Source of the DNA: Cladocopium goreaui
Lineage: Eukaryota > Sar > Dinophyceae > Suessiales > Symbiodiniaceae
Length of the DNA: 64,000 bases
Direction: 5' to 3'
NCBI GenBank assembly: GCA_947184155.2
Contig: CAMXCT020000256.1
Coordinates: 1 to 64,000, forward strand
Positions 1-64,000 of the stretch are shown here, piece by piece. The position numbers were made by a program, and so were the translations under genes. The notes under the pieces are model-generated. The model was not told the origin of the DNA. It was given only the letters and a program-made list of their open reading frames with translations, and ran no database searches. Position 1 is the stretch's first letter. Each line of letters begins with the position of its first letter.

Positions 1-3000
1 GTTGAACAACAAACATGATACCATTGAAGCAATGCTGTACTACTTTGATGGGGAAATCTTGTGGTTTTCGCCTTTCCATTTTAGAAGAACAAGTCAAAAC
101 CTGCGCATCAAGACATGAAACCGGACCATTTTGAAGATACCTTTTTCTGTGCATGCAGTATTTTTCCGTTGTAGCCAACTTGAGAAATCTGTCTCGCAGT
201 GTTTCTAGGAAGATTTTGGGTTTTCCAGTTTTGAATTCTAGCAAGATACCATGTCATCATGAAACTATGGTACTGCCATTTCCATCCTCATTTCCATCCT
301 GGAAATGGCAACGATTGCAGGTGCACTTTCCTCTACGGACTGAGTCCAATGAATTGGTTTGAAGAATTGGGTGTTTCTCAGCGGGGCAGCCATTTCACCT
401 TTGCTTTCCCCGTATCAAAATGACCGTTTGAAATATGAATTTCTATGAATTTCCGGGATAAAAATCTGAGAGCCCACCAAGATATATCAAGATATATCAA
501 GATGAATCATAAAACACGACCGCTTTTGTGATGGTCCTCTAAAATGGCGACTCCAACAGTTGCACCCCCATCGTCGCAGGAGGGTTGAGTTGTCTAGTGA
601 TGAGGCCGGCTTGGAACATGGCCATGGATCTTGGGGGAGCTACGAAGCCCATTTACTCCCATGAAATGGTAGAAATGGTAGATGACTGGTTGGTGGTTTC
701 AAACATGGCTGGATTATTTTCCATTTCATATATGGGATACTCATCCCAACTGACTTTCATATTTTTCAAAGGGGTTGAAACCACCAACCAGATGAAAAAT
801 CGTGGGAATGGTGGAAATGTCGGACTTTGTACTGTGTAAAATGGTAGATGAAGATGCTTACAGTTCTGTTAAAGTTACTGATCATCTCTTGAATGGTAAT
901 ATAAATGGTGCCACAGTTTTTTGAAGTGGATTTTGTTTGTCCGTGCTTGGGGAGAACTTTGCACATCGGCTGAGATATCCACTTTTTGCCAAGGTAATGT
1001 GGTTAGAACATGGTAGAAATGGGATACCAAAGACTGTCCTGGTTCCCAAAGGTTCTGTACTGAGATTAATATTAGGCTCAACCGGGTGAATGACCCTGGA
1101 TTGACTTTTCAGGGTTTTTCTCAGCGAAGCCTTTTATGGGTGACTTACGCGGTGACTTGACGCCGTTTATGGGTGGATCGTGGCATCGAAAAAAATCACA
1201 CTGTTTATCTTAATGTCAACCCCGGATGAGACTAAACCATGGTTCATAAATTTGGGGGGTACTCCTCCAATAGTCATAATCTGATACTTAAATGGTTTTA
1301 ATGGTATCCCCCCAATTAAACAGCCGTTTGGGGTTTATTAATCCAGGGTTGACAATACACATTCAAATAACATCCATCAATCACTATGAATATCCCATGT
1401 TGCCAGGGTCAACAGAAGTTTTGAGATGGCTGTCCCCAGATTTGGTAAATCACTATCAACCATAGACTTGCTTGTACATCATGTACATCGTTAAAACCGT
1501 TGATTGCTGGGAAATCATCCATTTATCAATGGGATTTTCAGGATCCTAAATTGGAGGTACCTACCATATATAAGGCCTATTGTTCAGGCCTGTGTAAGGG
1601 AACATCCCCAGAAAATATGGCCTTATATGGTACAGTACCTCCATTTTAGGATTTATGGTTGAAATCTCCCTAATATGTCCCATGAAAATCAGGTTTTCAC
1701 ATCGGTTTCCGATGAATTTCATGGGGCCTGTGATGATCAATGGCTGGGAGAACGAACAATTTTTTTTGGACCGGGCCACATGGGTTGCCGGGGAAAACGT
1801 ACCTGAAAATGTTGGGAAAACATGGGAAAAGCCATGGACTGTTGCCCCAAATTTTCTGGTGTGAAAAGCGTTTTCTCATCAACATTGCAATTGAAATGGA
1901 GTAAATGCACCCCATGTCTGGTCAGTCCCATGATTCATGTGCTAAATCTACATGTTTCATGCATCAAGATGTTAACTCCCCATGTTTGGTGAACAACATG
2001 TTAATTGATGTCCATTGTACATAGGGGTTTCTTCAAATATAGGTACCCCAAACCATTGGTCTTCCCATGTATAATACGCAATAACTTGGATGATTTGGGG
2101 GTACCCCCATGACTTAGGAAACCTCCATATTAGAGGTTGGATATGAAAATAGGAGATCCCAGAAATCCATTGAAACCCCAGAAATAATCCCATGGTTTAT
2201 TCTCATAGTTCCAGAAACAGTTCCCATGGAAATTGCCATCGTTTAGGGTATCATGACTTAGGGGTTTCCTCCATGTTTAACTGCGGAGGCCCAGCAGTCC
2301 TCAGTGCCTTTTGTGGGACGCAGCTCAGATTTGTGGATTTTTTGGGGTACTCCATGGCATCCTATGGTGAAGTTCATCATTTTCCCCAAGGGGAAATTGA
2401 TGCAAATGGCTAGAGTTGGAGATATAATCGGATATACCATGATATAGCCCATTTTCAGACACAGCCATCTATCTCATGGGTAAATTATGATGACCTCACG
2501 TCGTGACCGAACCTTGGAATCATGATGAATGTATAGGTATAGGTATAGGGTAATCATCCCCAAATGGCCTGTAGTTTCAGGTTGGTGACATATGAGAATT
2601 TACCCAGATATATTCAATATGATCCGGAAAAGGGATTCAAATGCATTGGATGGGTCAGTTTAGAATTTGATGAAATATCAGATAATTTAAAATACGATGA
2701 CATTTCAGGTCCACGCTTATTTCAGTGTTCGAATATTGGACCTGGAAATAGATGGGTGTATCAGCAAATGGGGGATTTATCCCCCCCAAAAATGGTCATT
2801 TCAACAAGGAAACTGATGATAGTTGGCATCAAACTTGGGGCCGATTTTCAGACAGGTCTAGATAGTTTTCAACCACATTTGGAATCATTGCTTTATTCAC
2901 AATTATCATAGTTTGTCGACATTTTTTTTTTTGAGCTTGTTCCTGACAATTGTTGAGCCCAAAATTTTCAGGTTTCCAGCTTTTATGAACCGATTGTTTG

Positions 3001-5029
3001 GGGTTGTCAGATACTTCCCGGCCATGCCAGTACCATTGCACCAGGATGGATAATGCTAAAGCTGACCGGATTTGTGGGCACCCCCCAAATCTCCCATCCC
3101 CCAATCCTATGCTTCTACTACATCATGATACATCATGTGAGTGGACAACCAAGCCTCAAATAAAGCATGTCGTTGGCTGACTTGATCTTCGTAGGGATCT
3201 GAGACCCAGGTCTGTTGCTTCCTTGCGATCATCCATGCACCTTGGTTTTTAGACTCCAGATCTGAGTCAAGGTGGCTACACCCGCCACACCAACTTAGAT
3301 ATGGACATTTGAGTCATGGAACATCCACCATGAAAGTCGATCATTTCCATGGGAAACTGTACCCTTTAAGCGTCCAACTACCGTTAGACTGGCGCTTCTG
3401 CAGCGCCAGTCTGTAAGTCTTATTAAAAGGATCATCTAAATGCACAAAAATTCTGCAGGAAGATGACAAGAACCCTGATTTTTTGGAACAACCCTGGAGC
3501 ATGCAAATAGATTCATTATATATATATAATTATATATAGATATGTGTATATGGGAGTTTCTTAAAGTTGGAGATCTCGAAGACCATAGGTTTAAATACTA
3601 AAATCTAAAGGGTACCTTCATTTTAGGAAACCTCCATGTATATCAACTATATATATATACATACAGAGTTAAGTTAAGTATATGTCTAAGATAAATGAAT
3701 GTAAATGAATATTAAAATGATTCTACATGTTCGCTGGTTCATATGAAAGACGGTACTGTCCAGATTTGTGTTGCTACCAATTGTTGGACACAGGGATGGG
3801 AGGTCGTCTATGGAACCCAGGATACGTTGATGATCCCCTTACTCTCGACCTTTCCGATCAACGGAGAAGGTGCCAAAAAAAAAGGGAGCCTTAAAAGGTA
3901 TCTGGGTGGCGATGAAGGATTTCCCCAGTACCCCAATAAAAATGGCTAGTTTAATAGGGAACATGGTGAATTGGAGATATTGTAGGATAAAATGGGAGTT
4001 AACCAACCAATTAGGATTGAACTTGGAATCTAAATGGTGAATGTGTACCACGATGACGCTCCCCGTTGCCTCTCATCTTTGAAAAAAAGCGGACTTTTCA
4101 CCATCAACCAGAAAAATCCTTCGGGTATCAGTTGCAAGCCCTGGCAGATCCAATCCTTCATAAACTCGAGCTCGTGAGCAGCTGCATTTGGCCGCCTGGC
4201 AGCTTCAGCATCCCTTGAATCCATGCGGTTGATGAAATTCTTGTTGAAAGTTGTCGATGAATTTAATGATTTACACTAAAGTTGATTTTTGAGGGCCTCC
4301 AAGTCTTTGACATAGCCACATTCTCATACATTTTCTACATTTCGTCCACGTTCCTTGGTTGCATCATATAATAAAATACCCAATTTGTACATTGGTTCTT
4401 TTTGAGTTGCCTGAAGAACCATGTCACGACAAAGTGTGTCTGGAAGAGGATTCTCTTGCTGGAAATGTCTGGCAATTGCAGGCTTCCAGGGTAAGCAGAA
4501 AATTGCCCGGAAACCAGTTGATTTTTTTGGAAATTCAACAGGAGACCATGGCACGCAATGCTCATCCAAACGTAGCTGGCTGACTGGCACAAGACTATTC
4601 ACCTGGCATGATATATACCATAAAGAAAAGTCGGGATGGATACTACTTTCCTGGTCTGGGAGAGGATTTTGATCACGCATGATGCAAAGAAATCCCAACT
4701 CCATAGATGCCCTTTTCTCATTGGGGTTTGTTAACAGAGGGTGTTTAGCCCCCTCTACAGCCAACAGGTAAATGATAACAACTGTTACAGCTAACCGGCC
4801 CCTTTATTTTTGATTATGTTCATCTACCCTCCAGACACCGGCTCCTTTATTTTTGATTATGTTCATCTACCCTCCAGACTGTAAGCTAATATAGACATGG
4901 AAAATCAATATTCCATGATGAATGAATTTCCAAGTTTTTTGTGTTTGACAGTTTGACAGATGGTATTTTCGACATCACCCAGCATTGCCGGGTCCCTTTC
5001 GACCAGCGCACTTTACGACTTGCTGGCAG
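1..5029. other. No confident gene; upstream of or intron within the channel gene
   Basis: It holds a family B element at 686, partial family C ends near 2090-2130, and a duplicated CCTTTATTTTTGATTATGTT block at 4798-4880. The missing channel S1 and start codon should lie here or upstream of the window, but I could not identify them. Confidence 0.5.
686..791. mobile_element. MITE-like palindromic element, family B
   Basis: The ends are inverted repeats: CTGGTTGGTGGTTTCAAACATG on the left and its complement GAAACCACCAACCAG on the right. The internal sequence CCATTTCATATATGGGATACTCATCCCAACTGAC recurs at other copies. No coding capacity. Confidence 0.6.
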
Positions 5030-5082
5030 GTTTGCAGATGTGCCTCTCACCTTCTTTCGTGGCTTCCTGGATACGCATAAAG
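5030..5082 (+). CDS. Channel exon: S2 segment
   Basis: The acceptor is AG|G and the exon is entered in phase 2. It encodes [24 protein letters not shown] followed by a glycine is the usual end of S2 in KCNH/HCN-like channels. The donor is GC (gcagct), leaving phase 1. The frame stays open upstream to about 4941, so the exon may begin earlier, at an AG near 4948 or 4956. Confidence 0.6.
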
Positions 5083-8000
5083 GCAGCTGGGTAGCGAAAC
5101 GATTTGATTTTGGAGTTCTGTTTATAGATTTGTTTACAGTAATGATGTTTATATATTTGCATATAATTAATTGTGTAGAATATTGTAGATATTCTTAGGG
5201 CTTCAGGGATGTACCTCATATCCTGTAGCATATCCGACGAAACAGTTTCACTTGTAGCAGTGGATCAGCCAGCAAGGCATTGTTGAGCTGCGATTGAAGC
5301 AGATCGCCATTCACTACGTGGCTCGATGGCAAAAAGTGGCCCCGGATAGAACATGATTGGGACGTGCACTTGTTCGGGCCTAATTACAGATGTACAGGCT
5401 TAAGCCAGTAATTTTTGTCGTGGTGGCCAGTCTCATTTTCATGTCCATCTATAGGACATTTTAGGTGGAGGCCATTTTCGAGTGACTCTGGGGATCCTAT
5501 ATCCACTAGTCACCACCGACCTGACCGGTGACCATGGTGCTCCATTTGGATGAACTCATCGCGGTGGGAAAAACCAGGGGTGTCACGAAACGAAGGGGAA
5601 TAGCCAGTTGCTGGCTGATACACATACGTATATATGATAATACATTATAATATACATTAAAATTACAATAGATTATGATACACTATAATACATTATAATA
5701 CATTCCAATGCATTGATTGGTCAAAGAATGTCAGCGACTATGAACAAACACCACCACACCATTGGAAAGGGACTCATCCCAAGCATGGTCATTCAAGTTC
5801 TCGGGTGCCCCCACAGTTGATGACACCCCAGTTGTTGGTGAAGTAAATTCATATTGTTAAATCACCGTACATTGTTGGGTTCATCCCTTAAACAGTATGT
5901 TCTAGATGAATTACTCATCCCCGAGTGAAAGATTGAGCATGGCTTCCCCATAGACAAACCCCCCTCTAAAGAGGGCCCATGGCTGAGGCAAGAGGATGGA
6001 TGTTATCAGATGCACCTTGCTGCAAAATGGGGGCTATTTCTCCATCTTGTTTCCCTCTTTTGGGCAGGTAAACATTGAAATGTTTGCCTGAAATTCGGGT
6101 GAAATAGTCATTGACCCCATTCAGGGTGTTTTTTCTTCAGATTGAAACAGGAAATGAATGGTACCCTCTTTGGTACCCTCTTTCAGAGGCGGGAGTGCCA
6201 CGGCTCCAGCATCACAGTTCAGTGGGGCGAGGCAATCCACGCAGGAACTCAGGAACTGAGTGATTCATCATGATTCATCCATTAGGGCAGCGATGGGTCA
6301 AAATTCAACCATATTCAACACCCCTAAGAAATTGCGATAGAAACATAAGGCAGCTGTTGGGTAAATGAGTTCGAACCACATACCTAAGTTGCAAGTTGCA
6401 ACGGATGATGAATTCCAAGCTACCCCAAACAAATCAAAAGACTATATCAGAGGGTGTGTTTGTGTAAGTCTTAATCCCAAGATCTCCTTGCCATGTTGCT
6501 GCATCCACCCCAGCAGTCCAGCGGGTTGATCATGGTTGATCAGGTCTGCCTATGCATAATCGATGTGGTCTCCTACATGATGGGTGACGTCGAATTGGCG
6601 TCCCTGCCTCTTGGACGGTGACGATGACATACGATGACCACGGGGGTAGGGTTTTGATCGCCCAGAACTGAGATGATTCAACGAGAGAATGGCGATTTTT
6701 GTTCGCAAAGGAACGCTGTAAGAAGTACTGTAGGATAATAGGTGTGTGCGCCATGAATTTGCTTGTTTGGAATATGTGTTGCTCAACTGGAAAAAATCGA
6801 GCAGTTTTTTTTCGAGTTTCTTCGGGACGATTTTTGAGATCCAAATTCCCGGGGGCAAGGAGCTAAGAGTTTCCCAACCACATGATACTTGGAAAAAATG
6901 GGGATTTAGGTATATACATGATTACTATTAATATATAATTTATTTATATATATATACACATATTTGATTATATTTGTTGGGATGAAGTCGGAACAACGTG
7001 ATGCTACGATTTCGAGGCAAATGATGAATTCTCCATGACCGGAGGCAATGAACTTCTTGCGAAGATTTTCGATTTAGTATTTAGATGTTTTCTTGTACAC
7101 CTTCCATTCAATATTCAGACCTTCCAAATCGGATGAGAAAAGGTCCCGAAGGATCCCTCTGTTCTCTTTTAAGCACCAAAAACCCTTCTTTGTAGGGACA
7201 TGCTTAGACATCTGGCAATATACTTTTGTTTTCTTGCACAATTCTATTTGCTTTCCATGGTCATGTTAGCTACTACTGGTTTATAGTTGGTCATGTAGCC
7301 ACAATAGGTGGCAAGTGCCAGCTTCAAGAAAAATGGCAGGGCTCCTGGAAAAATTGGCAGGACAACCTGTCAATTTTTAATGTGTCAGCTGTTAAGATAT
7401 GGCTAGCTTAAGTTAGTATCCTGTGAACTATCTTTAGAATCCTGCAGAATACTGCAACAATGACAGCCCAAAACTTCAAAATAACTCCCTTGAAACCATT
7501 GTTTTTTTATGTTTTAAAAGCGAGTGAACACTTTTAGGCTGAGTAGGGCTAGATTCGCAACTTTCGGCCCTCGAAACTTCTCAACCTTTAGAAGATCACA
7601 ATCTCTGGGCTATCTCTCTCTTGAAAATGGGCTCTCTAACTTTTCAAATGATGTGAAAGAAAAAAGAAGAAACGATATGGTGGCTGCCTAATGGGGGGAA
7701 GCTGGTTGCAGCACAAGTATTGTAGGAAACTGGCAAGTTTTCAGCTGACTAACAGCCAGGAAACCATTTTACTAAGCAGCCCCCTTCAAAGCTGTTCCCT
7801 GGAAAATGCATGGCGCGGAAGCACTGACTCCTAGATCATCTTAGAGTTTACCGCTGTTCAAAGGTACCTGTTGATATCATCCCATGTAGTTTTATTTGTT
7901 TTTTAAAGTCAATGGGTTGACCCCATTCCCAAGCACCAAGTGAATCCAAGTGAAGTGCGCTGATTCTTGAAGCGAGTAGCGACTCAGAACAAAGGGGACC

Positions 8001-11000
8001 TGAACTGAGTGAATATCCCCAACAAGTAAAACCATACTAGTATAGACTATAGACGATTAAAAAAAACAACATTCACAAGTCCCTATGTCTTGGGTTTGGA
8101 GACGTGAGAGCAACAATTATATCGAGTAATAGGACATAATAGGACCTGATCTGTATCATAGCACTCCATAGCTGCCATAGCTCTAATCCCCAACCCCCAA
8201 CCTGAGACCATCACGTTTCATCGCTGGACGTTGCGAGGACCTTGTTGCGGTTCTTCCGAAACCTGCGCATCTTCCGGATTATGAAGATGGCTTCCAGGCC
8301 CCCAAAAACCTGGTACAGACGGATTTTGGATTTTGTAATGCGGGGTCTGATCTGACCTTGGGTTGGCATTTTGTAGAGGCCATCCCCCCTGGATTTCATT
8401 CTTGATCACTTTTGTATCTACAAAATCTCAGCCGTCAACCCCACCACCCCAACTGGAAAGAGGCCAATTTGGTCAGATAATGAGAGGTTTTTCCTTCCCA
8501 TGTTCAATTACTAGAGAGTACGTAAAATATCCCGATCCGATCATCATTTTCCCATATTCTCTCATCAACCAATTGGGAAGCGCTTCTTCAGCTGTTTGAC
8601 TTGTCAATATGGCTTCACATATAAACCGTACCATATTTTACCAGAATCATCATTCAAAAATCCAAGTGTACATCATGATGTTAAAGCCTCAACTATAACT
8701 GCCACAGGTGTTTGTCCGCACGCATCCGGGATGCGCAGGTTGGCGGTGCTGAAGGAGATGATGATGAGCATCGACTCGCGCTTGGACAGCGGCAACAGCG
8801 GGACGTCGGGCTCCATCTTCGTGGCGCCTTGGCGACGCTGAAGCCATGACCATGGAGAATCTATTGGGCGAATCATGGGAAAACAGTTTGGGAGATTTTC
8901 CATGGTCATATTCATGGACATTACATAGGTATATATATATGTATACATATATGTATACGTTACATATATATAATATATGGTGGTGTCCTAAAATGGGGGT
9001 ACCCCTTAATCATCAATTTTTATAGGATGTTCCATTATAAACCATTTTGGGGTACCTTTACCATTATGGGCCATTTCTGAATTTATGGAAACTCCCCATA
9101 TATATGGAACCATATGATTTGTGATTTACTGTTCATGCAGGGTGAACTACAACCTTTTAGTGTACTAATAGATAAATCGGGCGGGAAACATCTTCAGAAA
9201 ACAATATACTGGTAAGGTAGTTAATCAATCCATATATATATATATACACATACATACATACATACATTACATTACATGACATGACATGACACGTCAAGAC
9301 ATGACATGACATGACATGACAATACATGACAATACATGACAATACATACATACATGCATGCATGCATGCATACATGCATACATGCATACATGCATCCATG
9401 CATACATGCATACATGCATACATGTATACATGCATACATGCATACATGCATACATGCATACATGCATACATGCATACATGCATACATGCATACATGCATA
9501 CATACATACATACATACATACATTACATACACAACATACACAACATACATGACATACATAACATACATAACATACATACATACATACATACATACATACA
9601 TACATAACATACATAACATACATAACATACATAACATACATAACATACATAAAATACATAAAATACATAACATACATAACATACATAACATACATAACAT
9701 ACATAACATACACATAACATACATATACATACATAACATACATAACATAACATACATAACATACATAACATACATAACACACATAACACACATAACATAC
9801 ATAACATACATAACATACATAACATACATCACATACATAACATACATAACATACATAACATACATAACATACATAACATACATAACATACATAACACACA
9901 TAACATACATAACATACATAAATACATAACATACATAACATACATAACACACATAACATGCATAACATGCATAACATGCATAACATGCATAACATGCATA
10001 ACATGCATAACATGCATAACATGCATAACATGCATAACATGCATAACATGCATAACATGCATAACATGCATAACATGCATAACATGCATAACATGCATAA
10101 CATGCATAACATACATACATAACATACATAACATATACATATACATACATAACATACACATAACATACATAACATAACATAACATACACATACATACACA
10201 TAACATAACATATAACAACATACAAATACATAACATACATAACATACATAACATACATAACATAAAGCAGCACACCAAAACGTGGTTAGACAGTGGGCTG
10301 ATTGGCAATTGTTTTAACATACATAATATGAACAAAATATGTTAAAAAATGGAAAATAAAAAAATGAAAAAAATGAAAGAAATATTCAAAAAAAAATGAA
10401 AAAAAAAAAATCAAATTCATTTTAAAAAATCTCAAAAAATCTCAAAAAATATCAAAAAATCTCACAAAATCTGAAAATATCGCAAAAAATCTCAAAAAAT
10501 CTCAAAAAATCTCAAAATATCTCAAAATATCTCAAAATGTCTCAAAATGTCTCTAACGTTGTTTTTCAAACGTGGTTTTGCGAGACTGGGTTCTGTATTG
10601 CATATTTTTCTGGACCATAGAAAATCTCAAAAAACCTCAAAATCCCTCAAAATATCTCAAAATATCTCAAATTTGCTGGAAAAAAGAAAAAACAAGAAAA
10701 AAACAAAATAAACTAACGCAACCTTACAACAACTTTGCTGAGGCCAGCGGCAGAATTGCTGCCCAACTGTCAGCTGTTATCATATTTCCTTGTGTTGTCA
10801 AATGTTGAGCTTCTATGATGAAAGGATTTAAAACACATTTGCTTGTCACATGATGTATTGCTATGTATTGCTTGGTAACTACAGGGAGGTCCCAAAGCAA
10901 ATAAATTCAAATAAAGTCAAATAAATTCAGATACAATCAAATGAATGATTGAATGTGGGAAAATTTGTTTTTAATTGAAAAAATATGTTGTAATCTGATG

Positions 11001-14000
11001 CTGGTGGCCAAAAACCTTGTTGTGGGAATCCACTAGCAATCCAACCCACCTTTTGGTTTCAATGATAACATACACAACATACATAACATACGTAACATAC
11101 ATAACATACGTAACATACATAACATACATAACATACATAACATACACAACATACACAACATACACAACATACACAACATACATAACATACATAACATACA
11201 TAACATACATAACATACATTACATACATTACATACATAACATACATAACATACATAAAATACATAAAATACATAACATACATAACATACATAACATACAT
11301 AACATACATAACATACATAACATACATAACATACATAACATACATAACATACATAACATACATAACATACATAACATACATAACATACATAACATACATA
11401 TCATACATAACATACATAACATACACAACATACATAACATACATGACATACATGACATACATGACATACATAACATACATAACATACATAACATACATAC
11501 CATCCATACCATCCTTACATACATACATACATACATAAATAATATATGGAGGCTAACCCCATAACCATCAGAGTATTTTTTTCATGAAAGGTCGGAATCT
11601 GGATCCCGAGCCGAGCCATTTGTCAGCTTCAGAATCCCTGATGATCATGGCACATATGGTTTAAATTTTGGGTCGTTATAATATTTGAAACCTGGTTACC
11701 CTGGTTTAGTATTTGACCTATTCATGAATCAAGGGCTTGTCAAAACCGAATATTTTATGTTTGTTGTCCATGGTTCTTCCATGTTTTCCCTTGTAATCTT
11801 GAAAGTTAATCCCGTTTCATTCGCCCAGGAGACATCTTTGTGACTTGGATAGAGGGATCCAGCCCACCAGCTGATTACCGGAGGTCTCCTCAAATTGGGG
11901 TAGCCCTAAATCATCCAGTCGTCATGGATGACTCATGGATGACCATGACTTAGTCTTGAAATTCATGGTCTTGGTGATCTCTCAGGACTTTTTTTTTGTA
12001 CCCATAATTAAAGGACCGGATAACCCCACAAGGCAACTTCTTCCAATAATGAGCACCAAATGTTGTAGCGGGGACGGGGAAGGAAGGAAAGACAAAGGAC
12101 GAGGTGGCGGAGGATCGAAAAGTAAAACGAAGTTGTGTGTGTGACAATGTGGTGTGTGACGAAGTTGTGTGTGACAAAGATGGTGGGTGACAAAACGAAG
12201 GTGGATGTCGCCAAGTGCCACGCCTGCCACGCAAAACGAAGGTGGATGTCGCCAAGTGCCACGCCTGCCACGCAAAACGAAGGTGGATGTCACCAAGTGC
12301 CACGCCTGCCACGTGAAACGAAAGTAGATGTCTCCAAGTGCCACGCCTGCCACGCAAAGCGCAGGTAGATGACTCCAAGTGCCACGCGTGCCACGTGAAA
12401 CCAAGGTAGATGTCTCCAACTGCCACGCCTGCCACGTGAAACGCAGGTAGATGTCTCCAAGTGCCACGCCTGCCACGTGAAACGAAGGTAGATGTCTCCA
12501 AGTGCCACGCCTGCCAAGCCAAACGCAGGTAGATGTCTCCAAGTGCCACGCCTGCCCCGCCAACACAGGTAGATGTCTCCAAGTACCACGCCTGCCACGC
12601 CAAACGAAGGTAGATGTCTCCAAGTGCCACGCCTGCCACGCAAACGAAAGATGGTGGTATGTGAACGATTGCGTGTGAAAGATGGTGGTTGACAAAGATG
12701 GTGTGTGAAAGATGGCGTGCGAAAGATGGTGGTTGACAAAGATGGTGTGTGAAAGATGGTGGTTGACAAAGATGGTGTGTGAAAGATGGTGTGTGAAAGA
12801 TGGTGGTTGACAAAGATGGTGTGTGAAAGATGGTGTGTGTGAGATGGTGGTTGACAAAGATGGTGTGTGAAAGATGGTGGTTGACGAAGATGGTGTGTGA
12901 AAGATGATGTGTGAAAGATGGTGGTTGTCAAAGATGGTGTGTGAAAGATGGAGTGTGAAAGATGGTGGTTGACAAAGATGGTGTGTGAAAGATGGTGTGT
13001 GTGTGTGAAAGATGGTGGTTGACAAAGATGGTGTGAAAGATGATGTGTGAAAGATGGTGGTTGACAAAGAGGGTATGTGAAAGCTGGTAGTTGACAAAGA
13101 TGAGAGGCGGAGGCGGCGGAGGAGGAGGCGGAGGCGGAGGAGGCGGCGGGATACAGAATCAAAAACAAGAACCCCACACAAAGATGGGGAAAAATGCTGA
13201 TGACTTGCGGATGCTAAACATGGCATCTCTGAGAGATTGTTGAGCTCACGGCCTGCCGGCTGAGATGGAAACTCTCCCAGTAGGTGATCCTGTGCTAGTC
13301 TTCAGAGATGTTTTGAGATCGTCCGGGTCTGGATATATATATATATATAATGTTATATATACATAATTTATGATATATATAATATATATATAAGTATATG
13401 TATATAAGTATATAGATATAAGTATATGTATATAAGTATATGTATATAAGTATATATATATATAAGTATATAGATATAAGTATATATATAAGTATATATA
13501 TATATGATGAACATGAATGGACCTGCAGATGTTGGTTGAGGCATTATTTTCGTGCTGATAGTATAAGCAGTGCCTGATCTTTTGTATTCTGGGAGGATCC
13601 CCAGAGTTAACATCGCCAGCTATCAGGGTCGTGGTGAAGCAAATGGTCGGGCAGCCCATCAACCATCGGGATTCAGTTGGAATTTCGTGGGGATGTCATG
13701 ATATAACCAACCATAACTGTCATCACTGTTTTTTTGTTTGCAAATTATGTATACCCCCAAGATGGCAATTTCAATGCGGAAACTTGTGTTTGACCAGCAG
13801 ATTTAGGGCTACTGTACCCTATTTTCAGACAAGCATTCTGATGGATTGTTCTGACCCATGAGATGGACGGAAAGGAACCAACCAGTCGGGATGAGTTTTA
13901 AACACACCAACCCAACCAGACGTCAACCAATCCCCAATATGCGCAACGTAGAGTACTGCAACCAAGGACCAATTCTAAACACTGCGCAATTGAGTACTGC

Positions 14001-17000
14001 AACGAGAGAGTTTTTTCCCCCCGACAACGCTTGACGAGAGAGCAATGCCCGCCGCATCCCTAATGGCTGATGTTGAAGACATGGGTTTATACTATATAAC
14101 AGGCTGGGGGGTAATGACTTATCAATACTTATCACGGAATGTGGAACCTAGCCCGACCCTCAACCAGTAGGTTCAGGGTAGAGGGTTCTATGAACTGTTT
14201 ACTGATTTGGCAGCAACTGACATGCTTATCCATCTCAAATGGATGAGGATATATAACATATTGACATTATATATATATATATATATTAATATGTCATGTA
14301 TAGTTGAGCATCATAATCAGCAGGGCAGTGGGACGTGATATGGGATACCACATATGTTGATTTAGCAAAAACCAGGGCAACACATATTGGATTCACGAGG
14401 GCACCACTGGGGGATCCAGCAATTTCACCTTTTCAATGGAACTCATAGATAGCAAGGCCCAGAAAGTTGTTTATCCTACTCAAGTAGTGGTAGCTTCATG
14501 TTTTTCAGGTGTTTTTCTGCTCATCTTTCAGGGTAACTCCAGGTGATTTTTCCTGGAGAGCTGTTTTTTCTACCAGGGTACCCCCGTTTGAGAGGATGAT
14601 GGTCAAGAATCTCTTTCTAGTGGTTCAATGTGGTTTGGCTAAACCCAACTAGCCTTACCGGCGACAACAAACCCAAAAAATAAGCACGGCTATTCTGTCA
14701 ACGACCTTTGGGAGTGATGGAATTCCAATAGTTTTTAGCCCCAAAAAGAGGCCTCGGGTGTCACATTTACCAATCTTAATGAGGTTACAACAGAAGATTA
14801 TCTGGATTTGATATGATTTGACATTACGGCCTTGGAATATATTTCGGATCTGCAAATGGCATCTTCGTTTCAATCAGGGCTGTGCTAGTTGCAACTTAGA
14901 AGTACTGTACTGCACACGACAAGGAGGCCGAACAGGTGGACCATGTTTCTTGATGTTTATCCGCCAGCAGATGAAGGGTATGTGTTGAATATTGTCAGTG
15001 GCTCATCTCCTTATTCGGTTTTGTGATGTCGTGGTGATTGCTCGTCAAATCTCGTACATTTCATTCCATTCTGGTAGATTGAGCATTCGTTGGTTTGGTT
15101 CTGCACAAAGCTGAACACCCATTTATTTATTTTGATTTCATACCTCCATCTCCCATGGGGCTCCAACCTATTCTAAGTAAATGATTGCCACACGGGAGGT
15201 GAAATGGGTGATTTTACTTTATACTTAGATCTACTTAGCCAATTTCCTCCCCTTGTGGGGTGTTGGGAGCAACACTGTCCCACCAGAACCTCCAAAAAAA
15301 CGGTGATCCCGCAGTCTCCCAGCAGCATGGTACTGTCAGGGCGTCATCGCCTTGCTTTGTCACTTTACTGGCTGTACTTGGTACGCCATAGGACTGGGTC
15401 TGACCATGTCACATCTGACCATGTCACCCTAAGACTACCATCTGGTAAACTAACATAGCTATGGAAAATCACTAATTTCAATGGGTGAATCAACTATACA
15501 TGGGTGTTAGATGGTGTTAGTAGCTATGCTAGTTTACCGGAGGTAGGTGTTTTTATTTTAAGGTGCAAATGTGGAGGGCGTTCCGGTTGTTGAAGATTTT
15601 TCAGAGATATATGGACTGCAGTTCCGTGCTGAAGCTGGCCACAACTGCTGCCTAAAGAATGGGTACAGGAACCATCCAACTGCAAGAACTGGGTCAACCT
15701 CAGATGGGCACGTACCTAATACTTTCACTTTTTGCTTTCGTCTTATATATATAGTATACATACATGTACATAATACATAATTATATTATATATATATACA
15801 CGTACATAATCGTACACACACACATATATATATATACTTATATATATATAGATATGCAACAGAGATTCTTGAAGCAATGTTCCAGTGACACAGAATTCGG
15901 CTCTCCTGGCCTCGTTGATTTTCTACGGGCCGTGGCTTGGAGCGTCATGATTGGAGCCACCATCCAAAGGTATTTTTGTTATAATCCCATCCCCCTAGGG
16001 TACCTAATACGAAACATGCCCATTGATCCCATTCTATGGTCCCAATGATGTGGAAGTTCCCTACATCCACCATGGTTTCCCATGGTTTCTGGCGGTTTAA
16101 TATTGCTATACTATACTCCAATCCCATTAATCCAAGGCTGAAACGCCACCTCGAGCCAGGAGCGCAGATGATGAACGGAGCTACTTGGGCACCTTGCCAA
16201 AACGGGAGGGCAGCGATGAAGGGTGGCCCGGTGCAGGCTATTCCTGAGCCATGAATGGGTAATTGTTGTGGACAAATCATGCATGCTTACCTTCCGGTAA
16301 TCAAACATGGCAATGGAAAACCATTATTTATAGATGATTGTTCCATTCATAGAGGATTTTCCATTGGCATGTTTGTTTACCGGAAGGTAATCCATTTATA
16401 CCGATTTATACCCAATGTACTCGATTTGTAAGTGTTTTTGACTTCAGTTTTTTTCGGATTCAGAATCAACATGTACATATGGCATCATGTGGTTACGAGT
16501 CCATGTCAAATACCAGGACAACAAAACTTTTTCAAAGGCGTAGCCTTTGAAAACCCTGGGTGAAACCATGTGCTCAAGCATTGCATTTCCAAATATTTGG
16601 TGCCTTGCCATGGGTCCTAGCTACCAGAAATATATTCGTCGGGTACGATGTGGGGCAGTCGAACTATAGATATATCATGATACACCGGTATTTTCATTGC
16701 ATTATAGATACCAATCTACCATGAACAATAGAATGTACCTACTTATTGCAACTAACTTAGTTATCGTTTTCGTTTGGCCCCAATTTGTATCCATGTGTCC
16801 TGGGGTTAGATTTGAAGTTCGTTGTTCCTACCATAAGAGTCGAATTATATACAGTGGTGGCTCATCCCACTATGTAGGTTATATCCATGTTTTCCCTTTT
16901 TCGTGGGATAAGTAGGGTTGGTCCACTTATAACTGGGGTGGAACCTACAATGTCGGATGAACTGCCAAGTAAGCCTATATTCACCATATGGGGGTTTCCA

Positions 17001-20000
17001 TAAATGGTGGTACCCCCAAATGGATGGTTTATAATGGAAAATCCGATAAAAACTGATGATTTGGGGGTAACCCCATTTCAGGAAACCTCCATATGAAGTT
17101 GGCTATAGATATTTCAAGTACATCACCATTTCTCCATTTTAGGATCCAAAATAAATTGAGGTCACAGCCCATAGCGAGTTGCGGGAAGCGACGCTCGGGC
17201 AGGACTGTCCTTGGCAGTGGCTTGGAGTTTTTTCAGCAGAGATGGGGCTTGGATGAAGGCTGTGAACCGATGTCCGTATATCCCACATACAACTGCTGGC
17301 TGATGGTGTCAAACATGATGTTTATTGGCATACACTATATTTGGGATAATGATCCCTCATGATTTTCGCACATTTTTCAGATTGGGGCATCAGATGGGGT
17401 TCTAAGTGATTTCTTATGGTTGTGATCCATTTGCAAACTGGGACGCACATCCGAATGGTGGTTGATGGTGCACACTAGGCCGCTTACAAACCCAATGTTG
17501 TAATACCAATTCCAAAATCCGTTCGGGGGTAAGGTTTTAAATTTAAGCATCACACACGTGATAAAATTGTGCAAATGGAATCTGATCTATGTACTATTTA
17601 TGTCTATTTATGGAATACTGCTATCTTAAGAAGTCCAATCGATCGCTCCTGTGTTTTGAAACTATTTTTTGGATCCATGTTGGGTATGGACCAAAAGTCT
17701 TTGGACCAAAAAATGTAAGGTTTTAGTACAAAACGAGGAACAAGTGGGTAGGGTTACCACAATTTTGAGATATAGCCATATGTGGGGTATAAACGCTCAA
17801 ACCTCCGCAAAAATGCGCATCATGAAGCTTCAAAGTGGGAATGTAAGCTAGTGAGGCTTGAAGGCGGGGATGCAAGCCCTAAATGATGATTAGAACTTAC
17901 ATGTTGTTCTGAAAATTGATACGGTCTTGCCGGCTTGCCAGACCCGAACAACATGGCGAGCTCGCCAATGCCGGACCCGAACCTTATGTCAAGTAGTACG
18001 TACGTCAGATAGGAATGCCAGATGAAATGTGAAATTATTTGCCAGTTAGATCGCCAGGTAGAATAGGTAGAATGCCAGATAGAATGTCACATAAAATGTC
18101 ACATAGTTCATGTTAGTTTAAATGTCAGATAAAATGTCATTTGGTGGGGGGTCACTTGAAGAAGTTTGATTTTTTCGCAACCTGCCAGGTGAGGTCTGTC
18201 AGTCATTGTCTGTCAGCCATTCAGTGACTCAAGCTTGAAGAGGTCAAACGACCTTTTCATGCCCCTTTGTTTCATGTTTTCATATGCCATGATTGGCAAT
18301 GATGTGGGTTTTCTGCCTTGGCACTCTGAACAATGTTGGTAAATCGCGACGCAGACTTTTTAAACGTTGAATTAGTGCTGGACAATGACAAGCGTGGCCA
18401 AAGAAAAAGTGCGTTCGAGCTTTTGCTGATGATGCTGGCCTTTCTATGTTGCACCGAGAAGACAATTCCCACAAAGGTGATCCAGATGAGGCATACTCAG
18501 TCTGCGGTCAGACATGCTCAGCATGCTTGGCTTTTGTCAGACTTGTAGAGAAACAGATTGATCCATTCCTTAAATGGAAATATTCTGGGTGCCACGCGGA
18601 CAGAAATAGATGAAATTTAATTGACACATCGAACAGAGGAGGGACAGGTTCTCTATGGCCTGACCCTAGCTTTTGCCATAGTGATCTCCATCGCCTCCAA
18701 ACAAGGCGGTGGAAGTGTAGCGTTTTGGTCAGGCCACAGTGGCCAACAGCCGGTGCCAAACCGGCAACGAGCAGAAGGCGCCTGGGGAGACATTGCAGCA
18801 CATCTCCATGGTTCCTTTCCCTTGGAAATGCTTGTCACACCAAGGTCCTTTTCAAACCTATGTCCACCAGGAAGACTGTAGATCCCAGTCCTGCGAGACT
18901 GCCGCGCAAGGTGATGTGTGGCAGCACCAGATGACGAGGCCTGAAGATTACTGGATAAAGTTCCACATGGCCAATGTCTGGTGCAGAGCCATGGTGTCCA
19001 GCGAAGATGAGAAATAACTAATTACCTTGTACGAAGCACAGTGGGCCCAATGCAGCTCCTGGAGCTCTCAGTCCACCCAATGCAGCTCCTGGAGTTCTAC
19101 CTGACCTCAACGCCTCTGGTGCTTGTTTGGCCGGTGGAGCCAGTGGAAGAGTTCCAAGGCCTCAGCCACCTCTTGGTGCTTCGAGACTTCATACAGCTCC
19201 TGGAGCTTCTGTGTCAGTACCCTGATCTGTCCTGGGATCCTATTATTGATCAATTCACTCAAGTCAAACGAGAACGTGACCAGTCGGCCAAGCAAGGACA
19301 CGACATCCCGGATCTCCTCCTCTTCCTCCTCTGCCAGCTTCTTGGCCACTCTGTCACGGTAGAATGCCAGAATGTCAAATGAATTGCCGGATAGAATGCC
19401 GGATTAAAAGGCCAGATACAATGTCAGTATAATTCAGTATTATACAGTATACATATTTTTTTAGTGTGTATATATATATATATTTCAAATAGAATGACAT
19501 GTATATTCAGATAGAATGCCCGATCAAATGTCAGATAGGACGCCGGATGAATTGCCAGAATGTTTGCCAGCGTATATGCCACGGCGGGAATCACTCGAAG
19601 AAGGTAATTAAATTGGTTTCCTTTTTTCAAATCCATCGCCCCATCATTATAACAACCATCCCAAGACATGGGACCTCAAATGTACAGACCCAGTACCAAA
19701 CCAGGGTTTTCGAGAGGCTGTTTGAACTGTGTGTTGGTTTGACAAAACCTGAAAAAACAATAGGCCACAGCTTTAAGCGCTTCTCAGCCCCACCGTGATG
19801 GATCTAACGACTGCAGGTACATGTACATCACAGCAGTCCACTGGTCACTGACCCAGTTCACGCCTGCCGCCATGGACGTAGTTTCTTGACCGCAGGGAGG
19901 GTTACCATCGATCCACACGATTGATGGGGTTTACCAAAACAAATTAAGATAAATCCTATGAGAGACGAACGGAGTTTCCTGTAGGCACATTTTTTCAGAA

Positions 20001-23000
20001 TATCAAAATGTTTTCCTTGTCAATCAGCATTCCTCAATGCCTAAAAATAGTTGCAAATGCCTTCCGGAACGAACTGAGTCCACGATTTAGCGTTTGTTCT
20101 CAAGGATATTGACCTTTGAGAAGGGCATCAATCTATCCATGTATGGAGGTAAATGATGTTGATCCAAAGAACCCGATTTCAACAACGACAATCGAAAACA
20201 TAATTGGATAACAACTACGTACCCTGTGGCATGGTCAATGCTGGGATGATCATTAAGCCTTGCAGGAGGGGCATACGAATCAACCAATCCCTAGCATGGA
20301 CTGGCACTGACGGGATTTTGGCAGCCAACATCCGGTGATGGCGCTTTGTTGGATGATGAAAAATATGAAAATACCGACTCACCAGCTAGGAAATCTACCT
20401 TCTTTGCTTAGGTCAAGTCTTCCATGACTGGAATTTCCACAAGGGTTTGGGCCACTGTACAATGATGGTTGATTTTTTGGAATGGTTTTGCTGTTCGGTT
20501 GAGTTTCATTTGTCGTTTTGAAAAGGTGAAACTAGCAACCGTGACCAGCTGATAAGTTGTTGCAAATTCTTCGATGAAATGACAACAGAATGGAACACGT
20601 CAGCAAAAAAAAACAGTTTTTGTTGGATCGGCATGTACTGGTTTTATTAGGTGTCAAACATAATTTTGTTTGCCAACATTCACAGCAATATGTTGCCCTT
20701 CCGGCCTTCTGTATAACAATGTACTCAGTGCTGAACTAATTGTCAAAACGAAAAGACACACAAATCACGATGGTTTTACCTCAGCGTTGACTCAACATGG
20801 TACATTTAGGTACTTCTCATCCAGCGATGATGATGATTTGTTTCCGCCGGCTGGATATTTCCCGGACGGAATTCCACGGTTTATTTCCCATCGAGAGAAC
20901 TAGAATGATGTTATTGGCCACATGATTGGCAATAACATGCAATAACGACTAGCTCATTGCACTGGGACGTATATAGTTATTCATAGTGATTGGACCCTAG
21001 AATTTCCTAATTATAACATATTCTAACTGGCCAAATATATATTTTTTTCGTCCAAAAGCTTCCGGAAAGTGACAGAACCTGAAAAATGACCACAGGTGGC
21101 GGTCACTTCTATTGAGCGCACGTTTTCGGTGGTCGTCACATTGGGAGGTGGCCGCATCGCTCGGAGAGGATGAGTCATGGGGAATCCCACCATGGAGTTG
21201 TGGATGAATTGTGGATGAATTGTGGATGATTTGGGTAGCCCTATTTTAGGAAATCACTTAGAATCATTAGGGTTTGAGGGTTTTGAGATTTTGGAATCAT
21301 GAATCAAAACACCGGGATCATCAAGAATCAGCGCCAGTGGGTAGAACCGTGATCTCCTCACCGATACCGTGGGCAGGTTTGATCGTTTTCAGTTTCTTCA
21401 TTGGAACCATCAACCAAGCCCTCGCGAAATTGAGGCGCGGAGCAGATTTTTCCCGGGAGCGTTGTTTTTCAACGACCCAGTATGTTGAGGTCACAAAAGT
21501 TCGTTCAGATCACAGAATGATGGAGGAAATCAATGGAAATCACCTGGTCAGAGAGCTTTTGTACGCATCCAACATCTTCCAACATCTTCGTTTCTTTCCA
21601 TTTGTGGGATCCCCATGTTTAGTCCGGTGAATTTGGAAGGAAAAGCCCCTCAATTAGTCATAATTAGTCTATATTGAGTCTGCAAGTTCAATAAAGATGC
21701 CATTCTTCCCACGTGCCCATTGGGTGGACAACGTTGGACTGATTCAGCCCACACTAAAAATCCAAGAGTCATGCGACTTCAAGAAGGTCTCATGTTTTTC
21801 CCTCCAAGGGTGGTATGATGCTTTAAGATGCAGAAAAAACTGATTTTCCCCAGCGATTTTCCAGGATCTTCTTCTTTGGAGGTTTTCTAAACTGGTGGTT
21901 TTCCCATTCATCATCCATTTACAGATTTTCCATTATTGGCAATCCGTTTGGAGAAAACCTTCATTTTTATATCACCATTAATAGGGATAAATCATGTTTT
22001 TTTTTATGATGGTTCATCCATGTAAATCCATTAAAACACCTCTAAAAAGCCTATAACAATAATGGTTAAATATTTTAGAAAATATGGGATAATATACTGT
22101 TAATAATGGTTAATATACTGTTAACATACTGTACTATTCTCAATCATTATTAACCTTTGTCCCCCCATTTTCTTGGGACCATCCGCGTTTTCGCCAGACA
22201 CGCCACGGCGCAAGAGCTGCAACAGAACAAGCTGGTGCGGCGCTACGTCTTCGAGAACGGTGCCGGATTCGTCGTCGAAAGGATGGGTAGAACAAAGAGG
22301 TTTTTTAGCCGAAAACACGCATGACATCTATGTTGTTACATATGTTAAATCTCATAAAACAACCAATATTAATCATAATATATATATATATATATAAATA
22401 ATGTATATTATTGTTATATATATATATATGTATATTATTGTAATATATATGTATTATTGTGTTATATATATAATAATATTATATTATAAACACATATATA
22501 TATATATATATATTTACACAATGTATATATATATATGTTATTATGTGTTAATGAACTACAGTATCATGTGGTGATGTTCTTGGGAAGAACAAGAAAGGTA
22601 TAAAAGAGGGCCCAGGGTAGAAACAGAAGCCATGGTGACTCTCGGGAGCGGGAGGTATTTCGGTGGGTCTGGCTACGGAGATTCTGACCTTCATCAAGCG
22701 TCGGGGCGTCGGCAAGGTGCCTTCAACTGGGGTATCCCGTGCCCGTGGTGTCCACTGCTGTTTTTCGGGATCGCCCATGGATTCCATGGATTTCAATAGA
22801 CCATATTTTTTCACCGAATTTGGCCATTGAGTGGTGTATGCATGCGTAACCATTCAAGTTTGGGGGAGACTTTGAGCCATAGCCGCATACTTCTACGAAC
22901 GAAAACCAGCTAGTTGATGCCTGAAAAAAACAAGCTGTTTCTTTATGGCCAAACCAGCCATAGAAAGAAAAAACAACTCCACTTTTGAATGATCTCTTGA

Positions 23001-26000
23001 TTCAAGCATCATGCATACACTTTCATGGCACCTCACCTCCGCAATTTTGCGGCTTTCAGTTGTGGAAGCTCAACTGGCTGAGATAGATGGGAATATGTCA
23101 AAAAAAACAAACATTCTGCTATACCAGCAGACTTTCGGGACAGATCTGGAGCCAACATCATGAAAAAATCTGGGGCATTTTCCCAACGGCAAGGTGGTAT
23201 TGACAAAACATAAGACTCATAAGAAGCGAAGACTCTACGTATTGGTGCCACTATCTTGGAATTCTAAGACGTCCAAATCCTCCCATAATTTGGAACTTCC
23301 CAGACGTGTGGAGGATTCCCAAGAAATTCCAGGCCCAAATGATCCCAGTAGAAAACCCATCGGTCAGCTGGGTCCATGCCTCGGCAGCAAGTGCAAGCCA
23401 TGTCGACCATGTCAGCGGAGCCTCTCTATGTGTCATCCCCAAGCTCGGTCGAATCCTTTCACAGCACGTCCAGCAGGAAGCATCAGGTGAGTTCATTGAC
23501 GTTTCTTGGTCGAACCGTGAAATATGTTGAAATGAAGTGAGGGGCTGAGGTGAATGTAGAAGGATAGTGATGGATGATAATTAAATCCTATGAACATCGC
23601 AGTCTTAAAAGAGAAAGAGATGGATGGATGGATGGATGGATGGATGGGTGGGTGGGTGGATGGATGGATGGATGATTGGATGGGTGGGTGGGTGGATGGA
23701 TGGATGGATGATTGGATGGGTGGGTGGGTGGATGGACGGATGCATGGATGGATAGATCCCCAATTCTATCAAGTTCATTAAATGTCTACCGATTGTTGCC
23801 ATTTCCAAACCCAGAAATCCCAATGGCTTTTTGATGACTCATTTACCCCTGGATTTCAGTGTGGATTGTCACATATTGTCAGGGGAAATGAGTCATCAAA
23901 AAGTCATACATTGTCATTATAGTATAGTCATTATAGTCAGTACAGTCAGTATCAGCATTATCACTATAAAAAACTTTCAGAAGAACGACGCTGACGAAAA
24001 GTCACAAAAAGTCAGGGCCTGTTGTTGGCCCTTCATCCCGCCGAAGGGACTCCGAAGGGACTCCCTTCGGGGACGTCAGGCTTTGTTGCAACGTGGTCTT
24101 GAGCATCACGGGAACTGCTGTGCTGGGCATCTCAGCCCAGATGAAAACCTTTGGATGGATCTTCACCCCCGTGGTTCTGGTGATCCTCGGTGAAGTTGAT
24201 GGTGAAGTTTTGAGCAGCATAAACTTAACATACGTATAAATGATCATAAATGTATATAAAGATTATGAAGACATCAAGATCAATGATGATAAATGGTAAT
24301 ATGTTTCTTGATATGTCTCAATAGCCAAAGTCTCTTGAGGTAGTTTAGCTGAAACATGTTGAAACCATATCTAGAATGATCATGAATTTATCGAATTGTA
24401 TATAATAATGCCCGATAGTGCCCGGCACGCGCCGGGGCGGAAGTTTCGAAAATAGGACATGACTAACCATCGTCACATCTCTTTGTTCAAGTGGCGTACA
24501 GAGAATTAACACTGCCTTATATATCTTCAGAAACTCAGTATGTTCATTTACGATCATTTACATCAATATGTTGATCTTCATTTCCCTTCCAAGTATTTAC
24601 ATCATTATTTAGAACCTTACTTCCGAAAAAATAGAACTTACTTCCGTTCAAGGTTCATGTTGTTTGGCCCTCAAATTAGATGTGTCATCTTCCTTAACAG
24701 CTCCCCCCGTCTCGCCGCGTCCCCAGGATAGGTGTCTTGGTCACCTCCGAAATGGTCCACCTGGTGTCCGAAACCAGCAACAAGTTGGAGAAGGATGGCA
24801 TCGACATTGTCTCCTACCAGGTGGGATGGAATGCCATGCCACAATGCGGCACATGCGGACTGCCGACTGATGCCCTTGTCATGTGAAGATATGTCCGACC
24901 TCAAAAAAGCTTTTTTGTACCGCGTTTTTCGTAGAAGTTCATGAACGGTTCATGGACATGGTGAATAAGCCTGGCCTGCACGGGTGCCAGGATTTCGCCG
25001 AAGCGGCGCTGGGCCAGACGGGCTGGTGGCTTTCTGCGGTGTCCAGCACCCTGTCGCTCTTTGGGATGATCTTTGGAGGACTGGGAGGGCTGGTAAGGGG
25101 ATCTGGTGGAAAATGCCTTGAGGGCGCTGGATGTTGCTACCCCTTAGGCTGTTCATTTGGGTACCATTGAAGATATTGAAGTAGCCTGGCATCACTTTTT
25201 CCTATTTTTTGGATCTTTTTGGGAGTAACGTAACCCCCAATCTTTAGTTATCCAAGGTGTTTCTTTTAATTCTGAACGTTATTTGTAAATTCTGCATGTT
25301 ACTCATTCCAAGTGACCTGCCATGTGGCCTGAGCAACGCGGCCCCAGCTGGTGATCTCTGCAGAACTAAGCCTTGGGAAAGACCTTGTTATATACTCCAG
25401 CCATGTACCTTCCGGTAATCCCCCGCTTCATTTAGGGAAATTTCTCAATTTCTTCAATTTGTAGATTCACTACCTATTGAAAAGCAAATGACATGTGTTG
25501 AATCTCCAAAAGATTTTATTCTTTTTATTGAACATCAGAACAACTTATCTAAACCCAAGAGCCATAAAGCCAATGGTTTCTTACAATGCTTTACGTCATG
25601 GGACGTTCAATTTAGATAAAGATAAACCGTTTTTGGCATCCCATTTCCGGTGTCCGATTCCTCGAAAGCGGCAGGACTCATCCTTGAGGCCCACAATTTG
25701 CAGCTTACGATGCCCATCTCTTGGCGCACAAGCAACCAACAGGGCGGGAAGGGGGGTGGAAGGATTTGAGCGATAAAAAATAGCATTGTTGATTGGTTGT
25801 AATAGTGGATTATACTAACATATATAACTATCCCATAGGATCCATAGTGCTGGTATATATGCTAACATTGGGGGTATATTTTTTTGGTATCCAGCCATGT
25901 TACCATATATGGCAGCACCATGAATCCTATGGCTATATAACTTCAATATAGTTATTTGGGGATCATTGCATCATTGGGGATCCATGAACTGGGAAACTCT

Positions 26001-29000
26001 GTGAACCAACCAGTTTTTTTGTTTAATGGGATGATAGTGGTATTTTTCATGGCCTTTTTTGGGGGGAGGTGGGCCTCGGGTTGTTGAATGACATTTGAAG
26101 TACCAACGCTGGTTGGTGTGAAGTCAGTGATCTGTTCAGAGTCTTCTTTCACAGTTGGTTTGGGTCTGGTAGTATGATGCAAACACTTGCAAACATGACA
26201 AACTGGTTGGTGGTTTCAAACATGTTTTATTTTCCATAATATATGGAATAATCATCCCAACTGACTCACCAACCAGCAAACATGTGTTTTTTTAATGGAG
26301 GATCCCCGCTGACAGTTTCGCGTTTGGATGCTCCCTAAAGCTGGGAGTTGCCAGCTGCCAGCCTGTGATTTCCTGACTTCCAAAATAGACCTTTCAGGAT
26401 ATACTGTAGTAAATATTGTTATGTGTTTAAGCCACTGTGGTGCTTGGGAGTGCTTGATTTCAAGAGTTCTGCACACGCTATTTTGAGGTCGTTCAAAGGG
26501 AATTTATTTTGCTATCAGATTCCTGATATGTATAATTATCATTAATTATCCTCTAATTATCTATATTATATATATACATATAATGTATAAATGAAGTGCA
26601 AAAATTTTAGTGTAGTCTCAGGTCCTGGCCGCTGGGAGGGAATGAGAAAGATGCGGGACGCAAATGGTGGGCGCTGCTATTGACATCCACCACCCTCTTC
26701 TACAGCCCCATTGGCCGATGGCATGGTGGGACGCGGGTTTTGTTCACCATGTTTTAATCAACTGTCCCTCTGGTTTTTCGTGATTCAATGGGATATTAAT
26801 GGATTTAATATGATTTAACGGGATATACCCTCTCGTAAACTAACATAACTATGGAAAACCACCATGTTTGAATGGGAAAATCAACTATTTCTATGGGCCA
26901 TGGCTTCTATAGCTACGTATGTTAGTCATTACCAGATAGGATGGCTGGATCGAGTGAAAACTCCAGTTGAGGCTTTGTGGATATGGGCAGCCTGCTTCAC
27001 AATTCTGCCTGGATTGGAATCGTGTTGACCCTCTTCTGTATCTTGGCAGACCAACTTTTGCCACGGTTCTTCGTAAATCTCGACAGCTTGGGTTTTCTTC
27101 TTGCCAGTTTGCCACATGATTCCCTTTCATGAGCTGGCTTTTGTTGGAAGCATGCGTCGGAGTCAATGACCTGACGCAAGGCTTTTTGGCACACCAGTCA
27201 GAACAGTGGTTGATAGATAGCTAGTGTATGCTAGTGTCAATTCTCCTCATTTTCCGTCCTGGATGTTTCGTCAGATGTCGGGCTCAAGACTGGGGTTGAA
27301 TCTTTTTCGTGGGTGATCTCCTGAAATGGTTATGGATGATCCCATTCTTCATAACGCCACCAAGCAGACAATGGGCTTGTACGACAATAGGTGTACCAAC
27401 ATTTTTTTCTGGTTCATCATCATTTTGTCCATTAACATTGCCAGAGTGGATCATTTTGGGGGAATACGATATACCCCATTTTTCAACTACACCCAAAATA
27501 CCAAAATCATATTGTTGGCTACATATCACCTTTCCATCTCTGTCAAATGGTGGGCTTAATCCCATTCTTGCTGGATAATTCACCCATGTTCAGACACTAT
27601 AGCAGCATAACATATCCCATCAAAGTCTATCATATTCCCAATAGAACCGTGGGTGTTCAATCAGTTTTTTTTCTAGGCGAAATCGCAAGTTCTTTTGTTC
27701 CAGGCATGGTCTGTGTCTACGGTGGAACCTTTGACCAATTCCAGTATGGGCTGGACTTTAACGACAGCTGCAGGCACTCAGCGGGCCTGACTCAAAATGT
27801 GGCTGCTTTGAAGCCTCAACAACAATAGAAAAGTGATGTTCGAGTCCAAAATACTGTATGGTGGCTAAATGACTGTTCTGTCATTTTTTTGGGTACTATA
27901 TATATAATATAAATATATATATATATATAAATATTACACTATATAAAGTTTATTCTTTACCATGAGTGAGGATTGTTTGAACATCGGGTTTTCAACGTCA
28001 AAACAATGATGATGATGATGATGATGGTGATTGGTATTTGATTGGTTATAATTTCTGACTAAAAACTGGCAATTTACATAGTCTTCCCCATGTTGGGAAA
28101 CTCATAACTCAAATGGATGAGCAAGTCAGAGGTTGCTCAGCGGGCCATGCGGAAGATTACCAGAGGTTGAGTCAATGTAGGCCACAAGTTGATAACTCTC
28201 TTGCAACACGGGAACGGAATAGTCCAAATTCCTCATCTGTAGAAGATTTTCCCACTAATAAAACAATAAACCATCCCCCAGTCATCACCATTCTTATAGT
28301 TGGGATTCAAACCGTTCCCAGTCATGGGTGGTTTATTGTTTTACCATGTTTTACCCACATTTTGATTGGGGTCCACCCGACAAGGGTGCCTGTGCTCCAA
28401 ATGAAGAGATCCAACCGTGGATCCATGGGGGAAAGATTTACCATCGAATATTTGGAAAATCATGGATGAAAACGATGTTTTCCATATAGTATTGAAACAA
28501 GATCTAAACATGATCTCTCAGTTGTCATCAGATATTGTTGAATCATAGTGATCTGCGGATGTTTCCCTTGTTTACCTTGTTTACCTTGTTTACCTTGTTT
28601 GCCTTGTTTGCCTTGGCACCTTTCGGGATGCCAGGGACGGAGAGGGCATGCCCTATCATTCCATTGGCATTAACGTCGCTGGGGATGGGCCTTTTGATTC
28701 CTTCCTCAACACCTTTTCAGTGCCTTGGTGAGAAAATCTGGCGGCGCTTGAAGCATTCAGAATAAGAATGGTAGTTGGTCATTCTAAGTTTTTTTTGAAG
28801 AAACCATAATATGGATACCTATTAGCCAGCCAATCTAAATGGAAATAGAGGTATTTTCAGGGCTCCAAACGCTTGGCACTCACTCTGCAATGCCTGGGTG
28901 TTTGGGTGTTCCTGTGAATTGGGAACCCGCCAAAAGATTGAATTCCTCGCTAAACCTGACACATTTTGATGGTTGGCGTCTTTTCATTTTTCTGGAAAAC

Positions 29001-32000
29001 CCTGCACCTGGCCGGCTGTTGCCACTTTCAAGAGTACAGACAGAATGGCCATGTGTGAATGGTTTACCTACTGACCTACTAAAGATTGTGATTTTCCACT
29101 TTGCAAACTGTCAAATAACCATAGGGCATCTACCCAACTTGATGATAAATCCACCACTCTCTAGAGTTGGTCTTTTCAGATTTTATCCATTTCAATCAGC
29201 ATATGGGGTGATGGGCCCTCCAAGTGACTGTCATATATTCTTTAGATAGTCGGCTCCACCATAGTTGGGAAAGTGATGAGGTATACATGGATTGAAGACA
29301 AGGGACCCCAACATCCGGCAGCTTATCATGATTTTTCTGCCAGAAATCGCATGTTTCGGGTTTACCACATTTTTTTGACAGGCCCGGCCATGATTCTCAC
29401 ATGTTTATCATTGCTTTTTGCAGAGGTTCTGTCACTATGGATGGTGCCGCCCAGTCACAAGCTAATTTATAACCCCAATGAACTACAGAGATATCATGAG
29501 ATATCTACTTTGAGCATCAACAACCAAGGTGGCGTAGTTTTACCAGCTTAGCCATCGTTTGGGGTCCCTTCCTGGAAGCTTCTGAGGTATTTTCATACAT
29601 AATGTACGCCTTTGCCATCGTGGTCACGCTCCCCACTCTGCGAAGCACAATGCGGGAGAAAGCGTCCTTGCCGCTTGGAAAGAAATGGAAGAAGGCTGAC
29701 AGTCAAAGTTGGCCTTGGCCAAAATCATCCCGAGAATTTTTGGGAAAAGTTCGGGTACCATGAACCAGCTCATAGATCAAGCCGGTCCCCGGGAGGCAGG
29801 ATATGTCGGGGACGAGTCTTCCACCAAAATGTGCTTTGATTATCTTTGGTCCTTCAGTTTGGTTTTGAGAAAATGCTGGAGGATAACAAAACTCTTAAAT
29901 CCCTTTGGTGTTAAAGGCCATGCATATTTTACACATGCTTTACAGAGTGTTTTTTTCTGATGCAGTCAATAATTCAATATATCACTCTCGCGTTCATCAA
30001 ACCCGACACCATCAAGAGCAAGGGTGAACTGAGACTCTTTATGTGGCTCTTGTGTTTTTCCTGTTTGCCAAGAAAACGATGAACTAACCATGGCTACCCA
30101 ACTATCCAAGGTACATCCAGCTATGGTGAAATTATACATATGTAGACATATTTAAGTGTGTATGATAATAGTTTGATTTTACATGTATAATATACAAACT
30201 GATAAGTGATATGCATGTAGGTATTGAAGTGTACAAAACATCATGTTTCCTGTATGTATGGTAGAGAAGACAATATTTATGCGTATACTACACACATCAT
30301 AGCATTTGACATACACATACATGTATATGTTGTTTTAATAGTGAAAGTATTTGCTTAGTGTTTGTGTTTATGCAATATGCATCTATAAATGTATCCATGT
30401 AATGCATATATCTAATTTTTGAGTTAGTAGGTATTCACATTCATGGGTTAAATGCCAACATTACATGCAGACATATCTATGTAGCATTAGATATCATTAA
30501 ATACATTCAATTCATTTCACATACCCTCTGGTTACTGCTTATTTAGCATAGCTATGAACAAAGAACCGTTTTTGATAGGTAAAACATCTACAAATGAGCC
30601 ATAGCTTCCAGTTCGTAAGCTGGTAAATTACCGGGGGGGGTACATACACTTCTACATTTATCACATCATATCATATCATATCGTATTGTATCATGTCATA
30701 TCATATCATTTCATATCAGTTCATACCATTTCATTTCAGTTCATATCATTTCATTTCAGTTCATATCATTTCATTTCATAACATTTCATTTCATATCATT
30801 TCATATCTATCATATAAATTCATATCACTTATCATATCATTTATCATCATGTCATATCTCCCAGGATCATTGTCACCCATGGTCCAAGAATTTTCCCCCC
30901 GTATTTTCCGCATGGCTCAAGGACCTGGACGTGCGTGGTGGCTTTCCTTATTGTGGCATTGGAGTTCCTGGTGACTTGGGTTTGGGCGAAAAAAAACACA
31001 GTGGAAAAAAATGGAAGAACCGTTTTTTTTAATGGACTTTCATGGGGAATTAATATGATTTAATGGGATTAGATGGGGAACACTTGTTTTTTTGATTTTA
31101 CCGTGATATCATTTTCATTGATAATAGGGATATGGGTTAATTGGATATTTGGGGATAATACTAAATGGCTTTGGCACCTGCTTTGTCATCAGTTTCCCTA
31201 CTAGAACTGCCATGGGGAAGACATCATTTTCAGACACGCCCCTAGGCAGTAGAAAGGGTGGATGGGGGATGCAATGGGGCATACTGCGGCATACTTCATG
31301 GGATATATTGGGGATGTCGATAGATTTTAGAGTGTTTTTTCGGGTATAGAATCCAAGGAACAATTATGATAGTATGATACGGGTGAATCGAACAATTGGG
31401 AGTTACATCCAAAATACCGCCATTCCAAGAGAGGAAACTGATCATAAACCGATTTCAAAAAGTTCGAGGGATAATACGTTCCAACAATCCATGCAATGAA
31501 AACATGTTCTCAGAGACTGAACTCATGGCCCAAATATGGTGAGGTTTACTCGGGTAGCTTCCAAAAAATTGGATCGATTGATAGATTTGATAGATTTCAG
31601 TGGGATATGACTCAGAGAAACCAATTAGCAGGTTTGCGGAGGAAGCAGGGTTACAGACTGTTTTTGTGGCATATTCGTGATTTGGTCATGGAGGTGACGA
31701 TGTGTTTTGACATTTGAAACCACCTACCCGGCAGCTTGTATTCACTCTTCAAAGAAAGGGTGTCGAAACGACCTCGTCAATGCCAAAAAAGCCCAGATCA
31801 GCCTTATCAAAACATTCTTGCCAGTGACACCATTAAAAAAACAAGCCACGTACCGACATACCGAATACCAAATTATATTTTGGAACAATATCGACTTGCT
31901 GGATCGAATTCCGAGAACTAAAATGCAAGTGAGCTGGCGTTTGATCGACTTTCTTAGTCTACTAGAAAGGAAACCCTAATGGTTCATTTGGCAGACTGAA

Positions 32001-35000
32001 TTGCAGCTGCCATTGTTGTTTGCGTTAGGGAACTTTACTGATGAGGAACTGCACAACTGCCATTCACATGCAAATCCACCCCCAGCCCCGCTTCTAGTTC
32101 GTTCGACCAAATGACCAGTAAGAAGCCAATGCCGGGGGTATCAAACCAACCACATTGGAGATATAGTGGAATATGATGGGAGATATAGAGTAAATTACAG
32201 TAATGGGTATACATGGAATGGCATTTGCTTTTCCAGACATGCGGGATACCCAAATTAACCATTTCAATGGAAAATGTGAGGATTCACCATGAGAATAGTT
32301 GGGGTTCTATCATCAAAATCCGAAGGCAGGTGGCATGTCGTGTTGACAGAAATGAGGGCACATACTCTATACCACCATATATGCTACTTTTTTTGGTCGG
32401 ATATCCAAGACAAACCCTGATATACATTGATATACGGGATAAGATTAGGTTTCCTCATAGTAGCAGCTTGGTACTCACATGAACAGATGTTAGCTTGGTC
32501 ACTGGGTGGCTAATCCTGATGTTTTGAGGTGATCATGTTGGCTTCGTACTGGGTCTTCGGAAATCTGGGTCCTGAGAATATCATCGACGGCCTCAAGCAT
32601 CGACGAGACCAGTGACTTCAGCATGTCTGGTGGGACTTGTCCAGTGGGTGACTTACTAAGTAAACCTTTGGTTTTTGCTCAGCAACTAAGCAAAGATCCT
32701 TGTGCAGGGTATCTACGATTGGCCATGTGGGATAAGATCGTCATACTCCCTGGCAGGAAACATAGCAGACATAGCAAGTGGAACTCCTTCGGGGATGATC
32801 TTTTTAAATGGGACAATCATCTATTGGATTCGTGGATCTACCATGATCTACCTGGAAGATGTTTTCCAACTGACAAGCAGACCGCGGCCCAGCCAAGCTT
32901 CCAAACCAAAATAAAACCAAAGAAGCTCAGTTTTAGTTTCCCAAAAATATCGTTCAATATGTTCAATCATTACTTCCCCCAGTATTAAATACCCACGGTA
33001 GGCTCCCTGATGTGCTATTTTCCTCTATTTTCGGGGGTCCTTTATTGGGGGTATGTTTAAGAATGTTTAAGATTAGAGGGCTGGGAGTACCGAATGTGAC
33101 TTTGCCCTCAGTTGTTGAGCTATGGCAGCTATAAACGGGACTGAGCTATCGACTGCGGCTGTGGGAGTTTAACTGCATAGCTATGAAAAAACACCATTTC
33201 AACAGGTCCAATAGGTACCCTCTGGTTATTTAACATAGCCATGGAAAATGGCCCATTTATAGATGATTTAATTACCTATTAAATATTGTGATTTTCCATG
33301 GCTATGTTAAATAATCAGAGGGTAAGTCAACTATAAATTGGCATTTTCTTGCAGCTATATTGGTGTACTAGAGTCGAGGGTAGAACTGCGGCCCAATTCT
33401 CAACAGTTGCATCGGCGTCACTGGCGCATGCGTGATCCAGCACGCCCCGTTCACCGAAACTTCCCATGCGTTTTCCATTGTGTTCCTTTATTTATATAAA
33501 TATGTTCATTTACATAATCATAATTGTGATATAATGATTAACAACAATTAATTACATTAATATGTGTTCTTGAAATTTCTTAATAATCTTAATGACAATA
33601 ATGATAATAACAATAGTATACAATAGTTCTATAACATTCTATAAGAAGATTCTAGATATACAATCGTGGTAGGGCCAGGCTGCGGGTTCCCACAGGTTTC
33701 CTGGATGGTGGGCCACGGTGAATCCTTGGAACACTGGGACGCCCACTGGCTTCGCAGATGCCTTGGGATGGGGATTCTTGGTGAATCGGTGAGTTTCGAC
33801 CAGGTGTTTACCTGGTGAAAGATGTGGGAAAGCCATGGAAAGCCCACGAATCGAGATGTGCCAGCCGTTAAGAAACAATCATCTACAAATGGTGGGAGAA
33901 CCCACATCTATGCTAGTAAAAACGGGAGGGTAGGTTAGTTTACTCATCAATCTTTTCATCATCAGCCCATGGATAACCATGTTACATGTTACATATTCCA
34001 ATTGTCAGCTGATAAAAATGGTTATAGCTGCAAGAAAAAAACATATCCCAATCAACAACTGTTTATTCCACGTCCATCAATCAAACAATATGTTAATCCC
34101 AATTATGAATGTTGGTCGCACCATTGAAAACAATCTTAAAGAATCCAATCCAAAAGAAATTGCTGATAGTGTAGCAAACACAGCAATAGAGCATGCACAA
34201 TTATCACAATTTACCTTGTGGGATCCTTTTTGGTGGGATTGTAAACCATACCCTCAAAATCATTGGTAGTACCCTCTGGTAAACCAACAGTTTGCTATTG
34301 AAAACGGCCATAGAAATAGTGGATTTCCCCATTAAAAATGGCGATTTTCCATAGATATGTGTACGTTTACCAGAGGGTAATTCGGTGATCATAAGAGAAT
34401 AGTTAGCACGTTTTACATCACCCCGAAACGCACATCATGACCACCTAATATCGCCAATATGCCCCGCACAACAATGGCAAGAAAAATAAATGTTGGGTGG
34501 CATTCTTCTATTGGGTTACCAGGGTTACTACCTGAATACCACTGGCAAACCCGTAGAATCAATAGTAAACCCAAATATTCAACCCAACAGTAACATTCCC
34601 AATCACAAAATGGGGAGTTTGTTAAAATTGGGGATCCCCAAGTTTCCGTGGGTTTCAATACTAAGTCATGGTCATCCATGACTTGGATGATTTGGCGCTA
34701 CCCCCATGACGTAGGAAACCTCCAAATACCCCCCAGTAATAGTACTATAGTAAACCCAATGAAATGTTCAACCCAACAGTAACATACCAATATCATACCA
34801 ATCACTACCAATCACAAAAAATATAACTATAACCCCTGACCGTTCAGGACTCACGCTTCACCTGCTGTGCTCCGATGCCATCTATGTGCCCGTGACGGTG
34901 GTGGCCACTGAAGCCCTGCTGCCTCGGAGCTGGGTCGCCCGCAGATCTGTCAGCGCCATGGTTGAAGTGTCGCACCATTTTTTGGGGCCTGAAAAACATG

Positions 35001-38000
35001 GATCAATCCATATGAATCCACTTTTTTCTTGGAAAACTGGAGAAATTCCAAACTTAAATGATCTGAAAAAATCATGTGAATAATCCATGTGAATAATCCA
35101 TGTTGAACCATGAAAACAGCTATAGTATCCTGAACCCTTTTGTTCCCTCCTGGCCCTTTTGGCGGTTTACCGGTTTCGTGATGGTCACGTCCAAGGCATT
35201 ACGGTGCGCGTCTTCGTGGCGCTGGTGCGACTCATTGTGGCCGCGCAGGTGCAGGACTTCATAAAGATGACAAATCTCACCTCGGCCGCCTGTGTGCCTT
35301 GGAAAAACCCATGGAAAAACCATGGTGGTGAGATAAAAATGTTGGTTTTTCTTGAGAAATGACGAGGTTTGTTGTTGTTCTATTTTGTAATTAAGATTAA
35401 CATGGATTATATCGAATATGCATGGAATATACAGTAGATTTTTTTTGGGTGGCGTGGCAAGATATTGGAAACAGCTTTGCCCTGGCATCGCCATGCATCC
35501 AGGTGACGATGAACAACATCATTCTGCCAGTGCTGTGTTTTTACGTCGTTGGGCCCCATCGTTTGAATGGCACCGGCGTCGGCTTTCGGTTCCAACTGAG
35601 ACGGCTGGTGCATGCGATGATCTTGGCCTTTGGCGTTTTCAGCAGCTGGGTTTTTCTGAGGAAATGATGGGAATGGATTTTTTTTATTATATGACTGGGG
35701 GGAATAAACATCCAGCTATACCAGGGTTTTGACCCATAACCATATATGATGCAAGTTGAAATGGATGCACTACTGCGAACTGGTAGATCAAAAACATTAA
35801 CCAAAAAAAACTTTCTAGCCACTTACAGTATCGCAGCGGATGCAGAATACCATGAAAACTGATTGAACCGGTCAAATCGCAATCTTTGTTTGGTCTTGAG
35901 ACTTTAGAGATCCGTTCACCGTTGATGGTAAAGTCCTTGATAAGATCATCGGCTTCAGGCATTTCACTCTTGGTGCCATGTTTTTTTTCAATCCAAATTG
36001 TGGTTGCCAAATCTTAATTTTGGTAACATCCAACATCTCTGGTGGGAACATCCAAGCCCTTGCTGGTGAAATTCCAATTTCTACGATAGAATCATCACTT
36101 TGAATTGTAAAATCAAATTTTGGGTGGCAAGATCCACAGGGGGTCAGAATCCCTGGACCGAAAGAAGCAGACGGTTTTTGAGATCCTTGAGATCCTTGAG
36201 ATCCTAGCTCCAAATGTTGATTAAATCATCAGCTAGAGGGCTAGCATCCACCTTTCTGGCGCTTGATTGTTTGGGCTGCTTGCTTAGCAACATCTTGACA
36301 TCTTAATTTTGATGGTCAAATTGCAAATGATTTTTCTGTTGCTTAAACCCCAATCTTGGCTGATTAAATCCAAAATCTGGCGGGCAAACAGTTACATGCA
36401 ATCTTGTTGGTTGGAAAAGCGCGATCTTAGCGGGTTAAGTACAATTTTTTACTGGTAAAATTCTCCATTTGTGCAAGTGAAATGCTGTAACTAAATGTAG
36501 CTAACATCCACCAAAACCAAAATTGTCATTTTTACTTGTAAAGAAGTATAGAATCTTTATTTTAATATAGTTATTTTTCATGGTCTAATTGCGAGTTTTG
36601 CTGCTCAAATCACCATCTCTTGTTGGTCAACTGGGCATTTTCCGGGCCGCGAAGGCATGGTCTTCGGCACCATCTCGGCGCTGCGTGACCTGCACGCTGC
36701 AAGCAGCGCGCCGCTCACGGGCAGCTTTCCACGGCCAGGGTGCTCACAGGAGAGGCCATTGAAGTACCCTCTGGTTATGTCAAAATAGCTATGGAAAATG
36801 GCCATTTATAGTCAGTTTTCCCATTAAAAATGGTGATTTTCCATAGTTATGTTAGTTTACCAGAGGGTAATGATGGAAAGTAATTACTGGTTGGTGGTTT
36901 CAAACAATTTCAAACATGTTTTATGTTCCATAATATATGGGATAATCCTTCCCATTGACTAATATTTTTCGAGTAATTGTGATACTTATCTGGTTGGTGG
37001 TTTGGAACATGGCTGGATTATGACTTTCCATATATTGGGAATTTCATCATCCCAACTGACGAAGTCATATTTTCAGAGGGCTTGAAACCACCAACCAGTT
37101 GTGATACTAATAATTGGGTAATCTGGTGATCCACTTTAGGCCATGCTCACAGTAATGAATCTTAGTAAAGTATCTTAATGATGCATATTGCCCATAGTAA
37201 AGCAATAGTAAATCACCCCCCAATTAATTTACTATGGCACGATATTACATAATAATTCTTATGGGTTGTACAAACCATCAACTTATATATACGAGTGGTT
37301 GATTATTGCTTTGCTAACATTACCAATTTGTACATTTAAAAAATATTGTTTTGGCGATATGTTTTGTAATTACAGTCATCATAGTAAATGGTAATCGATC
37401 TTTGATTTATTTTTGGGGAAACATATTGTAGTTTACATTGATTATATAATGAACTTGAAGAAGTTAGTTAGATGTAGCCTTGGAACAAAGCCGATGAATA
37501 TGGAGGGGTACATAACCCAAGTCGCGGGCCAGGAAATCCAGCAGGTTTTACATGTTAAAGAGTCATGTTTTACTGCTAGCTGAAGCATACCATTTTCTAG
37601 CACATTGGAAAGAAATAGTGTGTATGTCTAGTGTGTTGTGTGTTAGTTCTATAGATGGCATGCATACATTTCCAGTATGGACGCAAATTCATTTTCATTT
37701 ATTTCTAGGCATAGTGATTATTCCACATCATACATATTCATCCACATACACGAGGACTAGACCCCTTGCCAGAGTGGTATGGAATCCGTTTCGAATTGCC
37801 GGAGTGGCACTATGGATCCTTTCAGGTTGCCCCTGATTATGACATCCCTCAAGGAGTGCAGAGAGGCCTATTGCGCTTTGCATCTGCGAGAACCACATTG
37901 TGCCAGATGAGAAAAGGTCGTCGCAATGCGCAGTTCCAGGATTTCAGCGCGTGTCCATGAAAAGGAATTATCAGTCCCAAGAACTTTGATGACGATCCAT

Positions 38001-41000
38001 TGTTTATCCGCCAGAATGGTCATGGTCATGTTGAACTTCAAGGCAGAACACAGCGCAAAAAAGCGTCGTGTTTGCATCATCTTTTTGGATCTATGGGTAT
38101 GTCAAGGTCACAAGGTCTCCCGGTATCCCCAAATCCACCGGTTTTTTCGGATGTTTTTCGAATGGGCAATTTTTTTGGTGTCCCCCATTTCTGGAGAAAG
38201 CCATTTTTGTTCAGGGTTTGTGGTCTCAAGAACAAAACGGACTCGCGTTTGGGTCTGGTGCGATTGAATCTACTGTAATAGGAAGGATTCCCACAGACTT
38301 ATCTTATCTACTCTTGATGCTTTGCTCCTCAATCACGTCCGGCCCGAAAGATCTTGATTTTGGATGTGTCACCCTTCCATTTCCTGGTTTGAAGCCGCGA
38401 ATTTGAGGCTTATTTCGTTCCACTCACAAAGGTGCAGCGTAGAAGATAACGGTTCCTATATATGTTCCTATTCAGAATCATTGACATACCAGCCCTATGG
38501 TACATTCCTCAGCCCATCAGCTTCCATGGAGGCGCAGAGCAAGTTGGTGTCTGGTGATATCAAAATCTTGAAGCTACTCGGAGAACTTGCTGGGTGTTTC
38601 ACAGGGATCATCCGAAGATTTTACCACTGCGAGTGACTTTGCACGGTAGTTTTTTGATTTTTTTTCTGAGTGGTTTGTCGCTTTTTCCGAAAGCTCCTGG
38701 TTGGGAAGCCGAATTCTAATTCTTCCCGGGTTTGGAACCTCAAGTTTTGGGTGAAGCAAAAATGGGTGGTTTGGAAAATCATTGTCCGCAAATGGCCATG
38801 TGAGGCCGTTCATTTTCAGACAAACCCAATTGTTTTATTTCAGGGCGAACCAATAAATTATGATTGTTATTTACCGTTATTTACCCAGAGTACCACCCCA
38901 CACACGCTACGTATCAGGGTCCTGCCAAGAGCACTGCGTGACAACCTTCTGGAGGAGGTGGGGGCTTTAGTGGAGGTGATTTGATTTGTTTGATTAGGGG
39001 ATCAACACCTAAGATGCGATACTTGGATCATCATGAAACATCTGCCGGCGATTTGGAGGTGAACAAAACTGAGGATTCTGTTCCCCGTACGGATCCTGTT
39101 TTGACCAAGAACAACTTCCAACGGCTTTGAACCTGTTTGGGATGGCTTGTGAAGCAGCTTGTGAAATCGTATGATTGTCTTTGGTGAAGTCAGAGCAAAA
39201 AAGCCTCTTCCCAGAATTGTTTTTTTTAGTATGTTTCAGGTGACATGTTCCAAAAAAAAACTGTATATTTTTGCGGTAAATCCATGGAATCCCATGGAAT
39301 CCCATGGAATCCCAACCTGGCAAGGACAAATCCCCCGAAGGATTGTGAAAGCCACCAGTGTGCTAAACCCAATGCTGCTCATACACCATACCCTAAAGTT
39401 AGCCCAAAACTCACCACATAAAGGCACGAATAAAGGAATACTGCCAATTGGATACTCAGTGATATAAGCAATTAATCCTATTATTATCATATTATCATAT
39501 TATCATATTATCATATTATCATATTATCACTTATCAATCGATCTGAATAGTCATTCAAACAGCAATGATTTCAAAAACCTACCAAAAACACCCACGGTAA
39601 TTTCCCCGCTGTTCGATGGCTTAAAAGTGAGTAAACCATCTATCATAACATGGCTAATCCCTTGATACCCCGCGTAGCAGGTTAGCAAGTTTACTTCAAT
39701 GATGTATCCAGTTCACCCAACCTGTCATCTTCAAAAGCCGCCAAACGAGTCGGTGCCAGGCTTCGCGGCTTCCCTAATATTGGACTATGACAATCCCCCA
39801 TCAAACATGGCCCTTTCTCCTTGCCCTCTGGTAAACAAACATGGAAAATCACAATTTTCGATAGGTAAATCAATTATAAATGGCAATCTTCAATAGCAAA
39901 CTGTTGGTTTACCAGAGGGTAACAGACATGAAGATCCTGGAGCCAGGTGAGCATGCCTGTGCTGACGAGCCATCCGTTGTTGCACTACCTCTCCCTGACG
40001 GGGTACTCCGAACTGGCAGCATGGCGCGCGCTGGGATGGCGCTACGGAATACCATGGGCACCTCCAAGGGTCGAAACAACATGTCTGGCATAGCTTAGAA
40101 ATAGCTTAGAATATCCCAACAACTCATAGAGATTGCATTTGTTTGTGAACTTGTTTTTTGGGTTTCCCACATGAACATGAACATAAACCATACCCCATTG
40201 AGATCCATGATTTCGCAAGCGAGAAGGGCCCCTTAGTTATAAGTCTGTCCATAACGCGATCTTACCATAGATAGATATCTTCGATTATATCCGCATATAT
40301 CCACCACAAATCAATGTAAGTGATAGAAACATATAGAAAACGCGAAGTTCAAATCAAGTATAATTAACTTATCCATCATGAAATCCATGATGAATCCCCA
40401 GTCTTGGGGTTAAATCCTAGTTGTCCACCCTTCAGAACTGAGGCGCGGCTGTGCCACAAGGCGCGGCATCCAGAATTTGAAGTTCCTATTCATCTGTGGG
40501 ATTCACCCACCATCCCCCAAGTCACCACCATTAATGGATTGGACAATGTATAATGTTGTAACATGTTGTAACCATTCCCCAAATGGTCGAAGGAAGTTTA
40601 GAAGTCAAGAAGGAAGTTTAGAAGTCAAACTTCCGACAATATGGACAGATGAAAAGCAGAGGTGGAGCAGAAGAATAGAGAAGAGAAGGGAAGAAGAGAG
40701 AAGATCAGAGAAGAGAAAGTCTCAGAAGAAAGAAGATCCAAGTGCGCGAAAAGGTAGGAAAGTCGCGAAACACTGTGTTTTTCCAAAGATTTGTGGCTCC
40801 GGAGGGTCGAAAAGTAGGCTCGCTAAAGCGGCGGGTGGCGCGAAGCACATTTCCAAGTCAAAATGCATAAGGCACCACATGCTCGGACCACGTTTGGAAA
40901 TTGATATGTCGAAAAAGTGCACGCCGTTGTGGCGCGAAGCACGTTTCCAAGTCAAAATGCACAAACCACACCAGCTCCGGACCACTTTTGGAATCTGAGA

Positions 41001-44000
41001 TGTCGAAAAAGTGCACGCCGTTGTGGCGCGAAGCACATTTGCAAGTGAAAAAGCTAAAAACACTTCACATGCGGAGCACTTTTGGAAGTTGAGCTGTCTA
41101 AAAAGTGCACGCCGTTGTGGCGCGAAGCACATTTCGAAGTCAAAATGTTAAAAGCACCACAGCTTCGGAGCACTTTTAGAAGTTGAGATGTCGAAAAAGT
41201 GCACGCCATTGTGGCGGGAAGCACATGTCGAAGTCAGAATGTTAAAAACACCAGAAGCACATTCCGAACGGACCACTTTTGAAGGTTCAGATGTCGTTTC
41301 GTGTGGCAGGCGCAAGGGATTGTGCACCTTGTCAAAAGTGAGCAAAACGTGAGGGTTTTGTGGCATTTCAAAAAAACGATGGCAGGTGTGGGACATTTGA
41401 AGAAGATCTGCAAAGATGCATTTTCCGCGGCAGGCGCAGTACAAGAGACATGTTCATCAGAGCTGTTAGAAGGTCCGGGCGCTGATTTCCTCAGAGGGGT
41501 TGCATTTTGGAGCATCAGATCTTCAGTTTTGAGAAGATGATTTTGCGTCACAGGTGCAGCGCTTCGTATGACCTGGCATCACTTTTTCGTGGCAGGCGCA
41601 GTACTTTAGGCAGGTGGAGTGCAAAAATTGCAAAACGCATTGGTACGAGGGCGTCAGTTCTGCACTCAACTTTCTATTTTTGAAGGAAGTCTCGCAGAAT
41701 TGCTTCGTTTTTGACGCTGTCAAGTTCAAAAAATGAAGAAGTCTCGCAGAGTTGTTTCGTTTCTGACGTTGTCAAGTTCAAAAATTGAGGAAGTCTCGCA
41801 GAATTGCTGCATTTTTGATGTTGTCAAGTTCAAAAACTGAGGAAGTCTCGCAGAATAGCTTCGTTTTCAAGCTTGCAGATAGACAGATAGATAGAGAGAC
41901 AAATAATGCAACTGCAACTGCAACTACAACTACAGGTACCACTACACTACACTACACTACTACTACTACTACCACTACTACTACTACCACTACTACTACT
42001 AATACTACGACGACTACTACTACTACTACTACTACTTCTACTACTACTACCACTACCACCACTACTACCACTACTACCACTACTACCACTACTACCGCTG
42101 CTACCACTACTACCACTACTACCGCTACTACCACTACTACCACTACTACCACTACTACCACTACTACCGCTGCTACCGCTGCTACCACTACTACCACTAC
42201 TACCGCTACTACCACTACTAGCACTACTACCAGTACTACCACTACTACCACTACTACCACTACTACCACCACCACAGCTACAACTACGATGACAGCTACA
42301 ACTACAAGTACAGCTACAACTACAATTACAGCTACAACTACACTACATTACACAACACTACACTACACTAATTACATTACACTACGCATTACGCTACAAA
42401 TGCAACTACCACAAATTGCACTACACGACGCTACACTACAACTACAACTACACTCCTTTACACTAGAATACACTAGACTACACTACACTATACCACGCTA
42501 CAGTACACAACACTACAGTACACTACAATACACTATGCTAATTACACCACACCACAACTACAACTGCAACTGCAACTACACTACACTAGTTACACTACAT
42601 TACAACTACAACTTAAAACTACAACTCCACTACACATCTACAACTGCAACTACACCTACAACTGCACTACACCACACTACATCGAGCAGTTGTGGTGAGG
42701 TGACCACTGCAACCATTGCAACCACTCCAAAAAACACAACTCCCACCAGCTTTCGGTCCATCAGTGGATTCGCTCTGCCATCCGTGAGTCACAACAACCA
42801 ACCTCTCCTACAGGTTTCCTATTTTTGAAACTTCCGCCACCGCCTTGTGAAGTACTACTGGTAGGTGTTAATTATATTGGGTTTCCCACATTAAATCTGG
42901 ATCAAAATGACCTCACTGTGACGGCACTGGAATGATGATTAGCAAAGGGGATCATCCCCAAATGGCCTTAGTTCAGCTATTTTTATGTTGATCTATTATC
43001 ATAATTTAGCCAGATAGTATAATAGTAACATAATGGTATAATAATTGGAAAATTGTAAGATATATGTATAAATATATACACATGTGAAAATGATTTTGCC
43101 AATGATGGGAAGTGATATAATGGGAATCTAGTAGCTGCGATATTAATTGTTTAATGAGAAATAATGATTGCATAATATGGTAAAATAGTGACACATCTTA
43201 TATTCCAATAGTGATAATTGGGATAGAATAGGCATCATAATACCCAATCATGGTACCATCCCTCCGACTAACATAGACCCTGGGAAGATGACACGTGCGC
43301 CTTGGCAGACCCCAACTCTTCGGCGGTTCTCAGCGTCTGATGGGGATGGTAACTTCCGCTTGTTTCGGCCCTCCAAGCGAAATATATAGATGTAGGTTTC
43401 CATAGTCATGGGGAAAATCCCCAATAGCTGGATGGTTTATAATGGAAACCCTATTGAAATGATTTAAATAAAGGGACCCCTATTTCGGGACACCTCCAAA
43501 TATATGCTATAGATGAAAATGAACACAGCTAGTTTTCTGAGTGTTGATGGTGATTTTCTTAGAGGAAGAACCAGGGTTTTACCTAGTGATCGAGGACATT
43601 CAACATGCCCACGATGTCATTTTTGTCAAATTTTGGGATGCAGCTTTTGGTTCATGAAAACCGGAGATTTCCAATGGGATTTTCATGGAAAATCTTAAGA
43701 AAGAATAGGCTGAATAGGGATTCCAGCAACACAGATTGGATTTAGCAATGGGATACAATATTGATGCGGTCAACCAGTTGGGTGGTTCAGTGAAGTATGT
43801 AAGTTTGGCCACAAGACGGTCTATGAGAACCCCCCAGCCGGTCCAGCTCTGAACATCAGAGTTGATCCTGGGACGAACCACCAGCGCTGGTTGAATCAGA
43901 CAATTTGATGCTTAAATCTGTTGAACCCCAATGTTTTCTAGGTTTATATTAGTTAGGTCATGTTAAATCAAAATTTTGCCCCAAGTCTTGTAAGATATCA

Positions 44001-45628
44001 CGAGTTCCGTGGCTGAACAAACGCCGTTTTGTCCACTTCGGAGTTTTTCTCTGCACAGGCCATCAAGGAGTCGAGTGTCGTGCATGGAGAGGAGATTTTC
44101 CATCCCAACTCCGCGGCAGATAGGCAGGGCATTGCAGGGCATTGCAGTTGATGTACCCGGCCCGTGCCATGAAATGGTGATTTAATCGTGATCAATGGGA
44201 TTTAAGTGGGAAATTCATGGTGAATCATTGAATCATTGACCATTGATATAACCTGGTTATTTAACAGAGCTATGGAGAATGGCACATTGAAATAAATTAT
44301 GTATCATTTACCTAGCCATAAAAAGTTGATTTTCCATAGCTATTTTGTTAAAACACCAGGGCTACATCATCTTCATGAATCGGATCATGACCGTCACCTC
44401 ACCGGAAGGATGGTTGACACGGAGAATCATCGAACTAAATTGAATGGTAAAATTTCCAGCTAGCCACGTTTAATAGCCACACCTCATACATGGTTCCAAA
44501 TATGTGTAAATCCCCAACGAAACCATGACCACAATGGACTTTTGAACGGGGTGTTGAATATGAACGGGGGATGTATGTCCGAGCATTGGGGATACTTTGC
44601 GGATCCTTATGAGCCAAGCATTTTTGATATCCATATCAATGGGATCGGTATCTTGGGTTCGACCAGAAACAGACTATTGATATCTATTGGTATTTAAAAG
44701 CTGCCAAAATGGCGGTAAACAAACTGTTGACACTGTTGACCAGATATATGATATGTGGATATGATAGTTGTTATGCTTTTGGTTGATTATGGGGGTTGAA
44801 GTACCCAATATGGGACATATATGTATATATATACAGTATATTTATTATACATATATATATAACCAGCCATTTGATGGGGATGGAATCAGCTTCATACTGT
44901 TACAGCAGCCAGATCCGGCATGACATATTTTCGGGGAGATCCTCCCCTATCTGCGGCAACCTATTTGAAGGAACATGATGTTCTCCACCATGATGGAAAC
45001 TCAGATGCCCCATTTCAGACAAACTGAAGATCTCTATTTAATATAAAGAAGAACTAGGTAACAGAATACCAAAACGCTGGCTATGTTCTTCTTGGGCGTT
45101 GGATGGACAAGTACACCAGAAAAAATGGGGGAATCGCCAGGATTCGACCGACTTCTGCATTTGAATTTGCTAAAAAACCATAGGTTTTTACACTGGAAAA
45201 AAGGTGATTTGATGGGGTCAAAAACACATCCCGGCCGAATGCCAGGTTTATCTTCCTGATGAATGGCAGGTGCGGAAGCTGCGTTTGAGGGAAGGTCCAA
45301 GTCTTGATGATACATTTCAGATAGACTGATAGACTTTGCATATCTTGAATCCATCTGAATCCTCTTGCTGAAGAGTTTGCTATGGAAAATGGCCATGGAA
45401 ATAGATGAGTTCTGATTGTCCATAGCTCCGGTCGCCCGAGGGCTTCCATTTTTCCATTATCCATAACCTCTGAGATTCACCAATGCCACCATCCAAGTAG
45501 CCATGACTGGGGCCCAATGATTTATCGCTCTGTTTTTTGGATGGTTTATTCCTGGGTTTACCTCATTACATATTTGCATGCACATATATATATATAATTA
45601 TATATATATGTATATGTATATGTATATA

Positions 45629-45663
<35 letters not shown>

Positions 45664-48600
45664 ATATATATGTATGTATATATATAGGCATTGTATATGA
45701 TATAACTGTATGTACTGTGTGTGTGTGACCACTGCATACCTTAGAAATAGGTTTGGACCAACACAAAGAAAAGGTGGATCATCTATTCAAGTGAAGATCA
45801 CCTGAATTTCACGTTCAATCAAATCTGATTGCAAACCCAATTGGTTTGCTTAACTTAAATTGTATTTTCATTTATATTTGGTGCTTTATCAAAGCATACG
45901 AGTTGATGTTTTATAATACCCTCCGGAAATCAAACGTGGCGTGCTCAAAAATCAAGCGTTTATACACGAATTTCCCACTAGCCCCACCAGTTATTGGGGA
46001 TTGTTCATGTTTAATTACCAAACGGCACTAGCCGGCAACGGTTTTCCGCAACTGAACCCTGACACCTTGCGAAGCCGGTTACCATTCTCCAAGCTTTGAA
46101 CCTTTGAGGTGCTGAGGTGTTTGTATTTGCACTAAACTAAACATTTAAAATTTCTACCTGGCCCCTAATATTAAACACCCCCTAGAGACCATGGTGTGGT
46201 AGGGGATGTATACATCTTTGTGATATTTTGTGATCAAATTACTGGGTGTTTAATGTTAGGTGATGGGATAAAAAAAAAGTTTGACCCAGGAATTTGCGGG
46301 CATTTGTTCATTTTGGTCATATCTTTGATACCTGGAGTGAGAGAACCCAAGAGAGGTGGATCCCTGCCAGGCTTAAGTATTGCAGCGACACCACGGATAT
46401 GGAAGATGTGAACGAGGCATCCTGCAGCGTGGTTTCAATATGCATCTAGAGGTATGGGTGAGCTACCTCGCCGTGAACATGAACATCGACCCCAAATGTG
46501 GTAGTGCAATAGTTGGTCTTTTTTGGCAAAATGAGAGCCTTGAAAGAGTTGATTGGGTATACATCCAAATGGTTATCTTGATGGGAAATATGGTGTTTGT
46601 GAGCATCAAATTGGGTGGTTGGAACCCTCATCCATATCTGGACGCCAGATTTCTGCCTAGAACCGACCGTATGGAGTTTGTAATTGGACCTTCTCGGTCC
46701 AGTACAATGTAAAGAACACGGAAGAAGTGGTTGGGTTGTTCAACCATATGTATTTTGTACAGTCCAAAAGGCCTTATTGTTGATTTGTTTCTCAATTTTT
46801 CCCATTGTTTCAACAAACACAGCAATGAAACAAGCAGTACATATCAAATATTAAAAATGAATATAACTGATGCATTGCCATATTTATTCTAGCGATAAGT
46901 GCTTTGCCAATAATCCATTGCTATTATGCTGATAATTTTCAACGCTAACGCCTCATAAATGGAAGCTAAAGATTGGCACAACCATCAACGGATGAATTTA
47001 AGAGAAAAACGACAGGAAATCATCACTGTTACCCGCAAATTAATCAGCGGTTTCTGCATTTGTTTCTTCACTTCTGTAATTTAAGGCTTTGAAAGATAAA
47101 TCAGGTTTGGGATATTCACATTTTAAGAACGATTGCCTGAAATTAGGGCTGGGATGCACTGTACTATGTAAATGTATATTTACATACATACATACATACA
47201 TACCTACCTACATACCTACATACCTACATACCTACATACCTACCTACCTACATACATACATACATACATAATCAAACTGAAAGCCACATGATCCTCACTT
47301 TGAATCACAACCACCCCATTTGATGCATCAAAAGCGCCATTTGATGCGGATCGGTTGGATTCCAGGCATAAAATTTATGTTCTTTGGTAGTCCAACCTGG
47401 CAGGGTCCACATTTCCCTATGTGAAGCTGGTTCGTTAGGTAGATACGATTTTCTTTATAGATGGACGGATAAACAGCTTGAATGGATGGATGGATAGATA
47501 CACATTAATATACAATAATATACATATGGACCATATGGAGGTTTCCTAAGTCATGGGAGCCCTAAATCATCCATGTATGGATGGATTTCTATGAAATAAA
47601 CCAACCAGCTACTGGGATATGTCCATTTCTCAAAACCCCCATCGATTTCAGGGCATGCGGATCGCAGAGGCAACCCTGTGGCAGCTTGGCCGGTCTCGAG
47701 TTTTTTATCCCCTATTTGGGGGTCTCCATAGTCATAGGGGTACCCAAATAGCTGGATGGTTTATTTCGTGGAAATCCTATGAAAATTTGGATGATTTGGG
47801 GGTACCCCTCTTGTAGGAACGCCCCCAGAAATGGCATTTGAGAACCGCAGATGGGATTCAATTGCCCATAACTAGAATGCAACCATCCAAAACACAGATG
47901 CAACATGGCCTGAGAAATACCACGCATTTGATTTGAACCACCTAAAATGGGAGTTAAACCATGAAGCATGGGATTTTATGGACCAAGAACGGGCTTCAAC
48001 CAACAGACACAGAGTTGACTGTGTAATGATTTTGAAGGATATTGTCATCGTCCTCGACAACACATCCCTCAACCTGAGAGAGGAACATCAAGGATTTAGC
48101 GAACATTTTTACCATTCGTTCGATCAATGGTTGAACTGTTGAACCCTTAAGGAAACTGCTTTGGTGGCACACAGGGGTTGCCTGGAAAATGGAGGTTGAC
48201 TACATTGCCAATTCCGGGTCGGCCAAAAAGCGTTGTGATGTGCACATGGTTGCTTCCACCCTCAGAGCTGTTTCGGGAAACTTTGATTCTCTGTTTGGTG
48301 AATAGCCTTCAGCATTCCACCTTCCAAATCTCTAACGATTGAAACCATGGAGATTGAATTACACGCGATTGGACCGAGCCAAGCTGGAACCAGTTTCAAC
48401 CTTTCAAGTATTTTAAGACCAGTCCAGTGTGCTGCCAGTGTGTCATAGGGTATACTCCGCAGATGATCTCACATGATCTCACATGGATGTAGCGTACTAG
48501 GGACTAATTATGATCAATCATGGGATGTTCGATGATTTTTGGGGTAGAAAATGTTCAGAGAAAAGCCATGGTTCGAACATCCCGCAAAGTTCCAGCTTTT

Positions 48601-51600
48601 GGAACGTTATACCGCTTTTTCAATTGCTGGTCACGGTCGCGCCAGCGACATCAGGTTGAAATGGGAATATCGAGGTCGCTTGCACTGTGAGGATCAATCT
48701 GCTGGGCGACTCAGGAGTGTGTTCCATTGGGACTTGCGAGGGTAAAAAGAAGCCACTGACAACAGGAACAGTAGAGATAGCTTTAAGCTAACAGTAAGGT
48801 AACAGTAAACTGTAAACTCATTTTTCGGAAGACCCACTTTTACGAACCAGGAAGGTAACATAGTTCCTTTTTAAACTGAAAAAGCAGTAGATGAGGTGAG
48901 ACACCAAGCACGAACAGAGATTTCTGATCGGTTCAGAGTTCACGTGAGATGTAGGGACAAGGCAGCATTGGCCGGGTGGGATGTGAGTGGGGCTAGCACA
49001 CGCTAACACCATCTAGAACCATCTAGAACTAACGTGAACTTTCCCTGCAAGTTCTATGTAATGGCAAAAGAAAAAATTATCCTCCAGTGATCAAATGTGG
49101 CAATGGAAAATCACCCATTTATAGATCCATTCCACGTATGTTCCCGTTAAACCCTCCATTTACGGAGGATTTCCCAGCCAGCCACGTTGATTACCAGAGG
49201 GTACATGGCTCGGTCAGCTTGCTCTCAGCCATTGATTTTCGATTGGAATCCCCAAAATGCATCACTTTTTTGGAGTCCAGAAAACCTAGCCAACTGAATT
49301 ACAAGCCTGCCGGCCAGAAACAAACACTTAATTTATATCTTAATGTCACTTGATGTTGAGAAACTTTCCACTAAAACACTCAGGAGAGTCCCCTGTTTCG
49401 TCTCAACGAGAGGAAGCTGCGAAGAAAATTCGGCGAAGGCAAAACTGAGAAAATGAAGCGGTTGTTTTCTGGAAATCAATGAGTTATCACGCCAAACAGT
49501 TCTGCAGTTTCTGCCCCATTGTTTCACAGTGTTTCACTGCCCTAAAATTGTCGTCGCTGACAATCGTGATCCACATCTTTGTCACTGAGGCATATTTCTT
49601 GACCTTAGATGTCTCTCGGTTGCAAGAGGCACCAGATTTTGTTGACCCAGCTAGGCTGCAGCTACCAACTCCCAAGCCAGCCCATGCTATGTAAACAAGA
49701 GCTCGACTGCCTCCAAGATCGCATTTTTCCGATCATAATGGATCAATTGATTTTGAAACGCATCTATAAATCCGTTTCGTATACATGTTTTTCGTACTAT
49801 AATTCCTTATTAATTCCTTAACCTGCCAGTATTCTCCAGCTGCCTGGCGATTTTTCAGGCGACATTCTTCCGCAAGTGCATGCCACCTGGCTGACTTGGC
49901 ACCTGGAATAGGCTACTCCTGACCTGCCCAAAAGATCCCAAAAGTCTAATAGCTATATTGGGATGGGTCTAACCCATTCTTACCATATGACTGGGGATGA
50001 ACATCCATAAATCCCAGCTTTTTCACGTGAAACAAACATGGTTTTACAATGAGTTTTACATCGGTATCCATGGGGAGGCTGCTGTAAATCTGCTGGCCTG
50101 GTATCCCCGCGAGTTGGACGCTGCAGTTGCCGTGGTTTAAATCCTGAACACCGCTCACCGATGGCTGATGTTTCAGCTTCAGCTCTTGTGATATCTTATG
50201 ATATCTTATGATATCGTATGATATCATATTATCTATATATTTGCATATCATACTCGTACAGGGTAAAGCATGGTCAGTAGGCTACAACCCAACTTCTAAA
50301 GTCGTATGAGTTTCTTTTAGGAAATCTATGTCCTTCAGCATTCCTGTGGCACATAAGTGGAGCATCTCCACTAATCCCAAGTTGCCCAAAGCGATTTCAG
50401 GTCCCGGAGCTGCCTTTGCGAGATTGTGACGATGTATGCCCGACTCTTCTTGCAGCTCATGATGGAAACGCACCTGGCGCTGTTGGTCTCCGGGGCTGTG
50501 TTGGTTGATGTTGGTGCTTGGTGCTTGTTTTTGCTCACGGCCGCATTAGCGACCCCATAGGAACGTATCATTTTTAGGCAACATGGGGGTTGGGGTGGAG
50601 TGGGGTGGGGTGGGATGTTAACGTTCATGTTACGCTGATGATGTTACGTTGATCATGGTGGGTGGGGTCGGGTGGGATGTTAACGTTCATGTTACGCTCA
50701 TGACGATACGCTGATCATGGGGGTGGGATGTTAACGTTCATGTTACGCTGATGATGTTACGTTGATCATGGGGGTTTGGTGGGTGGGGGTGTGGTGGGGT
50801 GGCATTGTTAACGTTTCATTGTTACGCTGATGCTGTGACGGTGAATAATGGTGGGTGAGGTCGGGTGGGAGTAACGTTCATGTTACGCTCATGATGTTAC
50901 GCTGATCACGGGGGTTGGGTGGGGTTGGGGTGTGGTGGGGTGGGATGCTAACGTTCCGATGGAACGCAAGGCCGCACTTGCTGAAAGCAGTTGGCTCTCT
51001 TGCGAAAAACGCATCTCGCTAGAATCTTGGAAATGCATGGAAATGCTGTGTGTTCGAGTCGTAGAGCCAATGGGTTTTGCAAATATGAGGTTCAAAGTCA
51101 TGGTAAACATGGGGCGTTCTGAACACAGGTTCCATCACGAACTTTCAAATACATTGCAAAACGCAGCACTGAATCCTTGAGACTCATTTCGAACTGAGCA
51201 ATTTACCCAGGGTCTTTAACACGGCCCAGGGTCGTCCACACGGCCGCAACCTTGTTTTTGGGGTTGAGTTGCAAGTGAAAAATGTCAAGCATGGGGGTTG
51301 AACGAACAGAACTGCGGGTATAAGCTACCACCTTGGATTGACTCAATACGTATACTGATATATAGAAAGGAAGGGCATTGAAATCTACCAAGTAGAACAT
51401 AGCAGAGCTCTGATAACGCTAGCAGCCCTAGCAAACTTGAAAGCAGAAGCTACCAAAAAGTAGGAGTACAACATGGTACAAACTGCCAAAAGATGAAAGA
51501 CCATAAAGACCTGGGTGGGAAGCACTGCCTACCAAAAAGTAGAAAACTTTCGGGGGAAATCCTGCTGCGGCTATACCTGGAACCAGCGGGTTCCGGGTGG

Positions 51601-52746
51601 TCGCAGGTCTTGAATCAAGTGTCCTTGCCGCACTGTCAAACAGCTAGGAATTGGCCATCCCGAAATTCCAGAAAAGCAAAAAAAAGATTTAAAATTCTAG
51701 CCTTTTCCGCCGATCATTGCCAACTGCTCCTTGTCTTTCCAATGAAATTAGTCATATGAGTTGGCTTAGGTACGGGCACACAGAGGAAGCTTCCGTCTCT
51801 CGGAAATGTGGCGATACGGCTATACCTCCCATAGATTTGGCCATGTGAATGGGAAACATGTTAATGGGTACCCCATTCTCAGACGAACCCATATCTCAAC
51901 CATGATATGTTTGAGCTATTAAGGTCATTGCCAAAAAAAGAAGAGCCTAAAAGGCATTGTCATGATTGCTGACGTCGTAAATGCAGCAATGTGGTAAACC
52001 CAATAATAAATCTGATGGTTTGAACCACCTACCTCTACTAGAATTTGGGAATGGTTCATCGTTTGAGGTTTTGGTTTTATTCCGCTTGAAAAAAATGACC
52101 GATGAGGCTTCTTATTGCTTTCCTGGACATGAAAGTGCGACAAACAGCTGATCCCAGCTGCTTCTCTACATTTTAAGTTATAGTATCTTAGGCGTAGATT
52201 TGTTAATAGGAGATTTCATGATTTTCCTAACAAATACATGAATTTGGGGTAGATTTCGGGGACTTGTTACAGGCTGAACCAGTCCTGTGGATGTGTGTTG
52301 TTTCCTTTTGGGTGACTGGACTGCTGGAGGCCTCTTCCAACCCCGGCACCCTGGTGAGTGCAATCATTTTCCCAGCTATAAACATTTATTTGGAGGATTT
52401 CCCAGCGGCCCGCCATGTTTGAGGACACCGAAGGGTAAAGGATCATGGTTCGAAATGGCCACAATCCTTCTCGCACCATTTTTGGACTATTTCACCTTTT
52501 GGTCTTCGCTGAATCCCCAGTCTTGTTGTCTTATTATATCCCATCATTGTAAGGCCCACTGGAAACCTCATTGAAATCCAGAAATGTTCCCATCATTTTC
52601 AAATGGTCCATACCTGATATGTTTCTTGGAATGTGCTGCCACCCTCAGCCACCCTCGCCCAGGATTTGTTTGGAAACGAGCCCGGGCAACTGGAGGGTCT
52701 GGTGAAGACGGTGAAAGGTGTGCAGGTGCGGGACGTAGACGGTTGA
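5030..52746 (+). CDS. Voltage-gated channel with cyclic-nucleotide-binding domain (KCNH/HCN/CNG type), multi-exon, 5' end not found
   Basis: This is a membrane cation channel gene spread over at least 47.7 kb. Exons read in order as S2 (FFRGFLD), a segment with KQIAIHY typical of S2-S3 in this superfamily, S3, an S4 with basic residues every third position, the S4-S5 linker, the pore turret, the pore helix (HWSLTQFTP), S6 ([12 protein letters not shown]), a C-linker ([13 protein letters not shown]) and a CNBD ([36 protein letters not shown]). These are family hallmarks. Phases agree at nearly every joint when GT, GC and one GA donor are allowed. S1 and the start codon are not found, S5 is only a weak candidate, and the last two exons are less certain. 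A complete transporter gene lies inside the intron 22717-38531. The alternative is two separate partial channel genes whose phases match by chance. Confidence 0.72.
5277..5335 (+). CDS. Channel exon: S2-S3 region
   Basis: The acceptor is AG|GC in phase 1, completing a glycine with the previous exon. The peptide includes [18 protein letters not shown]. The pattern 'I-A-x-H-Y-x-x-x-W' before S3 is typical of this channel group. The donor is GT (gtggcc) in phase 0. A minus-strand reading here also looked coding but is a shadow. Confidence 0.65.
6544..6617 (+). CDS. Channel exon: S3
   Basis: The acceptor is AG|GT in phase 0 and the donor is GT (gtgacg) in phase 2. It encodes a hydrophobic stretch, [13 protein letters not shown], with the conserved S3 aspartate, followed by a short loop ending LASLPLG. 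The split codon is completed to arginine by the next exon. Confidence 0.62.
8238..8297 (+). CDS. Channel exon: S4 voltage sensor
   Basis: The acceptor is AG|G in phase 2 and the donor is GC (gccccc) in phase 2. The peptide [19 protein letters not shown] has R, R, R, R and K at positions 4, 7, 10, 13 and 16. Basic residues at every third position are the S4 voltage-sensor hallmark. Confidence 0.72.
8739..8820 (+). CDS. Channel exon: S4-S5 linker
   Basis: The acceptor is AG|GT in phase 2, joining S4 to give [19 protein letters not shown]. The donor is GT (gtggcg) in phase 0. The linker resembles the helical S4-S5 segments of HCN/KCNH channels. The frame is strongly biased to G or C at third codon positions. 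A minus-strand reading of the same bases is also GC3-rich and was rejected. Confidence 0.6.
8973..9100. mobile_element. MITE-like palindrome, family C
   Basis: GGTGGTGTCCTAAAATGGGGGTACCCC on the left, a central ATGTTCCATTATAAACCATTTTGGGG, and GGAAACTCCCC on the right. The same layout recurs at 16988, 43398 and 47719. Confidence 0.52.
9242..10265. repeat. ACATACATA-type microsatellite array, ~1.0 kb
   Basis: The array begins as ACATGCAT/CATA tetramers, then becomes 9-bp units CATACATAA with many single-base variants. A homogeneous block of 9-bp CATGCATAA units occupies about 9956-10108. Long open frames on both strands are artefacts of the 9-bp period. Confidence 0.95.
10335..10680. repeat. 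A-rich AAAAAATCTC degenerate repeat
   Basis: Units of about 10 bases (AAAAAATCTC, AAAATATCTC) are strung together at 10420-10555 and again at 10622-10672, flanked by A-rich sequence. It lies between the two ACATACATA arrays. Confidence 0.8.
10743..10803 (+). CDS. Possible channel exon: S5 candidate
   Basis: The acceptor is AG|GC in phase 0 and the donor GT (gttgag) in phase 1. It encodes a moderately hydrophobic stretch, [20 protein letters not shown]. It fits in phase only if the next exon starts at 11832 rather than 11829. The usual H-W-x-x-C motif of S5 is absent, so this is a weak candidate for the missing S5. Confidence 0.25.
11068..11540. repeat. Second CATACATAA array
   Basis: About 470 bases of 9-bp CATACATAA units with CATACACAA and CATACGTAA variants. 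It lies 290 bases upstream of the pore-turret exon. Confidence 0.93.
11829..11880 (+). CDS. Channel exon: S5-pore turret
   Basis: The acceptor is AG|GA in phase 1. The peptide is [16 protein letters not shown], with a GA donor (gaggtc) in phase 2. Joined to 19817 it reads [17 protein letters not shown]. That places an extracellular turret directly before the pore helix, as in related channels. The next intron is 7.9 kb. Confidence 0.5.
12125..12655. repeat. ~48-bp minisatellite with GCCACGCCTGCCAC core
   Basis: About ten tandem units contain 'gatgtctccaagtgccacgcctgccacg'. Unit edges carry AAACGAAGGTAG or AAACGCAGGTAG variants. On the minus strand it stays open, reading AWHLETSTF-type repeats, but nothing marks it as a gene. 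Confidence 0.9.
12656..13155. repeat. GATGGTGGTTGACAAAGATGGTGTGTGAAA minisatellite with GGC/GGA cap
   Basis: About 15 irregular units of 18 to 45 bp are built from GATGGTGTGTGAAA and GATGGTGGTTGACAAA. The array ends in a GGAGGCGGAGGCGGCGG run at about 13103-13150, like the end of the array at 54.3 kb. Confidence 0.88.
13330..13505. repeat. TATATAAG/TATATG microsatellite
   Basis: AT-rich tandem units (ATATAAGTATATGTATATAAG) of about 14 bp, inside the 7.9-kb intron. Confidence 0.8.
15436..15545. mobile_element. MITE-like palindrome, family A (diverged)
   Basis: TACCATCTGGTAAACTAACATAGCTATGG pairs with a mirrored TAGCTATGCTAGTTTACCGGAGGTA. It ends 17 bases before the exon at 15563. Confidence 0.58.
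15563..16254 (+). CDS. Unrecognised spliced reading frame (three exons) inside a channel intron
   Basis: I do not recognise the family. Three exons join in phase: 15563-15707 ([20 protein letters not shown]..., GC donor, phase 2), 15886-15969 ([20 protein letters not shown]..., GT donor gtattt, phase 2) and 16137-16254 ([17 protein letters not shown]..., ending in TGA). Two acceptors are AG|G. The frame could continue past a GT donor at about 16231 into 17168. It lies in the 7.9-kb intron of the channel gene, and its phases do not fit that gene. It may be a second nested gene, a fragment or a retrocopy. Confidence 0.4.
16288..16389. mobile_element. MITE-like palindrome, family A (CCTTCCGG subtype)
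   Basis: The left end TTACCTTCCGGTAATCAAACATGGC mirrors GCATGTTTGTTTACCGGAAGGTAA on the right. A partial copy of this end recurs near 25408. Confidence 0.6.
16988..17094. mobile_element. MITE-like palindrome, family C
   Basis: ATGGGGGTTTCCATAAATGG and GGTACCCCCAAATGGATGGTTTATAATGGA pair loosely with GATTTGGGGGTAACCCCATTTCAGGAAACCTCCAT on the right. Confidence 0.58.
17168..17281 (+). CDS. Coding-like exon, unrecognised
   Basis: A frame opens after AG at 17166-17167 and reads [20 protein letters not shown] and then [15 protein letters not shown]. It could follow the 15.6-16.2 kb frame in phase 0. Just downstream is a degenerate palindromic element (CTGGCTGATGGTGTCAAACATG). Support is weak. 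Confidence 0.27.
17995..18170. repeat. ATGCCAGATAGA-type degenerate array (left) with GTCACTTGAAGAAG tail
   Basis: Degenerate 10 to 14-bp units (AGAATGCCAGAT, AAATGTCACAT) end in GGTGGGGGGTCACTTGAAGAAG at 18143. It is the left border of the 18.2-19.4 kb module. Confidence 0.7.
18717..19017 (+). CDS. Hypothetical open frame in repeat-bracketed module
   Basis: A frame of about 98 codons begins after an in-frame TAG and ends in TAA. It has a natural-looking composition with several cysteines ([19 protein letters not shown], then [14 protein letters not shown]). No family is recognised. It sits between two ATGCCAGATAGA-type arrays, inside the channel's 7.9-kb intron, and may be a degraded mobile or retrocopied sequence. 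Confidence 0.35.
19107..19376 (-). CDS. Hypothetical acidic coiled-coil-like frame, minus strand
   Basis: The minus strand reads [20 protein letters not shown], then a leucine-rich helical stretch ([29 protein letters not shown]), ending in TGA at 19107. It looks like real protein sequence of coiled-coil character. The frame continues upstream into the ATTCTATCTGGC-type array, which encodes ILSG-like repeats. No start or family is recognised. It is antisense to the channel gene and intronic to it. Confidence 0.42.
   Translation of the reverse strand, partial: DILAFYRDRVAKKLAEEEEEEIRDVVSLLGRLVTFSFDLSELINNRIPGQIRVLTQKLQELYEVSKHQEVAEALELFHWLHRPNKHQRR
19360..19605. repeat. ATGCCAGATAGA-type degenerate array (right) with ATCACTCGAAGAAGGTAA tail
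   Basis: Units such as AGAATGCCGGAT and AAATGTCAGATAGG end in GGCGGGAATCACTCGAAGAAGGTAA at about 19585. Read on the minus strand, it runs into the acidic frame at 19107-19376. Confidence 0.7.
19817..19877 (+). CDS. Channel exon: pore helix and filter
   Basis: The acceptor is AG|GT in phase 2 and the donor GT (gtagtt) in phase 0. The peptide contains [17 protein letters not shown]. The W-S-x-T pore helix is typical, but the K+ signature T-V-G-Y-G or T-x-G-F-G is replaced by T-Q-F-T-P. From memory, dinoflagellate proteins annotated as KCNH-like carry this kind of filter. Confidence 0.68.
21096..21147 (+). CDS. Channel exon: start of S6
   Basis: The acceptor is AG|GT in phase 0 and the donor GT (gtggcc) in phase 1. 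The peptide [17 protein letters not shown] follows the pore directly. An E-R or E-x-x-F just before S6 is normal in CNG/HCN channels. Confidence 0.66.
21377..21434 (+). CDS. Channel exon: end of S6
   Basis: The acceptor is AG|GT in phase 1 and the donor GC (gcgcgg) in phase 2. The peptide is [18 protein letters not shown], a hydrophobic helix ending in the inner gate and the first C-linker residues. It matches the F-S-x-F-I-G-x-I pattern expected here. Confidence 0.7.
22198..22259 (+). CDS. Channel exon: C-linker 1
   Basis: The acceptor is AG|A in phase 2 and the donor GT (gtgccg) in phase 1. It encodes [20 protein letters not shown]. The L-x-R-R-Y motif matches the C-linker A' helix. The split codon joins the next exon to give [13 protein letters not shown]. 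Confidence 0.7.
22380..22545. repeat. TA-rich microsatellite
   Basis: (TA)n interrupted by TATTATTG and ATGTATATTATTG, in the short intron between two C-linker exons. Confidence 0.8.
22655..22716 (+). CDS. Channel exon: C-linker 2
   Basis: The acceptor is AG|GT in phase 1 and the donor GT (gtgcct) in phase 0. It encodes [20 protein letters not shown]. It resembles the 'I-S-x-x-L-x-x-x-I-x-x-F' part of channel C-linkers. The following intron is 15.8 kb and contains the AAAP gene. Confidence 0.68.
23376..23486 (+). CDS. Transporter exon 1 (N-terminus, frame uncertain)
   Basis: An ATG at 23376 opens 37 codons of serine-rich, disordered-looking sequence ([16 protein letters not shown]...) after an in-frame stop, ending at a consensus gtgagt donor. 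This frame leaves phase 0 and needs the next exon to start at 24012. The overlapping frame, leaving phase 1, would join the more typical AG|G acceptor at 24016. The frame choice is therefore open. Confidence 0.42.
23376..36788 (+). CDS. AAAP-family amino-acid transporter (Aa_trans), 15 exons, nested in the channel gene
   Basis: This gene encodes an integral membrane amino-acid/auxin permease family transporter of about 485 residues, a normal length for the family. Recognised parts in order: a serine-rich cytosolic N-terminus, TM1 with [17 protein letters not shown] (the N-x-x-x-x-x-G-T-x-x-L-x-x-P type start), [13 protein letters not shown] before TM3, NLDSLGF after TM5, FDSFLNTF then [16 protein letters not shown] (TM7), TM8 ending [16 protein letters not shown]9 with [17 protein letters not shown]10 with [10 protein letters not shown], and TM11 with [11 protein letters not shown]. 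Phases agree at all joints from exon 2 onward. Six of 14 introns use GC donors. Substrate and membrane cannot be told from sequence. All exons lie in one intron of the channel gene, on the same strand. The first and last exons are the least certain. Confidence 0.75.
23619..23755. repeat. GGAT/GGGT tetranucleotide array
   Basis: Blocks of ATGG repeated as TGGATGGATGGATGATTGGA and TGGGTGGGTGGATGG, in the first transporter intron. Confidence 0.9.
24016..24189 (+). CDS. Transporter exon 2: TM1 and TM2 start
   Basis: The acceptor is at AG|GG (24016), or at 24012 if exon 1 leaves phase 0. It encodes [14 protein letters not shown] and then the helix [19 protein letters not shown], followed by [13 protein letters not shown]-x-x-x-x-x-x-G-T-x-x-L is the AAAP TM1 signature. 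The donor is GT (gtgaag) in phase 1. Confidence 0.72.
24732..24820 (+). CDS. Transporter exon 3: TM2 end and loop
   Basis: The acceptor is AG|GT in phase 1 and the donor GT (gtggga) in phase 0. It encodes [18 protein letters not shown] and a polar loop ending DIVSYQ. The S-Y-x-D that forms with the next exon is common before TM3 in AAAP proteins. Confidence 0.7.
24991..25092 (+). CDS. Transporter exon 4: TM3
   Basis: The acceptor is AG|GA and the donor gtaagg, both phase 0. It encodes [18 protein letters not shown] and then [14 protein letters not shown]-x-A-E-x-A-L-G-x-x-G is a strong AAAP pattern. Confidence 0.76.
25348..25369 (+). CDS. Transporter exon 5: 22-base micro-exon
   Basis: It encodes only LVISAEL plus one base of a split codon. 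The acceptor is AG|C in phase 0 and the donor GC (gccttg) in phase 1. It bridges exons 4 and 6 in phase and completes TM4 ([11 protein letters not shown]). Confidence 0.5.
26203..26276. mobile_element. MITE-like element, family B (short)
   Basis: The left end CTGGTTGGTGGTTTCAAACATG and the conserved centre (ATATATGGAATAATCATCCCAACTGACT) match the copy at 686. The right end is cut to CACCAACCAG. It lies in a transporter intron. Confidence 0.55.
26826..26939. mobile_element. MITE-like element, family A (diverged)
   Basis: The left end is TACCCTCTCGTAAACTAACATAACTATGG. The right part holds GGCTTCTATAGCTACGTATGTTAGT. It ends about 30 bases upstream of transporter exon 6. Confidence 0.5.
26972..27106 (+). 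CDS. Transporter exon 6: TM5
   Basis: The acceptor is AG|GC in phase 1 and the donor GT (gtttgc) in phase 1. It encodes [19 protein letters not shown] and then [15 protein letters not shown]...L...(N/K)-L-D-S-L-x-F is the AAAP TM5 to TM6 pattern. Confidence 0.72.
27704..27773 (+). CDS. Transporter exon 7: TM6 and loop
   Basis: The acceptor is AG|GC in phase 1 and the donor GC (gcactc) in phase 2. The peptide [18 protein letters not shown] joins exon 6 as GFLLASMVCVYGG. The loop after it is polar. Confidence 0.62.
28000..28024. repeat. GATGAT trinucleotide repeat
   Basis: A short (GAT)n run in a transporter intron. The surrounding 900 bases hold nothing else recognisable except a (TA)n tract near 27900. 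Confidence 0.8.
28556..28614. repeat. CTTGTTTAC tandem repeat at an acceptor
   Basis: Six 9-base units (TTGTTTACC, then TTGTTTGCC) end 20 bases before the transporter exon 8 acceptor. They supply the pyrimidine-rich tract. Confidence 0.85.
28635..28719 (+). CDS. Transporter exon 8: loop before TM7
   Basis: The acceptor is AG|GG in phase 2 and the donor GT (gtgcct) in phase 0. The peptide ends in [12 protein letters not shown]-x-x-F-L-N/x-x-F before TM7 is typical of AAAP carriers. Confidence 0.7.
29587..29672 (+). CDS. Transporter exon 9: TM7
   Basis: The acceptor is AG|GT in phase 0 and the donor GC (gcttgg) in phase 2. It encodes [19 protein letters not shown] and then REKASL. This corresponds to the F-A-F-x-x-x-x-x-P-x-L-x-x-x-M region of the family. 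Confidence 0.72.
30522..30635. mobile_element. MITE-like element, family A (diverged)
   Basis: TACCCTCTGGTTACTGCTTATTTAGCATAGC on the left is mirrored imperfectly by AGCCATAGCTTCC...CTGGTAAATTACC on the right. Confidence 0.48.
30662..30860. repeat. TCATATCATTTCAT degenerate array
   Basis: Units of 5 to 10 bp (CATATCATTT, CATTTCAGTT) over 200 bases, ending 60 bases upstream of transporter exon 10. Confidence 0.85.
30922..30970 (+). CDS. Transporter exon 10: TM8 first half
   Basis: The acceptor is AG|GA in phase 2 and the donor GT (gtgact) in phase 0. It encodes [16 protein letters not shown], which runs straight into exon 11. Confidence 0.68.
32529..32589 (+). CDS. Transporter exon 11: TM8 second half
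   Basis: The acceptor is AG|GT in phase 0. It encodes [20 protein letters not shown]; (G/S)-Y-x-x-F-G-x-x-x-x-x-N-I is the family signature. The donor is GC (gcctca) in phase 1. A GA donor a few codons later would also fit and add LKHR. Confidence 0.72.
33216..33324. mobile_element. MITE-like palindrome, family A
   Basis: A near-perfect inverted repeat: TACCCTCTGGTTATTTAACATAGCC on the left, mirrored by GGCTATGTTAAATAATCAGAGGGTA on the right, about 109 bp, with an AT-rich centre. It is the best-preserved copy of a family seen at ten or more sites here. Confidence 0.68.
34270..34379. mobile_element. MITE-like palindrome, family A
   Basis: The ends are TACCCTCTGGTAAACC and GTTTACCAGAGGGTA, with GAAAACGGCC and the mirrored GGCGATTTTCC inside. 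It lies in a transporter intron. Confidence 0.65.
34848..34952 (+). CDS. Transporter exon 12: TM9
   Basis: The acceptor is AG|GA in phase 1 and the donor GC (gcgcca) in phase 1. It encodes [20 protein letters not shown] and then [14 protein letters not shown]. It matches the AAAP TM9 pattern L-x-x-x-x-x-P-x-x-x-x-x-x-x-x-L. Confidence 0.7.
35196..35293 (+). CDS. Transporter exon 13: TM10
   Basis: The acceptor is AG|GC in phase 1 and the donor GT (gtgcct) in phase 0. It encodes [20 protein letters not shown] and then [13 protein letters not shown] helix followed by (P/Q)-D-(F/I) and a small-residue loop is typical before TM11. Confidence 0.74.
35503..35644 (+). CDS. Transporter exon 14: TM11 and last helix
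   Basis: The acceptor is AG|GT in phase 0. It encodes [16 protein letters not shown] and later [13 protein letters not shown]. The donor is GC (gctggg) in phase 1. If unspliced, the frame ends at a TGA at 35665. Confidence 0.72.
36655..36788 (+). CDS. Transporter exon 15: C-terminus, ending inside a MITE-like element
   Basis: The acceptor is AG|GC in phase 1. It encodes [19 protein letters not shown], matching the family's G-T-x-S-A end. The frame continues past 36765 into a TACCCTCTGGTTA palindrome and meets TAG at 36786. Either the mobile element supplies the stop codon or another donor lies before it. Confidence 0.55.
36765..36869. mobile_element. MITE-like palindrome, family A, overlapping transporter 3' end
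   Basis: The ends are TACCCTCTGGTTATG and GTTTACCAGAGGGTA. The left end is read through by the last transporter frame, which meets its TAG stop inside the element. Confidence 0.65.
36887..37098. mobile_element. Two adjacent MITE-like elements, family B
   Basis: A copy starting at 36887 lacks its right end. A full copy with both inverted ends follows at 36990-37098. They sit immediately downstream of a family A element, just after the transporter gene. Confidence 0.58.
38532..38593 (+). CDS. Channel exon: end of C-linker
   Basis: The acceptor is AG|GC in phase 0, matching the phase-0 donor at 22717. It encodes [20 protein letters not shown]. The D-(I/V)-x-x-L-x-x-L pattern precedes the CNBD in this family. 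The donor is GT (gtgttt) in phase 2. Acceptor 38538 is also possible. Confidence 0.58.
38918..38957 (+). CDS. Channel exon: CNBD entry
   Basis: The acceptor is AG|GG in phase 2 and the donor GT (gtgggg) in phase 0. The peptide [13 protein letters not shown] is the L-P-x-x-L-R-x-x-L helix before the CNBD. Confidence 0.66.
39477..39532. repeat. ATTATCAT 10-bp tandem repeat
   Basis: Five copies of CATATTATCAT-like units in a row. Confidence 0.8.
39821..39921. mobile_element. MITE-like palindrome, family A
   Basis: The ends are TTGCCCTCTGGTAAAC and GTTTACCAGAGGGTAA. It sits 25 bases upstream of the CNBD-start exon of the channel. Confidence 0.62.
39947..40002 (+). CDS. Channel exon: CNBD start
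   Basis: The acceptor is AG|GT in phase 0 and the donor GT (gtactc) in phase 2. The peptide [18 protein letters not shown] matches 'P-x-L-x-x-H-P-L-(L/F)-x-x-L' at the start of CNBDs. Confidence 0.7.
40436..40460 (+). CDS. Channel exon: CNBD helix, 25-base micro-exon
   Basis: The acceptor is AG|A in phase 2 and the donor GC (gcgcgg) in phase 0. It encodes TEARLCHK; R-(L/I)-C-x-x-A is completed by the alanine of the next exon. Confidence 0.58.
40605..41245. repeat. ~84-bp minisatellite with GTGCACGCCGTTGTGGCGCGAAGCAC core
   Basis: At least five units share 'aagtgcacgccgttgtggcgcgaagcac' followed by 'atttccaagtcaaaatg' and a diverging part with 'ggaccacttttgga'. A purine-rich AGAAGAGA stretch (40660-40730) precedes it. 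Open frames on both strands follow the repeat. Confidence 0.88.
41281..41620. repeat. Dispersed GTGGCAGGCG(C/T)AG motif cluster
   Basis: GTGTGGCAGGCGCAAGG, GCGGCAGGCGCAGTAC, CACAGGTGCAGCGC and GTGGCAGGCGCAGTAC recur at about 100-bp intervals. The motif matches the complement of the CCACGCCTGCCAC core at 12.1-12.65 and 58.2-58.6 kb. Confidence 0.65.
41680..41872. repeat. ~62-bp direct repeat (GAAGTCTCGCAGAATTGC)
   Basis: Four near-identical units: GGAAGTCTCGCAGAATTGCTTCGTTTTTGACGCTGTCAAGTTCAAAAA and variants, head to tail. Confidence 0.88.
41905..42700. repeat. ACT/ACC trinucleotide array grading into CTACA-rich sequence
   Basis: (ACTACTACC)n dominates 41950-42270. It gives long poly-Thr, Leu-Pro and Val frames on the two strands. 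From 42280 it decays into ACTACACTACA and CAACTACAACTAC units. Confidence 0.95.
43398..43500. mobile_element. MITE-like palindrome, family C
   Basis: GGTTTCCATAGTCATGGGGA, then AGCTGGATGGTTTATAATGG, then GGGACCCCTATTTCGGGACACCTCC at the right end. Confidence 0.55.
44059..44123 (+). CDS. Channel exon: CNBD beta strands
   Basis: The acceptor is AG|GC in phase 0 and the donor GC (gcaggg) in phase 2. It encodes [21 protein letters not shown]-(D/E)-x-(I/V)-F-x-x-x-x-x-A is the first strand pair of a CNBD. Confidence 0.65.
44249..44364. mobile_element. MITE-like element, family A (diverged)
   Basis: TAACCTGGTTATTTAACAGAGCTATGG pairs with CCATAGCTATTTTGTTAAAACACCAGGGCTA. It lies in a CNBD intron of the channel. 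Confidence 0.55.
45246..45269 (+). CDS. Channel exon: CNBD strand, 24-base micro-exon
   Basis: The acceptor is AG|GT and the donor GT (gtgcgg), both phase 2. It encodes FIFLMNG, the M-(Y/F)-F-x-x-x-G strand of a CNBD, and joins the previous exon as [12 protein letters not shown]. Confidence 0.52.
45581..45690. repeat. ATATGT microsatellite
   Basis: (TATATG)n and (TA)n tract in a channel intron. Confidence 0.85.
46386..46416 (+). CDS. Possible channel exon: CNBD loop
   Basis: The acceptor is AG|C in phase 2 and the donor GC (gcatcc) in phase 0. It encodes [10 protein letters not shown]. It fits the phase gap between its neighbours, but the sequence has no recognisable CNBD motif. A GT donor four codons later is also possible. 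Confidence 0.3.
47180..47270. repeat. CATA/CCTA tetranucleotide array
   Basis: Alternating ACATACATACATACC and TACCTACATACC blocks. Confidence 0.9.
47652..47692 (+). CDS. Channel exon: CNBD strand
   Basis: The acceptor is AG|GG in phase 0 and the donor GT (gtctcg) in phase 2. The peptide [13 protein letters not shown] resembles the W-(I/L)-x-E-x-x-L-W segment seen in dinoflagellate CNBD channels. Confidence 0.55.
47719..47824. mobile_element. MITE-like palindrome, family C
   Basis: GGGGTCTCCATAGTCATAGGGGTACCC, AGCTGGATGGTTTATTTCGTGG, then GATTTGGGGGTACCCCTCTTGTAGGAACGCCCC. It begins 27 bases after a channel exon. Confidence 0.55.
48655..48741 (+). CDS. Channel exon: CNBD end
   Basis: The acceptor is AG|GT in phase 2 and the donor GT (gtaaaa) in phase 2. 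It encodes [19 protein letters not shown] and then RSVFHWDLR. It follows the previous exon in phase and carries the R-G-x-L-x-(A/C) motif. Confidence 0.6.
49077..49203. mobile_element. MITE-like element, family A (diverged)
   Basis: The left end is CCTCCAGTGATCAAATGTGGCAATGG and the right end is CAGCCACGTTGATTACCAGAGGGTA. The centre is ATCACCCATTTATAG. Confidence 0.52.
50401..50485 (+). CDS. Channel exon: post-CNBD helix
   Basis: The acceptor is AG|GT in phase 2, completing GGG with the previous exon, and the donor is GT (gtctcc) in phase 0. It encodes [20 protein letters not shown] and ends [10 protein letters not shown]-x-x-F-x-x-x-L is the helix after the CNBD. Confidence 0.58.
50590..50950. 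repeat. ~95-bp minisatellite (GTTAACGTTCATGTTACGCT)
   Basis: Five units share GGGATGTTAACGTTCATGTTACGCT, GATGATGTTACG(C/T)TGATCATGG and a G-rich TGGGTGGGGTCGGGTGGGA block. Confidence 0.88.
52273..52353 (+). CDS. Possible channel exon near C-terminus
   Basis: The acceptor is AG|GC and the donor is a consensus gtgagt, both phase 0. It encodes [20 protein letters not shown] and then SSNPGTL. The hydrophobic stretch is unexpected after a CNBD. With the next exon it also weakly resembles the end of a cation-diffusion-facilitator protein, so it may belong to another gene. Confidence 0.42.
52663..52746 (+). CDS. Possible last channel exon
   Basis: The acceptor is AG|GA in phase 0. It encodes [19 protein letters not shown] and then VQVRDVDG before TGA at 52744. 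A (S)-D-L-F end is seen in related dinoflagellate channels as I remember them. A GT donor just before the stop would allow further exons. Confidence 0.42.
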   Translation, partial: DLFGNEPGQLEGLVKTVKGVQVRDVDG

Positions 52747-52774
52747 TGTTGAAGAGGATAAAATGGGTGATGTA

Positions 52775-53085
52775 CTACCTATCATGTATAATATATTCTA
52801 ACATATATAATCGATTTCAATATACATTATTTATACAAGTATATATATAATATATTTGAATTATAATATATTCTCCTATTTTATCTTAAATTAAATATCT
52901 TATAATATTTTCAAAAATAATATATTATTTTATATTAGATACATATATATATTATGTTAAATGTAAAATTATTTTTTTAATTTAACATATTGTATTACAT
53001 TATTTTTTACTATTATAACTGTTTTTTCAAAAATATGATATATTTATTTGTATATATATATGCATTTAAATATAAATGATGAATT
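52775..53085. other. Very AT-rich stretch after the last channel exon
   Basis: Roughly 300 bases are almost all A and T (ATATAATATATT, TTTATACAAG). No coding or other feature is seen, and it is far more AT-rich than its surroundings. Confidence 0.8.
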
Positions 53086-53489
53086 TGACGTGGTATGTAT
53101 TATCAACAATATACTATGGGCGTGCCTGAAAATGGGATTACCCTCAATTTTTGGCGGTTTGAAGTTGGAAATGGATGACTGGCTAACCCGTGGATTCTGG
53201 GACAATTATGTACACTGTTTTTGAAGAAACACACATTCCGAAACATTGAAGGCTTGAGTGTCTCAAAGTTATCAGATTTGTGCTGGAAAAAACTTTCTTT
53301 GAGGGAGGATGATTCTAATTGAAGCGTTTGAAGTTTGGAAACGTGTAGAACCAGCCAGCGGTACAGATGTGACGCAGATGAATGATAACGTCATGCGCGG
53401 ACTCATTGAACAGATTCTTTTTTAGAATTGCTGCAGATCATATTCGTCAGAACTTAGGATTGAACAAAACATTACTTTACTTCGAGAGA

Positions 53490-53600
53490 TAATCACTATG
53501 GCATTTGAAGGCATATATTCTGACATTTTAATTTATTCTGACATTCTATCTGCCATTCTTTCTGGCATTCTATCTGGCATCTATTCTGGCGTTCTAGCGA
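53490..53600. repeat. ATTCTATCTGGC array (inverted copy of the ATGCCAGATAGA type)
   Basis: 12-bp units (TTCTGGCATTCTATCTGGCATC) keep an open ILSGILSG frame on the plus strand. They end at the start of the 53.6-kb minisatellite. Confidence 0.75.
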
Positions 53601-54380
53601 GGATCACTCTGCTCCTGAGCTTGCTGTTCGGGTCCGGCGGGGAACCCTGCGATCTAGCGCTTGCACTTGAGGTCCGGCGGGGAACGCTCTGATCCTGAGC
53701 TTGCTGTTCGGGTCGGGGGGGGAACACTGCGATCTAGCGCTTGCAGTTGAGGCCCGGCGGGGAACACTCTGATCCTGAACTTGCTGTTCGGGTCTGGCTG
53801 GGAACGCTGCGATCTAGCGCACTGCGATCTAGCGCTTGCAGTTGAGGCCCGGCGGGGAACACTCTGATCCTGAGCTTGCTGTTCGGGTCTGGCTGGGAAC
53901 GCTGCGATCTAGCGCTTGCGCTTGAAGTCCGGCGGGGATCTAGCGCAGCTTGCACTTGAGGTCCGGTGGGGAACGCTCTGATCTTGGGCTTGCTGTTCGG
54001 GTCCGGCGGGGAACGCTGCGATCCAGCGCTTGCAGTTGAGGTCCGGCGGGGAACGCTCTGATCCTGAGCTCCTTGTTAGGGGCGGGAAACACTGCGATCT
54101 AGCGCTTGCAGTTGAAGCCCCGCAGGGGACGCTCTGATCCTGAGCTTGCTGTTCGGGTCCGGCGGGGAACACTGTGATCTATAGCGGCTGCACTTGAGGT
54201 CCGGCGGGGAACACTCTGATCCTGAGCTTGCTGCGATCTAGCGCTGAGGTCCGGCGGGGAACGCTCTGATCCTGAGCTTGCTGTTCAAGGTCCGGCGGGG
54301 AACACTGCGATCTAGAATCTAGCGCTTGCAATTGAGGTCCGGCGGCGGAGAGGAGGAGGAGGCGGAGGCGGCGGGACAGC
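53601..54380. repeat. ~80-bp minisatellite (GTCCGGCGGGGAACGCTCTGATCC) with GGA/GGC cap
   Basis: About ten units alternate two half-units, 'ctctgatcctgagcttgctgttcgggtccggcggggaac' and 'actgcgatctagcgcttgcagttgaggtccggcggggaac'. The end is a GGAGGAGGAGGCGGAGGCGGCGGGA run at about 54345-54376. It is much more GC-rich than its neighbours. Confidence 0.92.
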
Positions 54381-56930
54381 TGACATAAACTCCAACAACC
54401 TTCACCTGGTGGGAGAAACAGAATTTAAGGAACATGCGCAGGAAACCACAGGAAACCAGCATAATTATTCCGGGCTCAAACAAAAGAAACCATGGTTTCC
54501 TGATAGCTGCTTCGGGGTCTTTTTTGTGTACAGAAGCTATGGCAGGACGGTGCCGCCAAATTCACGTCCTTGGGCCTTCAGAGGCAGTCTGCTGGATGTC
54601 GGGCTGTTAGTTAGAGGTTACTTAAAATTTTCTCTACCTTGGAGGTGTTATGGGATTTAAAATGATTTTATGGGATGCTCATCAATCTAGTGGATTTGCG
54701 GTATACCGGCATACGATACCCTATTTTTGAACACATATCGATTTTTCCCCACACTCTTTACCGCGATCACCAGGATGCCTGGCTTATCCCACAGATCAAG
54801 GGAGAACAAGGGAGAATTGGCATAGAATTCGCATGAAAACAGTCGCTTTGCAAACAACAAACCATAGTTTCCTGCTGCTTTCTGCCCAAGTCATCCCCAA
54901 ACACCCATAGCTTCTGGATGAATTCCAAGGGTCTTCCGCTTTGCTTGGAAGTTGATCGCGATGCAGGGGCCCCGATTTGATGGACTGCTTCGCTGCCTGG
55001 AAGGAGGCGCAGAAACTGCTGTAGAATGCACAGAAAAATCCAATGTGCAGAAAAAATGCATTGCAAACCCCAGCCAAACAAATTACACCGCAAGAGACCC
55101 CAAACAGTGGGGGGGGTAGGAAGTCAATGTACTAGATAGATACAAGCAACAGTAGCTACTGAGTGGATGGTTTTGGCTTAGGAAAGTTATAGGTTATAAG
55201 TAGGTTGTAGCACTTTGAGCACTTGCACTACTTATAAGTCAACTTAGAAAACTTAGCAACCGATTATTTTTACTTTAAATGCTCAATTCCCTAATTTTAA
55301 CTTGCAAAACTTATATAAGTGTTCTAAGTTTTTGTTGTTTCGGGAAGCATTATATTTCGAGCTTATTTTTCAAACATGGTCAAAAACAAAGCATTTCATT
55401 TTTCCCCCAAAAAGCTTGAATTGGCTAGTGTGCGGTTCCATGAACCGCACGAAAGAGGAAGCAGCAAGGCAACCTTTAAGAACAGTTATTACTGATCCCA
55501 ATTTGTATAAAAGCGGCTCAATGAGCTGCTGTGGTTTTCAGTCTAACCAGACCTGGGGTCGCACGGCGGCTCAATGAGCGGCTCGAGTTCAGACTTCAGA
55601 CTGCCACGCCTTCTTGTTTCTTTCAATGCAAGCAAGGCCAACAAGTTTCATTCAGTTTCAACCACCGGGTTGGGGCGGTTCCGGCCTGTGAAATTGGCAG
55701 CAAGGCTTTGTGGGACGTGCATACCCTTCGATTTGAATCAATGCGGCCCATTGTGCCGCATCTACCAATGTTTGAATCCAAGGTTTATAACATATGTGAA
55801 AGGTTTGATTTCAAAAATTACGGCCCATGGGGCCGCATTTTTTTTGGCCAAACACACAAAAAACCATTGTACTATCAAAAACATATGCCCCAAAACCTGC
55901 GAAAGATGAAATGTAGAGCAACGTATAGGAATGCATAACTCATTTTATTTGGAGTTATACATGTATAACTCCAAAAAATATAATTCCATTTTTTTGGAGT
56001 TATACATGTATAACTCCGTTTTTTTGAGTTATACATTCTTACACATTCCTATACATCCTCGAACTTATCACTAACTTGGCAAAGTTAACTTTTTTGCATG
56101 TTCAAAACTTAGTCATTCAGTTCTTGATATGTTCAGCCAATATATCTGGTAACAGCATGTGTTTGGAACACATGTGAAAAAATGAGTTGGAAAGTGAATT
56201 CTTGGCAAAAACTTGCATTGAAACACTGGGACTCATTGGGCTGCAAGTGCCAGACATCTTTTCTTGCTGCCACTGGGTATGGATTCATGTTGGTTGGCTA
56301 TATAGCTGCTCATTGAGCAGCTTTAGTGATGTGTCCATACTGATATATATATATATATACTTCTCTAAGATATATCTACACATACATGTATATATATATA
56401 TATAGAATTATACACATACCATTTTGGAAATGGGACTTGAAACATGTAGCAGCGGCTCAGTGAGCGTTTGTGTTCTTTTAGGCTCCGATAGGGCTGCTTT
56501 GACTCCAGAGAAGCGGTGCCTTAAAAAAAAGCAGTTCAAAACTCACCCATGGAATGATGAAAAATGCAAACATTTACCCAAGGAAAGGTTGAGAAACAGG
56601 GAAAATTGTAACACTATATATATATATATTTTGGAACGTTCACTAGAATAAGCTACAAAACATACAAATGACCAACTCGTATAAGTAGGTTGCAAGTACC
56701 TTTAAAACTGAAAAACTTGGCTGACTTAGAGAAATTACAATAGCTTATAACCGGGTTGTAACCGTGCATGCAAGTAATTACAAGTATTCTAAGCCAAAAC
56801 CATCCACTGAGTATGGAACAGTAACACATCAGGGTAGGCATTATCGTAATTCCAGCAGCAGGAACTTGTTTTGGCACAAGAAGCAGCGCTATGTCTACTC
56901 ATCAGGACCCCATACCAGAACCTCGTACAA
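54381..56930. other. Unique sequence with short palindromes, no confident gene
   Basis: A minus-strand open frame at 54767-55093 and plus frames at 55302-55938 exist but lack recognisable motifs or clear splice structure. Short perfect palindromes cluster at 55.4-56.5 kb (see findings). Confidence 0.6.
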
Positions 56931-57915
56931 GGACATCGAAGGGAAGTGCAAAAGATCGTGAAAGAAGGACCTTCTATATATAGAGGATCTCAGAAGATCG
57001 TCATACAAGAATTTCCTAGGAGCATCCCAAAAGAACTTTCAGACAAGCACCAATGTAGAGCATCTTCAAGATTCAAGATGCTGTTGCAAGGACATCTTGA
57101 GGAGAATTTCAGCAGGATCTCCACAAGATCTTCTCACAAGGACCTGTACGAGATCATGCAAGGACACCTAGAGGATGTCACCAGGACCTATTCAATAGCT
57201 TCTGACAAGGTCCTCAAGATCATGCAAAGGCCTCTGACAGCATTTCACTAGGATCTCCACAAGATCTTCCCAAAAGGACGTGTACAAGATCATTCAAGGT
57301 TCCTTGGAGGATTTCACATCTCTACAAGATCCTTTCACACGGAAGTGTAAAAGACCTTGACCAAGATTTTCATGCCAGGACCCTTAAGAGAATCTCACAA
57401 GATCGTCATAAAAGGACCTGTTGCTGCTGGAGAGGATCTTACAAGATCTTGGTACAAGAACCTCCCAAGAGCATCCCAGAAGAGCTTTCGTACAAGCACC
57501 TTTGATACATGGCATCTGCAAGATCTTCATGCAAGGACCTCTCAAAGAGGATCTTACCAGGATGGCCTCAAGATCTTCTGACAAGGACTTGTACAAGATC
57601 ATTCAAGGACCTCTTGCAAAGAACTTGACTTCAAGATCTTCATGCAAGGACCTCTCAAAGAGGATCTTACCAGGATGGCCGCAAGATCTTCTGACGAGGA
57701 CCTGTACAAGATCATGCAAGGACCTCTTGCAAAGGACTTGACAAGGATCTTCACAAGATCTTCTCATAAGGACCTGCGCAAGATCATGCAGGAAGATGTC
57801 AGCAGGATTTTCGCAAGTTCTTCTCATAAGGACCTGTACAAGATGATGCAAGTGCCTCGGACAGGATTTCATCAGGATCTCCACAAGATCATCTCACAAG
57901 GACTTGTACAAGACA
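56931..57915. repeat. AAGATCTTC...AAGGACCT minisatellite
   Basis: About 18 units of around 51 bp built from AGGATCTTCACAAGATCTTCT, CACAAGGACCTGTACAAGATC and ATGCAAGGACCTC. Several frames stay open and read KDLYKIMQGPLA-like repeats. No start, splice or family sign supports a gene. Confidence 0.9.
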
Positions 57916-58130
57916 TTGACCAGGAGAGCGATCCGACACGCACAAAGTGCCAAGAGGGTTGCACGAGCCATCTCAAAATTTGCACCGCGCAAACAGCGAG
58001 AGCGATCTGACAGGCCCAAAGTGACGAGAAGGTCGCGCGAGCAATCCCAAAATGAGCACCACGCCACAGCGAGAGCGATCCGACAGGCCCAAAGTGACGA
58101 GAAGGTTGCGGGAGCACATGTCAGATTTTC
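57916..58130. repeat. ~72-bp tandem repeat (GAGAGCGATC(C/T)GACAGGCCCAAAGTGACGAGAAGG)
   Basis: Three units, each with GAGCGATCCGACA, GCCCAAAGTG and GAGAAGGTCGCG blocks. Confidence 0.85.
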
Positions 58131-58224
58131 ACAAAACACCGCGCGTGCGCCACGAAAAATGAACATTGTAATTGTCAAAAACGACGTTTTACCTAGGTCT
58201 CAGCCACTTTTCAGTCGAGGTCTG

Positions 58225-58580
58225 CGAAGTACTGCGCCTGCTGCGAATAATGAGCCTGAGGCATTCGAAGTGTTGCGCCTGCCACACGGAATCGTCATCA
58301 TATCCAAAATCAAAAGTGACGACAATTTCACAAAACGAGACTTTCGATCCTTTCAAAAAAGGTCGTCAAAGTTCATCAAATACTACGCCTGCCACGAAAA
58401 ATGACATCCAAAACCACCTCTTATTTTGACACACGCCTGCAAACATTTTAGCAATGTGCAGAAAGCGCCACGCCTGCCACGGGGATGAAAAGTGTCCAAT
58501 GTCTTGCACCTGTCACGCCAAAACAACGTTTACCTCAAAATTGTCCCGAAAGTGCCACGCCTGCCACACGAAATAGACAT
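58225..58580. repeat. CGCCTGCCAC-motif cluster
   Basis: GCGCCTGCTGCGAA, GCGCCTGCCACACG, TACGCCTGCCACGAAAAATGAC, CACGCCTGCCACGGGG, CACCTGTCACGCC and CACGCCTGCCACACG occur at irregular spacing. The core equals that of the 12.1-kb minisatellite. Confidence 0.65.
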
Positions 58581-58860
58581 AGCTCAAAAAACAAGCACAT
58601 CGCGGTAGTAAAACGCAACGGTCGGGGGGTCGCATGTACACGCGAACAACTTGTGGGAGATGGTCGCATGTACACGCGGGCAAGTTCGCAACTACACGCG
58701 AATAGGAGACGTGCATTTTTTGCTTGTAAAATACAATGAAAATCGAAATTTGTGGTATATGTGCTGTTTCTATCTGCAGCCATGCGTGGAAGTTGGTTTA
58801 AGCAGGCTATCTGTGCGGCCATGGTCGCAACTACACGCGAATAGGAAAGGTCTTTAATGT

Positions 58861-58950
58861 ACGTTATTTATCTATCTATGTATCTTTCTATCTAGCTAGC
58901 TAGCTATCTATGTATGTATTTACCTGCTTATCTATCTATCTCTCTATCGC

Positions 58951-58986
<36 letters not shown>

Positions 58987-59145
58987 ACTATCTCTCTCTC
59001 TCTCTCTTTCTATCTCTCTATCTATCTATCTATCTATCAATCTAATCTAATCTAACCTGATCTAATCTAATCTAATCTAACCTAATTTAATCTATCTATC
59101 TATCTATCTATCCATCTATCTACGTATCCATCTATCTATAGTTTA
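58861..59145. repeat. TATC/TCTA microsatellite
   Basis: (TCTA)n with TCTC blocks and a central TCTAATCTAA variant at 59040-59095. Confidence 0.95.
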
Positions 59146-61078
59146 GTGGAACGCAGGGGGGGAAGTTTAAATAAAGAAGTAAAATGGAGACAATGGTTTA
59201 GTGGAACACAGGGGGGGGGAAGTTTAAATAAAGAACTAAAATGGAGACAATAGTTTAGTGGAACGCACGGGTGGGGGGGAGTTAAATAAAAAAAGAGGAA
59301 AATGGAGACAATAGTTTTAGTTGGAAAGCAGGCGGGGGGGGGAAGTTTAAAATAAAGAAGTAAAATGGAGACAGTGGTTTGGTGGAACGCAGGGGGGGGA
59401 GTTTAATTTTAATCAAAGGAATAGATTGGAGACAATGGTTTAGTGGAACGCAGGGGGGGGAAGTTTAAATAAAGAAGTAAAATGGAGACAATAGTTTAGT
59501 GGAGTTTAAATAAAGAAGTAAAATGGAGACAATAGTTTAGTGGAACGCAGGGGGGGGAGAAGTTTAAATAAAGAAGTAGAATGGAGACAATGGTTTAGTG
59601 GAACGCAGGGCGGGGAAGTTTAAATCAAGAAGTAGAATGGAGACAATGGTTTAGTGGAACTCAGGGGGGGGAAGCTTAAATAAAGAAGTAAAATGGAGAC
59701 AATAGTTTAGTGGAACGCAGGGTGGGGAAATAAAGAAATAAGAGAAATAGAACTGGAGAAAATAATGTAGTGGAAAACTGGACAGGGAGGGGGGGGGGAG
59801 AGGGGAGTTTAAACAGAAGGAAGTTAATTTTTTTGGAAGTTTAGTTTTTCATTTGTTAGTTAGGGGGGGGGGAAGGGGGGAAAGTTTTTAAATAAAGAAG
59901 TAGAAATGGAGACAGTGGTTTGGTGGAACGCAGGGGGGGGAAGTTTAAATAAAGAAGTAGAATGGAGACAATGGTTTAGTGGAACGCAGGAGGGGGGAAG
60001 TTTAAATAAAGAAGTAGCATGGAGACAATGGTTTAGTGGAATGCAGGGGGGGGGGGGGGGGGAAAAAGTAAGTTCCATAAAAGGAAAGTAGAATGGCGGA
60101 CATGGTTTAGTGGAACGCTAGGGGGGTGGGGGGAGGAACCAATGGGGAAACGGGAACGGGAAGGAAGTTTTAATTAAAGAAGTGAATGGGACAATATTTC
60201 AGTGGAACGCAAGGGGGGGGAAGGGAAAGGAAGTTTTAAATAAAGAAGGTAGAAGGAGACATAGTTCAGAGGAACGAAGAGGGGGGGGAAAGTTTAAGTT
60301 AGGAAGGAGTTGGGGGGAAGTTTAAAGAAAGAAGTAGAATGGAGACAATAGTTCAGTGGAACGGGGAAGTTTAAATAAAGAAGTAGAATGGAGACAATGG
60401 TTTAGTGGAACGCAGGGGGGGAAGTTTAAGTAAAGAAGTGGAATGGAGACCATGGTTTAGTGGAACGCAGGGGGGGGTGAAGTTAAATAAAGAAGTATAA
60501 AGAAGTAAAATGGAGACAATAGTTTAGTGGAACGCAGGGGAGGGGGAAGTTTAAATAAAGAAGTAAAATGGAGACAATAGTTTTAGTGGAAACGCAGGGG
60601 GGGGAGTTTTTGTTGTACATAAGAAGTAGTAGCATGGAGACAATGGTGTTAGTGGAACGGCAGGGGTGGGAGGAAGGAAAGATGGGAAGTTGACTAAAGA
60701 AGTAGAATGGAGGACAGGGTTAGCTGGCGCAGCGGGGGGAGTCTTAAATAAAGAAGAAAATGGAGACAATGTGGTTTGGTAGGAATGCAGGGGGGCGAAG
60801 TTTAAATAAAGAAGTAAAATGGAGACAATAGTTTGGTGGAACGCACGGGGGGGGGGAAGTTTAAAGAAAGAAGTAAAATGGAGACAATGGTTTAGTGGAA
60901 AGCAGGGCGGAGGAAGTTTAAATCAAGAAGTAGAATGGAGACAATGGGTTAGTGGAACGCAGGGGAGGGGGAAGTTTAAATAAAGAAGTAAAACGGAGAC
61001 AATAGTTTAGTGGCACGCAGGGGGGGGGAAGTTTAAATAAAGAAGAACAATGGAGACAATAGTTCAGTGGAACGCAGG
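59146..61078. repeat. ~58-bp minisatellite with regular G8-type runs, ~1.9 kb
   Basis: More than 30 units of 'gtttagtggaacgcagggggggg', 'aagtttaaataaagaagtaaaatggagacaat' type. A run of 6 to 14 Gs occurs in almost every unit. Middle units (59.75-60.3 kb) are the most diverged. Confidence 0.95.
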
Positions 61079-61320
61079 GATGAGTAGTGCCTGTGTCTGC
61101 TGAGCAGCAAGAAAGATGATAAGGTTGCTGTGCCAGTGTGTGCACAGAAACATGAACGTTATTACCCCACCCCACCCCACCCAACCCCACCAGCAACGGA
61201 TCATGAAAGAGTAATGCCTGCGTCTGCTGAACAGCAAGAAAGATGACAAGGTTGCTGTGCCTGCGCGTGCACAGAAACATGAACGGTATCACCCCACCCC
61301 CACCCCATCCCCAGAGTAGT
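61079..61320. repeat. Two ~130-bp tandem copies
   Basis: 'gagtaatgcctg(c/t)gtctgctga(a/g)cagcaagaaagatga' and 'cacagaaacatgaacg' occur in both copies, each ending in a CCCCACCCCACC tract. Confidence 0.88.
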
Positions 61321-61520
61321 GGTGTGTACATGTGACCGCTGGTGACGATCACATGTGTGTACATGTGACCGTCACTTGCGTGCGCAGATGACCGCACCTG
61401 TGTGTACATGTGACCGTGGGTCTCGCTGGTGTGTACATGTGACCGTCACTTGCGTGCGCAGGTGACCGTAAGGCTCAAAAAAGGTCTCTGTGTGTACATG
61501 TGACCTGGATTTGCGTGCGC
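61321..61520. repeat. GTGTGTACATGTGACCG interspersed repeat
   Basis: GTGTACATGTGACC occurs five times, alternating with TTGCGTGCGCAGATGA. The spacing is 30 to 60 bp. Confidence 0.85.
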
Positions 61521-61558
61521 GGATGAGCCCTTGACCTTACCTTCGGAAAAGCCAAAAC

Positions 61559-61943
61559 ATGGGCCTACATCTCGTGCGAGCCTGCGCAATCGAAATGCTC
61601 ATGGACATCTCAGTAGGAAACTTTTATGCGAGAATTTTCGGTGAAAATACCGCAGACCAAAACAGAGCAAAACCGCGGCGCAGACTTTGTGCGAGCGTGC
61701 GCAATCGAAATGCACATGAACATCTCACAAGGACACTTTTACGCAAGAATTTACAGGAAAAATGCCGAGGCCCAGATGGAGCACCTTGATCTAACACCGG
61801 CCTTTAACACTTACCGTAAGAACCCTCCGTGTGGACACTGTTTGGGGAAACACTGCAGTTCTTGCAGTCGTAACCAATCCAGTCTATGGCCGTCAGTAGC
61901 TAAGTGTTTTGGACTTGTGTCTTTTGATTTTGTTTCAGGTTAA
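61559..61943 (+). repeat. Two tandem copies of a ~126-bp coding-like unit
   Basis: The segments starting 61572 and 61690 share 'gtgcgagc(c/g)tgcgcaatcgaaatg' and 'cttttatgcgagaattt'-type blocks. In one frame they read RACAIEMLMDISVGNFYARI and then RACAIEMHMNISQGHFYARI. The copies are in different reading frames of one another, so a single protein using both is unlikely. Confidence 0.5.
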
Positions 61944-62010
61944 AGGAAAGTGTTTCTTTTTCCCCACCTGCTACGTGAGGGTATCTAGATTTTGACAAAG
62001 GTGCAACTCA

Positions 62011-62070
62011 CTCCTTGCCTCCTTGCCTCCTTGCCTCCTTGCCTCCTTGCCTCCTTGCGTCACTTCTTGC
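62011..62070. repeat. TTGCCTCC 8-bp tandem repeat
   Basis: Six head-to-tail TTGCCTCC units and a degenerate end. Confidence 0.95.
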
Positions 62071-62127
62071 CTCATCCCTCCAGAACGCCAGCCCAGGATT
62101 GATGCTGTGGAGTGTGCCAGGACCCGA

Positions 62128-62510
62128 ACTCATGCCAGATAGAATGATAGAATGCAGATAGAATGTCAGGATGGGTGCCAGACAGAATGCCAAAATGAAT
62201 GCCTGAAAAGATGCCAGTAGAATGCCAGATAGAATCTCAGAATAGATGCCAGATAGAATGCTTGAAAAGATGCCAGATAGAATGCCAGAAAGAATGCCAA
62301 AATATATGCCAGAAAAGTATGTCAATTATATCCAGATAGAATATCAGCGCATATGCCATCAAGAATGTCAGATAGAATGAGAATATAATAGATATCTATA
62401 TATATATATATTCCATATATCACATATTTGTATATATATATACACTTCCAGATGGTATGTCAGAAGCTATGTCAGAATAGTGTTTCAGGATGGGGGTCAC
62501 TCGAAGAAAG
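62128..62510. repeat. ATGCCAGATAGA array with GTCACTCGAAGAAAGTAA tail
   Basis: About 18 degenerate units of AGAATGCCAGAT type, interrupted by a (TA)n tract at 62390-62440, ending in GGATGGGGGTCACTCGAAGAAAGTAA at 62483. Confidence 0.82.
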
Positions 62511-62539
62511 TAACTGATTCTTTTTAGATGGTAGGATGA

Positions 62540-63037
62540 TTGCAAAATGATGGTTTAGATTGTGTTGGCAGATGCCACTGGACTTCTGTTTGTTTGGAGC
62601 CACGTCTCCGTCTTGTTGTAGCTGTGGTTGTGTTCAGCATGGGATTTTTGTTGAGGTTGCTGTGGCCTCCCGGTGGGGATGGCAACCTCATGGCCCAGCA
62701 TGAACGAATATTGTGTCAACTCATTTCATTGTCCAACTTACATGAGGTGCACTCGAAGAAAAAGAAGGCACCAGTGACCCGGGGCGTTTTCGGGCCCAAG
62801 AGTGACGAAAGAATTTCAGGCTTGCCCCAACCCTTTCTATATATTGCTGTACAGGCTTTTATCTGTATATTTAGCCAAATTCCGCCCAAAACGTGTCTGG
62901 GGAATCGAGAACAGCCCTGCCGTGTTTGTTTGTACAATTCTGGATGGAGAGCCGCTAGCTGCTGGAATAATACTTCACCGCCGATGCACACGTATGTAGA
63001 TGTATCATTATCTGTACAAATGCATACACGCTTGTAA
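62540..63037 (+). CDS. Hypothetical 165-codon open frame
   Basis: An uninterrupted frame runs from ATG to TAA. It has one hydrophobic stretch (LRLVVAVVVFSMGFLLRLLW) near residue 28 and a basic KKKK near residue 73. It starts just after a GTCACTCGAAGAA tail at 62488 and ends at the edge of the ATGTATGTA array. No family is recognised, and it may be chance. Confidence 0.25.
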   Translation: MQNDGLDCVGRCHWTSVCLEPRLRLVVAVVVFSMGFLLRLLWPPGGDGNLMAQHERILCQLISLSNLHEVHSKKKKAPVTRGVFGPKSDERISGLPQPFLYIAVQAFICIFSQIPPKTCLGNREQPCRVCLYNSGWRAASCWNNTSPPMHTYVDVSLSVQMHTRL

Positions 63038-63039
63038 AA

Positions 63040-64000
63040 TGTACTGTATGTAATGTATATAATTATGAAATTTGATGTAATGTAATGCAATGTAAAGCAA
63101 TGTAATGTTATGTAATGTAATGTATGTATCGTATGTAATGTATATAATGCTTATAATGTATGTAGTGTATGTAATGTATGTAGTGTAAGTCATGTAATGA
63201 ATTTTTTGTAATGTATGTATGTGCTGTATGTACTGTATGTATTGTATGTATTGTATGTATTGTATGTATTGTATGTATTGAATGTATTGAATGTATTGTG
63301 TATTGAATGTATTGTGTATTGTATGTAATGTATGTATTAACGTAATGTAATGTAGTGTAATGTAATGTAATGTAATGTATGTAATGTACGTAATGTATGT
63401 AATGTATGTAATGTATGTAATGTATGTAATGTATGTAATGTATGTAATGTATGTAAGGTGTGTAAGGAATGTAATGTATGTAATGTACGTAATGTATGTA
63501 ATGTATGTTGTTATGTTTGTTTTTTTAATGTATGTAATGTATGTAGTGTCATGTATGTAATGTATGTAATGTATGTAATGTATGTAGTGTGATGTATGTA
63601 ATGTATGTATGTACGTATGGTATGGTGTGTTGTGGTGTGGTATGGTTTGGAGGTAGGTAAGTGTATGTACTGTATGTAATTTATGTAATGTATGTAATGT
63701 TTGTAATGTTTGTAATGTATGTATGTAATGGACTGTAATGTAGTATAATGTCATCATGTAATGTAGGTATGTACGTACATACGTACGTACGTATGTATGT
63801 ATGTATGTATGGTAATGTGATGCAATGTAACGTAACGTAACGTAATGTAATGCAATGTAATTTAATGTATGCACGTATGTATGTATGTAATGTATGTAAT
63901 GCATGTAATGTTTGTAATGTATGTAATGTATGCTATTTTTTAATGCATGTAATGTATGTAGTGTAATGTATGTAATGTATGTAATGTATGTATTGTATGG
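63040..64000. repeat. ATGTATGTA-type array running off the window end
   Basis: 9-bp TAATGTATG units with TATGTATTG and TACGTACG variants. It is the reverse-complement counterpart of the 9.2-kb array. Long minus-strand frames are artefacts. Confidence 0.95.

What the first reader, a model, noticed from the sequence alone, without database searches (positions are those of the whole stretch)
22717..38531. A complete amino-acid transporter gene nested, same strand, inside one intron of a channel gene
C-linker exons at 22655-22716 and 38532-38593 join in phase and continue the family pattern (FIKRRGVGK then [16 protein letters not shown]). Every AAAP exon from 23376 to 36788 lies between them. A same-strand nested gene must be expressed from the same transcript or from its own start, and then separated by splicing or by spliced-leader trans-splicing. 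Such trans-splicing is known in dinoflagellates.
Basis: partly seen in the sequence, partly recalled or inferred. Interest (0 to 1): 0.88.

Follow-up and report, generated by a model that had tools for sequence, protein, structure and literature searches.

The report
Transporter gene inside a channel-gene intron
In a dinoflagellate alga, a gene for an amino-acid transporter appears to sit, on the same strand, inside one long intron of an ion-channel gene; the arrangement looks real but is of a kind already reported for thousands of genes in another dinoflagellate.

Summary
The arrangement is very probably real, though shown from sequence only. S5, pore, S6 and the start of the C-linker of a cyclic-nucleotide-gated/EAG-like channel lie upstream of 22716; the rest of the C-linker and the start of the cyclic-nucleotide-binding domain lie downstream of about 38.52 kb; an AAAP (Aa_trans) transporter lies between, same strand. 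Searches of the own 1.17 Gb genome found no second close copy of either gene. Two paralogs have an intron at or near the same place, about 0.45 and 0.2 kb long; a third, without an intron there, aligns ungapped across the joint. The genome carries 172 exact dinoflagellate spliced-leader sequences. Weak points: no RNA evidence; exons picked by eye; an automatic spliced alignment missed the first downstream exon; the splice point is uncertain by a few codons; the transporter is not shown to be complete (one exon unclear, stop codon inside a MITE-like repeat). Nested genes are already reported for the dinoflagellate Polarella glacialis: 8.4% and 6.5% of predicted genes in two isolates, structure reported as confirmed by full-length transcripts (PMC7245778, passages). 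A good new example of a known arrangement.

The parts
8233..8298 (+). host channel, probable S4 segment ([22 protein letters not shown]); exon ends not fixed, low confidence
   Evidence: read by eye; the SthK alignments start in this segment (query residue 8 or 9)
15343..15399 (+). host channel, S5 ([19 protein letters not shown]); exon ends not fixed
   Evidence: aligned with SthK
19818..19877 (+). host channel, pore helix exon ([20 protein letters not shown])
   Evidence: similar pore exons in paralogs
21096..21147 (+). host channel, start of S6 ([17 protein letters not shown]), GT donor
   Evidence: join to the next exon read by eye (the script used a wrong frame for this pair)
21377..21434 (+). 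host channel, S6 ([20 protein letters not shown]), GC donor
   Evidence: (rank 6 of 1720)
22198..22259 (+). host channel, C-linker exon 1 ([20 protein letters not shown]), GT donor
   Evidence: (rank 1 of 1720)
22655..22716 (+). host channel, C-linker exon 2 ([21 protein letters not shown]), last exon before the nested gene
   Evidence: (paralog L026); weak alone (rank 895 of 1720)
22717..38531 (+). 15.8 kb intron of the channel gene holding the transporter (left edge may lie at 22698-22717, right edge at 38512-38537)
   Evidence: intron in paralogs 449 bp (L026) and about 0.2 kb (L049, ends not fixed)
23376..23486 (+). AAAP exon 1, ATG at 23376, GT donor
   Evidence: not part of the genome query
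24012..24189 (+). AAAP exon 2 (TM1), GT donor
24732..24820 (+). AAAP exon 3, GT donor
24991..25084 (+). AAAP exon 4; right end uncertain (GA donor)
25675..25743 (+). AAAP exon 5; right end uncertain
26622..26713 (+). AAAP exon 6; ends uncertain
29552..29677 (+). AAAP exon 7 (TM5-like); ends uncertain
33696..33757 (+). candidate AAAP exon 8 ([18 protein letters not shown]); a guess
   Evidence: Aa_trans 39.0 bits with it and with revised neighbouring joins, 32.4 before, so its own share is not isolated
34848..34952 (+). AAAP exon 9; right end uncertain
35196..35295 (+). AAAP exon 10; ends uncertain
35503..35644 (+). AAAP exon 11; right end uncertain
36655..36788 (+). AAAP last exon as read; its last 7 codons and stop lie inside a MITE-like repeat
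38532..38593 (+). host channel, C-linker exon 3 ([20 protein letters not shown]), first exon after the nested gene
   Evidence: best of 66,077 windows; rank 15 of 1720; not picked
38930..38957 (+). host channel, candidate small C-linker exon (ALRDNLLEE); low confidence
   Evidence: by eye; no match of its own
39947..40027 (+). host channel, end of C-linker and start of cyclic-nucleotide-binding domain ([27 protein letters not shown])
   Evidence: weak alone (rank 1415 of 1720); motif recognised from memory
44059..44123 (+). host channel, cyclic-nucleotide-binding-domain exon ([21 protein letters not shown])
   Evidence: (rank 5 of 1720)

Best explanation
A cyclic-nucleotide-gated/EAG-type channel gene of a dinoflagellate has, in its C-linker, an intron of about 15.8 kb (phase 0 if the joint is 22716/38532). 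Inside it, on the same strand, lies a separate multi-exon AAAP amino-acid transporter gene. Shown from sequence: order, strand, a joint that keeps the frame, no second close copy of either gene found, and an intron at or near the same place in paralogs. Inferred: the long intron is removed by ordinary cis-splicing to make channel mRNA, while the transporter mRNA is made separately, from its own start or from the shared primary transcript, and receives the spliced leader at an AG upstream of the ATG at 23376 (for example 23366-23367). The intron existed first, short as in the paralogs, and the transporter segment came to lie in it; without the 13.4 kb transporter span it would be about 2.4 kb.
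For: The chain resembles SthK (E 9.7e-4, S4 to C-linker), hERG (1.8e-3) and CNGA1 (0.0078) in the PDB; these matches end before the joint, and one weak match crosses it (7w5z, E 0.097). Of 33 genome matches of the channel chain 8 are its own exons on this contig, in order; the other 25 (E 0.002 to 4.9) are weaker. Of 11 matches of the AAAP chain 10 lie in order at C256:24012-36704; the other has E 3.1. L026 has an intron there too: with the donor chosen by analogy (1792/2242) it is phase 0, 449 bp, after the same 20 residues. L049 has its next C-linker exon about 0.2 kb on. L051, without an intron there, aligns ungapped over 54 positions, 13 identical by my count. L010 and L012 align across with small gaps. 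Joined halves 42.6 bits against 27.5 and 9.2 apart; 0 of 1000 shuffled downstream halves reach it. Block at 38547 best of 66,077 windows. Aa_trans cut-off passed. DinoSL 172 exact copies, 0 reversed.
Against: No transcript data. Exons were picked by eye. The automatic spliced alignment picked S6, C-linker 1-2 and the 44059 exon at a low intron penalty, along with several spurious micro-exons, but not the exons at 38532 and 39947; at higher penalties it kept fewer. In a first block scan two minus-strand windows beat the 38532 exon and one, low in complexity, beat the 22655 exon; the better scan was made after that one. Single exons are weak alone: ranks 1, 5, 6, 15, 895, 1415 of 1720. Of four paralog frames aligned, L016 and L019 do not support the continuation. 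No Pfam channel family. An in-frame ATG at 38526 would allow the downstream half to start on its own.
Confidence: 0.8

Rival explanations
1. The channel gene has been split in two by the transporter: the downstream half is a separate gene starting at its own ATG (38526, MEAQSKL...), or one or both halves are dead.
For: An in-frame ATG GAG directly precedes the 38532 exon. A 15.8 kb intron is much longer than the other 7 introns of the chain from the pore on, 0.2-4.0 kb (approximate ends); upstream, about 7 kb separate the candidate S4 and S5.
Against: No other close copy of either half was found in the genome (the search scores best candidates only). Half a C-linker plus binding domain has no obvious use alone. 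Nested genes in long introns are common in Polarella.
Confidence: 0.11
2. Assembly artefact: a transporter-bearing piece was wrongly placed inside the channel gene.
For: Only one assembly was seen, and no reads could be examined.
Against: No N in the window. The stretches 22717-23375 and 36790-38531 share only an inverted 11-base match (shortest detectable 11), so there is no obvious cause of a misjoin there. Both genes run in one orientation on a 279 kb contig.
Confidence: 0.04
3. The channel exons splice into the transporter, giving a fused or alternative protein.
For: An AG (TAG|AAA, exon start 23352) precedes the ATG at 23376 in frame with a phase-0 donor at 22716 (by eye).
Against: Frame agreement alone has odds of one in three. 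The fused protein would lose the cyclic-nucleotide-binding domain. The paralogs show the normal continuation.
Confidence: 0.03

Closest known systems
Nested genes of the dinoflagellate Polarella glacialis (Stephens et al. 2020, PMC7245778; passages read)
   Same: Protein-coding genes inside introns of multi-exon genes; in 71.0% and 74.9% of cases one nested gene per host; nested structure reported as confirmed by full-length transcripts. The paper's EvidenceModeler step allowed genes within introns over 10 kb; this intron is 15.8 kb.
   Different: Another species. The worked example there has 15 nested genes, including light-harvesting ones, in an alanine-tRNA ligase gene; here a single multi-exon transporter lies in a channel gene. 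The strand of nested genes relative to the host was not given in the passages read.
Nested protein-coding genes of animals (human: 158 of 373 reliably annotated nested genes are protein-coding, quoted from Yu et al. in PMC3192792; passages read)
   Same: Independent gene in an intron; the paper reports effects of such genes on host splicing and polyadenylation.
   Different: Here the dinoflagellate spliced leader could free the nested mRNA by trans-splicing (inference).

Membership tests
nested gene (intron-contained, same strand) | all coding exons of the inner gene lie between two consecutive exons of one outer gene | tested here: met
   order and strand, phase; that the two outer exons are consecutive rests on paralogs; no RNA
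nested gene (intron-contained, same strand) | both genes expressed as separate mRNAs | not testable with these tools
   no transcript data
nested gene (intron-contained, same strand) | inner gene complete | tested here: inconclusive
   possible start present; one exon guessed; stop inside a MITE-like repeat
AAAP / Aa_trans (PF01490) transporter | Pfam gathering score | tested here: met
   32.4 and 39.0 bits against 25.6; two stretches, the best covering about a quarter of the profile; no PDB match
CNG/HCN/EAG-type channel | S5-pore-S6 followed by C-linker and cyclic-nucleotide-binding domain | tested here: met
   PDB similarity S4 to C-linker and paralog profile to the start of the binding domain; S1-S3 and the end of the binding domain not traced; no Pfam family above cut-off
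dinoflagellate nuclear genome | spliced-leader sequence CCGTAGCCATTTTGGCTCAAG in the genome | tested here: met
   172 exact places, 0 in the reversed control; none in the window with up to 3 mismatches
retroposed gene copy | relic spliced leader and loss of introns | tested here: not met
   the transporter is read as 11 to 12 exons and no relic leader lies in the window

The most novel reading that the evidence does not exclude
Channel and transporter come from one primary transcript, and the cell chooses between them: cis-splicing across 15.8 kb gives the channel, while spliced-leader trans-splicing inside that intron gives the transporter, so the two membrane proteins are made in opposition.
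Probability: 0.07. Interest if true: 0.6.

Novelty: new member of a known kind. Interest (0 to 1): 0.22.

Why it matters
It is a case in which a same-strand nested gene and its host can be told apart, with no second close copy of either found, and with paralogs whose matching intron is short. That makes it a convenient locus for asking how dinoflagellates release a nested mRNA: own promoter, or spliced-leader trans-splicing out of the host transcript. The arrangement itself is already known in dinoflagellates.

Tried and rejected
Pfam scan of two of the three + frames of 14-29 kb with stops as X: no families, insensitive to exons of about 20 codons; the third frame and the rest of the window were not scanned so. 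Rfam on 22-40 kb at gathering scores: none; tRNA on the window: none. Repeats shared by the two flanks of the transporter: one inverted 11-base match. The exon G+C test is circular, since exons were found partly by G+C, and used wrong ends near 38936, 39950 and 44060; not used as evidence, and its intron lengths are approximate. Automatic spliced alignment: did not recover the downstream C-linker exon. First block scan: control windows scored higher; a second scan with four closer paralog blocks was made after seeing that. Scripts that failed: missing file, rerun; missing output, rerun. In one search the S6 pair was tested in a wrong frame. In one search, L052 was left out of the alignment, L048 was read in a wrong frame, and L053 looks unrelated. 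Literature on nesting in dinoflagellates, in an open-access library only: 4 papers, three judged by title; none; none; one, the same paper; only PMC7245778 was found to report it. Two other searches on nested genes: none; 6 listed, one opened. (introners): 13 listed, one of them, PMC11453091, opened for passages. A retrocopy origin was rejected because the transporter has introns. The organism's name was not determined.
Full report
What is there. The window is the first 64 kb of a 279 kb contig (C256) of a 1.166 Gb assembly. That genome holds the dinoflagellate spliced-leader sequence exactly 172 times and its reversed control 0 times, so it is taken as a dinoflagellate. Of four copies read, one is followed by GT as in a leader gene; the other three are not and look like relics.

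Host gene. Reading the translations gives, on the + strand and in order, a probable S4 (8233), S5 (15343), pore (19818), S6 (21096 and 21377), C-linker (22198 and 22655), then, after 15.8 kb, the rest of the C-linker (38532, and a candidate small exon at 38930), its end with the start of the cyclic-nucleotide-binding domain (39947), and more of that domain (44059). The motifs were recognised from memory. The joined chain resembles SthK (E 9.7e-4, S4 to C-linker), hERG and CNGA1 in the PDB; these matches end before the joint, and one weak match crosses it (7w5z, E 0.097). Pfam gave no channel family for it. In the own genome the chain from the pore on has 33 matches: 8 are its own exons (the small exon at 38930 has none), on this contig and in order; the other 25, E 0.002 to 4.9, are weaker and some may be chance. 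The tool scores only its best candidates, so this is 'no other close copy found'.

Nested gene. Between them lie the exons of an AAAP transporter, first ATG at 23376. The joined exons pass Pfam's Aa_trans cut-off (32.4 bits, then 39.0 with revised joins and a candidate exon at 33.7 kb; cut-off 25.6), the best stretch covering about a quarter of the profile. No PDB chain matched. Of 11 genome matches 10 are these exons, in order, and the eleventh has E 3.1 (exon 1 and the candidate exon 8 were not in the query), so no recent duplicate was found. It is not a retrocopy: it has introns.

Is the joint right? Three lines say yes. First, paralogs. In L026 (C4557) the matching exon ends after the same 20 residues, in phase 0, if the donor at 1792 is used (chosen by analogy among several), and the next exon begins AKTVKIGDVKLLKRLS where this gene has [16 protein letters not shown]; that intron is 449 bp. 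In L049 (C1577) the next C-linker exon (VPAEDIKLLTLLS) comes about 0.2 kb on; its ends were not fixed. In L051 (C168) the frame runs through, and aligns ungapped over 54 positions, 13 identical by my count. L010 and L012, also open through this stretch, align across with small gaps; L016 and L019, aligned in the same call, do not support the continuation. Second, a profile built from L010, L012, L051 and L026 gives 27.5 bits for the upstream half, 9.2 for the downstream half and 42.6 joined; with the downstream half shuffled the best of 1000 is 36.4. Third, with four paralog C-linker blocks the place at 38547 scores 20.0, best of 66,077 open windows of both strands (next 16.5); in 180,101 windows of other loci, overlapping loci counted more than once and 19 loci of this contig left out, only copies of the four members and L051 score higher.

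Results against. The exons were picked by eye, and the shuffles do not model that. The scan was made after a first scan with other members, in which two minus-strand windows outscored the 38532 exon and one, low in complexity, outscored the 22655 exon. Single exons are weak alone: ranks 1, 5, 6, 15, 895 and 1415 of 1720 hits. An automatic spliced alignment with three distant paralogs scored 81.4 on this strand and 66.0 on the other at a low intron penalty; it chose S6, both upstream C-linker exons and the 44059 exon, with several spurious micro-exons, but not the exons at 38532 and 39947. At penalty 15 it kept S6, the first C-linker exon and 44059; at 20 and 25 only 44059. The exact splice point is open: of 42 possible joins four score above 22716/38532, the best being 22699/38521 with 57.0 against 51.0. 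I keep 22716/38532 because L026 can be read with the same boundary, but cannot prove it.

Completeness. The transporter's stop codon (36786-36788) and last seven codons fall inside a repeat of about 105 bp with inverted ends TACCCTCTGGT...ACCAGAGGGTA (36765-36869), of which the window holds several copies (12 end matches with up to one mismatch, 0.96 expected). So either the repeat supplies the stop, or the true last exon lies elsewhere. Several donors as read are GC or GA; a review gives 25-74% for such boundaries in Symbiodiniaceae (PMC11453091, passages read).

How it probably works. Shown: order, strand, frame across the joint, no second close copy found, an intron at or near this place in paralogs. 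Inferred: cis-splicing removes 15.8 kb to give channel mRNA; the transporter mRNA is made separately and receives the spliced leader at an acceptor upstream of 23376. Whether it has its own start or is cut from the host transcript is unknown. The same review says that polycistronic expression of tandem repeats appears rare, which slightly favours an own start. Without the 13.4 kb transporter span the intron would be about 2.4 kb. Nothing at the flanks shows how the transporter arrived.

What is known. Polarella glacialis has 4898 (8.4%) and 3359 (6.5%) predicted genes nested in introns of multi-exon genes in two isolates, most hosts holding one; the structure is reported as confirmed by full-length transcripts (PMC7245778, passages read). 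The searches, in an open-access library, turned up no other dinoflagellate report; three of the four papers were judged by title. The present case is therefore a good new example of a known arrangement, and its interest is modest.

Noticed in passing
window 33216-33324, 34270-34379, 36765-36869, 39822-39921; further ends at 15436, 26826, 30522, 49193: A family of about 105 bp MITE- or introner-like repeats with inverted ends TACCCTCTGGT/ACCAGAGGGTA; one copy holds the transporter's stop codon and one ends 25 bases before a channel exon.
   Followed up: partly
G000, 172 places; L042-L045 read: Exact spliced-leader copies; of four read, one is followed by GT (leader-gene-like) and three look like relic leaders.
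   Followed up: partly
window 9157-11564 and 41891-42347: Long simple-repeat tracts that create large spurious open frames.
   Followed up: no
window 40722-41350: A stretch of repeated short frames ([12 protein letters not shown]...) downstream of the channel exon at 39947.
   Followed up: no
L010 (C242), L012 (C221), L051 (C168): Channel paralogs whose frame is open through S6 and/or C-linker without introns, in a genome where other paralogs are split by introns; possibly retroposed copies.
   Followed up: no
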